A stretch of 64,000 nt of DNA, from positions 9,033,954-9,097,953 of the forward strand of contig OX459097.1 in the NCBI GenBank assembly GCA_949775045.1, read 5' to 3'. A program made the position numbers and the translations under genes. Origin of the DNA: Metridium senile (taxonomy: Eukaryota > Cnidaria > Anthozoa > Actiniaria > Metridiidae). Shown piece after piece: positions 1-64,000 of the stretch (the first letter of the stretch is position 1; the number at the start of each line of letters is the position of its first letter). Under the pieces are notes generated by a model. It did not search any database and had not been told where the DNA came from. It saw only the letters and a program-made list of their open reading frames with translations.

Positions 1-254
1 TTACACTCTTGAAAATATTAGTAACTTTAGATCACCATGGATGTTATTTATATGACTGTGCTGAACTTACACATATGTAGTACGTGACTTTTGAAAATTG
101 TAAGATAATATCAATATATTAAATATCAATATAGGATTATATTAATTTGCTATATCCATACATGTTTATTGATTGCTGATCATTGTTCAGGTAAATGATT
201 TGTTTTGCTGGTCTTCCTATAAACCTGCATGTGAACCTGTCCACCACAAACAAT

Positions 255-475
255 AGTGACCCCTTCACAGTTCCTTGCTATATCTTCAAAGGCAGCCAGC
301 CCTTTGCATCAAAGCAAGATGAACGTTAAGCTTGAACTGATAGAGATCTTTGTACACCATGTGGCACAATTATTCACGTGTCTCTATCGTTGCAAGCTCA
401 GCGTTTGTCTCGCTTTGATGCAATGCAAAGGCCTGGCCACCTTTTATGATGGCTCAGGGAACTGTGAAGGGGACT
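255..475. mobile_element. MITE family 1 (GTCCCCTTCACAGTTCC termini), copy 1
   Basis: The two arms are inverted copies of each other. The right end reads as the reverse complement of the GTCCCCTTCACAGTTCC terminus, and the left end is diverged. TA flanks are consistent with a Tc1/mariner-type target site. Other copies are at 19942-20469, 22220-22429, 41688-41852 and 42551-42766. A 77-aa open frame across this copy is a by-product of the repeat. Confidence 0.75.
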
Positions 476-724
476 ATTATAGACATTAGCCATGACACTG
501 AAGCCTTTCAGGCTAAAATTCAAATTTACAATTTGCAATTTAGTTACCATGTGCTGTGCTATAAAAATAAAGTTGCACAATAAATCATAAGTTAAGTGAA
601 TCAAACAGACAATATAATGTTTTGTTGAGTCTGGTCTGAGTGTTATTATTAAACAATAGATTTCTTATTCATTCCATAAGATGTTGAATTATTGATATTG
701 ATGCATATTAATTTATAGGAGTGG

Positions 725-1390
725 TACACAGTGTTGTTAACTGATATTAATAATGTATTACAGCTTCATTTACTGCTACCAAATGAACATTTGGTAGGAA
801 GAAGAGACAAAGTACTGTAGAATTCAATGTTTTAACATATATTAATAATGTATTACAGCTTCATTTACTCCTGCCAAATGAACATTTGGTAGGAAGAAGA
901 GACAAAGTACTGTAGAATTCAATGTTGTTAACAGATATTAATAGTGTATTACAGGTCATTTACTGCTGCCAAATGAACATTTGGTAGGAAGAAGAGACAA
1001 AGTACTGTAGAATTCAATGTTGTTAACAGATATTAATAGTGTATTAGTCATAATTTACCTCTACCAATTGAACATTTGGTAGGAAGAAGAGACAAAGTAC
1101 TGTAGAATTCAATGTTGTTAACAGATATTAATAGTGTATTAGACATAATTTACCTCTACCAAATGAACATTTGGTAGGAAGAAGAGACAAAGTACTGTAG
1201 AATTCAATGTTGTTAACAGATATTAATAGTGTATTACAGGTCATTTACTGCTGCCAAATGAACATTTGGTAGGAAGAAGAGACAAAGTACTGTAGAATTC
1301 AATGTTGTTAACAGATATTAATAGTGTATTAGTCATAATTTACCTCTACCAAATGAACATTTGGTAGGAAAAGTGTACTGTAGAATTCAA
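725..1390. repeat. 95-bp minisatellite, seven copies
   Basis: The motif TTGGTAGGAAGAAGAGAC recurs at 791, 886, 981, 1076, 1171, 1266 and 1361, exactly 95 bp apart (the last copy is deleted after TTGGTAGGAA). Each unit carries a short inverted repeat, CCAAATG-AA-CATTTGG, and most carry GAATTCAATGTTGTTAACAG. Two sub-variants (CAGGTCATTTACTGCTGCC and AGTCATAATTTACCTCTACC) are interspersed, as expected for unequal exchange. Confidence 0.95.
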
Positions 1391-1507
1391 CGCATAATTT
1401 ATACACAGAAACTTATTTTACAAATTATATTTTTTAAGTAATGCTTCCAAATGCAAAAATATACATGTTATTTACAAAATTCAATTATTTCATTTTAGAC
1501 AAGAGAG

Positions 1508-8894
<7,387 letters not shown>

Positions 8895-9106
8895 CAAGCC
8901 TAGCTATCCCGCCCTGCCGGCTATAACAGAAATTTTAGAATGTAATAATTTTTCATTAACTACATAGCGTGTTGCCTCTATTGCACACATATTTTTTTCT
9001 CAAAACACTATGTCTGCAAAACAACACTCTATAATTGGTTATAATTTTTATTTAGCCTCCACCGAGTACAACTCAGCTATCGAGGGCCAATCGCAGAAGC
9101 ACGCCC

Positions 9107-9112
9107 AATAAA
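9107..9112 (+). promoter_or_regulatory. Candidate polyadenylation signal for the aminotransferase gene
   Basis: The first canonical AATAAA after the stop codon at 8892-8894, 213 bp downstream. Assigned on position only. Confidence 0.4.
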
Positions 9113-9286
9113 CTAAATGAATAATCTTATTTCGGGAGACAGTTTTTGAGGAAAAGTACAAATTCAATGCAGGCTATATTATATGTAATCTGCATAATAG
9201 CTACTACATGTACTAAAATCTAAGGTGGAATAAGTTCGAATCTTTCTAATATCTCAATTGTTTCTTGATCACACTTAGTGTGATCT

Positions 9287-9632
9287 AGCCTGCGTTACAT
9301 CCGGTTTATTCCCCGTAATAACCGTCTGCGAAATAACGAACATATTCGTGTTCTGAGACCCCCAGCGAATAGCAGGAAAATATATAATAGATGCTGATTG
9401 GCTGTTGACCTTTCAAATTCTAACGAGTCCTCCCATTGGTTATTATCTCAAACGGGAAAGACTGAGGCGTGTAATCGAACCAATGGGAGGACTCGTTAGA
9501 ATTTGAAAGGTCAACAGCCAATCAGCATCTATTATATATTTTCCTGCTATTCGCTGGGGGTCTCAGAACACGAATATGTTCGTTATTTCGCAGACGGTTA
9601 TTACGGGGAATAAACCGGATGTAACGCAGGCT
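9287..9632. mobile_element. Foldback element with near-perfect arms of about 160 bp
   Basis: AGCCTGCGTTACATCCGG at the left is mirrored by CCGGATGTAACGCAGGCT at the right. The arms match almost perfectly to the centre, leaving a short loop near 9450-9470. The near identity suggests a recent origin or recent gene conversion. It lies just 3' of the aminotransferase gene. Confidence 0.92.
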
Positions 9633-9825
9633 AAGTGTGATCAAACCTCGACTTTTAGCATGTTTTGATATCTAGTATGTATATCGTAGGGACTGTTATT
9701 AATCCCGTACCACGAGATTTTCTAGATTGTATGCAATAATAGGTTATGGTATATCCACCCATACAGAGCTTATAAGGGGTAATTGAGGGAGTTTTTATTC
9801 TGTATAATAATTGTAATATGTTTGA

Positions 9826-9915
9826 TAGGTAATATAATGAAATTTGTAACACCGTAAAAAAATGTTGACTTCACTTTACTGACGTTTCGAGCTTTAGCCC
9901 TTCGACGGAGTAAAA
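9826..9915. repeat. Dispersed repeat (GACGTTTCGAGCTTTAGCCC motif), copy 1
   Basis: This segment contains TTTGTAACACCGTAAAAAA, then GACGTTTCGAGCTTTAGCCC and CGGAGTAAAA. Related segments occur at 33575-33664, and in reverse orientation at about 40489-40545 and 41093-41160. Its class is not recognisable from the sequence. Confidence 0.7.
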
Positions 9916-9921
9916 AGGATA

Positions 9922-10199
9922 CACCCTTTCCGAGAAAGTTTGTCACCCGTGTAAAGAACACAAGCTAGTGGCGCAAAGGATCATGGATCAGTTCCGAAAC
10001 TAAATGTACATTCGGAACGCCTCTCTTGTTGTTTGATAAGTCAAGATTCACATTTCTCAATAACATATTGACAAGTGTAGCAATGTGGCCATGAAATCCC
10101 TGCGTTCTAATAAAGTATACATAGGTTACCCATAGTCCCCTGCGCTACTACCTTGTAGGCTTTTCACTTCACGGGTGACAAACTTTCTCGGAAAGGGTG
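9922..10199. mobile_element. MITE family 3 (TACACCCTTTCCGAGAAAG termini), copy 1
   Basis: Terminal inverted repeats of about 30 bp (to GTTTGTCACCCGTG) flank a unique centre, with TA at both borders. The other copy, in the opposite orientation, is at 18892-19170. No open frame for a transposase. Confidence 0.88.
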
Positions 10200-10222
10200 T
10201 ATGTAATATGTTTTGTATGTAA

Positions 10223-10380
10223 TAGAGTGCATTCAAAAAAAAAAGTAACAAAAGCTTGAAACACTAATTACTAAATTGTGCAAAATAGTGCTAGTTGAAC
10301 AATAGAAAACAATAGAATTAGCATAAAATAGTACAAAATAGTATTACTAGTGTTTCACGCTTTTAATAAATACACTCTAT
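10223..10380. mobile_element. 158-bp MITE with TAGAGTG termini
   Basis: The left end TAGAGTGCATT is mirrored by the right end ACACTCTA. The arms also share CTTGAAACACTA / TAGTGTTTCACGC. The larger element at 11635-11851 has a similar TAGAGTGC terminus. Confidence 0.7.
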
Positions 10381-11634
10381 GTAATATATAATATGTTTGA
10401 ATAAGCTAATTGAATTCAGGGGTATGAAGATAAATTTTCCCTTAGTCGGAATAGAAACATTTGGTATTGGATGTAATGGTGATTATATTTGTAGATAACG
10501 TGGTAAATTCACAAGCCGGTTTGTTTATCTCATTTATCTCTCGACGACGATGGTTGTGATGCTGATTACGTTGGTGACGGTGGTGGTGGTGGTTATGATG
10601 ATGATGATAATAATAATGGTGATGATGCCATTGTAATGGTGCCGGGCTATCTCATTTGACCGGCCGGTTTCTCTTCCCGACAAAATCGCGAAGATATTTG
10701 ATAAAATATCGTCATTTTCGGATTAAAACGAGGGGGCTAGTGCGAGTTTTTAAGTTATCATTATTTCTCGCTCCAAAGTTTCAGAATAAAATGATCCGTT
10801 TTACTGCACGTAATATAAATGAAAAGTCTCATAAAAGTCGTAATTCAGTCATTTTTGAAACATGCGCAGAAATGTGAAACCGAGGAATTATCTTAATAGG
10901 AATTTTATTGGATTGCGGCTGTGTTTTTTTGGTCCGTTGAGTGAAGCTCATGGAGATCCACTTGAATTAATGCAACTGTTAATTAATTAATTAATTAATG
11001 CAAGTGTTATGTTAAGCATGACGGCGTCATAATCATAAGCACAGTCATTAGAAATGGAGAAGTTTCCATTTTCGTATGATTATGACTATGATTATGGCGT
11101 AAACCGTACAATCAGGATAATAAAGGGTAATCGGACTCGCATATGAGCTCATATCACAATTCATTTACAAACACACAAAATGTATCCCTCTACCCTAACA
11201 ATAGAGTCCGATTATACCCTTTATTATTTAAACATTTGTTTTGAAGTCATTTTGTTTCAATATTCCCGCCTTTAAAATTCAATTCTTTTGGCAGACAAGT
11301 CGCGCCAAGATTTGGTTGCTATGTGACGTCACACTGTCATACATGACTGTACCGGGGCTTTATTAAAGAAACCTTTGGAGTTACCTCCTCCCTCCTGCGT
11401 ACAATCTTAATCGTAAACGTGGTTATGATTATGATTATGACGCCGTGTGAACCAGGCTTTAGTGTTACATGCTATAAAAAGTGGTAATGGATTATGCTAA
11501 CACTGCGAATCCTTCCATAATAGACGAAGACTCAAACTTGCGTTGTGTCCTCAAAATATTTCCACATTATCGTAGATACGTGCGAATAAAATCATCAGGT
11601 TTATTCTAGATTCACACCCAACCTTCTCTCGCAA

Positions 11635-11851
11635 TAGAGTGCAAACACTTTTAAAATCCGTGAAATAAAATAAAATAGTTCTTATTTAGTGGTTATCACT
11701 CAACCAGAACAGTCTAAGAAAAGGCAAATACAAAGGAGACAATACTTCATTACAGCTTTACTTGTCTAAAATAGTCACTAATTGTCACTAAATAAGAACT
11801 ATTAGACATTACAAATTAGATTTTATTTCACGGATTAAGTGTTTGCGCTCT
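11635..11851. mobile_element. 217-bp foldback element with TAGAGTGCAAACAC termini
   Basis: TAGAGTGCAAACACTT and AAGTGTTTGCGCTCTA are inverted ends, with matching inner arms (AATCCGTGAAATAAAAT) and a second inverted block around AGTTCTTATTTAGTG. Confidence 0.85.
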
Positions 11852-11966
11852 ATGTCTTGGGATTATATTATGTTTTACTAAAAGAAATTGTGAATATCAA
11901 CACATGGTCATAAAGAAATGCATTACAAATGCTTCATGTGTTGAATGTCTGAGGAAGATCGAGTTA

Positions 11967-12140
11967 CAGTGGAACCCCGTTTATCCGGCCACTGAAGGGA
12001 CAGCCCAAAGTGGCCGTATTAACGAGGTGGCCGTATTAAGCGGGTAAATTTTATAGAAAATGTATGGGCATGCATTTCGTCGGGACCTGAACAACTGGCC
12101 GCAATAACGGGGCGGGTGGCCGTGAGGCGGGGTTTCACTG
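11967..12140. mobile_element. pogo/Tigger-like MITE with TA target duplication
   Basis: CAGTGGAACCCCGTTTATCC at the left and ...GGCGGGGTTTCACTG at the right are inverted repeats directly flanked by TA. CAGTGGAACC-type ends with TA are typical of pogo-group elements. GTGGCCGTATTAA-type subrepeats fill the centre. A second element of this type is at 21258-21434. Confidence 0.85.
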
Positions 12141-12419
12141 TAGGTCTATATTACACCTTCAAGATTCACACCCAGACTCGTTTCGCCTCAATATGTCTTG
12201 GGATTATATTATGTTTTACTAAAATTGTGAATATCACACATGGTCATCAAGTAAAGAAATACATGACAAATGCTTCATCATGCGTTGCATGTCTAATGAA
12301 GATCGAATTATCTAGGCGGGAATATTGACTGACCCATGCCCTGATTACTGATCAGACTTTTTACACTTAATTTTCAATTGATACACCGAATCGAAATATG
12401 GTTACCAATTTGAATAACT

Positions 12420-12510
12420 ATTATTGACTCACTAGCCTCTCACTCATGTAAAAACTCCATTGTATTCCATCATGAAATGAGGCTAGTCAGTCAAGAACAA
12501 TAGCAGGTCG
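12420..12510. mobile_element. Short foldback element (GGCTAGYCAGTCAAGAACAA type)
   Basis: TATTGACTCACTAGCCTC and GAGGCTAGTCAGTCAAGAAC form inverted arms around AAAACTCCATTGT. A second complete copy is at about 42458-42540, and half an arm lies at about 7085-7115. Confidence 0.65.
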
Positions 12511-12530
12511 TCATATTTCAATTCAGTCTA

Positions 12531-13014
12531 TAAAGCGTCGTTTACACGACCAATTTTTCCTTGACAAGTATACTTGACAATTTTCAATGCTCGTGTAGAC
12601 GATCAGCAAGTTTTCCTTGACAATTTTAAATTGACAAGGTTTCCTTGCTCGTGTAGATGATGAACAAGTTTTCCTTGACAAGTTTAGGTTGTGCCCGCAA
12701 TGCCTTGCAATCAGCGGAGTACTAACAAAATATTGGTTCCAGTCCCTTGTCGAGTAAGAAACAAAATGGAGTTTACTTTGACTGATCGTGCGAAAAGACT
12801 GGGAACTAATCTCATTAATATTCCTTGCCACATTTTCCTTGTTGTCCGTCTACACAAATTTCATCCTTGACAATTTTTCCTTGACAAGGAAAAGCCAACA
12901 TGCTAGCTTTTCCTTGTCAAGGAAAAATTGTTCATTTTACTCCATCTACACGAGCAATTTTTCCTTGTCAAGGAAAACTTGTCAAGGAAAAATTGCTCAT
13001 GTAACCGCCGCTTA
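12531..13014. mobile_element. 484-bp foldback element packed with TTTTCCTTGACAAG motifs
   Basis: The ends AAGCGTCGTTTACACGA and the complement of TTAAGCGGCGGTTACATGA are imperfect inverted repeats. The interior carries about a dozen copies of TTTTCCTTGACAAG or its complement in both orientations, separated by CTCGTGTAGA-type spacers. It ends about 55 bp beyond the stop codon of the minus-strand gene at 13070-13993, so it may supply part of that gene's 3' UTR. Confidence 0.8.
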
Positions 13015-13069
13015 AGGCATTGATAATACAAATTTAAAACAGATAACACATTGAAGCATTTCTAATGTA

Positions 13070-13993
13070 TTATATTTTACTATTTGACCAATCTTGATGC
13101 GCTTTGACAAGTTCGCGTTGCAAATCTCTCGCCATTTTGTCCTTGAGTTCTTCCTCCTTTCTCCTAAACTCCATTTCCAAGGCATTTTTCTCACCTTGGA
13201 ATATCTTAGCCAATTCGTTTTTCTGAGCTTTCATGTCTTCTAATGCGTCCTTTAGCCCATCGATTACGTCATGGAGGCTTTCAACCTCTTCACAATATTG
13301 AGATTCTATTTCAGTAGTGATTTCATCCCGTATAAGGTCTTTCTCAATCTCTATTTTGTCTAATATGGCTTGTTTGTCGCGCTTATAATTTTGCATCAAC
13401 GTCTGTTTACGGAAACGCATCAGTGTACATAGCACCATCTCTTTTTCCTGGACACTTATTGGTGGCATTGTTTTATCTTTTGGTTTGGTCACTTTGTTTG
13501 GTGTCGTGGTATTAGAATGATCCCACTCGGGATCCCAGTCCAAATCGCTTGTGGAATGACCACTTTTATCCAATATTGGGAACGTTTCTCTTAGATTTTG
13601 TATTTCTTCCCAGAGAAAATCCTTCTCTTCGGTTAAAGTGCTTATTTGTTCAGTTTGGTCTTCTATAATACCTTGATAATGTTTTGTCAGTTTAATCCCT
13701 AGTCCGCTCTTCTCTTTAGCAAATTCCTTTTGCATAAGTGCGCTCTCGGCTTTGTATTTCTCCTCAAGAAGTCTCACTTGAAAAGACACAGAATCTGCGT
13801 CAAAGTCTGTCTGCGTTGAAATATTTTTAGATTCTCCACGCTTCTGCTCGTCGATAAGTGAAGATAAGGATTTTGAAGGTAAATTGCCAACATCGAGTTG
13901 TATGAAGCCGTTTATCATATTTCCTGCACCTTGTGGAGATCCAAAAAGCTCGCTGCTTTTCTTAACTGTAATTCTCATTTTTGTGTTCTCCAT
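13070..13993 (-). CDS. Intronless 307-aa coiled-coil protein, ninein-cluster neighbour
   Basis: A single open frame from ATG (context AAAAATATGG, A at -3 and G at +4) to TAA. Residues 1-60 look disordered. About 70-130 form heptad-like helix (LLEEKYKAESALMQKEF and on). About 130-180 is an acidic/Thr-Pro linker. About 180-300 is a second long, highly charged coiled coil ending in RELVKAHQDWSNSKI. The composition resembles the first exon of the next gene (19574-29948) and the coiled coil of the ninein gene beyond it. I see no EF-hand and no ninein C-terminal module. No splice acceptor precedes the ATG closely and no convincing donor precedes the stop, so it reads as one exon. It could be a truncated ninein-type paralogue, a retrocopy, or an unrelated coiled-coil protein. 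I do not recognise it as a named family. Confidence 0.6.
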   Translation of the reverse strand: MENTKMRITVKKSSELFGSPQGAGNMINGFIQLDVGNLPSKSLSSLIDEQKRGESKNISTQTDFDADSVSFQVRLLEEKYKAESALMQKEFAKEKSGLGIKLTKHYQGIIEDQTEQISTLTEEKDFLWEEIQNLRETFPILDKSGHSTSDLDWDPEWDHSNTTTPNKVTKPKDKTMPPISVQEKEMVLCTLMRFRKQTLMQNYKRDKQAILDKIEIEKDLIRDEITTEIESQYCEEVESLHDVIDGLKDALEDMKAQKNELAKIFQGEKNALEMEFRRKEEELKDKMARDLQRELVKAHQDWSNSKI

Positions 13994-15689
13994 ATTTTTG
14001 AATTAAAATCAAATTTTCCCATCGAAGTGTGAATTTTTGTAAAATATTCCTTGACTTAAATCGACGATAATTTCGCATTACTCAGACACAGAACCTTATT
14101 ATTTTTGGCAATATACCTTAATTTCGCAATATTATTGTTCCACAGTTGCAGAAGATGTTCTAAAATATTTTGTCTATATTGATATACACTTGACGTCTTG
14201 AAGCATTAAACCAGAGACAAAATCTTGACTTGTTATTCTAGAATAATGGTGTATTCTTGTATCAAAATATCTTATCAATGTAATTCCATTAAATTTCCAC
14301 AGTTGCAATTAGTATTTTCGAATACTCTAGTGTATATTATTAGAATATTCCTCCAGAATTTGCTTTTGACAGTTTTGAATCTTGAAACATCTCCAATCTT
14401 GACATGCCATTGCGAACTCCAATCTAATCAGTCGTAATGTTTTACCTTTTTAGGTGTTATTCCCTATTCCTTTTCCCGCAATTACCAAAGATATTTTTGG
14501 ACGTTATTTCAACCAGAAACATGTCGACCTCCGCAGCGTTGTCATAGGGAGACTCATTGAAAAAAATGATTTCTTAATGAAAAAACTAAGCCTATAATTC
14601 GTTCATCTCGAATTCATGCAGATCTGTACCCGTTAGCGTTTTCATTAGTACAATAGTTTTTAAATCGTTCACCACAATGATACCAAAAACACAAAAATAT
14701 CTATATAGTCATCTATTGTTTAGCAGAGATTATGAAGCTTATTATTCAATATGTGCCTTTTGTTTTTATCTTTAGCTCAGTCTGTGGGTTTTTCCTTAAG
14801 CTGGTAAAATGCCAAAAGCCCCATTACAAGGAGAAACGCATCAGTAATACATATTTAATGTCTTTCTCAAATTAAATCTAGCATTTGCTATGGATCGTTT
14901 AAAAATAATTTCTGGTAACATTTCTTGTTATTTTCTTATACTTCTTGATTGACACAAAGTAATTTTGATAATTGTAACAATTACGTAGAAAAGTTTATTT
15001 TTTCCAAAGTAGTTTTTTATCAGGTTTTATGCCAATTAATACTTTCTTTTTAATTCTCAGTAATTGTGTTCATTTTGTTTCTGATTAAAATACTGTTTCC
15101 AATTTACACCGGTCTTTAAAACGTTGACAGACTTGTCTTGTTCAGTTACTACATACTAGAATCAATGTACGCATTTTACGTTTTTGTCTTTTAAGATGTT
15201 TTTCAACTCTTGCAGTATATTTGTTCTTCATAAAATGCAAAATGCGTGTATAAAACGTGTCTCCTTTTTAGTCTTTGAAATATATCTAAATAATCACTAT
15301 TCCTCCCTCCGTGTCTGGTACTATAACAACCTTGCTTTCAGTGGCAAATGTGTTTTTGTGTTTAATTAGATATATAATTCCCACAATTCCCTGGAGGGAC
15401 TAAAATCCCTCAAACATTTAAATAGTCGAAATTTAGGAATACATTATTTACTTAAGAACCCGCATAAGCAATACGAATTATTTCAGCAAATATATATATG
15501 CTCTTTGCAAGAGACTTTGAAACATTGTTTTCAGTTTGTCTTCTTTTGTTTAGATACTTGCGTTATGTCTTAAGATTTTGCAAGTCCATAAATATAAAAT
15601 GTAGATGAATTTCAGTATTGTATTTATGTTAAGGGAACAGTTTTAGCAAATGTCGGTCTGTTATACTAAGCTGTCTGTCTGATAAAATT

Positions 15690-16350
15690 TTCCTCAAAAA
15701 ATCTACGTACGTGGTCAACCACAAGAAATTTATATCATTTATGAATATTTATTATGACCGTAGTGATTCTATATAATTAGTAACTTTTCTTTTACTCCGC
15801 ATATGTCTCAGTATCCCACTGAATATCTATGTAATTAGATATGTGCGTTATAATTTTCCTCACAAAATCAACGTATACATGGTTAACCACAAAAAATGTA
15901 TATCATTTATGAATATTTATTAAATGAACGTAGTGATTCTATATAATTATTAAGTAACTTCCCTATTACTCCGCGTATGTCCAAGTATCTCCCCCATGAA
16001 TATCTATCTAATGTAACTCAGTGCGTTATAATTTCCCTCACAAAATCAACGTACGTGGTTAACCACAAGAAATCTATATTACTTATGAATATTTATTATG
16101 CCCGTAGTGATTCTGTATAATTAGTTACTTCTCTATTACTCCGCGTATGTCCAAGTATCTCCCCCATGAATATCTATCTAACTCAGTGCGTTATAATTTC
16201 CCTCACAAAATCAACGTACGTGGTTAACCACAAGAAATGTATATTGTTTTTGAATATTTATTATATGACCGTACTACGTACTACTATAATTAGTAACTTC
16301 TCTGTTTCTTTGCATATGTCCCAGTATCCCACTTTTAAATCTTTGTATCG
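15690..16350. repeat. Tandem repeat of about 165-176 bp, four copies
   Basis: Each unit contains AAAATCAACGTACGTGGTTAA (or a variant), CCACAAGAAAT, GAATATTTATTATG and ACTCCGCGTATGTCC. The GG(T/C)TAACC/GGTCAACC core recurs at 15713, 15881, 16057 and 16222. TGGTTAACCA is itself palindromic. Confidence 0.88.
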
Positions 16351-16670
16351 AACTAAGTAGGGTTTTCCGATTTACCGGCACAAAGGCAGATTTGGCACTA
16401 ATAATGCCAGATGATAGTACCAGTGTTAATTTGTAATTATTTCTGCAATATTGTTCTTATTTTTCTATTCTTACTCTGAAAATGTAATATTTTGAACACA
16501 TGCAACTCCTAGAAATTCTAATAACGGTAAACATGCACGTATGCTAATTAGTATCTGGTACTATTAGTACCAAAGTCGCTAAATCGGAAAACGCTAGTGC
16601 GTTATAACCCGGTAAAAGCACTAGTACTGTACCACAACAAACTCGTTATACCAAAATATTGGGTTTGGTA

Positions 16671-16927
16671 TACACCTATTTCAAAAAACGTTGTCAGAAT
16701 GAGATCTGCAATCTGCAATCTAAGACAAAAATGAATTAGGGGTACGGCAGTTTTTTCTCACAAAAAATTCGTTTGCGTGCACTTTCTGGCTTCGGATGTG
16801 GGGATGGTAAATATAGATGTGAAGGTGCTAAGCGCAAAAAAAACAAAAAAAAAAACAGGGCCAATTCATTTCGGTCAGATTGCAGATTGCAGATCTCCTT
16901 GTGATAACGTTTTTTGAAATAGGTGTA
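16671..16927. mobile_element. 257-bp MITE with TACACCTATTTCAAAAAACG termini
   Basis: Terminal inverted repeats of about 30 bp run from TACACCTATTTC inward, followed by an inverted block AGATCTGCAATCTGCAATCT / AGATTGCAGATTGCAGATCT. TA at both borders. Confidence 0.85.
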
Positions 16928-17161
16928 TGTCTTTGATTAAAGGAAGATCGGAGGAGGAGGAGGGGGGAGGTTAAAGAGAATTGCTAAATGTTCTCTTGGA
17001 CAGCTTATAGTCAATTTGCCGCCCCATATAAGAGAATCCGGAATAATGCGGGATTTCAGGTTTTAATGGCTGGATTCCGGATTCCATCAAAGTCGGTTGT
17101 TTTCGTGGATTCCGGATTTCCTTACGTGGGGCTATTAATTTTGCATTCATTATTTGCATTC

Positions 17162-17309
17162 ACACCTTATTCCAAAATGGCTGACTGGCCCTTGATGTCT
17201 CGTTCTCATGAAATAAATTCACTCAAGCTCATAGACAAAAGAATAATGTCATGAGAGTGAGGCAACAAGGGCCAATGGACCAAAAGGTCGCCATTTTGGA
17301 ATAAGGTGT
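17162..17309. mobile_element. 148-bp MITE with ACACCTTATTCCAAAATGG termini
   Basis: ACACCTTATTCCAAAATGGC and GCCATTTTGGAATAAGGTGT are exact inverted ends, with a partial inverted interior around GGCCCTTG / CAAGGGCC. Confidence 0.88.
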
Positions 17310-18891
17310 ATAGTGATAATCGATATTGTAATATACACTGCCATCTAGCCTCCTCCGCAGGCATCCCTTCCCAAGTTATCGGATTTTTCGGATTTCTGGG
17401 TTTCCTGTGTCAACGGACGGGCCGAGGGGGAATGAGGAGAAGAGAAGAGAAGAGAGGGGATGCCTGCCGAAATTCGACAAGGTCTTGACCTTCTGCGCAT
17501 ATGGCCGCGCATACAAATAACTGCCGTAGGGGGGGGGGATAGGTGGGAGTTGAGTTGTTCGTAATAAAATTTGTGTCCCTCTCCCTAAGTCGTATTATGT
17601 TGACTAGTTGACAACAACTCCGCTCCTTCCTAATCCTCTAATTAGCTTCCAGTCTCCTCGCGTCCTACCATATAGTTTACACAGGAAGCCCAAAACGGAA
17701 ATAAAAGGGAAAGAGTTGCCTGCGGAGGAGGCTAACTGCCATCATCGTTATCATCTTTATTATCATCATCATCATTATTACCATTACTACCATCACATGC
17801 AGTCTTTGTTATGTTTATTAATAATCATCTTAATCATCTTCATAATCAGGTTATCACCATCGTTATCAATGTAACCTTCATCACCAATAGTTTCTTAATT
17901 GAAATCATCACCGGTATTCTAACACGATCGTTATTATTATGGCGATCGTCATCACTATTGTCATCTTCATCAATATCAGCATCATAGATTTTACCCTCAT
18001 TATGAACCTCCTTATCATTATCACGGATGCCATGCATCCTCATCATAATCACTATCATTATCACCCTCCTCGTGATTATCATCGTCCTTATTACTTTAAG
18101 GGGGTTTAGTAAAAACTGGACGAAATATAGGAGGGGTTATGATATTTTTGCCAACCAAGAAGGGGGGGGGGGGTGGTGGTTTATATTTGGAAAAGGCAAC
18201 ATGTGATTTTGTCCCCTCCCCCCTATACTGACTAATAAGCCCCCTAACCATCATTTATATCTCTGCCATCCTTCATAGACGAACTTGAAGTATATACTAT
18301 AATTTGAAGTAATTCACTCATTCGATAAATAGGTCAAATTAAATAACAGGTTTTTTTGTTAAAAATTCAATTTATTGTTCTCTTCGAAACATGCATAGAA
18401 ATAACTATAGTTTAAACGCTTTAAATTAAAAAGCAAGATACTATTATCGAAAACCATTGATACAACTAACATTCGGTGTAAATAGATATATGTAATAAAT
18501 TGATATTGTAATGTAATTGCAGCCCCAGTATAACTTGTTGGAAATATCTAGTTCTCTTGCAATGGCAAGGATTTAGAATTTCTTCAAAGAAATTTGACTA
18601 TATATTAAACATGTTTTTTTTAAATATATGAAAAATACAACTAATACATTCAGTGTAAATAGGCGATATATTTTTATGTAGTTACATGCAGCAGGAATGT
18701 TTTTTTTTTTTGAAAGTTCATTTTTAAAGCTTTCTTACAATAGCAAGAATTTGGTATTTCCTTATAGAAATTTGACTAAATATCAAATCTGTTTAAAATA
18801 TTTGAAATATTTGAAAAATAAAACATTGAGAATCACCTGAAAGTCTTCTCTACAAGAGATGTTGAACATACAGAAAGTAGATATACCCTTT

Positions 18892-19170
18892 CCGAGAAAC
18901 TTTGTCACCCGTGAAGTGAAAAGCCTACAAACTAGTAGCGCAGGGGAGTATGAGTTACCTATGTGTACTTTATTAGCTAGAACGTAGGGGTTTCATGGCC
19001 GCATTGCTACACTTATCAAAATATGTTATTGAGAAATGTCCGTTTTGACTTATCAAACAACAAGAAAGGCGTTCCGAATGCACATTTAGTTTCTGAACTG
19101 ATCCATGATCCTTTGCGCCATTAGCTTGTGTGCTTTTTACGGGTGACAAAACTTTCTCGGAAAGGGTGTA
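18892..19170. mobile_element. MITE family 3, copy 2 (inverted relative to copy 1)
   Basis: Ends TATACCCTTTCCGAGAAA and TTTCTCGGAAAGGGTGTA. The interior (GCGTTCCGAATGCACATTTAG, GATCCATGATCCTTTGCGCC) matches the 9922-10199 copy on the opposite strand. Confidence 0.88.
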
Positions 19171-19352
19171 TAATGCAAATAGACCTTTCCCTATATTCAC
19201 TAATTATGAAGCAATAGTTTCGAATCGAGGCTGGAGTAGATAAAATACAGTGAATGTATCGATTCATCCACTCCAGCCTCGACTGGAATCAGTTCAATTT
19301 TTGATATCTTATTAAATCGATATGTGACCTCTTGCCACAGTTATTTGTCTTG

Positions 19353-19576
19353 TGACGTCATTCAAACCAGTTATCATATTGTCTTTTGATGTCATGTTAA
19401 CTACAGCTACCATTTGGTATTGTGACGTCATTGTTAAGTATAATCATCATACAGTCTTGTGACGTCATATTCACCATTTATATATGCCATAAATCTTTCT
19501 GTGATATCATGTGTATATACTATTCTATCTTGTAACGTCACGAGCAACTATAGCCAGCATAAAGCCTATGACGTCA
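19353..19576. promoter_or_regulatory. Seven TGACGTCA-type palindromes in a degenerate ~36-bp tandem repeat
   Basis: TGACGTCA is exact at 19353, 19423, 19460 and 19569, with one-base or two-base variants at 19387 (TGATGTCA), 19502 (TGATATCA) and 19533 (TAACGTCA). The spacing is 31-42 bp. TGACGTCA is the classic CREB/ATF palindrome. The last octamer contains the stop codon of the gene at 19574-29948. Whether this is a regulatory cluster or a decayed minisatellite cannot be told from sequence alone. Confidence 0.6.
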
Positions 19577-19828
19577 TGTGTAACCATAGGTACCACTTCG
19601 TCTTGGAGTAGAATTCTGCGAGCAGAATGACGTATCACCAGATTTGCATATCCGGCCGATCACATTCTGCAATGCACCTGTTTGATGACGTAATTCCTCG
19701 TTCTGTCTCAAGGACCGTTTCTGACCATTTTCCAGTGCTCTGAGAGTTTCTTTCAGCTTAGCGTTCCGTTCGTAGAGCTCTTGTAGGGTAACATCGGAGA
19801 GTGCATTTGATTTCTCCAAACTTCCCAT
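19574..19828 (-). other. Last exon of the 1518-aa gene: ninein-type C-terminal module
   Basis: 84 codons plus TGA. The motif L-x-E-L-Y-E-x-N-A-K-L-x-x-x-L-x-x-x-E, then a run of charged residues, then LQNVIGRIC, lines up with the ninein end at 37319-37522 (HELYIENAKLTKALQQTE ... LQRVISKLC). After the module this paralogue has a Ser/Thr/Arg tail (about 20 residues) ending GTYGYT. The stop codon lies inside a TGACGTCA palindrome. Confidence 0.8.
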
Positions 19829-21876
19829 CTGAAGGTAGATGATGCAATTCAACATTTAAAATATATATAAATAGGTATGGGAAATACATAAGAAAATGCT
19901 TCGTCAAGTGGAAAATATTTAAATTAATAGTGCTTAGATGTAATCCCCCTCACAGTTCCCTGCGCCATCTTGAAAGGTAGCCTGGCCTTTGCATCGAAGC
20001 GAGACGATCTTTAAGCTACCCTAGAAACTAGACGGTTTCTTGATCTAGTATTCGTATTTATCATTTGTACGTCTGTGTTCGTTATTCTCAGCTAGAGAAA
20101 CCCTATGGCCAAACGAGCCTATTCTTTTGAATTCCCGAGCCAATCAGAAGCGGAGGGTCAGAGTCTGACCCTGGCCTTCTGATTGATTTTCAGTCTTTGA
20201 AGAGCTTTGATTGGACGTAATTTGACAACTTGACGAGATTAGGTTCAAAATAGCTATAACTGAGTGTAAATCAAATCAACATAGAAGTGAGATTCTAAGC
20301 TCTTTGGGCCAGAGGTTGAATTCTAGTTGCATCGCAAACCGTCAAATTTACAAACGCTAAAGCAAGTAGAATATAATCTCTGGTACCCAGGGTATCTCAA
20401 CGTTCGTCTCACTTCGATGCAAAGGCCTGGCTACCTTTCAAGATGACGCCGGGAACTGTGAAGGGGACTGACTTTTGTGGAATTATATATGCCGGAATAA
20501 CTAGATTTTGATTTTAATATAGACAACATATAATTATATAATTAATATAATTATAATTATAATTATTAATTATTATTAATTATTATAATTATAATTATTG
20601 ATTTTGATTTTAATATAGACAACATATAATTATTGGTTAGGGTTGTCCAAATATATTGTAAATGATAACAGGGCACTTAATTCATTATTCTTGTTTGTGT
20701 CAGTATCAATATTTGTAAGTTTGCTTTTATGTATGCGCAGTTGCTGGTCTTATTGTAGCTTTCTTACGACTGACTGTATTTGCGCTGTACGTAATGGCTG
20801 GTTGTGTTTTGGTCCTCGTGCGTGTTCAATAGTTTTGTGTGTTGTCACTTCTCACCTTCGCCTTAAAAACCTACCTTTTCACTGAGTCGGCTAACATAGT
20901 CATTCATCGCTTCCTTCGCCATGTTTAGTTTCATTTCAAGTTCTTGTTTCTCCATCTGCAACTGTAGCATCTTGACATTATCACCATCAGACCTGTACGT
21001 TGAGCCACCATGGTCGTCACATTGCTTTTTAATAAGTTCTCCTATAGTTTTCACCTCTTGCTCTATTCTTCTCAGTACATCAGGATCTGTGTTATCATGG
21101 GTGTGGCTGATAGCTTCACCAGTACGCTGAAGTTTGTCTTGTAGAAGTTCAATGTCCTGTATTGATGGAGTGCTCGTGTAGCTGTCATTGTGGTTGGAAG
21201 AGGAGTAGTTCTGTTGAACATATAAAGAAAAGAAAGTTATTTTTATCGGAAGTATTACAGTGGTATCCCTATTAAGAGGTCACCCTTGGGACTTTCAAAA
21301 GTGGCCGCTTAATAGAGATTGGCTGCTGAACAGAGGTATACAATAGGTATAGGAATAGATTTGGGACTTTTTATTGTGGCCGCCTAATAGAGGGTGACCG
21401 CTTAATGGGTGCTCGTTTAATAAAGGTACCACTGTACTAGTTTACAAATCAAATACATTGTTAAGGGAAGGAGTTCCAGTTCTTAATGCATTTTATATAT
21501 GTTATTAAATGTTGGTTTAATCGCGTACTATTTTAAATTTACAAATCGTTACCAGCAACAATTTGATCTCCATCTCTAGTTATTATCAAGTGAGATTATA
21601 TGAACTTTAAATTTCCTGATGCACAAACTCCTTCGCTAATTGTAGGGTGTATCGCCATCATCATTTTACCACCACCTCATCATTTTACCACCACCACCAC
21701 CATCACCACCGCAATCGTAATTATAATTACTTCCAATCTCAGATCAGTGATTCTCATCACCATCAAACTATATCCCTACTTCGTCCTCATCCGTCCTCGT
21801 CGTACATCAAAATGATTTTCAGCATCATCGTCTCCATCACAACATATCATCACCATCGTCATCATCACTTATCTCT

Positions 21877-21975
<99 letters not shown>

Positions 21976-24900
21976 TACGTTTTTAGACGCATCTAAAAAT
22001 CTCGATGCGTTTACAATGTGTATGAAATATATAAACTAATGTATAACTATCTAAGAGAAATAAAATAAATATATATGTATAAAAATATTTACAACATAGA
22101 ATATAAAAAAATAGTAATAATTAAAAAAGTTAAAATATCGTTATCAAAATCGTTTATCACCATTATTGCTATCGTTGTCTTTAGACTTCATCCTCATTAG
22201 TATACATCAGTCAACGAATAATCCCCTTTCCACAGTACACTGCGCCATCTTTAAAGATAGCTTGGACTTTGCATCGAAGCAAGACGAACGTTGAGTTTGC
22301 AATAATAGAGACACGTTGTCCCGCAAGGTGTTAGAAGTTCTCTATCTTTGCAAGCTCAACGTTCGTCTCGTTTCAATGCAAAGGCCCGGCTTCTTTTCAA
22401 GATGGCGCAGGGAACTGTGAATGGAACTATTCATGGCCCACATATGTCGTGTATCTCTTACCCTTGGGGAATCTCTCTTTAGCCTTTCAGCCAGCTCTCG
22501 TATCTTACTCTGCATTTCTTCAACCTTTGATTTAAGATCAGTGTGGTCACTGCTTGATACGCCAGAGTATCCAGTTGGTTCTCTTCGCGGCATTTTAGAC
22601 ATTTTAGACTGGAGATGAAATTAGATATAAGTCATTCAAATTCATGACCGTGGTGATATATCCTGATTGTGGTGGTATCCAGGTAATCTCGCTTCGAAGC
22701 ACGCAAAGTATTGTTTGTCAAAAAGGACAGTTCCCAAAAAGTGCCTCGAGACAGCAAAGATTTCGGTCACTTTTAGGCATTTGCGTTGTGTTTATATCCT
22801 TTTTAACTCGTGGATCGAAGATCTTCGAGTTATTGGGATGGGACTTTTAAACCGGAAGTGTCACTCACTCACTCACTCGCTCACTCGCTCACTCGCTCAC
22901 TCACTAGACCGTCAGTGTAAACTTTTGAGCCCCAAGATTTTGGTCAGCGTACCGCCGTATATGCATTACATCATCTTTCAAACAACCACTCTCCCAATTG
23001 GGTTTCCTGTGTAATGACGTATTCAAGACCACCCCTCCCCACTTTAGGCTCCCTGTAACTTACCCCACTGACCATAGGGGTCACGTAAGCTATTCACACT
23101 ATGTAGTCTATATATCACTTCAAAATTTATACCCCAAATAAACGCTCTAACTTCCCATGTGGGACACTTCACTATATAATCGCACATAAAAGTTATCACC
23201 AACAATGAGTGAATACTTATTATTAATAACGTAAAAATCGAGTAACTTTTCTAATTTAAAGTTTTTAAGCGAAAATGTTTATATACGAGAGGTCACTAAA
23301 TCAGATATTCCTTCGATCGCGCATGCTCAAAATGATTGACGAGTCTAACAATTCAATAAAAGACACGTAAAAATAACAAAAACAAACATACTGCATTGTA
23401 ATTAATTTTTTATGAATTTCTTTACGTTGAATTTTAAAACGTGCATTCAGACACGGCTTAAAAACGGCTGAGTAGTTCAAAGCACGAGGTATTGCACAAG
23501 AAGCGCAAATAACACAGGAAGCCCAAGCAAATCGCCATCTTGGATTTGAACCTGAATATATTTGGATTTCTCGTACTTCAGCATCGATTTACTCTTCCAA
23601 ATCAGCGTTGGCTTTGGGTATATTGTTTGCTCAAGACATTATAGAATTGCTAGCTGTTATTTTCTAACGCTTTTACGGAAAAAGGTTTTCTAAAACATGA
23701 CAATATCAGACCGTTTTTGATTCTCGAGCCAACTCGATCCTCGAATTCTCAGAAAGCAGATTGTTCAGCAAGGTAGATAAAAACAACGACATGAAAGCTG
23801 GATTATTCCAATACAAACTGCCACCAAAGCAAAGAAACAAGTAACTATTATATAATTATACGTTTTTTTATAAATATCAATATTTTCAAAACATAATTCA
23901 TCTTTTTAATAGTTAATCTACATGTACAATATCATAAGATTGCCCAGAACGCCTTAAATTGCCTAAAAATGTAAGAGCTTTTTGCTAAAATCGCCTAACA
24001 TCGCCAAAGATCTTCTTAGAGGTTAGGAACTTTTTCTAAAATCTCATTAGATCGCCTAATATTACTATACGTCGATTTTAGGCCCCCGAGTAGGCCTTTA
24101 AACAATTAAGATTTATACATCATTTCAAATCTATTATTAATAAAGTTTTATTTGTTTGAAATCAATGCCTTGTCTTTTCAATATGCTAACATTAATCATT
24201 TTCATATAATATTCAGAAATTTTTTAAATTATATCCTAAGTCAACATTAAAAGTGGTCTAAAAACTAAGCGCTTTCAAAATGTTCTAACAGTGATCCACG
24301 AGTTGGCCATAGGTGGCCTTTGATTTATTGCTGTATTTATAAGATAGAGGGTTAACACGGGAAACAACTCTCTGGAACGTCTTCATTTTGGAGCTGTTAG
24401 CAATGCGACAAAAATTGCTTCTGATTGGCTTTTACTATAGCCGGAAGTGTGCGCGCGAAATCACCTGGAGATAGCTATATAAAAATATTAGGCGATGGAA
24501 AATAGGTAATTCTAAGATCAAAGAAAAGCTAAATAAACGTGTGTTTTTGCTTCTTATTCACATCAAGAACACGGAGGATAATGTTGACGTATTCCGTGTT
24601 GTTTGTAGTCCACGAAAGCGTTTTAAAGGCCTCAATTATTGAAATAGGTAGATATTGTAAGGGTGGTACTATGAGTTTGGTGGAATATGTATATAGATCG
24701 TGTTCTTAGCCTTTAGTTTATTACGCTTCTATGATAGCTTTCGCTAATACTACAAGGTGGTGGTGTATATTATGATTGTGGTGATACTGATTATGGTGGT
24801 AGTGTTTTAATTCAGAACCTGTTCCTTGTCGATTTTTTCTTTCTCTGCGTACAGTTCCTCTACTTTGAGCTTCAGTTCTTTAATAAGTTGTACAAGCTTG

Positions 24901-27900
24901 TCTCTCTCAGCGACTGCCTTTTCATCGTTTCCCTGAAATATATATGTTTACATAAACAAAATTAACTTAGTCTTAGTCTTAATTTTATTGCAGCTATACA
25001 AATTAAAGATTTAAATTGAGAGACATTTCCCATTTTCTCTTCCCTTTTGCATATCGTTTCCACATTCCCTTCTTTTCCTCATTCCTCCCTCCTTCTTTCA
25101 CATTCTTATATTTCCTTCCTTCCTTCCTTCCTTCTTTGCTTTCCTCTATACTCAATTACCTACTCTTTTCTTCCTTCCTTTCTTTCTCCTCTATCTTCCT
25201 TTCCTGCTATTTTGACATGATACCCTACCTTCTTAGCAAGACTGTTATCATTTCCTGATGATGTGCCATCGTTGCCATAACTACGTCCATTCTGTTTCCT
25301 TGGAGACGAAGTGTTGAATCCAGGCTCATTTCCAACGCCAAAGGAACTATAGCGTCCAGGCTTGTACCGACTTTCTTCCGGCTTATCAGAACTTCTACCC
25401 AGTCTTTCATGGCTGCCGTAAATTGGATTTGGTGAGGACATCATTCCTGGTCTGGATGTGTGTTTACTCTTTGAAGAGTATGGTAAGGTCTTAGAGTATT
25501 TCTCTAAGTTAGAATCAGCATTTTTCCAAGTGGGCTCTGGCTCATATTTTCCTGGGGTTGACTCTCTTGGGGTACTTTCCAAGCATTCCAGGGACTGGCT
25601 AATTTCAGCTGGATAACCATACACATTGTCATGTTTACTATCTCTATCGTAATCGGGTTTCCCATATTGATCAAAGCTGTTGCTTTCTTGATAAAGAGGA
25701 CTAGAGTCCATAGCAGTGACCTCACCATTTAGCACTCCTCTAGAATATATATCTTTACCGCTATGTGACCTTCTGTTGTCGTTCTCATGTTTACTATCCC
25801 TGCCAGAATCGGGCTTCCCATATTGATCAAAACTGCTGCTATCTTGATAAAGAGGACTAGAGTCCACAGCAGTGACCTCACCATTTGGCACTCCTCTAGA
25901 ATATTTATCTTTGCCGCTATGTGATCTTTTGTTGTCGTTCTCGCTGTTAGTTCTCGAACGTCTTCTGATCTTGTCTTCAAGATCACTTGTCTTGTCTTTT
26001 GCATGTCGAGCTTTATCTTCCGCGTCGCTTAACCTGTGATTCAATTCTTTTATTTTGGCCTCGAATTCTTTACGACTTGCTTCACTCTCCCTCAAACTTT
26101 TCTCAAGTTTATCTGCTTTAAGTTTAGCTCGTCTAGCATCGTCATTGTCTTTGTTTCCCTTGCCAAGCTTTGATTCTAGCTCTTCCTTCGTCTTCTGCAG
26201 CCTACTTAGTTCATCTTTAGCCTCAGCTTTGTATTTCTTGTGAAGGTCAATGTTTTCTTCCATAGCGTCAATCTTTGCTTTAAGTCCCTCATTTTCACTT
26301 CTTAGTTGATTCATTTGAGACCTTAGCTCGTTTTCATTTCCTGGCGTGACGTGGAAGTGGTCGGGTTTAGCATCGCCTCTTGAAGACTTGGGTTGATCTC
26401 TCGGATATCTAGAATTTTGCTGTGGTTTCTCATGTGCATTTTCACCTGAGAGATGAAAATCGAGGTCGGGGTATTCACTCTGTTGTCTTTGTTCGTGATT
26501 GGGATAAACACTACTGTTTCCATAATTGTCATTAGACCTATCAGCCGAGAGATGAAAATCTAGGTCGGGGTAGTCACTCTGTTGACTATGTTGATCTTGA
26601 TTGGGATAAACACTACTGTTTCCATAATTGGGATTGCCATTTGACCTATCAGCCGAGAAATGGCAATCGCGGTCGGGGTAGTCACTCTGTTGTCTATGTT
26701 GTTCTTGATTGGGATAAGCATTACTTTTTCCATAATTGGGATTGTCATTTGACCCATCAGCCGAGAGTTGTAAATCGAGGTCGGGGAACTCGCTATTTTG
26801 TCCTTGTTCTTGATTGGAGTAGGCACCACTACTATCATAGTTTGGATTGCCATTGGACCTATCACGTGACAGATGGAAATCTAGGATGGGATAGTCACTA
26901 TTCTGTTTTTGTTCTTGATTATGATAAGTACCTCTCTTGCTTTGAGATGGACTGCTACTGGTTCTATCATCCGGCAGATGGTAATCTAGGACAGGATGTT
27001 CACTGGTTTTGTCTTGATCAGTATAAGTAGCCCTATTTGTTGGACTGTCACGGTATTGAGATCGCCTTTTGTCTTCTGGCTGATTTTCACGACTCGTATC
27101 CGTTCCTCCATGTCGTTTGTTCTGGTCATACTCGTGTCGACGCTGCTCTTGATGTTGTTCATACTGTTCGGGTCTTTGGGATTCTTCGTTCTTGTATGCA
27201 CCAGATCTTTCTTCTTCGACGTCTCTTTGACCAAACGAAAAACTCGCAGCGTTTTCAGTCCTCTCAGTGGAATTTCTTCTGATAATTTCTTCACTCTTTC
27301 TCCGTTCCTTTTCAATCTCTTCATTCATCTTCTTTCTCTCATACTCCACATCATCCTGGATTCTCTTCCTCTCCTGCTGTACCTGGCGTTCTTTGTCCTT
27401 TTGGAGCTCTTCTTTGTCCATCGAGTACTTCTTCTCAAGTTCCTGCTTGTGTTCATCGATGATTTTCTCGAAGTCTTCGCGTAGTTTTCCATTGAGTCCG
27501 TTTCTACCGTTTGTTCGTATGTCTTCCTCAACCTTACTCATCTCCTTGGCAACTCTGCTCTTCTCATCCAGTTCCACGCGAAGGCTTCCAAGCTCTGACT
27601 TTAACTGCTCTGCCTCGCTTCTCTTGGCGCTGTCCAAGTTTGACGCATTCGTCTTTTCATCTTCTAAAAGCGCTTCGAGTTGGATTCTGAAAATGATATC
27701 GATTAAATACTGAGTATTTTTAAAACAAAATGGTTACCAGTTTAGTAGTATTTACATAATTAACATCACAATCTTCTAAAAATACAGTTACAAAAACATT
27801 ATTAAGTATTACACATAATATAATTTGTAATTCCCCAATCCAAACATCTCCATTCTTCTCCAAGAATCTTCAATGAAGTATTTCTTTTCTTTCTAAAGAA

Positions 27901-29948
27901 GATACATCCATATCGTGCGTACATATCATATCGTATTCACTTTGCAGGTTTAAGAATATAATTTAATTTGTTCTTGAGGGTATATTGCCACCTGTAACGT
28001 CACACAATAGTCACTTAAGTATCTCAACTGAAGAATAACACTAATTTTTGTACAAATTTCTAGCCTTCTTTGGAATGAAATGGATATTTTCTTATAACGG
28101 TTATTATAAGTTAATTGTGCCAAAATAATTGTTGACCTAAAGAATTAGTTCATTCCAAGTTTTGATATATCTGTTTATTCGTGAGAACATGTTGAGTTAC
28201 TGAGCAAACATAAATTAACAGAATTTATTATTAAAAAATGTTATTATTAGAAAACAAAGGCTTCATTTGGATTAAATGTTTTTTTACTTTAAGTTAAAAG
28301 TAGCCATGGCACAGCGTTGCATTTATCATTGCTTTTCAGAAATAGACAATGCGATATAAACAATGCAACCTTAAATTAATGGAATACAAATACGAGTAAA
28401 TATAAATGTCTCAATCTGGATTAAGGTTTAATCTTGCTCAGAAATCAGCAAGCAGTAACTATTTATAGCACCAAGTGTAGCATTTTCCCACACAAATTCA
28501 AATAATCCGAATTGAGCAATGCGTACGTGGGCTTGAAAGTTTTGACTATCGATTTAAAATGCGATAACATTTATTTTGACAACTCTGCCCATTAACACAT
28601 ATGCTAATAAATTAGTTATGTTAAATATGATAATGACATAAAATAGATTCATAACATAAAAAATATATAAAATAGTATTAATTATTAAAATCTATTCTCA
28701 CCTCATTTCCCGTTCCTGTAACAGTTGTTGCTCCAATTCCTTTATCCTCTCCTCCAACCTTGCCTTCTCCTGGGAGAACATCATTTCTATTTCATCCTTC
28801 ACTTTCTTTGTGTTCATCTCGGCTTCATCAAGCTCAATCTCATGTCTTCTTTCCATCTCAATTCTTTCTTGTTCGTACTTTTCTTCTAGTTTAGCAATTT
28901 CTTGCAGAGAGGATTGCTCTGATACATCCATCTCGGTCTCCAACTGAGCTTGAAATTCTGCTTCTAGTTTTTTCTGGAGCTCGCCTTTTTCTCGTGCAAT
29001 TTTCACCTCCATTTCGTTTTGGTCGTTTGCAAGTTGTTTTCGCAGTTCTTTGATTTGTTCTTTGTGGTAGTTTTCCATACTTGCTCTATCGTCGTTGAAG
29101 GTTCTTGTCAATGCTGCAATCTCTTCGGCGAAGACCTTCTGCATTTCAGCCTTCTCCCGAGCCATGTCACTCTCAATCTCGGCTAGTTCAGCTCGTGATT
29201 GCTCATCCATGTCAAGCTCTCTCTGCCTAAAGTCACGTGAAAGATCTTCCATTTTATTTTTAAAGAAACTTCCTAAAGTAAACCTCTCTCGATCAAAGAT
29301 TCTAAGAAGCTCCTCTCTCAGTAGCTCCTCATCTTCTCCAAGCTCCTGTTCCAACTCTTCTTTGATGTTAGCAGTTGGCTTGATCCGAAGTTTACCAACA
29401 TTATTCGATCCAACATCTTCAAAAGTGACAGTTTTCGTCATTTTATCTTCAGAGTAGCTCAGGTCATTATCATCTTGGCAAAGAAGGTCTTGTGAGTCAT
29501 CATACGCGCTGTCAAGAAGAGATTCCTTTGAAGATCGCTTATTAAGTGATTCCTTTGAATAACTATCGTCTTTCTCAAGAGTTCCCACAATCTTAAAAGT
29601 CTGTCTTACTGTAGTTATCTCCCCGTCATCAGACCTCGAAGTGTACACCAGACTTTCTTCATTTTCTAAGTTTCCCTGATAAACTCCTTCGTCAGATTCC
29701 TCGCGCATTTGATAAACCATCTTTCGATTTTCCTCGTTTGCGGAAACACATCGCGAGCTACAAATTACTTTTTCATTTTCTTCATTGTTATTGTTGTTGT
29801 TGTCCACTAAATTAATCTCTCCACCAGAACCATCTGCTTTGACGCAATAACTGGTTGTTCTGTTCTGGTCGTTGTGTGCGTTGCGTACTGGAATCTGTGA
29901 AGAACTTTGTCTTGGCCTCGCTCTTCTTGGTCTAGCTGGTTTATGCAT
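19574..29948 (-). CDS. EF-hand-less ninein-like coiled-coil protein, 1518 aa, six exons
   Basis: Exons in transcript order: 29948-28702, 27686-25229, 24932-24819, 22608-22462, 21210-20875 and 19828-19574. All borders are AG/GT and the phases agree, giving 1518 codons plus a stop. Residues 1-15 are Arg/Pro-rich and about 15-165 disordered. About 190-600 is very charged coiled coil (MEDLSRDFRQRELDMDEQ and on). About 642-835 is a disordered stretch of six 33-36-residue repeats. About 860-980 is coiled coil again, followed by a 52-residue duplication and a Ser/Tyr-rich linker. The last three exons return to coiled coil and finish with TLQELYERNAKLKETLRALE. That end resembles the C-terminus of vertebrate NIN/NINL and of the ninein gene upstream here, whose last exon also follows a phase-0 intron. 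No EF-hand is visible. A centriolar or basal-body role is inferred from the C-terminal likeness only. The 24819 donor (CAG|GTTCTG) is weak. Confidence 0.82.
19942..20469. mobile_element. MITE family 1, long copy (528 bp)
   Basis: Left end AATCCCCCTCACAGTTCCC and right end GGGAACTGTGAAGGGGACT. The outer arms match the other copies, but the centre is about 300 bp longer, with ACTAGAAACTAGACGG and a non-family segment. It is either a longer progenitor form or carries a secondary insertion. It lies in the last intron of the 1518-aa gene. Confidence 0.75.
21258..21434. mobile_element. pogo/Tigger-like MITE 2
   Basis: Termini CAGTGGTATCCC and GGTACCACTG are inverted and flanked by TA, with internal GTGGCCGCTTAATAGAG-type repeats. 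It resembles 11967-12140 in design but not in detailed sequence. It lies 48 bp upstream of the acceptor of the 112-codon exon. Confidence 0.82.
21884..21974. repeat. (TAA)n microsatellite
   Basis: About 90 bp of pure TAA/ATA repeats, with CAT/CAC-rich simple sequence just before it (21650-21870). Confidence 0.97.
22220..22429. mobile_element. MITE family 1, copy 3
   Basis: The arms match the family (CTTTGCATCGAAGCAAGACG / CGTTCGTCTCGTTTCAATGC). Ends are slightly degraded. It begins 33 bp downstream (in the transcript) of the donor of the 49-codon exon at 22462-22608. Confidence 0.8.
22609..24818. other. Intron of the 1518-aa gene, no exon seen
   Basis: Contains the CACT microsatellite and AT-rich sequence. 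Around 23940-24060 the words TCGCCTAA / GCCTAAAAT recur several times in a loose tandem fashion. Nothing codes convincingly. Confidence 0.55.
22861..22908. repeat. (CACT/CGCT)n microsatellite
   Basis: About twelve tetramers of CACT or CGCT in an intron of the 1518-aa gene. Confidence 0.85.
25631..25942 (-). repeat. In-frame 52-codon tandem duplication in exon 2 of the 1518-aa gene
   Basis: Two 156-bp units (25787-25942 and 25631-25786) encode near-identical segments running from ENDN(K/R)RSHSGKD through SSPLYQ(D/E)S to QYGKPD and RDSKH, about 85-90% alike. The high DNA identity indicates a recent duplication. The unit is Ser/Tyr/Asp-rich and probably disordered. Confidence 0.92.
26428..27008 (-). 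repeat. Six-copy 33-36-residue protein repeat in the 1518-aa gene
   Basis: The core reads S(D/E)YPDLDFHLSADRSN, then NPNYGNSS.YPNQEQ. Copies begin SEHPVLDYHL, SDYPILDFHL, SEFPDLDLQL, SDYPDRDCHF, SDYPDLDFHL and SEYPDLDFHL. Unit length varies (33, 35 or 36 residues), and the first and last copies are the most diverged. The spaced hydrophobic/acidic core in a disordered background looks like a repeated short binding motif. I do not recognise it from any family. Confidence 0.9.
27687..28701. other. First intron of the 1518-aa gene
   Basis: About 1 kb of AT-rich sequence without visible repeats, exons or conserved motifs. Confidence 0.6.
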
Positions 29949-31404
29949 TGTAAACTGTTATTTAAATAGGCTTCAGAAATTTTTGATTGTCCAAACTATT
30001 CAAACGAAAGGTCCTTGTTGATGTTAGCTGTAATTTAAAATAGGGTACGGTTAATTATTAGCAATTAACGTAAACAATGATTTACACGAGATTTGGCTAG
30101 ATAGTTTTAAAAGTGAATATATCAAAAATATAAAATAATAAAGAAACATGATCATGAGCCGTATCAAGGTCGAATTAATAAAAAAAATATTTATTTCACG
30201 AAATCCTGGTTAATAAGATAAATTTACCAGGAAAATGAATAAAACACATATTTTCCTAGAAATTATCATCCAATTAAATCGAAATTGGGTTCATTTTCTG
30301 CGTATTGTTCGGCTTGACGAAGCAGCATTAACTTGTTAACATTGATTTATATTTTTAGCAAAACGTATTTATCCGTATTGCAAAATATTGATAATTTCCT
30401 GAAATCAAATACACTTATATCCTATGAACATATGTTGCAATAATATTTTGGCCATCCTCGTCCTTTTTTTTCACCAGAAAATACAAGAATGTTGATATTG
30501 TTACCTGTTACCTGTTATTTGTGTATTTTTATTTTATTATTAAACCTGATTTTTGAAAATAAGGTCCGTCGTGCGACAAGAAAATAAGAATATGGCCTTT
30601 AATTTAAAAAATATATATCATGTTTAGTTTCATTTTCTCATAAAATAATACAATAAGTATTGTATGATATTGCTAATTCAAAAAAATCAGCTGCATGTAG
30701 TCATTTAAAACAATCAAACTTTTCTATTCGTACGTATTATTTTCGCAGAAAATATACAACTTACGTTATCAAAGACACTGTACTGGCAGTTCTTAAATTT
30801 AAAATTGATCCTGTTTTGAGCCATGTTATTTAATATAGTACCTACCTTTTCACATTAATGACTTTAGACAATCAACTTACAATTGCTCAAAGCAAGACTT
30901 CACTAATGATTCTACAGCTAATTGTCAGTTCTTCTAGCACAATCGTAGCCTAGCCGTCAGCTAGCAAAATGCTAGAATGGTTTGACAGTGGTCCAGCAGA
31001 ATTTCTACCGCACATGTCTTGGATTTGGTTTTTGGACGATTAATTATGCATCAATTAATACGGTTGGACTTATATTTTCCTTTTTTAGAATCGTAATACA
31101 CTAATCTATTTTGTATAGATTTATAGCATCATATACACATGCACATTGAATCGCTGTTGTGATTATATCATTGAACATATTTGTAATAATTTCATTTGTG
31201 ATTCCTCTTTAAGAGATGATTTTAAAGCAAGAATATTCCCTCTTAAATGACTGTAAGTATGTTAAGCGGCTTTAAATGTCACTTTTATGTATTAGTGGGT
31301 CAAATTCCTGAGGTTAAGTTAGACCATGCAACCTGCAGATACCTGCAAAGGTCTTTACCTCTCACACTTAGGACATTTTGGTTTTTACTTTAACCTATTT
31401 TTAA

Positions 31405-31556
31405 ACAGCTATTATTATAGTTATATGCAAATGTTTTTAACAATGGATTCAAGTCATGGCATTTGGGCATGCAAAAACAAAATCCCGACCCGAAAGCATC
31501 GACTTCAATCCATTGTTCAATATCATTTGCATAATAACTATAATGACAACTATTGA
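31405..31556. mobile_element. Foldback element around ATAGTTATATGCAAATG, copy 1
   Basis: AGCTATTATTATAGTTATATG is mirrored by ATTTGCATAATAACTATAATG; internal GGATTCAAGT / ACTTCAATCC are also inverted. A related copy lies at about 59775-59921 in an intron of the ninein gene. Confidence 0.7.
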
Positions 31557-31612
31557 AGACACCATTTCACGATTCTCGTGGTATAACATCAGCATTGATA
31601 GCGTGTAATATT

Positions 31613-31711
31613 TTCTTTAGAATTTGACTACAACCTGTGTAAAGATTTTCAATTGCTTGATGACTGTGTAGAATCCTTACGTTACTGCGGGCTGTAGTCA
31701 AATTCTAAAGA
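31613..31711. mobile_element. 99-bp foldback with TTCTTTAGAATTTGACTACA ends
   Basis: TTCTTTAGAATTTGACTACA and TGTAGTCAAATTCTAAAGAA are exact inverted ends around about 58 bp of mostly unrelated sequence. Confidence 0.8.
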
Positions 31712-33164
31712 ATATCCTTAAAATATTGCTGGTGCAGTCTGCAGGTTAATGATTTATTGTCCTATGATTGTTTTTTTTTTTTTCTGGGGCCTAGTTCAAA
31801 CGTCGCATCTAACATGTGATGGACCTAATCAGTGCAAATGAATTCAAACAATAGGTTTTGCACTTTTTGCATTAGATTCGGCACACGTGAAATAAGAAAA
31901 TAGAACACTTAATGTAAATACCGTTCATTCATTCATTCATTTCGTTTCATCCATTCGTTGCCTTGTTTAACTAGTTTTTGACGTTATGTTCTTCCTTTCT
32001 TTACTTTGTACATATTTGCTCTCAAATAAACATAATTTTTTTTTGCTTTCAATTTTATTACAAACTGCAGAACGGAACTCTAAAAATCACAACATTTAAT
32101 GACAATTGATTAAAAAGCGATTTGGTACGTTAATAATATATATCATTAATTAACGCTAAAGTTTAACCACCTTTAAACGAGGCTTTATCAGTTTCCCTAA
32201 ACGCTGATTAACAACCTAGTTACATATAGAGAAGGTTTTACAACATAAACCGTTGCCATAGAAACGAACCTGCGTTTACATAAACCAAGTATAGAACTGT
32301 TTATTAACCCTTTGAACAAATGTCACTTTTATTTGTTTCGGTCGGATTTTTCTTGTTTAATCTCATATTTTTATCATTATAATTTATGCAAAATTGTTCT
32401 GAGTTGTACATGTGTTTACCAAATGGAACAAGTGATCGATGTCAGTTTTTGCGAAGAATAAATAATCAATTTATAGTTTGAATAGCATAAATGACCAATT
32501 TATTCTTAAGAATAAATGATCGTTATATCGATCGAATGGAACAAAGTAGAATGAATGAATATGATCGAGTTTTAATGATCGAACGAATGATCATAACTGA
32601 TTTTAATGAATGCCTATTTAAGATCTAAAATCTACGGATTTAATTTATTAAAAGATCTGATAATGGATCACAAATAATATACAAGTTCATATTCCGTAAA
32701 TCTTACATGTAAATATAACGATTTATCTCTCAATCCAATATTCACCTCTGTGGAAAACGTTTCAAATAATATTATTTTCAAAAACTTCTAAACTTGGTAT
32801 ATCCGATAAATTTCATAAATCTAAAGATTGTTTAATCGTACTACTTTCCTTCGATCGTTAATTCCCTATCCATTCCCTCAATTCCAGTTTTAAAATGATA
32901 CCTACTTTCCGGAGAAAACATTGTTAATTCTGTAGAAAAGTGCGGACCGATATTAAACCATGGCCAAAGTGCGACGCAACTGTCTCCGTGTTTAACAAGG
33001 TTAACAACCCACGGACCCCATGTATTGTTTTTACAGTGTCACTTTTAATTTGCGCAAAGAAAAAAATATACACCAATGTACAAAATTTCAGACATGCATA
33101 TTGCGTATTCAAGTCTGAACTTATTATTCATTATAACTATAAATGGAAAATAGAGAGTAAACTA

Positions 33165-33640
33165 GTATAGGCTGCGTCAGTGTTTGATATAAACGATAGG
33201 TAATAGAATGAAATTTGTAACACCATAAAAAATAGAAATAGAAACTAGCGAGTAAACTAGTAAAGGCTACGTCGGTGCTTGATATAAACGATAGGTAATA
33301 GAATGAAATTTGTAACACCGTAAAAAATAGAAATAGAAACTAGCGAGTAAACTAGTAAAGGCTACGTCGGTGCTTGATATAAACGATAGGTAATAGAATG
33401 AAATTTGTAACACCGTAAAAAATAGAAATAGAAACTAGCGAGTAAACTAGTATAGGCTGCGTCGGTGTTTGATATAAACGATAGGTAATAGAATGAAATT
33501 TGTAACATCATAAAAAATAGAAATAGAAACTAGCAAGTAAACTAGTATAGGCTGCGTCGGTGTTTGATATAAACGATAGGTAATATAATGAAACTGGTAA
33601 CATCGTAAAAAAAGGTTGACTTAGCTTTACAGACGTTTCG
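33165..33640. repeat. Second 95-bp minisatellite, about five copies
   Basis: GGCT(G/A)CGTC(A/G)GTG recurs with starts at 33171, 33266, 33361, 33456 and 33551, exactly 95 bp apart. Each unit carries GATAGGTAATAGAATGAAAT and TTTGTAACACCGTAAAAAATA, the left half of the dispersed repeat at 9826. The array runs into a full copy of that repeat (33575-33664), so it probably arose by tandem amplification of its end. Confidence 0.92.
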
Positions 33641-34619
33641 AGCTTTAGCCCTTCGTCGGAGTAAAAGAGATAGGCTAAGAGATTTACTAAGAATAAATAT
33701 GAAGTATAGCTCTGCCTTATACATGTGTCCCATATTCGGATACAGTCATTTCTCGATAATTATAGTTAATTAGTTAAAAGCATGAAAAGTGAGATTTAAT
33801 TCAAGTTCAAACTACATCTAAAATAAAAATTTATAATTATTGCTTTGCGGGATTTGGAGTTTTCAAAATGTTCAGTATCATAGAAATAACATTTAATATA
33901 ACATATAATATAGATGATAATAATTTGTTGGACTTGCATGTATGTAATGTTTATATTTTTTTTGGCGGATTTTCAGCAAATAGTTAGTCAGCTAGATTTA
34001 TACTGTTGTCGTAAACGAAATTAATGACCGATGTATTCTTATTTTAAGTATTCTTATTCTTGGATTTGTTTTGGTTTTGCTCGATTGCAGTGATTTCTCA
34101 ATAGTTAATAACGTGAATATATCAGAAGCTAGAAATACTAACTGTATGCGCAAAGTACATCTATATTGATAATCTGTGATTTCCATTTTCCGATTTTCAA
34201 TTTGCAAATCACGACGCAAGATTTCTTTGCGGGTCACTATTTTTATGTCTTAAAGATACCACTTAGCTATAATTGAGCTGAATATTTTGCTTGTTTTTCT
34301 GTATGATATCTTGGAGTTCTGTCAAAACGTTTCATCTTTTCTATTTATGTATTTCATTATTTGCAACGGCTATTTATTCACATAGAGCGACTTAGAATAG
34401 GACGAAAATTAACATTATTACTCAGCTTTTCCTTACCTCATCGCCGAGTCTCCATATGTGGTTCCATTGCAATTGTTAATTATAATCCATTTTGATTTTT
34501 TTTAACTAAGTACACTTCAAAATAAACTTATTTTTGGTTAAACCATAAGGACATACGGGGTTTTTAATATCCGGGTTACTGACAAGTAAAGTATTATTGC
34601 ATTTATTTAGAAAAGGTGA

Positions 34620-35380
34620 CGAAGAAGATAGCACTGGCTGTGATGACACTAGTGATGATCATGATGCATAATGGTAATGATAATATTTTGGTTGATGCAC
34701 GATAATGATGACAATGGTGATGAAGATGACACTGGTAATGATGATGATGACACTAGTGATGATCAATATGATGGTAATGATAATATTGTGGTTGATGCAT
34801 GGTAATGATGACAATGGTGATGAAGATGACACTGGTAATGATGATGACACGTACACTGGTGGTGATGATGATGATGACACTAGTGATGATCAATATGATG
34901 GTAATGATAATATTGTGGTTGATGCATGATAATGATGACAATGGTGATGAAGATGACACTGGTAATGATGATGACACGTACACTGGTGGTGATGATGATG
35001 ATGACACTAGTGATGATCAGTATGATGGTAATGATAATATTGTGGTTGATGCATGGTAATGATGACAATGGTGATGAAGATGACACTGGTAATGATGATG
35101 ACACGTACACTGGTGGTGTGATGATGATGATGATGATCAAGATGCATGATGGTAATGATAATATTGTGGTTGATGCACGGTAATGATAACAATGGTGATC
35201 AAGATGACACTGGTAATGATGATGACACGTGCACTGGCGGTGATGACGCTAGTGATGATGACGACGGTGATGATGGCAATGGTAATGATGACGACGGTGA
35301 TGATGGCAATGGCAATGATGGTAACAACACTGGTGATGAAGATGACACTGGCAACGATGTCACGTGCACTGGTGATGATA
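34620..35380. repeat. 127-bp GAT-rich minisatellite
   Basis: GTTGATGCA recurs at 34691, 34791, 34918, 35045 and 35169 (periods 100, 127, 127, 124). Units contain GATGACACTGGTAATGATGA, CACGTACACTGGTGGTGATG and GATAATATTGTGGTTGATGC. The acidic open frames reported across it shift between units, because 127 is not a multiple of three, so it is not coding. Confidence 0.93.
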
Positions 35381-35384
35381 TAAT

Positions 35385-35682
35385 AATAATGATAATGGAA
35401 GGCGCTTATATAGCGCACTATACGTAGTCTCAGTGCGCTTTACAGACACTTGCATATTAAGGCGCCATTGGCATTTACAATCATGAGATATTAATAGTAT
35501 GTTATGCTTCCAATTTGAAATAGGCTGTTGAACCGGGAGACAATCCCCTACTCTTTGCGAATAGTTCAACAGGTTCTTTAATGTCCCCCATATGCAGATT
35601 AGTCAAGGGTTGGGAGACAAGACCTACGATTTGACGTCATATCAGAGAAGGCGTGAAAGTCTAACCATTTGCAGGTTTTATC

Positions 35683-35713
<31 letters not shown>

Positions 35714-35812
35714 TAAGACCCCGAGTGTTGGTCCGGCCGGGAATCGAACCCGGGCCTCCCGCACAACAGACCGATGCTCAACCAACTGCGCCAATCGGGC
35801 GGCGGTTTAAGA
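35385..35812 (-). mobile_element. tRNA-derived SINE, near full length
   Basis: Reading on the minus strand, the head at about 35812-35735 is tRNA-like: GGCGCAGTTGGTTGAGC (A box) and GGTTCGATTCCC (B box), 30-40 bp apart. A body follows with AGGGGATTGTCTCCCGG, then a tail with TGTAAAGCGCACTGAG and GCGCTATATAAGCGCC, ending in ATT triplets. The tRNA part lacks a proper acceptor stem, so it is not a functional tRNA. A separate plus-strand tail fragment (about 35830-35910, AAGCACCTTGGACAATTTGG ... GCGCTATATAAATAAAC) lies next to it. Confidence 0.85.
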
Positions 35813-37318
35813 TATGAAGACGACAATAGTGATTGCAGATATTGTAAATAGATTAGTATAGTTGTAAAGCACCTTGGACAATTTGGATATGAGCGCTATA
35901 TAAATAAACATTATTGTGATGAAGATGACACTGGCAACGATGTCACATGCACTGGTGATGATGAAGCTGATAATGCGTTGACGACGGTGACCATGATGAA
36001 CGTTATGGTAATCGTATAAGAGAAAACGCTCACTTTTGGCAAACTATATGACAAACACAGAGACTGACACACACTTTAAATCCAACTGATAAAAAACTTT
36101 AATAATATTTGATATATATTCATGATTGATTGATGTCATCATAATTTAAGTATATTCACAAAATCGATGAATAGTATGATTGATTGATTGATTGATTGAT
36201 CGACATAACTGCCGTTTTAATAAAGCTTGACAGTGACTCATTAGCTTTTGGATCGCTAACGCAAATATTTCAAAACGTTCTATACGTTATGAATAGCAAC
36301 GAACTGATGCCATAATTAGAATGGTGTCTGTTATGAAAGACTAACAGAAGAATTTGTAATTCGGAAAACGCTAATGAGGAAGTGCAAAGTTTATTTATGA
36401 ATGTCCTTTAAAATACAGTTTTTCTGTATTTTGGGAATAAATTTAAGTTCGATAAATTTATAGTAATATTTACAAACGAACTGTGTATGCCGAATTGGAG
36501 TAAGTTTCATTTAGAACGTTTGATCACTAGAAAAATAGGAATAGAAATTTTCTGCAATGTACACTAATCATAGTATATTACAATATAACATTATTATATG
36601 AAAACCATGCATGTTTGATACTGTAGCAAAAATTGAGACGCAAGAAAAGTGGTTTAATTCAGCCACTAGCTGTGTATAAAAGACCGGCCGAATTTTGACA
36701 AATTGATTACTGCTTCGAATTGACTTCGAAGTAAAATATTTAAAGGTTTTAAAGTGAATTTTCACAATGATGATTTGAAGCGTATGTTAACATAAACGAA
36801 CACAGCAAAAGAGCATATACATATAAATATTATTATCTTGAGTTAACTAGGCCCAAGATATACTACTTATATCCTGACATGCTTCCAAACATTACAGAAA
36901 GGAATGTAAGAGAAACGAACGAATGAATGAGAACGAAAGGGAAGTATTTTCCTCAAAATATTAATTGGGAAACTACAATCGAATTTTAAGAGTTTTCTTT
37001 CACAAACTAGAACATATGTTAGGAAACTTAAAAATTTTAAAAAATAGAGAGATTAAAGAACGAGATAAACAATAGAAGAAACGAAAAATGAAAGAAAACA
37101 AAATTAAATCAAATGTCAATTTATGTCTAAGAAAGTTTTGGAAGGGTAATAGCTTATCTAAGTATGTATGTTTTTGTTATAAAAACGATTTTAGATTTTA
37201 TGTTGCATGGGATCAACGTCAATTTTCTAAGACTTTTCAACAAAATACTAAGTGTTTTTCATGAAAGAAATTTAGTTAATGTTTTTCAGCATGTCAAGTA
37301 TTTTCTGTTTCTGTGTAT

Positions 37319-37522
37319 TTAGGCGATGGCATTCGCGCCACATAGTTTTGATATAACTCTCTGTAGTGCTCGTTTTTGCTCCATCAACTGGCGTAGATTT
37401 TTTTCTGCTTTTTTCTCGTTTGCTTCTGTTTGTTGCAAAGCCTTTGTGAGTTTGGCGTTTTCTATGTACAACTCGTGCACTAGCGTGTCCGATCGGGTAT
37501 TTCTCATCTCGGAGTGTTGAAG
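37319..37522 (-). other. NIN: Last exon of the ninein gene: C-terminal module
   Basis: 67 codons plus TAA. The segment HELYIENAKLTKALQQTE, a Lys/Glu-rich stretch, then LMEQKRALQRVISKLC corresponds to the end of human NIN (KDLYVENAQLLKALEVTE) and NINL (KELYVENAHLVRALQATE). The protein stops 9 residues after the final ISKL. The strict conservation makes this exon the best anchor for the gene's identity. Confidence 0.93.
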
Positions 37523-40500
37523 CTGGAAAGAAAACAGACATTCGTTTTAGCTGGTTGTAAATAGGGCAAACTGAAAGAAGGAACATGAGAAAGTAAATGG
37601 AAAAACATAGGGAGGATAGACGAATACACAAGAGCAAGAGAGAGCAAGTTGGAAATAATGTTGAAGAGAACGAGCAACTAGTAAGGATGGAGCAAAGAAA
37701 ACAAGCAGGCACAAAAGGTAAAGGGAGGAACAAGTAATCAGAACGAATCAGAGATGAAAAAGACGAGGGAAGGGATGTTACAAGCATGCAACAATAAGAG
37801 CACTACGTACATCAGGAAGGATATGTATACCATGCATATGATTTTTATAACACACATATATATATACACACTTAATTTCTTTATTATTTTTACTATTAAT
37901 ACAGTTGTAAGAGTTTTGAGACGTAGTATGAAACTCCAAATTCATTTTATTATTATTGTTATTTAAATATGGACTAAAGATTCATCAAAGTACAAATAAA
38001 GGTTTGAAGAATATGATGACAAATAATAATAAAAAAGAAAACAAATCTCGCAAAAAGACAACAAAGGATTTAATTCAAAAATCACACAAGCATCTTGCCA
38101 AAAGAAAGAAATGAGACAAGCATAAATTCTTGACAAAATACATAAGAACATGATGACTACAAATGATCAATCACAAATAACCAAAATCTTGCCAAAAGAA
38201 GCAAAGGTCTTACCTGTTTGCTAATTCTTGCTACATGTTCATCTAATGATTCTCGAGCTTCCTTCACCTTCATAGCCATGGCCATCTTTTGTGTTTCAAG
38301 ATCGTTGATTCTCTTCTCCCACAACTGACTGGCGCTCTCCAGTTCACGAACACGTCGAGTTTTTTCCTCAAGCTACAAAATAAACAAAGAAAATTAAACA
38401 TTTGATATGTTGGAAGTCCTTCAAGTACTTAACTTGAGAGCATATTAAGTTATGACGGCGAATCTGGATTGGCCATCGTTTCCTTTTATCGTCTCCGTTC
38501 CTCTCCCCAGTCTTCCTCTTATTCGTTTCCCTTTCTTCAAAAGGCAGTGAAAGAATGAATAAAGAAAGTGACAGAGAAAGTATTCTTAGAAACCAAGGAG
38601 ACGGATTTCAAGATTACACAGATTTTGTTGGCTTTTGGTACGTTTTTCGGCAAACGTGTGAAAAGCAGGTAGGAAGAAGCCACAGTTCAAGTACAAGTTT
38701 TGTTGAGCAAAAATACTCTGGTGCATTTGAGTTGTAAGTAAACTTTAGCAGAAATTGAGAAAGAAGAGGTCAATTTAGAGGGAGATGAGAATATAACAAA
38801 GAGAAAGATGGATACAAGCGATCATTTAGTATACTTACTTCACCAAAGAGCTCAAGAGTAGCTGCACTTTCAATAGACGGAGCAAAGCTTAGATCAGCCT
38901 CGTCTATGTCAGCCTAATCGTCATAGATGGAGAAAGACAAAGAAAGAAAATAGAAAACATACAAGCAACAGTACAAGTAGACAGTGTGTAAATTTTGCAA
39001 AACTCGTATCAAAGATATTGTATGCAATCTTGAAAAAAATGCCATTACTATGTATGGTATTGTAAGTGAGAAGTAACAAAAGATTAGCGCGAGAGATTTT
39101 TTCTTTTTTTTAACAGGTTGAGATCGCAACAGAACGATAGGCATATCTTTGATACGTGCTTGTTGGATAGGTAACATGACATCTAAAAGACGTCTTCCAA
39201 GTGTACGGCAACATTTGAAACTAGTGCCTGGTATTAGAACTTGAATGAGATCGTTTTCTAAGTAAGCTCCCATCGAACTGATGAGAAGGCCATACAAGAC
39301 CATATATCAGAGAGTAAGAGAAAGAATTTCAGAGAGTTTCAAAGTGAAACTCAGGAATCTCAACAAGGATGCAAGAATACCCAACAATACAACACAAAAA
39401 ATGATTATGTAATCATGATTTTAACATCACCACCATCATCTTCATTATAATCATCATCATCATCATCCTTATCATATTCATCTTTCTTATAATCTTATCA
39501 TCATCATGATTGTCAATAGGATCATTAGCATCATGATTATCAAAAATGATCACCGCCATAACCATCATCATCATTATCATCACCACCATCATCATCATTA
39601 TCATCACCACCATCATCATCATTATCATCACCACCATCATCATCATTGTCATCCTCGTCATTCTCATCCTCATCATCATCAAAACCACCGCTACAAATCA
39701 TCATCATCACCATCAAGGTCATGATTATCAATTGGTTAATTATCATCATGATTATCAAAAATGATCACCTCCATCACCATCATCATTATCATCACCACCA
39801 TCATTCTAATCCTCGTCATTCTAATCCTCATCATCATCAAGGTCATGATTATCAATAGGATCATTATCATTAGCACCATCAAGGTCATGATTATCAATAG
39901 GATAATTATCATCATCATCAGACCCACAAACGTACCTTCTTATTAAGCGATATAACCTCTGCCTTAGCTTCATTAAAGACTTTCTCTCTCAATGCTTGGT
40001 CCCGCTCGCTAGAAATATTCGCGCGATGTAACTGGTCACGCAACTCGGAAATGTCACGCTGGTGTTTCGACCTTGCAGTTTCAAGCTCAGTGGTTGCTAC
40101 CATTATCTGTAAGGAAAGATAATATGTTGGAACTAAAGAATTAAAGTAATATATATGGAAACTAGCCAACAAACTAGCATACATCCTCGGGAACCCAGGG
40201 GTATTCTTCTGTCGCTCGTTTCTCGCTTTCACAACATATACCTCTGGGAACGTAGTCTGTTGGAGCTTGTTCCGGAAGTCAAAATTCAGCTCTTTCCTGA
40301 TTGGTCGACCTTATTAGGTCGACCAATGAAAATCAAGATAACCATTCAAAGAAAGTCGTTAAATAAGTTTGAATTTTGACTTCTGGAACAAGCTCCAACA
40401 GACTACGTTCCCAGGGGTATATGTTGTGGAAGCGAGAAACGAGCGACAGAAGAATACCCCTGGGTTCCCGAGGATGACTAGCATAGAGCTAAAGCTCGAA

Positions 40501-41952
40501 ACGTCAGTAAAGTTAAGTCAACATTTTTTAGGTTTTTGTAAATGTTTTCGTCACTCGATATAGATGTAATTTGTCAATTATTATTTACACTCGACGAAAC
40601 ATACTTGACAAATTAAATTTTTCACGTTATTACAAATTGTATCATATTACCTATCAGTTACAGTATTAGTAAGGAAATAATGTAATACAGCTAGTGTATC
40701 TCAGGGTACCATAAGGCTTTTGAAAGAGTATTGAATTTTGGGCGGAATATATGGTGTGGTGGTTTACCGCGCGCCTCTCACCGCTGTGATCCAGGTTTGA
40801 ATACCGGCTTGGGCATAGATTATATGTGAGTTGAGTTGTTTGATGTGCTGTTCTCTCAAATGTCAAATGTTGTTTTCTCCGGGTTATCCGGTTTTCCTCC
40901 CTCCGTAAAAATCAACGTGTGAGCAGAGTTGTGTGATAAATAGTTAATGTAGGGGTAGTGAGTGCGAGTCGTTCCTATTTAAGAGTAGGACACTTGTGTC
41001 TGGCTAGAAGAATTGTGACGTTAAAAAATGGATTTATTTCAGAATAAACTGACCCAGCAACAATATTACTATTTTTTTTTTACTCTGACAAAGGGTAATG
41101 TCAGTAAATTTAAGTCAATATTTTTTACGGTGTTACAAATTTAATTCTATTACTTACTATTACATTACATTACCAACGATGAAACTTGAAACAACAATAA
41201 ATTAAAACATGTAACTTACCACTCACGGTACAGATAATGATATGAACACGGCAAGAACGATAAGAACACGGTACACACGTATACAACACGGAACACAGAG
41301 GCAAATATTCACACAACGAAGTCTTTAGCTAATGTAATCTAAAATATCATGTTAGCAAATATACTATAAGGGATCCCGAGGGAGGACCCGCAGTTAACGG
41401 GATCAATGATGATGGAGGAGGACTTAGCTGCTGACCTCTTTATGTGCTATATTATCCTCCTACTAGTAAGGCAGCTAAGCTTTTAGAAAGACCATCATCA
41501 TCATTACTGCTATCCTCATTATATATAAGTATTATTGCTGTCATTACTGTAATGTCGTCATTATTAAGTTGTGAAAATTCACATCATTATTATTTTCTTC
41601 CATCGCCATCACTATCAACATTAGTATCACCATCATCTTCACCATCATCGTGATCATTATCATCTTTATCACCATCATAATGATAATAGTCCCTTCTACT
41701 GTCCCCTACGGCATCTGGTTAGGTAGCCGGGCCTTTGCATTGAAGCGAACGATATTAAAAGGTCTCTATCATTTCCAGCTCAACGTGCGTCTCGATTCGA
41801 TGCAAAGGCCTGGCTACCTATCAAGATGGCGCATGGAACTGTGAAGGGGGCTATCATGCATCATATCATCATCAATCATTATCAATCTTCATCATCATCA
41901 TCATCATCATCATATCATCATCATCATCATCATATCATCATCAATCATTATC

Positions 41953-41991
<39 letters not shown>

Positions 41992-44900
41992 ATCATCATC
42001 ATCATCATCATCATCATTATCATCATCGAGGCCTTGTGGTTGAAGTTCATTAAAAAAGCATACCTTTTGCTTCTCAATGTCGATCTCTCTTCGATAAGAA
42101 GATTCTATTTTATCGATCTTATCCTTCAGTTCGCAAACCTCTTCATATAATTCCTTAGACTCGGCGTTCTTCTCGTGCATTTGTCTTTCTAAGAAAAGCT
42201 TCTTGCTGTTGACATCTTCAAGTCTTCTCTCGAGAGATGCGAGCTCGGTTTTTGTCTAAAAAGAAAGTTTTGTTGTGCTTTTAGTAAGCTTTAATTATAC
42301 TAGTATTAGGATCGAGTAAGCTAGACAGAGTGATTTTCATAAACCTGTGAAATTTTCCTATATATAGTTTCTTCACTTCTTTGCTTGTTTGTTTCCCAAA
42401 TTGTCAGACAATTACGCCAAACAGCACGCCTTTATACACGGAATTCAATTTTTATATTCTTGACTGGCTAGCCTCGCATACATGTGAAAACTCCATTGTG
42501 TTTCAAAGTAAACACGAGGCTAGCCAGTCAAGAACAATAGTTGTTAAAATAGTCCCCTTCACAGTTCCCTGCGCCATCTTGAAAGGTAGCCAGGCCTTTG
42601 CATCAAAGCAAGATGAACGTCGAGCTTGCAATATGATAGAGACACATGAATAATTGTCCCGCAAGGTGTTAAAAGGTCTCTATCATTGCAAGCTCAACGT
42701 TCGTCTCGCTTCGATGCAAAGGTCCGGCTACCTTTCAAGATGGCGCAGGAAGCTGTGGAGGGGACTATTAGACGGTCTTTTCATGCAGAGATAATCTGTC
42801 AAACCTGTGCAATAAACCACTTTAATCTGACTATTACACATGACTCTAGCGAATAAACTTTCAGGTTCACAGATTAATGAAAACCACTCCAAAACAATAG
42901 TCGTAAGTAGAGAGTAGAGTAGAAGTAAGTAACAAACCTTTCCCGAATTCGCTTGGATGATCACAAGACAAAGGTTCCAAGTCGAGACTGAACTTGATTC
43001 TTTTATTTATCAAGGCCAACCTGGACATAGAACCATTGTTTTGTGATCATCCAAGTGAATTCAGGAAAGGCCTATTATTGACTTCATAAGTATGTTAGTG
43101 TTCAATAAAGAGCATTTAATAACTTAAACAGCTTGGATTACGTTTAACAACTTGAGGGTTTTACTAGTTTTAAAGGTTATTGTCGTCAATAAAACACTGA
43201 AAAATAATAAACTGCTTCTTTAATAAAACAGATTTTAAGAGTTAAGTTAATCATAATTCTCCAACCTCTGCAAGATTTGCAGACATAAAACATAAAAAAC
43301 GTTCACACAGTTAAGTTGTTTTTATTTTATTGCGTCTTTGAGGTTTTACAAGGATTATAGTATTCACAATTGTTGCCATGAAATGTCATGATTACAAAGT
43401 TTATTGATTTATCATTTGTACGCAACGTTTTGAGGGTAAAATTTATTTACATTTTGTATTTACAATTTACATTATAATGCAGAATCGAGTTTAATGAAAG
43501 TGCAAACATTTACCATGGTCGTTTGAAAAAGCATTTTATTAGTTAAGTATTTTATTAGTATTCGATTCAGGAATCACAAAATCCTTTTTTACCTACATAA
43601 TCCTTTATTTTATTTTAATATTTCGAGTAAATTTACTTTCACCAAATATAAAATCTTGATTTAACTTAACTTGAAGTTTCGAACGATTTTAGATAAAAAT
43701 TTTTAAGATTTTAATACTTAACATTTTTTAACGATTTATAAATAGGGCTCAAAGTAGATTTTATATATTTTGTTTTTACTCGATGGGCGTAGCCAGTTGA
43801 GTCATAAAATAGGCTTATTTTTTTGTTTACTTCAGATTGGTACTTTAGTCTTTTATACAGTGTTAGATATAAACAAAGTTAGGCACACAATAATATAACA
43901 AAGAAGAATAGAGTTTGTCAGACCTGGCCTTAAGTTAACCTTAGTACATTTAGTCATCTTAAACATTTTAACTGACTTAATGTATGTTAAATGTATTGCT
44001 TGATTACAGTTAATTGTTAGGCTATTTAGTATAGTAATCAACTTCGTCTTTAAAAGGCCAGAATCACTTCCGTATTGTTCGGTTGTTTCGTTAGACAAAA
44101 CGTCCAAGTCAGTTTCACACTGTAAAAACCACTGAGATATACATCAATGTAACAGTTAAAATAATAATAAAAAAAATCATTATCTTGTTGGTTCATTTTT
44201 TTGGGGATACATGGCTGCGGTAGGCATTTTTTGTCGACGTTTACTCTATCCTTAGTCTTGATCGATTAAGACTAAGAACGGATCTAAAGGTCAACAAAAA
44301 ATATATATCGTAGTGTATCGCCCCAAAAATGAACTAACAAGACAAACAAGACATACGACAAAGGACTTTCAGATAAACTATGACAAAAATCATCTCATGA
44401 AACACATCACTTATCAAAACAGTACAAAAGATAAAATACAAATTACAGTTGATAAAAATATATCCAATTCAACAATAAGTAGTGAAATCTGATAACTTAA
44501 TTAAGTTCATTGATGTGATTAACTTGTTAAATTAAAAATTAAAAATTAAAAAATGCCTGCTAATTTTCAACTACAGTTGGCTAATTACAAATTAAAAAAA
44601 AACCCGGAATTAAAAACCTTTTCTGATTAAAAACATTGCATTAAAATTAAGGCCATAGTCTGACATTAGTAGAAAGTTTACACAGGCATAACCAGAGAGG
44701 ATGCAGTAACAAATAAAAAACCTTTTCAGTTTCGTAATGACTTCGTCGTGCATCCTCCATGCCCGCGAGCTGCTTGGTCAGCTGTGTCACTTGTTGCTGA
44801 AGCTGTGCATTATGGTCCTCCTTTTCTCGTAGCCAGGTTCTTAGTTCGCGGACTTGGTTGTTCTCGACATAGGTGAGTTTCTTGATGAGAGTTTCGACTT

Positions 44901-47900
44901 CTTTTTGGAGTTCTTCATTGTGCGCTACTTTTGCTGCAAACTTCGCTTCTAGTTCCCCAAGGCGATCCTTCTGAGCGTTTTGCATTTCGATTTTGATATT
45001 CTCGAGATCGAGTTCAAGTTGAATATTTTGGGATTCTTTTTCTTGTAGAATGGAGCTTAGTTCATTTATTTTTTCGTCTTCAAACAACTCAAGCTTATCG
45101 ACCATTTCCTGTATTTGGTTCTCTAGTGAGATAATCTTGGTCGTCTTTTGCTCAATCTCCACTTCAAGTTGGGGCACAAGAACACTTTGGATGTCTGCAA
45201 TCTTCATGGTCAGTTGGCTGACATCGTCTTCAAGCTCTAAACAGCGCATGCGTATACTCTCGTTCTCGCCCTGAAGATTGAGTATGGTTTCACTCTGTAA
45301 ATCGTCGAGATTCCGTTTCTGGCTTTGGATAATTGACTCTAGTTCAGAACTGTTTTTGGCCTTTTCCTTTAAGTCATCTTCCAGTTCTTTCAGTTGCAGT
45401 TCACGACTATCGTTCAATGTAAGTTGTTCTTGTAGTTTCTGAGTCAGTTCGTTCAATTCAAAGTCCTGCAAACGAGCTACCGTCTCTGTAAGTTGTATTA
45501 CTTGTTCTTCCAATTGGGAGTTCTCAGTTGACTTCTCCTTCAATCGTTCTTCCAGATCTTTGTGCTCGTTTTCCTTCACATCCAGAAGGGTTTCGTAGCC
45601 TTGGCTTTTCACTATCTCCAACTTCAACTCTTTCTGCAAATCTGTCAACTCAGCTTCGAGTTCGATATTCTGGTCTTGGAGTCGCTGCTGCAATTCGTCA
45701 TTCTCCGAGTCACGAGTTCGCAGTAGTGTCTCAATCTCTTGATTCTTCAACATGATACTAGAAAGTTCAGTCTCTGTCGAAGCCAGCCCATTTATCGTTC
45801 GTTCTTTTTCTTGCAGCTTTTCGTGTAGCTCTTCTTTCGCTGATTTTTCACTGTTGAATTTCTCTTCAAGTTCAGTGTTGGTTTTTCGGAGTTCACTAAG
45901 CTCCGTCTCGAGTTCGCTTATTTGACCAGTCTGTTCGTTGACTTCCTTCTCCTTTTCGTTTAAAACCTTACAGTAAAACATCCACACACATGTAATACCT
46001 GAGCTTAGACCAGATTTCGTATGACTGTGAAAAGTTCAGTGCCGTGTGCGTGCCTTGCCGCGACCATGACGTTTCTATAATTTTTTACGTGCCTTGACCG
46101 CCTTTGTGCCGTGAGCTTTTCATCCTCGGGAATCCAGGGGTATTCTTCTGTCGCTCGTTTCTCGCTTCCACAACATATACCCCCGGGAACGTAGTCTGTT
46201 GGAGCTTGTTCCGGAAGTCAAAATTCAAACTTATTTAACGACTTTCTTTGAATGGTTATCTTGATTTTCATGATTTTCCTAATAAGGTCGACCAATCAGG
46301 AAAGAGCTGAATTTTGACTTCCTGAACAAGCTCCAACAGACTACGTTCCCAGGGGTATATGTTGTGGAAGCGAGAAACGATCGACAGAAGAATACCCCTG
46401 GGTTCCCGAGGATGTGAGCTTTTCCTAGTCATACGAAATCTCACTAAAGAAGCTATATCAAGGCCATGATGCATTATGCCTTGATATTGAAAAAATGATC
46501 CAGTGTTTCAATGCAATCTTTATAATTACATTATATTCTCGTTATCGCTCAAGTTGTCTCAAAGACCTATTCAATTGAATAAATAAATAATTTCCCAGTC
46601 TAAAAGTTGACAAATTCATTTGAATAAATAATTTTCCAGCATTCTTTACGACAATTTTTGGAATACGTTTTTATTTTCAAAAACACTGCGCAATCCCGTC
46701 ATGCATCATGGACTTGAAATCAGCGTCTTTCTCAAAGTAAAATTGGAACACAACTTAATATATCTTGATTGAGTAAAACCCTCTACTTATAATAACTATT
46801 AAAATACCATCGCATATAATAATCAAACTGGAAAGGTTGTAATTGACTGGATAGCATTAAAGAAGGAGGCAATACGAGTAATGTCACCTATAATTGACTG
46901 GGTAGCATAAAAAAAGGGGGCAATACGAGAAATGTCACCTATAATTGACTGGGTAGCATAAAAGAAGGGGGCAATACGAGAAATGTCACCTATAATTGAC
47001 TGGGTAGCATAAAAGAAGAGGGCAATACGAGAAATGTCACCTACCTCTTCCATGTTCGCCAACTTTCTCTGCTTATCCAGCGCACTTTTAGTTAATTCTT
47101 TATTTTCTTGCTGTATTTCATCTACTTTTATTTTATACTCTCCATTCTCTCTCTGTAGTTTCGACTTTTCTTTGGTGAGAGACTCAAGCTTGCGTTCAAG
47201 ATCCGTAATTTTCTCTCGCGCAACTTTCACATCGAGCGATTCCCGGCCTATTGTTTTGAGTTCAAGACTTTGGACTTTAGTTTCAAGTTCTTTCTTTTGT
47301 TCTTTCAGGTAGTTTATCTCACCTTGTAACTGTTTAACAGTTTCTTCTAAATCTTCGTGATCTGTTTTCATTCGGAAGGAAAACTCCGCCTCGAGTTCCG
47401 AACGTATTTGTTCCTTTTCTTTTAATCGTTCATTTTCAAGTTCATTTTTCTTTTTGTCGAAGCTATCTTGAAGTTCTCGAATCTTTTTCTTATAACTTTC
47501 CTCGAGTTCAGTTTTTTCCCTTGTGAAGCTATCCCGAACTTCACTAGACTCGACTAAAGAACTTCGCTGAAGTTCTGCTTTTTCTCGGAAAAAGCTTTCC
47601 TCGAGTTGAGCTTTCGACTTGGAATGGCTTAGCTCTAGTTCAGCTTTATGCTTCGCAAGCATTTCATAAAAGTCTTCTTTGAGTTGACCTTTTAGGCCGG
47701 CTTCACCATTCGAAAACGCTTGCCTCAACTCAGCTATCTCATCTTTATATTTATTTTCTATTTCAGATTTTTCACGCGCAGCATTATGAAGTATTTTTGC
47801 TTTTTCCTCAGTGAAATGTTCTTCGATTTCTGACTTCCATTTTTGGAAGCTCTTCTCACTTGCAGCAACCTTTTCCTGGTACTCTTCCTCGAGTTGATAT

Positions 47901-50900
47901 TTTTCTTCGCGTAATGTTTTCTCCATGTGTGAATTTTCTTTGAAAAATCCTTTTCTCAGATCTGCTTCTTGTTCGTTGAGATTTTGACAGAACTCTTTTT
48001 CAAGAGCCTCTCGCTGTTCAGCCAATTCTCTCTCGAATTTTTGCATCATTTCACTCTTTTCTCGAGTGAACGACTCTCGCATTTCTGCCTTTTGGCGCGA
48101 AAACTTCTGCTCAAGTTCTGCTTTGGACTGTTCGTAGTTCTGCTTCAAACTAGCAACCTCTTTGGAATGCTCCTGGTTTAATTCCCAAATTCTATTATCA
48201 CTCTCTTCTTCGCGTTTTGATCGTTCTCTTTTGAACTCGTTTTCTAAAGCTTGAATTTGTTCTTTGTGGCCTTTTTCCAGTTCAACTCTAAGGTTCGCCC
48301 AATCTCGTTGACTTTTATTGAATTCAGCTTTGGAACTACTCGAATTCAACTCCAGTTCAGATTTATCTATCCTGAACTGCTGCTCCATCGCCGCCTTTTC
48401 ATTGAGGAACCTCAACTCAGCTTCTGCCTTCTCTTCGTCCAAAAGATGAATCTTCTCAATGAGCTTTGTCTTCTCATCGTCGAATTTGTCTTTGGAAGTT
48501 TCTATTTCACTCTTGTAATAAGTCTCAAGCATTGCTTTCTCGCCTCGATGTTCATCTTCCATCTCCGACTTCTCGCTCTCATACTCATTGATCAACATTT
48601 CTTTCATCTGCGCAAAGTTACCTTCGAGATCGTCTGACAATCGATTTTTCTCGGACGAAAACGATTTCTCCATCTCGTTCATCTTTTCTTGGTATTCCCT
48701 TTCTAGTTGCTCTTTGTCCTGAACTAGAGATTGCTGCAGCGCCTCCATTTCTCCACTAAACTGAGCAGTAAGATTCGCTAACTCCGTCTCGTATCTCGTC
48801 TGATTGTCATATTCTTTGGAATCATGTGCACTTCGGAGAGTTTCCACTTCATTTTTGAGGTTCTGGATGTTGATGTCTTTCTCTTTCATGGAATTCTCAT
48901 GTGCTGAAATCTCATCAGACAATTCTTTGATTTTTGATTCCAAGGCACGCCTTTCGTTCTGTGCTGTGATTTCTAGCTCGCTAATCGATGAGTCCTTCTC
49001 CTTGACCTCAGCTTCGAGTTTCTTGATAGTTTCTGGAACAAAAGATCAAATAATATCAATATGTGTACTAAAACATTCTAGAACAAATGATCACGTATAG
49101 TATGGCCAATTCAGCAAAGGTACATTTTAAAACATTTTCCTATATTCGTGATCTTATTGAAAACAAAATGAAATAAAACTTTATAGTAATCAGGGTTTGA
49201 GTTTTAATCGTTAACTGATGTATTCATGAATAATACATTGAAATGCGTTCGGTGTATAAGTGAAATACAGATACATGAGAAAAATATCGTATGCATACGA
49301 TATTTTTCTCATTAACTGATGTATCCATGTTTTATTTCTGTTTGAAAGCATTTATCCCTGTTGACTTACCAAGGTTGCCTTTCATTTCGGCTTCATTTTC
49401 TGTTGAGGGAAAATAACTATATAAGATACGAAAAAACATACGAAAAATGGCTCAAAGATAAACCTTGAGTAGTCCTTTTAACAGTTCCGTTTAGAGACCA
49501 CGAATGATAGTTCCAAGTCGAGGTTTCAGTTGCTACACATGATAAATTATAGTTTTGCTATGCGCAGCAACTGGAACCTCGACTTGGAACTATTCATGGT
49601 CACTATATATATTATACTCGATTGACGCTGAGCTTGAATAAGAGAACCGTAACTGGTATGTTCATGTTTTGCGCCAGTTCTGCTGTCTCTGTTTGTAACA
49701 GAAGTATACCTTTGCACAAAATGCGTTGGGAGAAAGCGGACAGAAAAAGTATTAGCATCATGAGTGTTAATCATTAAGAGATAAAGCAAGAAGGATGGAG
49801 AAGAAAGCATGTTACTCACGTTCTACCGACCATGGAATTGATATATCATCATCAGTGTCTTGATCTTCTTTTGAGTGGAAAATAGAGAAGAAGAAGAGGT
49901 AGAAACAGTATAAGATTAGAAGATAATTATAGATATGACATCTCATGCGAGCTGACCGTCCACACGGAAGAGTCAACTGATTTAGGTGAATATTAGGAAA
50001 ATAGTGATTAAGACATGCGACTTGGAAGGACATGATTGAGACTCAGGCATGCTTTTAAAAATCCCAATCAGTCAGTAATCGAGCACCAGTCGAAAGCTGC
50101 GTTTTTGTTGGCCCCCTAATACAGTACCACAAGTGTTTGGTTTGGTTTAGGGCAATTGTTTGGAAAGAGTCTAGTTTTTTTTTTTAAACCAATCCTAAAC
50201 GATGTTTCGATTTGGTGCTGAGTGTTCCCCATCAGTTGGTGAAGAGCATGCAAGTCAATCAGTAGTATGGATGAATTCAACACTTGATATTGTGACTGCA
50301 AATACAGTACACAATGGATTGATGCAAGGACATGGCATGCTCTTTTGTGGAAATGGAAAACATGCGAGCGAAATTGCACCTTTTAGTCTTAATAATAGGT
50401 GAACTTATGGAAAAGTACAGTAGTACTAGGCAAACGTTTTGTGAAAATGGAATCCAAACAAGTGAATTTGTATGGTCGATAGCCTAGCAAAAGGATGCAT
50501 GCAAGCATATAGTGCCACTATAACTAAGACATGACACTAACTTCTTGGAAAGATGGCTATGATGATTCACTCTTAAAAGAATGGAAAACTTTCCTTGGGC
50601 ATCCCCTAGTGAACAGTGTTCGTGTACAAGAAAATCACAAAGTGCATTCCTATAGCAATGATGGTTACACGAGTTGATAAGTTTACTGACAAAAATAAGT
50701 GAAGGTGTGTTATAGTGAAAGATGAAGTAAAATCTCTAAATATATTTTTAAGAAAAGGAACAGGATAAAATACGCACCATGCCTCAAAAAATCTAGAACA
50801 ATTCAGTTTTATCGAGTACAACATTAACATAAACAGTGCTTGAAGATAAAAAAGATAACGTTTAACCGGATATCGTTGTATACTTAATGAGCTGAAGACA

Positions 50901-53900
50901 TTTACACAAAACTGAAGCAATAAGAGAAGACATGTATCTTACAGGAAGAGAATGATAAAACAGATATTACATTGACGAAAGTTACGTTGCCTTGCGATTC
51001 AAGTATTCATGCAATATGCTATTGAGAGTAGTGTACACGTCCAAAAGACCAATTCATAGATCCACAATTTGCAAACATGAAACAATTGAGCAGTATTCCC
51101 ACTGGAATATAGAATGTCCGACAAACATCATACATTTCAGAAAGATTTACCGCATTTACTGTTTTTTTTTTCCTAACGTACTCTTAGAATATATAAATTC
51201 CAAGACAGACTTATAAAGTTTTCAGCAATCTATGTATATTCGTGCTGTATATTGAGAAAAACATATTTGGCAAATCGGACGTAGCAACAGTAACTAAGAT
51301 AGAACACAATGGATAGTGGATCTATGAATTGCGGCAAATAATACAAATACAAATAACAAGTTTGCATTGAAACGTTCTACAGAATTGCTCCAACATAATA
51401 GAAACCCTTTAAGTGTTCATGCAGTGCAGCTATAATAGTAAAAAGTCAATAGATCAGTTTAAGTATAGAGCAGATTTCGTTTGATTGTGAAATGTTCAGT
51501 GCCGTGTGTGTGCCTTGTCGCGACCGTGATTTTGACTAGAATTTTTTGACATGCCTTGACCACGTTCATGTCGTGAGATTTTCATTGTCATACAAAATCT
51601 GCTCCTATGAAACATTCACGGCACTCACACGGTCAAGACACGATAAAAATTATAGAAACATCACGGTCGCGGCAAGGTACGCACACGGCACTGGACTTTT
51701 CACACATACGAAATCTGCTCCATATAGTGCATTGTATAAAGGTGCGCAAATGCAATTAATGTAGTTTTAAAATTAGTGCAGTGCGTAGCAAGGAAGGTCG
51801 AACGAGTTAAGCATGGAATAGAGGTTAGAAAGGCACAGGTTCTTTATTAATCATGCATGTGATCATTAGCAATATTAAGTGTCCTGAAAATGGCGTATTG
51901 CCATTAAAAACGACATTACAAGCAATTTATTGTTATCTAGATTGTGTTCTATCACTTCTATGCTAATGTATCATCAGTAAGCAGTCTGCTTTTATCGCTC
52001 CTTGCGACTTTAACGACGCAAATTTTAACGATTCTCGTAATAGAAATTCATAGCAAAATGAAGCTCTTATCAAGTGCAGATTAAATATCGTAAAAAACAT
52101 AACAAAAAACAAGACAAAAAGTATTTCTAAAGAAGACAAGTAAGAGTGATATTTGGATGCGCATGTGCCTGACTATCCCATGCTTACCCTCGTTCGACCC
52201 TCCGTCACCACTCCTTCTCCTACCGCCATCCACTTGATCCTCATCTTCCGATTCTTCTTCCGAAGACACTCCGTCTTTCTTTCGGCGAATGATCGTAGGC
52301 TTCGTGTAGTCGGAAAGTACCGAACCCACCCGATGAACCCCTTTTTCGCCGCTTTGTCGTTTCCGATGACTCGGCCGACGTTTTACAGAAGTGTTGACTT
52401 GATTTATGAGACCTTCGACTTGAAGACGGAGCTCGTCGTTTTCGTCACGAAGTTCCTGGATGAAACAAAAACAATTATATTTCTAATCCATTCAACAAAA
52501 TTCAGGTTGATTGTTATACTTACTCTGTTAATTCTTTCCAGATCTCGCACGCCCTTGTTGGCATTTCTGTTTTGTTGTTGTTTGAGTAGCTGTTGTTTCT
52601 CCAAGTCGGCAAGCTGCAACATACAGTGAAGTCATATAAATGGCGGGAAAAGAGAAACGCGTCGCGTAATGGACGTTTTGGCGCGAAAAAAAAAACATAA
52701 GCAAGCAAACAAACAAAATAAAGAAATAGACAAATATTGAAATAAATAGAAAGCTCGGCAAGCTGTAACAAACAGTGAAGTCATATAAATGGCGGGAAAA
52801 TAGAGACGCGTCGCGCAATGAGCGTTTTGGCGCGAAAAACAACATAAGCAAGCGAACAAACAAAATAAAAAAATAGACAAACAGTAATATAAAACAAGCT
52901 TAGTAAATAAAGAAGACAAATAAATAAATAAAAAAACATGAAAATGAAACGACAGACCTACAAACAAACAACAATGGAAACTCTATTTTTCAAAATCAAC
53001 AACAATATCAACACAAACAATAAGAAAATCATTCGGACGATCAAAGCAAGACAAAAAACAGACAGACAAACAAGTAGGCAGATTATAAACAGACAGATGT
53101 ATCTCACCCTTCCAGACAGATCTGACATGGAATCTAGTTCTTTCTCAAGTCGATCACGAGTGACATCAGCTTCATTCAGTTTCTCCTGGCTCTCCGCTAG
53201 TGATTTCTCAAGACGTAAAATCTCTTCTTCAGCGTCTGCAAGTTTCTGTCTCAGCCTCGTTTCTTCTCCTTTGGTCATCTTGAGTGAGTCTTCAAGCATT
53301 GACCTGTGTTGACTGGCATTCAGGAAGTCTTTATTTCGTTCCTCAGACATCGTTTGCTGTAGATTCTGCATCTTGTCTAGAAACGAATTTTCTGTCTCTC
53401 TGTAATTACATACACAAAACGAAGATTTAGCCTTGGATATCGAATTCAGAAAAATACAGCTTAAATGTTCAAAATTTGTTAAGTCAATTGTGATTTGAAA
53501 AGACAGGACTTCAATCACTCAGTTGCTTTTCAAAAGTTAACAGACATTTGTTTATCTAGACCCCCCCCCCCCCCCCCCTTGGGCAAGACACTTTACTCTC
53601 TATGTTCCTCGTCTTCTCGGATAAGGACGTAAAGCCGGAGATCCCGTCTGCCTTCACTCTAACTTCCTATATAAGGTGGACGTAAAAGATCCTGTTGTGC
53701 TCTTCGAAAAGAGCAGGGGATTGTCTCCCGGCACAGCAGTAAGATCTCAAACCAGAGCATATAAGCCTCGAAGAGAGGGACTGCTCTTACTATGGTAAAT
53801 AATATAAATATACCTAATTCGTCCCTCGTGCAGTCTTTCCAGTTGTCTTGTCGTGTCTTCACTCTCTTTGATCAACATTTCTTTCTCGTCTGATATTTTC

Positions 53901-56900
53901 ACGATATTATCCTTCAAAGCATCTCTTTCGTTGGTCAGTTGATCCATATGAGATCTATAAAAAAAAAAAAAAAAAAAATCAACAACTCAGTATATAAATT
54001 TGAGTAAATAATTGCATTCAGGATGACACTTTATAGTGAGTTATACCAACTCATCATAAAGAGTTAACGTAAATGTGGATGAACTATTGAGTAAAAAGTA
54101 CTGAATATATTAAGTACAACCTGACTTTTACTCAAAAAAGCGTTGGATCAAAGCATTTCAAAAAATGCCGTTTATGCAGTGTGAGAAATGATGGTGATAT
54201 AGAATAGATTAAGGTAGTACAAATATGGCGTTCTTGAACAAAAAAGATTTGCACTTGTAATTAGGTAGGTTTAGTTGGTTTATTTACTTCAAAGCATAGA
54301 TCACTGAATGAAGACGCGCACGCTTAGCACCGTTCTCAATGTATCATGGGTAACTAGAGAGACCATGAAATGTTAGCTTTCAACTACCAGTTTTATTTGA
54401 CAAAGTACCTGCAGATCTGAAAACATCTTAAGCTAGTTACACCTTAAATAGACTTACAGACTTAATATCTAACATTTCTACATTGAAGTAAAGCTAAAAT
54501 TTGTTTTAAAAGATCCGTTTTCAGTAAGTCAAGCATAAAACAAAATGGCGGAAATTGCGTAAAAATAAAAACCGCGTACAAACTCCTTCAATTTTCGCCA
54601 TACCTTTATTACTATAAACATTCACCGAAAATTTAAATAATAACAATTTGAATTAGATTTGCGCTTACTTGCTAATAGATAGCTGAAGAGGATTATTCAC
54701 TTACAGTTTTACCTACAACAAATAGTATTCGTGCCTTCACAAGTCGCGTCGGTTTTTAATATTGACAATAAAAAATAACTAAAGACGCACACTTTAGACA
54801 CGCAACTCTAGTGGAGTGAGTGGCTTTTGAGTAGCAAAATCATGTGCACGGCCGGCCGATGACCATCTTAACCCACAACTAGGAAACTAGGAAATTATCA
54901 CCACATTATTGTCCATAAATTTGAAAACTATAAGCTAGTTGAGCACTGAGGTGTGTTCTGCGTTAACTCGTGGTATTAAATATCTTTGTCTAAATGAAAA
55001 AACTACTAGAGGTGCCAACATACTAAGAAAGAAAGACTAGACGCTCGAATAAAATAGTTCAAATGTCATTTGGTATTATGGCGACCGCAAAAAGTCAATT
55101 TGAACAGTTTAAATTTGATTTTCAAATTCACATTAGCTTTATTGGTCGCGTTGTGCTTTATATTAACATGAATGCACAACTGTGCCTCACCTATTAGCAA
55201 GTGCTTTTGTCCCCTATATATTAGGTATAACATTTCCTATTGTCATATTCCAATACGCATTTTCTTTCATTTTTATGCACCGAAATACTATAAAAGGGGC
55301 GATTAACCATCACCCATTAATCATATCTTTAAAAAACTGCCTTCGATTGCAGTCCGTCAAGTCCCCACTCCATGCAACTCCAGATAGCTGCAAATCTAGA
55401 TAAAGTCGGCCAAGGTCATTCATTCTTAAATTGCGCAAATCTCCTTGATCAGACGATTTACAAAAGTCAACCTATTTATAATCAATATAAAAGAGTTGTA
55501 GCGTTGGTAATATATTAGAATTAGACTGGACTTAGTGGTACAAATCCTGCAATAATAACATATACTTATCTTCTAAAAGATTGTCCAAAGATTAAAAAAA
55601 AATTAACTCAATAAGAAGCAAATTGAACTTCGAAAATGACCGACTCACAAATGGGGATTGAATCCACGAACTTCCGTATACTAAGCTATATCTGAAAATC
55701 CCACGAGTTTCAAATAAGCTTAATACTATAAAAGTCCATTAGGAGTTAAAATGATTAACAACATTTTAATTTTAATTTCACCTTTTTCTGAGCGAAGAAA
55801 ACTTCCCGAGAACTGTATCTTCATCACTGCTTCCATCACCGTCCGAATCATACTTCCTGGCAGCCTCCTTGCCTTCGACTTTACGCGATTGAAGAAACGA
55901 ACTCGCCATAATGGGACGCTAAAAATCTTCTACGTTCTCATTATAAAAATTACCCGCAAATTAACTTGAAATTCTCAGAGACTTTACTTTAAATCTATAA
56001 AGTTAGACCTAAAATTTACGCAATGGAACTAGACTGTGAAGTTCTCCCGTTGTGGGTGAAAGAGTTTCCAGTGAATATTTTGTGAGATCAGTGTCCTTAT
56101 TTGAAGTTCACTCCCAAATGTTGAGATTCAGAAGGGTTGATACTTCACTTGACAAATCAACAGCCAGTTGCTCTAGTGGTAAACACGGCCCCGCCTCGCC
56201 GCACTGTCGCGTGTGTCGATACTTTAAGAACCGGTTGAGTTTATTTGAGGGTATGATTTTACAAACCACACCTTACAAAAACTGTCACAAGTCTTGAGGA
56301 AAACTGATCCGTAACAGTAGCTTAAATCGCCTGATAACGGCACATAAAAATGGCGCTTGTCCGCCAGAACGACAAGGGCCATCTGGTTATCCTGGGATAG
56401 TGATCAGGATTGTTGGGTGCGAAGATGACTATAGTCAGGAACTTAAAAATAACTGGCGCAAAAAAAACCTTCTTCGCTTGCCTCGATGTTTTCCCAATAG
56501 AATCCGTTTAATTTGGAGACAGACCTTATTCACTTGCCACAATGTTTTCCCAGTACAATCCTCTTGGAGATAGACCTTGTTCAGTTGGCTCAATATTTCC
56601 CCAATAGAATTCTTATGGAGATAGTTCTTATTCGCTTGCCTCCATACTTTGCCCAGTTCAATCTTCATGCGAGAGATACCTTATTTTCTTGCCTCGTTAT
56701 TGTAATATTCTAATTATAGGAAGTCAAGAAAAGCGTTCACCTTAAATTAAACACTTTATATTTCCAAAAAGGATTGCACCGGGAAATATTGCAGCAAACG
56801 AGTAAGCTTAGATACAACAATCTTATTTTCCCATATACAACTTTGTTTATTAACATTGCGCTCAACAGACGATTATTTGAGAACATATTAGTTCTAGATT

Positions 56901-59900
56901 CGAAAACGTATTCAATTTCTCTACAGTGTAGAGAAAAGGTATTTGCTGAAGTAAATAGATCTTGATCAATAATTTCTTTTCTTATATAAAACACATTGAA
57001 CTTTTCATCATCGTATTTACGAACTATTCTTAGTAAACAGCGTCCTAATGACACTGTTAAGTTAAAATTAAAATTTCCAAGCAAGTAATACAAGTTATCA
57101 AGTGAAAAACGTTTAAACTGTATTATCTTAGTAAACAATATACAGTTATTTGAAAAAGAAAAACGCTTTCTCGATTGAAGATATTTTAAAGTTACACTTA
57201 GAGGCCGACACCTGTTTCATGTCACCTGTCAAGACAACGAAAACACAGTGCTCTGATTGGCTAGGAATCAAGAGGCCAGTTAAGTGTCAGTACAGGAAAG
57301 TTAATTTTGTGCAGTGGCGGGAAGAAAAGTCAAAAGTGATGTTCTTAGGCAATGAGCTCTGTAAAATACAGTGCAGAATATTTTCAAGGATTCATTTTTC
57401 TAAGGAGAAGTTGGTATGAGCATTGACAGCGTGCATAGATGAAAGTATTTTGAATTAAAAAAAACCAACATACCTCAGAAAAACGACCTCGTGCTTATAA
57501 ATACCAAGGACTGCATTCGAGAGACCTGCAAAAGTGAAAACATTGAACATTAAAATTAACTCCGCAATTTTTCTTTCAGAAGAGGAAAAATAAATGTTAA
57601 AACCATAAGAAAAAAAGGTAAAAAAAGTAAAATAAGACTTTGATCCCGCGCGTGACCCACTCCTAAATTTCTATATTATAGCCGTTCAATGGTTTGTTGA
57701 CTCACCATCACCCTGTTCGTGGATAACTGTCTCTAGTAAGTTGGTAAGCTGTTGTAAATTAACTCTGCCATCAGCATCTACGTCAATATGCTGTAAACAA
57801 GTACAAACATTTTGTATCTTCATTTGGACATTCAAATACATGAATTGGTCAACCGAAGAGGAATGGAGGAACGGAGGAACATTTGGAGGAAGGGAGGGAG
57901 GGAGGAAAGAAGGGAGGAAAGAAGGAAGGAAGGAAAGAAAGAAGGGATGGAGGAAGGGAGGAAAGAATGAAAGAAGGAAATAAGGAAGGAAGAAGGAAAT
58001 AATGGAGGGATGAAGGAAGGAAAAAAGGAAAGAATGAAAGAAGGAATGAAGGAAGGAAATGAGGAATGCAAATATTTCAGGAAAGGAGGGAAGGAGGAAA
58101 GAAGGAAGGAAGGAAGAAAGAAAGAAAGGCATGAAAGAGAGTTGTATATAAAAGGATGTAATTAAGAATGAGTCTGTTTTACCGTAAGTATATCAACAGC
58201 ATCATCATGTCCCTGAGCCGACCATAAATCTGTAATGTCTTCAACCTTTGCAAATCTATTGACATTTTTGAAGGTATTAAAAACTATTAGCTATAACGAT
58301 TGTAACTAAAAGATCTTTCAAAAGCAGCCTTACCCTGTGTTATCAGGATCCAAGATTGAAAGTAAATCTAAAACATCCCAAAAGATATAGTTAGTTGTAT
58401 TTTATAGATGTATCTTTTAACAACTATACAACATGTATGTATTGCATTAAACACTTATTATTACATACCAAAACCAGACGATGCACTTGTCCGCGATAAA
58501 AATAAATCATCATTGCGACTTGTATTCTGTAAAATATAAAAGGGATCATGAAGAATATAAGTCTTGTAGTACTCTAATAGACATGTCTTTCAAACAAACA
58601 CTCAAAGGCAATGAACTAAGTATATGACAAAGAAAGGAGGAAGAGACAAAGAAAGAAAGCGAGAAGCAAGAAGTGAGCAAGAATAATGAAAACTAGCAAA
58701 TACGTGTATGCCAAAGAAAAAACCCCGAAAGCATGGAAGCAAGAAGCAAGTAAGTGAGCAAGAAGAAAAAATAGCATGCAAAAGAGAAACGAAAGAAAGA
58801 AAGTGGTAGATTTTGACATGTAACCCTCAATCTGCAAGAATTTGCGTGAGCTTTCAAGTTTCTGCCAAGATTTAATTAAAATCTTCCCAAGATCCTTCCA
58901 AGAAATTTACTTGCCAAGGTTTTAGTAAAATCTTGGATGATCTTTTCAGATCTTACACGATCTTAACAAGATGTTCAACCTGGGTTTAATACATTGAAAA
59001 CTAAATCACTTCTCAAACGTTCAACTTGTCTTACCTTTAATCTACCAGTTGATGTTAGACCCCCAACAGGAGGCTTAGAGAATGGTGTTGACTGTTGTAA
59101 TTCAGTAAATTCTTCTTCAATGATTTCTTGGCTATTATAATGATCTTTAGCAGCAAACAAACCATTCAAAAACTCATCAAAGCTAACTTTACCATCATGG
59201 TCTTCATCAAGCTCCTCAAATAGTAGTGTTATTTCCTGGAAAATGTATATCATAATTATAAGTTTATTTTGCATCATCATTTGAGATAAGGAAGAAGAAA
59301 GCACAGTTAAAAAAATGATGAATTGAAGAAAGAGAAACGGAATGATCATAAGTGGAAGGAAGGAACAAAAAAAAAAAATGAAATGAAGATGGAAAGAAAG
59401 AAAAAATGAAATGAAGATGGAAAGCAAAAAAATGAAATGAAGATGGAAAGAAAAAAAAATGAAATGAAGATGGAAAGAAAAAAAAATGAAATGAAGATGG
59501 AAAGAAAAAAAAATGAAATGAAGATGGAAAGAAAAAGTAAAGCAAGCAAATAGATAAGGAAAGGGACAGGGAAGAGGGGAACCATGAGGAAATACGAAAT
59601 GAAGTAAAGTAAGCAAGAGAGGAAGGAAAAGGGATAACATTGGCAGACGGTGGTGAAGGGAGACAAGAAGAAAAGAAGAGGAGGAAAGGTTATTTTTTAA
59701 AGAAATAGGGATTTTTGTGACATATTTATCTGAATGAGGAAAACGTTGTCAGGTTGCAGCAGTTTGCTTTAACAATAGCTGTTATAGTAGTTATATGCAA
59801 ATGATGTTGAACAATGAATTCAAATTGAGGTTTTAGGGCAAAGTTTTGCTTTGAACCGATAGCATTGCATTGTTTAATAACATTTGAGCAACTAAACCAG

Positions 59901-62422
59901 GCTGTTATAGTGTACCTGGTCGTTTTTATTTTGGTGTCGGTTCTTTTTTTTAATTTTTTTTTTTAATTTATAACTAACAACAAAGAAAACACACACAAAG
60001 TTTACAACTAAAGAGTGCCACAATACATGTGAAGACACACACACACACACAATTTACAATGTGTAAATTGTGTACCTGATCATTCATAGAGTCCATTCCA
60101 ATGTGTTCACATACTAGTGCCAGCTCATAGCGATCAAGGAAACCATTAGCACCAACATGAACCTCACTCCATATTGCTCTGAGTTGCTCCTCCTCTGAAG
60201 GCTCTGGAGATGCATATTCTGAGTAAACACAAGAACAACCTTTAAACACTACCCTGAAAACACTTTAATTAGCACTTTACGATCAACTTCATTGACACAC
60301 AAAGTCCCAATGCCTAAGCTCCAGCATGTTTCAATTGATAGATTTAATGGAATGTCACAATTTGTAAGTCTAGACTTGTGTTTGTTGGTTTATTTGATGT
60401 TTGTGATTGATGAAAGACTATATTGATAAATATATAAATATGGAATAAATTAATGTATAATGTTTTCTATACTATTTTAAAATGTCAAATAATAATAGTT
60501 CCAATAAAGTGTGTAGTTGTGTGTAGGGGTGGTACATTGTAAGTGATGGAACACTGTTGGCAGTTAAAAGTTTAGACTTGTGTGCGGTTGTGGCACATGT
60601 TATTGATGGCAGAATATTGCCAGTGTTAAGTCTAGACTAGTATGTGGTGGTGGTGGCACAGTTTATTGATGACAGACTATTGCCAGTGTTACAGTTACCT
60701 GAGTTCACACTAACTGGGCTCTGCGTTGCTCTCATTTCACCACTTGCTTCAAGGACTTCAATCTCGTCCTGTGATATTGTTCTCTCTATACTTGGTTTCT
60801 TTTGCCATCTCATAGAGTTATGTCTTCTGATGCTGTTTCTCAAACTACTTTTCCTGCTTGATATTCTTCTTCTAAGTTTACCTCTATCCTGTAGTGTAAA
60901 TGAATTGTGTTCATTTTTAACAATGTTCACCACTGCCAACACAGGTCTTCAGAACCATCCCCAGTATATCATCTTTATTACATAATTATGATCATGGTAA
61001 CAATTGTAACCATCACCACAACTGTCCACATCTCACTGTCACCATCACCCACACCACCACCAACAAACCATTCACCATTATCATCACTACTATCACCAAC
61101 AAACTCACTTTGCCACTACTACCACAACCAACAACCTCACCATTACTACCACCATCCACATATTCACTGTTATCAGATGAATCATCTTGACTTACCATCA
61201 TCAACAAAAAACTTACCATCGCCATCACCATCACTACCACTTCAACCGCCATCCCCATTACTGTTATCATCATCACTATATTGCCACCAACATCCACAAC
61301 AACAACAAACCAACCATCACCATATTACTATCCGTTTTCATGACCTTTACCACCATCACAAACAACAAACTTACCAACGCCATCACCACCAGTACCATCA
61401 ACATCATTGTTATCAACACCATCACAACTGCAGCCACCATCACAATAACAACAACAAACTCACCATCATTACCAATATCCCAATTCATGTTTTCATCACC
61501 TTTAAAATAACAAACTTGCCATCGCCATTACTACCATGAACATCACTGTTATCACCACCACCATAACCACCACCACCATGATCACAATAACAATTAACGA
61601 CAAACTCACCTTGGTGTGTGTTTCCTCATCATGACTTGCATCACTAATTCCGTTGGTCATAACTGTAGTATTTGCACGACTCTCAGGTCGGCTACTAATC
61701 ACACTCTCATCATCACCAGAATACAAGTCTTCTGAGTATGAATTGTCTGGTTTGGATTTCCTGCCATATCTTTTCTCATTCTTGACTAACTTTGGTGGTT
61801 CTGACAAAGATACATAATACTTTGAGTTTTTTTGTCTATATATAAACATGATAAAAAGGGCAAAATTTACATAAAGTTGACTCCCTTGTAAGCGACCACA
61901 TTCGGGCCAGAAGAAAGTGGTCACTTATGCTTACAGAGAAAGCCAACTGTAGTATAATTATACAACATAAAAGTAATGCTGACTGCGAAAAGGCAAATTT
62001 TAGCTTTAATCTTTATTTTAAGTATGTAACGAAAATCGTTATTGATATGAAAAGAATGATTGATAAAAGTACAACATGACAAAAACTAAACAAAGTAGCA
62101 TATAGTCATAAGCATGCCAGCAAATAACAGATAATCATATTTTTAAGCCTAAATGTTTTAACTGGACCCATTCATTACCTGAGGATTCTAAGGTATTCTC
62201 AGCTTCATCTTCACTGGATGATAAATTATCAATAGCCAGTGACAACACAGCCACAAACCCCTCTTTGAAGTCTTCAAATGTCACCTGAAATCATAGTTAA
62301 AGATTAAGAGGTTATTCAAATGAAATAAGAAAAATAGCTTAAATGCATAGGCTTTTTTGAGAACCTCATCACTGTCTTGAGTATGCTTCACTCTATTAAA
62401 TATATTGTTGTCCAGAGGCATA
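37319..62422 (-). CDS. NIN: Ninein / ninein-like (NIN/NINL) homologue, 5'-partial, 24 exons, 2030 aa visible
   Basis: Ninein anchors microtubule minus ends at the mother-centriole (subdistal) appendage. Exons in transcript order: 62422-62365, 62284-62179, 61800-61610, 60888-60699, 60218-60076, 59235-59035, 58526-58469, 58368-58335, 58255-58183, 57790-57706, 57525-57474, 53954-53814, 53399-53108, 52613-52524, 52455-52188, 49867-49820, 49399-49370, 49032-47045, 45966-44722, 42255-42064, 40106-39936, 38913-38839, 38372-38214 and 37522-37319. Every junction is AG/GT and all phases agree over 6.1 kb of coding sequence. VTFEDFKEGFVAVLS and PPKLVKNEKRYGRKSKPD match the NINL N-terminus closely. A canonical EF loop DEDHDGKVSFDE (about 239-250) and a degenerate one DVDADGRVNLQQ (about 354-365) follow. 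From about 400 on it is almost all coiled coil, ending in the ninein C-terminal module HELYIENAKLTKALQQTE. The exon(s) for the first residues and first EF-hand are not found before 64000. NIN and NINL arose from one ancestor in vertebrates, so either name fits. A few donors (62364, 44721) are weak. Confidence 0.93.
39420..39925. repeat. CAT/ATC-rich simple repeat with higher-order units
   Basis: Blocks of ATCATCATTATCATCACCACC repeat about every 26 bp at 39560-39650. A larger unit starting GATTATCAAAAATGATCACC repeats at about 39535 and 39750 (about 215 bp). It ends 10 bp before the donor side of exon 40106-39936. Confidence 0.9.
40192..40476. mobile_element. 285-bp foldback transposon with 9-bp target duplication, copy 1
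   Basis: Ends CATCCTCGGGAACCCAGGGG and CCCCTGGGTTCCCGAGGATG are exact inverted repeats, and most of the element folds back on itself around GGTCGACC...GGTCGACC. The 9-bp direct repeat ACTAGCATA flanks it at 40183-40191 and 40477-40485. A 9-bp duplication points to a Mutator-like element. Confidence 0.95.
40741..40930 (+). mobile_element. tRNA-derived SINE fragment
   Basis: GTGTGGTGGTTTACCGCGC (A-box-like) and GGTTTGAATACC (B-box-like) are spaced as in a tRNA head. A body follows with TTTTCTCCGGGTTATCCGG and TTTTCCTCCCTCC, wording common in invertebrate SINEs. The 3' limit is uncertain. Confidence 0.6.
41688..41852. mobile_element. MITE family 1, copy 4 (short)
   Basis: 165 bp. Left end AGTCCCTTCTACTGTCCCC is mutated; right end GGAACTGTGAAGGGGGCT is largely intact. 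The loop has lost about 50 bp relative to copy 5. Confidence 0.8.
41865..42030. repeat. (ATC)n microsatellite with ATCAATCATT interruptions
   Basis: ATC triplets broken by two ATCAATCATTATCAATC blocks, ending about 35 bp from the ninein exon at 42064. Confidence 0.95.
42458..42540. mobile_element. Short foldback element, copy 2
   Basis: TTCTTGACTGGCTAGCCTCG and GAGGCTAGCCAGTCAAGAAC are inverted arms around AAAACTCCATTGTGTTT. A MITE family 1 copy starts 11 bp further right. Confidence 0.8.
42551..42766. mobile_element. MITE family 1, copy 5 (best preserved)
   Basis: Left end GTCCCCTTCACAGTTCCC and right end CTGTGGAGGGGAC with TA on both sides. The arms include CTTTGCATCAAAGCAAGATG and GTTCGTCTCGCTTCGATGC. 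Use this copy as the family reference. Confidence 0.88.
42937..43070. mobile_element. 134-bp foldback with CCTTTCC(T)GAATTC ends
   Basis: CCTTTCCCGAATTCGCTTGG and CCAAGTGAATTCAGGAAAGG are inverted ends, with TGATCACAA / TTGTGATCA next in from the termini. Confidence 0.8.
44182..44342. mobile_element. 161-bp foldback with TCTTGTTGGTTCATTTTT ends
   Basis: Ends TCTTGTTGGTTCATTTTT and AAAAATGAACTAACAAGA are inverted; the centre has a short perfect stem CTTAGTCTTGATCGATTAAG. Confidence 0.82.
44722..45966 (-). other. NIN: 1245-nt coiled-coil exon of the ninein gene
   Basis: 415 codons, symmetric phase 0/0. It is built of leucine-rich ELEEKL-type heptads with repeated L(Q/R)-E-K-E-x-x-N-x-Q-L modules spaced about 50-55 residues apart. 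Its length is a multiple of three, so it could be skipped in frame. The donor AAG|GTTTTT is weak, and read-through adds a 24-residue hydrophobic tail before a stop at 44647-44649. Confidence 0.82.
46009..46443. mobile_element. Foldback element (CAGATTTCGTATGAC ends) interrupted by another transposon
   Basis: Left part 46009-46120 and right part 46415-46443 are one element split by the 46121-46414 transposon. Outer ends ACCAGATTTCGTATGAC and GTCATACGAAATCT are inverted. The left arm (CAGTGCCGTGTGCGTGCC, CGCGACCATGACG) matches the uninterrupted relative at 51468-51720. Confidence 0.85.
46121..46414. mobile_element. 294-bp foldback transposon with 9-bp target duplication, copy 2 (nested)
   Basis: Same family as 40192-40476 (CATCCTCGGGAA ... 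GAGGATG). The 9-bp direct repeat TGAGCTTTT flanks it at 46112-46120 and 46415-46423. It has inserted into an older foldback element. Confidence 0.95.
46839..47044 (-). repeat. 51-bp minisatellite, four copies, abutting the giant-exon donor
   Basis: TAATTGACTGGGTAGCATAA recurs at 46890, 46941 and 46992, with a diverged copy at about 46839. The 51-bp period equals 17 codons, so the ninein frame runs on through all four copies (GDISRIAPFFYATQSII-type units) to a stop at 46823-46825. Confidence 0.93.
47045..49032 (-). other. NIN: Giant 1988-nt coiled-coil exon of the ninein gene
   Basis: 662 codons of uninterrupted heptad-like, Glu/Lys-rich helix with many FxxEKxExE-type units (SREKAEMRESFTREKSEMMQ and the like), at roughly 25-30-residue spacing. 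Mammalian NIN also has one very large internal exon in this part of the protein. This exon enters in phase 1 and leaves in phase 0, so skipping it would shift the frame. The donor GAG|GTAGGT is good, but the same frame stays open for 73 more codons through a 51-bp repeat. Confidence 0.85.
49277..49310. repeat. 34-bp perfect palindrome
   Basis: Two 17-bp arms (GAGAAAAATATCGTATG and its exact complement) with no loop, in the ninein intron between the 30-nt microexon and the giant exon. Flanks CTGATGTATCCATG / ATACAGATACATGA are loosely inverted too, so it may be the centre of a small foldback element. Confidence 0.95.
49370..49867 (-). other. NIN: Two symmetric microexons (48 and 30 nt) of the ninein gene
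   Basis: 49867-49820 encodes an acidic segment (DQDTDDDISIPWSVE) and 49399-49370 encodes NEAEMKGNL. Both have AG/GT borders and are phase 1/1. They lie between a phase-1 exon end (52188) and the giant exon's phase-1 start (49032), so each can be included or skipped without frame change. Transcript data would be needed to know if they are alternative. Confidence 0.65.
49472..49603. mobile_element. MITE family 2, copy 3 (right end missing)
   Basis: Left terminus GTCCTTTTAACAGTTCC is intact; the right arm stops at GGTCAC, so the right terminus is deleted. The central loop is inverted relative to the other two copies. It lies between the two microexons. Confidence 0.8.
49868..52187. other. 2.3-kb intron of the ninein gene
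   Basis: No exon seen. Contains the foldback element at 51468-51720; the rest is AT-rich with scattered short words (GGAAAACATGCG, TACACAATGGATTG) that I could not tie to a feature. Confidence 0.55.
51468..51720. mobile_element. Foldback element (GAGCAGATTTCG ends), uninterrupted copy
   Basis: GAGCAGATTTCGTTTG and CATACGAAATCTGCTC are inverted ends. Arms share CAGTGCCGTGTGTGTGCC and CGCGACCGTGA with their complements. Same family as the interrupted element at 46009-46443. Confidence 0.85.
52605..52890. repeat. 149-bp tandem duplication including a splice acceptor
   Basis: TCGGCAAGCTG(C/T)AACA(T/A)ACAG at 52606 and 52755 starts two near-identical units (GTGAAGTCATATAAATGGCG ... AAACAAACAAAATAAA). 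The first unit contains the real 3' splice site of exon 52613-52524 and its first 8 nt. The second unit is a decoy copy upstream in the transcript. Confidence 0.9.
53560..53812 (+). mobile_element. SINE-like element next to poly-C
   Basis: After 17 or more C residues (53562-53578) comes TTGGGCAAGACACTTTACTC, then GTAAAGCCGGAGATCCCG, GATCCTGTTGTGCTC and AGGGGATTGTCTCCCGG. This wording is typical of the conserved central part of invertebrate and vertebrate SINEs. AGGGGATTGTCTCCCGG also occurs in the SINE at 35385-35812. The element runs to within about 10 bp of the splice donor of exon 53954-53814. Confidence 0.7.
53955..57473. other. 3.5-kb intron of the ninein gene
   Basis: No exon recognised on either strand. 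It holds a four-copy repeat of about 52 bp at 56470-56690; the rest is AT-rich unique sequence. A plus-strand open frame around 55751-55969 has no supporting features. Confidence 0.5.
56470..56690. repeat. Degenerate tandem repeat of about 52 bp, four copies
   Basis: Units contain CTTGCC(T/A)C.ATGTTTTCCCA, AATCCTCTTGGAGATAGACC and TT(A/G)TTC, with starts near 56477, 56533, 56585 and 56635. Confidence 0.85.
57860..58135. repeat. Purine-rich GGAA/GGGA tract
   Basis: About 275 bp of nearly uninterrupted purines (GGAGGAAAGAAGGAAGG-type) on the plus strand in a ninein intron. The long Pro/Phe/Ser open frames on the minus strand are artefacts. Confidence 0.9.
59360..59535. repeat. 25-bp tandem repeat, about six copies
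   Basis: AAATGAAATGAAGATGGAAAG followed by a variable A run, repeated with a 25-28-bp period. It lies in the intron upstream (in the transcript) of exon 59235-59035. Confidence 0.9.
59775..59921. mobile_element. Foldback element around TAGTTATATGCAAATGATG, copy 2
   Basis: Shares ATAGTTATATGCAAATG, GAACAATGAATTCAA and the inverted right arm TGTTATAGTG with 31405-31556. The arms are more diverged than in copy 1. Confidence 0.55.
61873..61953. mobile_element. 81-bp MITE with AGTTGACT / AGCCAACTG ends
   Basis: AGTTGACTCCCTTGTAAGCGA and the complement of ...TGCTTACAGAGAAAGCCAACT form imperfect inverted arms with GACCAC / GTGGTC inside, 73 bp upstream (in the transcript) of ninein exon 61800-61610. 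Confidence 0.6.
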
Positions 62423-63052
62423 CTTATAATAAAACATTACAATTCTAATCCAATATACTAGCTAGCAAAAATTGCATATATAATACTCATTTTGAAACTA
62501 CATATAGCACATTGCACAGTGGTTTATTGATTACATTATGTTTAATTTCATTCTATTCTAAAGAGATTGAAAACACAGGGTTATATCCAACATAGTGCAG
62601 CTGTTGTAAATAACGTTTTTGTCAATTAAAATACAATTGTTAAATGTTTTTGAATTTCCCCTGGGAGGTCAAGGGAGGGAATTAGTTATGAGATATTGCC
62701 TTGGAATTGATGCAATAGAGTAGGAGGAACATACCACATGTAACCACAAGAAAATAAATAAATAAAAAACAAATATATAGACTGATTCTTTCATAATTTT
62801 AAAAATATTTGATATAAATCACACACTCTGATTGGCTGAGAAGCATGCTCTATAACTATATTACTCAACAGAGCATCGAACATTGATTCTCTATCAAGTT
62901 TTATAATTCAACAACAAATTTTGCACCGTTCTCATTGGTGGAGGGGCAATAATGTGACATGATAGTGCCCGCCGTGGAGAGGTACTATCAGCGTGCATAG
63001 TGCCCGCTGAGCTTTTCGTCTGCTTCGGAAAATTTTGTTATTGAATAATAAA

Positions 63053-63229
63053 AACAATAGAGCAGTCAAAATCTCGGGCATAATGCTTTGATAGTTGCCC
63101 TGGGAAGCTACATGTAGATGTTCCTCAAAACTTCATAGTCGCTTCATAGACTATTTGTCTTTCTGAACATCCAGTTTCCGCGGGCAACTATCACAGCACA
63201 ATGCCCTCGATTCAACTACTCTATTGTTT
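63053..63229. mobile_element. 177-bp foldback with AACAATAGAG ends
   Basis: AACAATAGAGCAGTCAAAATC and the complement of GATTCAACTACTCTATTGTT are imperfect inverted ends; inner arms GATAGTTGCCC / GGGCAACTATC are exact. Confidence 0.78.
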
Positions 63230-63707
63230 AAATAGAGGACTTGTAAATTTTAAGATGACTCGAGAAGCACTTCGTACACTTTGTGCTTCTCATAACGCTT
63301 CTCTCTGGCATTTGATTTAGAAGCACTTCAATCTTGGCCAAAACGAGCTGAGAATTTGCATCAAATCTCAGAAGAGAAATGTTGATACTGAGAGGTTTGA
63401 CAATGTTTAACCGTTCCTGCAACATTGATTTGGGGAAGGAGCAAAGATATTATAAATAGAAATGTATTTTCTTCTCTCTACATGTACAATAATTTTGGTC
63501 AGGATTGTAGCATATATTTAATTTTAATTTATAAAGTTAACACAATATTTTAGTTTTCTTATGAATGAGATACAGTGTATCAGTCATTTTGGAACTGCTG
63601 TGTGGCAGGGTTTCAAGCTATATATTTTTGGAAAATTTTTACAAATTAAAAAAGGAGGAAAAGAAGAAAATTCTGAAGTAGTTGAATTTGGAAATTATCA
63701 CATTGTT

Positions 63708-63868
63708 TTCAGCTTTCTGTGAACTCAGACATTCAAACTGCTAATTGAGAAATACTTCTTGGCAGCCATCAATCAAAGACATAAAAGGTGTTGAGTAACT
63801 AACAGCAGCCAAAAACATATTTCACAACTATAGCCATTAGAATGTCTGAGTTCACAGAAAGTCGAAAA
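63708..63868. mobile_element. 161-bp foldback with CTTTCTGTGAACTCAGACAT ends
   Basis: CTTTCTGTGAACTCAGACATT and AATGTCTGAGTTCACAGAAAG are exact inverted ends of about 21 bp; the inner part is only loosely self-complementary. Confidence 0.85.
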
Positions 63869-64000
63869 TTGAATTAAAACTCAAATGTAAGAGATTATCT
63901 GCATCTTCAATAATATAGAATAATTATATAAAATCAAAATTATACAATTGAATAGTAAAAATTAATAATAATTATTTCCCAATTAAACCAAATAAATGTG

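Follow-up and report, generated by a model that had tools for sequence, protein, structure and literature searches.

A probable EF-hand-less tandem paralogue of ninein beside the ninein gene of Metridium senile

Two minus-strand genes in tandem

The window, the whole 64,000-nucleotide stretch of DNA analysed here, holds two genes in tandem on the minus strand, with 7.4 kb between the stop of gene 1 (37319) and the ATG of gene 2 (29948), a spacing and orientation that agree with an earlier, sequence-only reading of the locus (Table 1). Ninein helps anchor microtubules at centrioles, and its family comprises NIN and NINL. With 16 tblastn matches to the Nematostella ninein (P0001) at 45-88% identity, gene 1 is, as judged from its sequence, a true ninein. 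Its first EF-hand exon lies beyond the window, at L002 2786-2980. A PDB search with the gene 1 N-terminus returned mostly calmodulins and troponins, with no ninein among the best 60 of 261 matches.

Six hand-chosen exons (29948-19574, minus strand) rebuild exactly the 1518-residue product of gene 2, including the ELYERNAKL and LQNVIGRIC motifs reported by the sequence-only reading; the protein ends in ...GTYGYT. The weakest part of the model is exons 3 and 4, which were modelled from one species alone, and the exon-3 donor (CAG/GTTCTG) is poor. Upstream of the ATG there are six in-frame stops within 300 bases. The better acceptors in this region (30205 at 2.41 and 30027 at 1.61) precede in-frame stops, and those past the last in-frame stop score at most -1.1, under the range of the ten reference acceptors (0.5 to 4.1).

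Table 1. Features of gene 1 and gene 2 in the window
Feature	Coordinates	Strand	Description
Gene 1 exons VTFEDFKEGFVAVLS and PPKLVKNEKRYGRKSKPD	61610..62284	(-)	ninein N-terminal signature
Gene 1 EF-hand exon	59035..59235	(-)	loop DEDHDGKVSFDE at 59173-59208
Gene 1 large central coiled-coil exon	47045..49032	(-)	P0001 64% over 634 aa; resembled by gene 2 coil
Gene 1 penultimate exon	38214..38372	(-)	ends ...LDEHVARISKQ; phase-0 donor
Gene 1 last exon	37319..37522	(-)	ELYIENAKL...RALQRVISKLC; 77% over 71 aa to Nematostella P0001
Gene 2 exon 1	28702..29948	(-)	ATG, low-complexity N-terminus, then coiled coil; donor AG/GTGAGA, phase 2
Gene 2 exon 2	25229..27686	(-)	coil continued, long low-complexity stretch with tandem repeats, second coil; phase 0 end
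Gene 2 residues 869-935	26129..26329	(-)	coil conserved in P0019; nearest Pfam family Cnn_1N (CM1), below cut-off
Gene 2 exon 3	24819..24932	(-)	38 aa; weak donor GTTCTG; least certain exon
Gene 2 exon 4	22462..22608	(-)	49 aa
Gene 2 exon 5 (penultimate)	20875..21210	(-)	conserved segment without known family, then helix preceding ninein C-terminal module
Gene 2 exon 6 (last)	19574..19828	(-)	ninein C-terminal module ELYERNAKL...LQNVIGRIC and tail; stop

The C-terminal module and the shared last intron

The sequence-only reading had aligned the C-terminus of gene 2 with the upstream ninein and with NIN/NINL, and this alignment holds. In BLASTP this C-terminus matches gene 1 at 34% over 90 aa (E 9e-12), while a profile built from 15 non-cnidarian nineins scores 35.9 bits on the gene 2 C-terminus, as against at most 12.6 bits in shuffles (1999 of 2000 scored) and at most 10.8 bits in coil tiles (566 of 576 scored). 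It is on this profile score that gene 2 carries the module defined by the ninein signature LY.EN..L..AL..TE...K.AEK. Alignment A1 has eight nineins with 15 invariant residues, of which gene 2 retains nine, and the Glu of LY.EN is absent; consequently, gene 2 may no longer bind a partner of the CEP250 type. Exon 6 is modelled as a single helix (residues 2-62 of the exon), a structure model that tells little, and exon 5 scores 14.2 bits with the same C-terminal profile.

Searched genome-wide (389 Mb, E <= 1), exon 6 finds only itself and the last exon of gene 1 (E 1.9e-4), all four first-look candidates having been scored. The exon-6 module of gene 2 was found in this genome only. Residues 1400-1500 matched 0 of 98 candidates at E <= 1 in a protein database whose eukaryote cover looks patchy (one named cnidarian among 16 hits of a ninein search), so that this null is not evidence of absence. 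PDB searches with the gene 1 C-terminus, the gene 2 coil, gene 2 exon 5 and the P0019 coil returned no ninein relative.

As the sequence-only reading had noted, both genes have a phase-0 intron before the last exon; it is placed at the same codon, exactly 16 codons ahead of ELY. That reading had also remarked on the ends of the penultimate exons, DEHVARISKQ in gene 1 and NDYVSRLSEK in gene 2; the resemblance is real, but the pattern printed for it missed one residue and should read (D/N)-x-x-V-x-R-(I/L)-S-(K/E)-(Q/K).

In a C-terminal tree of ninein sequences only (10 rows: eight of the 16 retrieved nineins together with genes 1 and 2), gene 2 does not fall outside the ninein clade and groups with gene 1 and Nematostella (support 95/93.8), apart from seven bilaterian nineins; gene 2 is long-branched in this tree, which does not date the duplication.

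Orthologues, central coil and the missing front half

Two proteins from two other species, P0019 and P0018, are orthologues of parts of gene 2. P0019 is orthologous to exon 1 and to coil residues 869-935, ends before the C-terminal module and has its own, EF-hand-less N-terminus. P0018 spans exon 5 alone, with 69% over 71 aa and 82% over 49 aa, and the helix before the module is identical at 32 of 33 residues in the orthologue comparison. Since these parts are conserved in two other species, gene 2 is conserved and probably old.

The coil of gene 2 also points to ninein. In a genome-wide search (389 Mb, E <= 0.01; 17 of 17 candidates scored), exon 1 finds itself and the central coil of gene 1 alone (47360-47638, E 0.0042). 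A profile of the gene 2 and P0019 coils gives gene 1 a score of 24.8 bits and P0001 one of 30.4 bits. Of the 378 controls (reversed or heptad-shuffled), few returned a row at all, and none exceeded 4.1 bits; among the 16 database nineins P0001 alone responded, the other 15 giving no row. Taken alone, the gene 2 coil is barely above background, with 20.7 bits to P0001 versus 19.8 to an unrelated portal protein. The reverse search with a ninein coil profile reported P0019 (24.7 bits) and did not report gene 2, and a PDB search with the P0019 coil up to E 10 listed one structure, at 13.2 bits. We consider it likely that the gene 2 coil, too, derives from ninein.

A third coiled-coil ORF (13073-13993), of weak coil resemblance, was considered as a further ninein copy. 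It scores 11.4 bits with the gene 2 and P0019 coil profile and remains unplaced; with the ninein-coil profile its reversed sequence scores equally high. No genomic relative was found at E 0.1, all six candidates having been scored, and a PDB search listed nothing.

The front half of ninein was sought in several ways, and the results bear out the earlier description of gene 2 as EF-hand-less. A canonical EF-hand loop expression, run over both strands of the whole window, matched neither gene 2 nor the 7.4-kb gap; its sole matches were the gene 1 loop (59173-59208) and a stop-ridden repeat (61197-61232). This expression detects just one gene 1 EF hand, and degenerate EF hands would therefore be missed. 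At E 0.1, Pfam reports no EF-hand family in gene 2 or P0019, and it finds EF hands in all 16 retrieved nineins. Similarly, the K(R/W)YGR segment is present in gene 1 and in 15 of the 16 nineins and absent from gene 2 and P0019; tblastn with the Nematostella ninein (window, L002 and L003; E 1e-3) placed the KRYGR/first-coil region in gene 1 exons only.

Interpretation and comparison with known systems

C-terminal homology that is specific within the genome, a same-strand tandem, a shared intron, the lack of EF hands and parts conserved elsewhere all argue for the old tandem paralogue that the sequence-only reading had suggested, and we regard the identity of gene 2 as a ninein paralogue as very probable. 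What it retains of ninein is the C-terminal module and, probably, some of the central coil or rod. We propose that gene 2 would (I) dimerise via its coil, (II) dock through its C-terminal module where ninein does, at centrioles or basal bodies, and (III) act there as a spacer or limiter of ninein. Having neither the dynein-contacting EF hands nor the adaptor coil behind them, it would be motor-free and calcium-independent. This role as a motor-free, ninein-type anchor or limiter is tentative, falling somewhat short of an even chance; an old tandem paralogue of cnidarian ninein is nonetheless, mechanism included, the best explanation as a whole and one that we favour on balance.

Other readings of gene 2 were weighed against this one. 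That the C-terminal resemblance reflects chance or a convergent coiled coil has some footing in the weak matches that heptad composition alone can give, several Pfam coil families lying near 16-20 bits; against controls of at most 12.6 bits, the score of 35.9 bits, the shared intron codon and the mere two matching places in the genome make it vanishingly improbable. A chimera, in which a copy of just the 3' end of ninein was joined to a coiled-coil gene of other origin, would account for a C-terminal match that is strong beside a coil match that is weak, and for the long stretches in exons 2 to 5 without an identified ninein counterpart. We nevertheless think it unlikely, since the sole non-self genomic match of the exon-1 coil (E <= 0.01) is the central coil of ninein, the coil precedes the module as it does in ninein, and the coil profile reaches 24.8 to 30.4 bits versus 4.1 in controls. 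The two genes could also form one long ninein gene, gene 2 being an alternative 3' half that receives ninein exons from upstream by splicing and so yields isoforms with a second C-terminus: they share a strand, lie 7.4 kb apart, and C-terminal splice variants of vertebrate ninein are described in PMC12135376. This is quite improbable given the six in-frame stops ahead of the exon 1 ATG, the poor usable acceptors upstream, and a gene 1 module that is repeated in gene 2, not replaced. P0019 moreover has its own EF-hand-less N-terminus, and the Nematostella ninein isoform X5 ends in the module of gene 1, not that of gene 2; this isoform gives no sign of transcripts joining the two genes as one isoform family, which the sequence-only reading had named as a counter-indication.

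Highly improbable, in our view, is a gamma-tubulin ring receptor that would act through residues 869-935, the CM1-like coil, and be anchored by the ninein tail. Cnn_1N is the top Pfam family for this segment (24.5 bits in gene 2, 21.8 in P0019, over nearly the full model), and at E 1 it is found in none of the 16 nineins. Both scores, however, fall short of 28.5, the curated cut-off, and no match is reported for full-length P0019 at E 0.1. At the position of human F75, aligned by eye, both gene 2 and P0019 have Glu, whereas PMC9859039 describes this CM1 residue as required for gamma-TuRC binding. Solved CM1 chains match gene 2 at E 4.3 and P0019 not at all, and scores of about 20 bits to unrelated families also occur among the remaining coil tiles (from a listing of 25 of the 211 families; 38 of 40 tiles, the segment's own tile and its overlapping neighbour being deliberately excluded). 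With sub-cut-off scores and Glu at the F75 position, CM1 identity of the gene 2 coil is unsupported.

Returning to the tandem paralogue, it is possible, if rather unlikely, that a second branch of ninein is conserved in cnidarians and serves as an anchor at ninein's docking site that is motor-free and calcium-independent; this branch may predate the cnidarian-bilaterian split. Such a branch, if real, would mean that a centriolar microtubule anchor has a separation-of-function paralogue in nature: ninein joins its docking tail to a front half that binds calcium and serves as dynein adaptor, and gene 2 would let these roles be tested apart in a ciliated animal. As described in PMC12651242, the EF hands of ninein contact the dynein light-intermediate chain, and residues 1933-2096 bind CEP250 in mammals; the centriole-targeting part is presented in PMC12135376 as disputed in mammals.

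Literature searches aimed at a ninein paralogue of this type found no description. Among known systems, the CM1 proteins (centrosomin, CDK5RAP2) share with gene 2 one coil segment that resembles Cnn_1N, below the cut-off and without the key Phe. C. elegans NOCA-1 is, like gene 2, a coiled-coil protein with no predicted EF hands and was formerly tied to ninein (PMC4608005, PMC9714909); however, in these accounts it matched the central region of ninein, not the C-terminus, while gene 2 has the ninein tail. A later group, in a supporting legend, regards NOCA-1 as a homologue of CEP85 that bears a CxxQ motif at its C-terminus (PMC9714909). Compared by motif description, this motif is absent from the end of gene 2 (...GTYGYT). 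Gene 2 would extend the NIN/NINL family by one branch after NOCA-1 went to CEP85. Gene 2 shares with NIN and NINL the C-terminal module and, probably, a resemblance in the central coil, and with the neighbouring ninein the codon of the last intron; it differs in having no EF hands, KRYGR segment or first-coil match, and in long low-complexity repeats that are absent from the 16 retrieved nineins. Vertebrate ninein has alternatively spliced C-termini and a variable central exon (PMC12135376), and gene 2 varies in the same two regions; yet the isoforms described there lose central exons or change the C-terminus, whereas gene 2 is a separate locus in which the tail is kept and the EF-hand half is absent.

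Kinship of gene 2 to its ninein neighbour

The C-terminal module of gene 2, the putative EF-hand-less ninein paralogue, aligns with those of the neighbouring gene 1 and of other nineins, as the sequence-only reading had claimed. In a search of the window's 2021 open frames with a profile built from 17 ninein C-termini, including that of gene 1, the last exon of gene 2 scored 35.8 bits (E 6.9e-10) and was outranked solely by gene 1's own two exons, while its penultimate exon ranked fourth (14.2 bits). A 15-row profile that excluded cnidarian sequences gave 35.9 bits for the last 120 residues, against at most 12.6 bits for shuffles (1999 of 2000 scored) and at most 10.8 bits for tiles taken from other coil regions of the same proteins (566 of 576 scored). 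BLASTP aligned the C-terminus at 34% over 90 aa with gene 1 and at 35% over 94 aa with P0001, a Nematostella “ninein-like protein isoform X5”, and 9 of the 15 residues invariant across eight nineins are retained. Across the 389-Mb genome, the last exon matched itself and the last exon of gene 1 (E 1.9e-4), with nothing else up to E 1 (all four first-look candidates scored). The predicted phase-0 intron before the last exon is present in both genes, 16 codons ahead of ELY in each.

Gene 1 itself is, judged by its sequence, a ninein. P0001 could be placed on it in 16 matches of 45-88% identity, which bears out the ninein reported upstream of gene 2; the first 380 residues of the gene 1 model match P0001 at 58%, and its C-terminal module also forms the end of that protein. 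Gene 1, at 37319-62284 within the window, runs past the window end, with its first exon in an additional stretch (L002), and in its 1939-aa model the first small exon is probably wrong. The gene finder was trained on the long exons of both genes, and its coding score is therefore not independent evidence.

Two further features of gene 1 were observed. A coil of ~390 aa, with poorly scoring splice sites, lacks a match in Nematostella isoform X5 and may represent an optional exon. The sequence R.GSVLSDYTKP..(V/I)RR, a possible invertebrate ninein motif, occurs in gene 1, P0001 and a crinoid ninein (P0002) and is missing in the other 14 retrieved nineins.

Architecture and missing front half of gene 2

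The 1518-aa product could be rebuilt as one reading frame from six spliced exons, with in-frame stops upstream of the ATG. The splice sites were selected manually, and RNA data could alter the model at exons 3 and 4, given their short length and a weak exon-3 donor. Neither a convincing Pfam family nor a relative among solved structures was found for the conserved exon 5 segment. The SDYPDLDFHLS-type unit occurs five times in gene 2 and not at all in P0019, a 929-aa protein (source “ena”) matching part of it.

Features of gene 2 and its surroundings (window positions)
Feature	Position	Strand	Remark
Gene 2	29948-19574	minus	six exons
N-terminus			low-complexity
First coiled coil	residues ~200-560		
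Long low-complexity stretch			after first coil; contains 108-base repeat, 4.6 copies
Second coil			after low-complexity stretch
C-terminal part			encoded by exons 5 and 6
Tandem repeats, exon 2	26448-26927	minus	108 bases x 4.6, SDYPDLDFHLS units
Tandem repeats, exon 2	25629-25942	minus	156 bases x 2
CM1-like coil segment	26129-26329	minus	also in P0019
Exon 5 segment DKLQRTGEAISHTH.NTDPDVLRRIE.EVK.IG.LI	20875-21210	minus	kept in P0018
Gene 1, first exon	~66,786-66,980		L002 2980-2786
Gene 1, first small exon of model	62883-62827		
Gene 1, R.GSVLSDYTKP..(V/I)RR	52188-52455	minus	
Gene 1, unmatched coil	44791-45966	minus	~390 aa
Coiled-coil ORF	13073-13993	minus	307 aa; downstream of gene 2, same strand

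As proposed, gene 2 lacks EF hands: Pfam revealed no EF-hand family at E 0.1 in it or in P0019, and found EF hands in all 16 retrieved nineins. The K(R/W)YGR motif, present in gene 1 and 15 of these 16, is likewise absent from gene 2 and P0019, and with its KRYGR region and first coil P0001 matches exons of gene 1 alone.

The downstream ORF shows a weak coil resemblance to ninein and has no relatives in the genome at E 0.1.

Conservation and origin

A protein search (7993 candidates scored) returned three proteins at E 0.01: P0017, which is gene 2 exon 1 of the present sequence, P0019, and P0018 (306 aa, source “lgn”). P0019, an orthologue, can be aligned along gene 2 in two stretches (40% over 342 aa, 38% over 130 aa) and stops close to where exon 2 ends. 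The P0018 sequence corresponds to exon 5, with 69% over 71 aa and 82% over 49 aa; on either side it appears to enter introns, with borders as in gene 2. In the helix ahead of the C-terminal module, gene 2 and P0018 are identical at 32 of 33 residues, gene 1 and P0001 at 20 of 37. From this identity and the matches to both proteins, gene 2 seems to be under constraint; the exon-6 module was seen in Metridium senile alone.

The coil of gene 2 is probably of ninein origin. In a genome-wide search to E 0.01, exon 1 matched itself and the central exon of gene 1 (E 0.0042), with no third place (17 of 17 candidates scored). By itself the coil is near background, with 20.7 bits to P0001 versus 19.8 to an unrelated portal protein. 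A profile of the gene 2 and P0019 coils gave 24.8 bits on gene 1, 30.4 on P0001, 11.4 on the downstream ORF and at most 4.1 on 378 controls, with no row from the other 15 database nineins; the reverse profile, of ninein coils, reported P0019 (24.7 bits) and not gene 2.

In the tree, gene 2, gene 1 and Nematostella group against seven bilaterian nineins (95/93.8), gene 2 on an end branch of ~2.4-2.5 changes per column. Topology testing did not reject trees joining gene 2 to just one cnidarian ninein, whichever of the two (p 0.34), and gave a borderline value for joining it to the crinoid (p 0.051); since the tree has no outgroup, a duplication within cnidarians is indistinguishable from an older one.

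The sequence-only reading knew of no description of gene 2, and no account surfaced in the papers searched for ninein in cnidarians (one paper, on cilium/centrosome and cell polarity) or in Nematostella (none), or for paralogues and duplication, as judged by titles and abstract openings. NOCA-1 was formerly termed a ninein homologue (PMC4608005) and afterwards regarded as a CEP85 homologue (PMC9714909).

Possible role beside ninein

CM1 is the best Pfam family for the CM1-like segment of gene 2 and P0019, below cut-off in both. The Phe needed for gamma-TuRC binding by CM1 (PMC9859039) is missing in both proteins, and CM1-type binding by gene 2 is not relied on.

The mechanism inferred as most likely is that the gene 2 product would dock at ninein's docking place without motor or calcium contacts and would therefore space or limit ninein. 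In mammalian ninein, the EF hands touch the dynein light-intermediate chain, a motif at 543-564 touches dynactin, and residues 1933-2096 bind CEP250 (PMC12651242). Compared with these three contact regions, gene 2 has a counterpart to part of the CEP250-binding region only.
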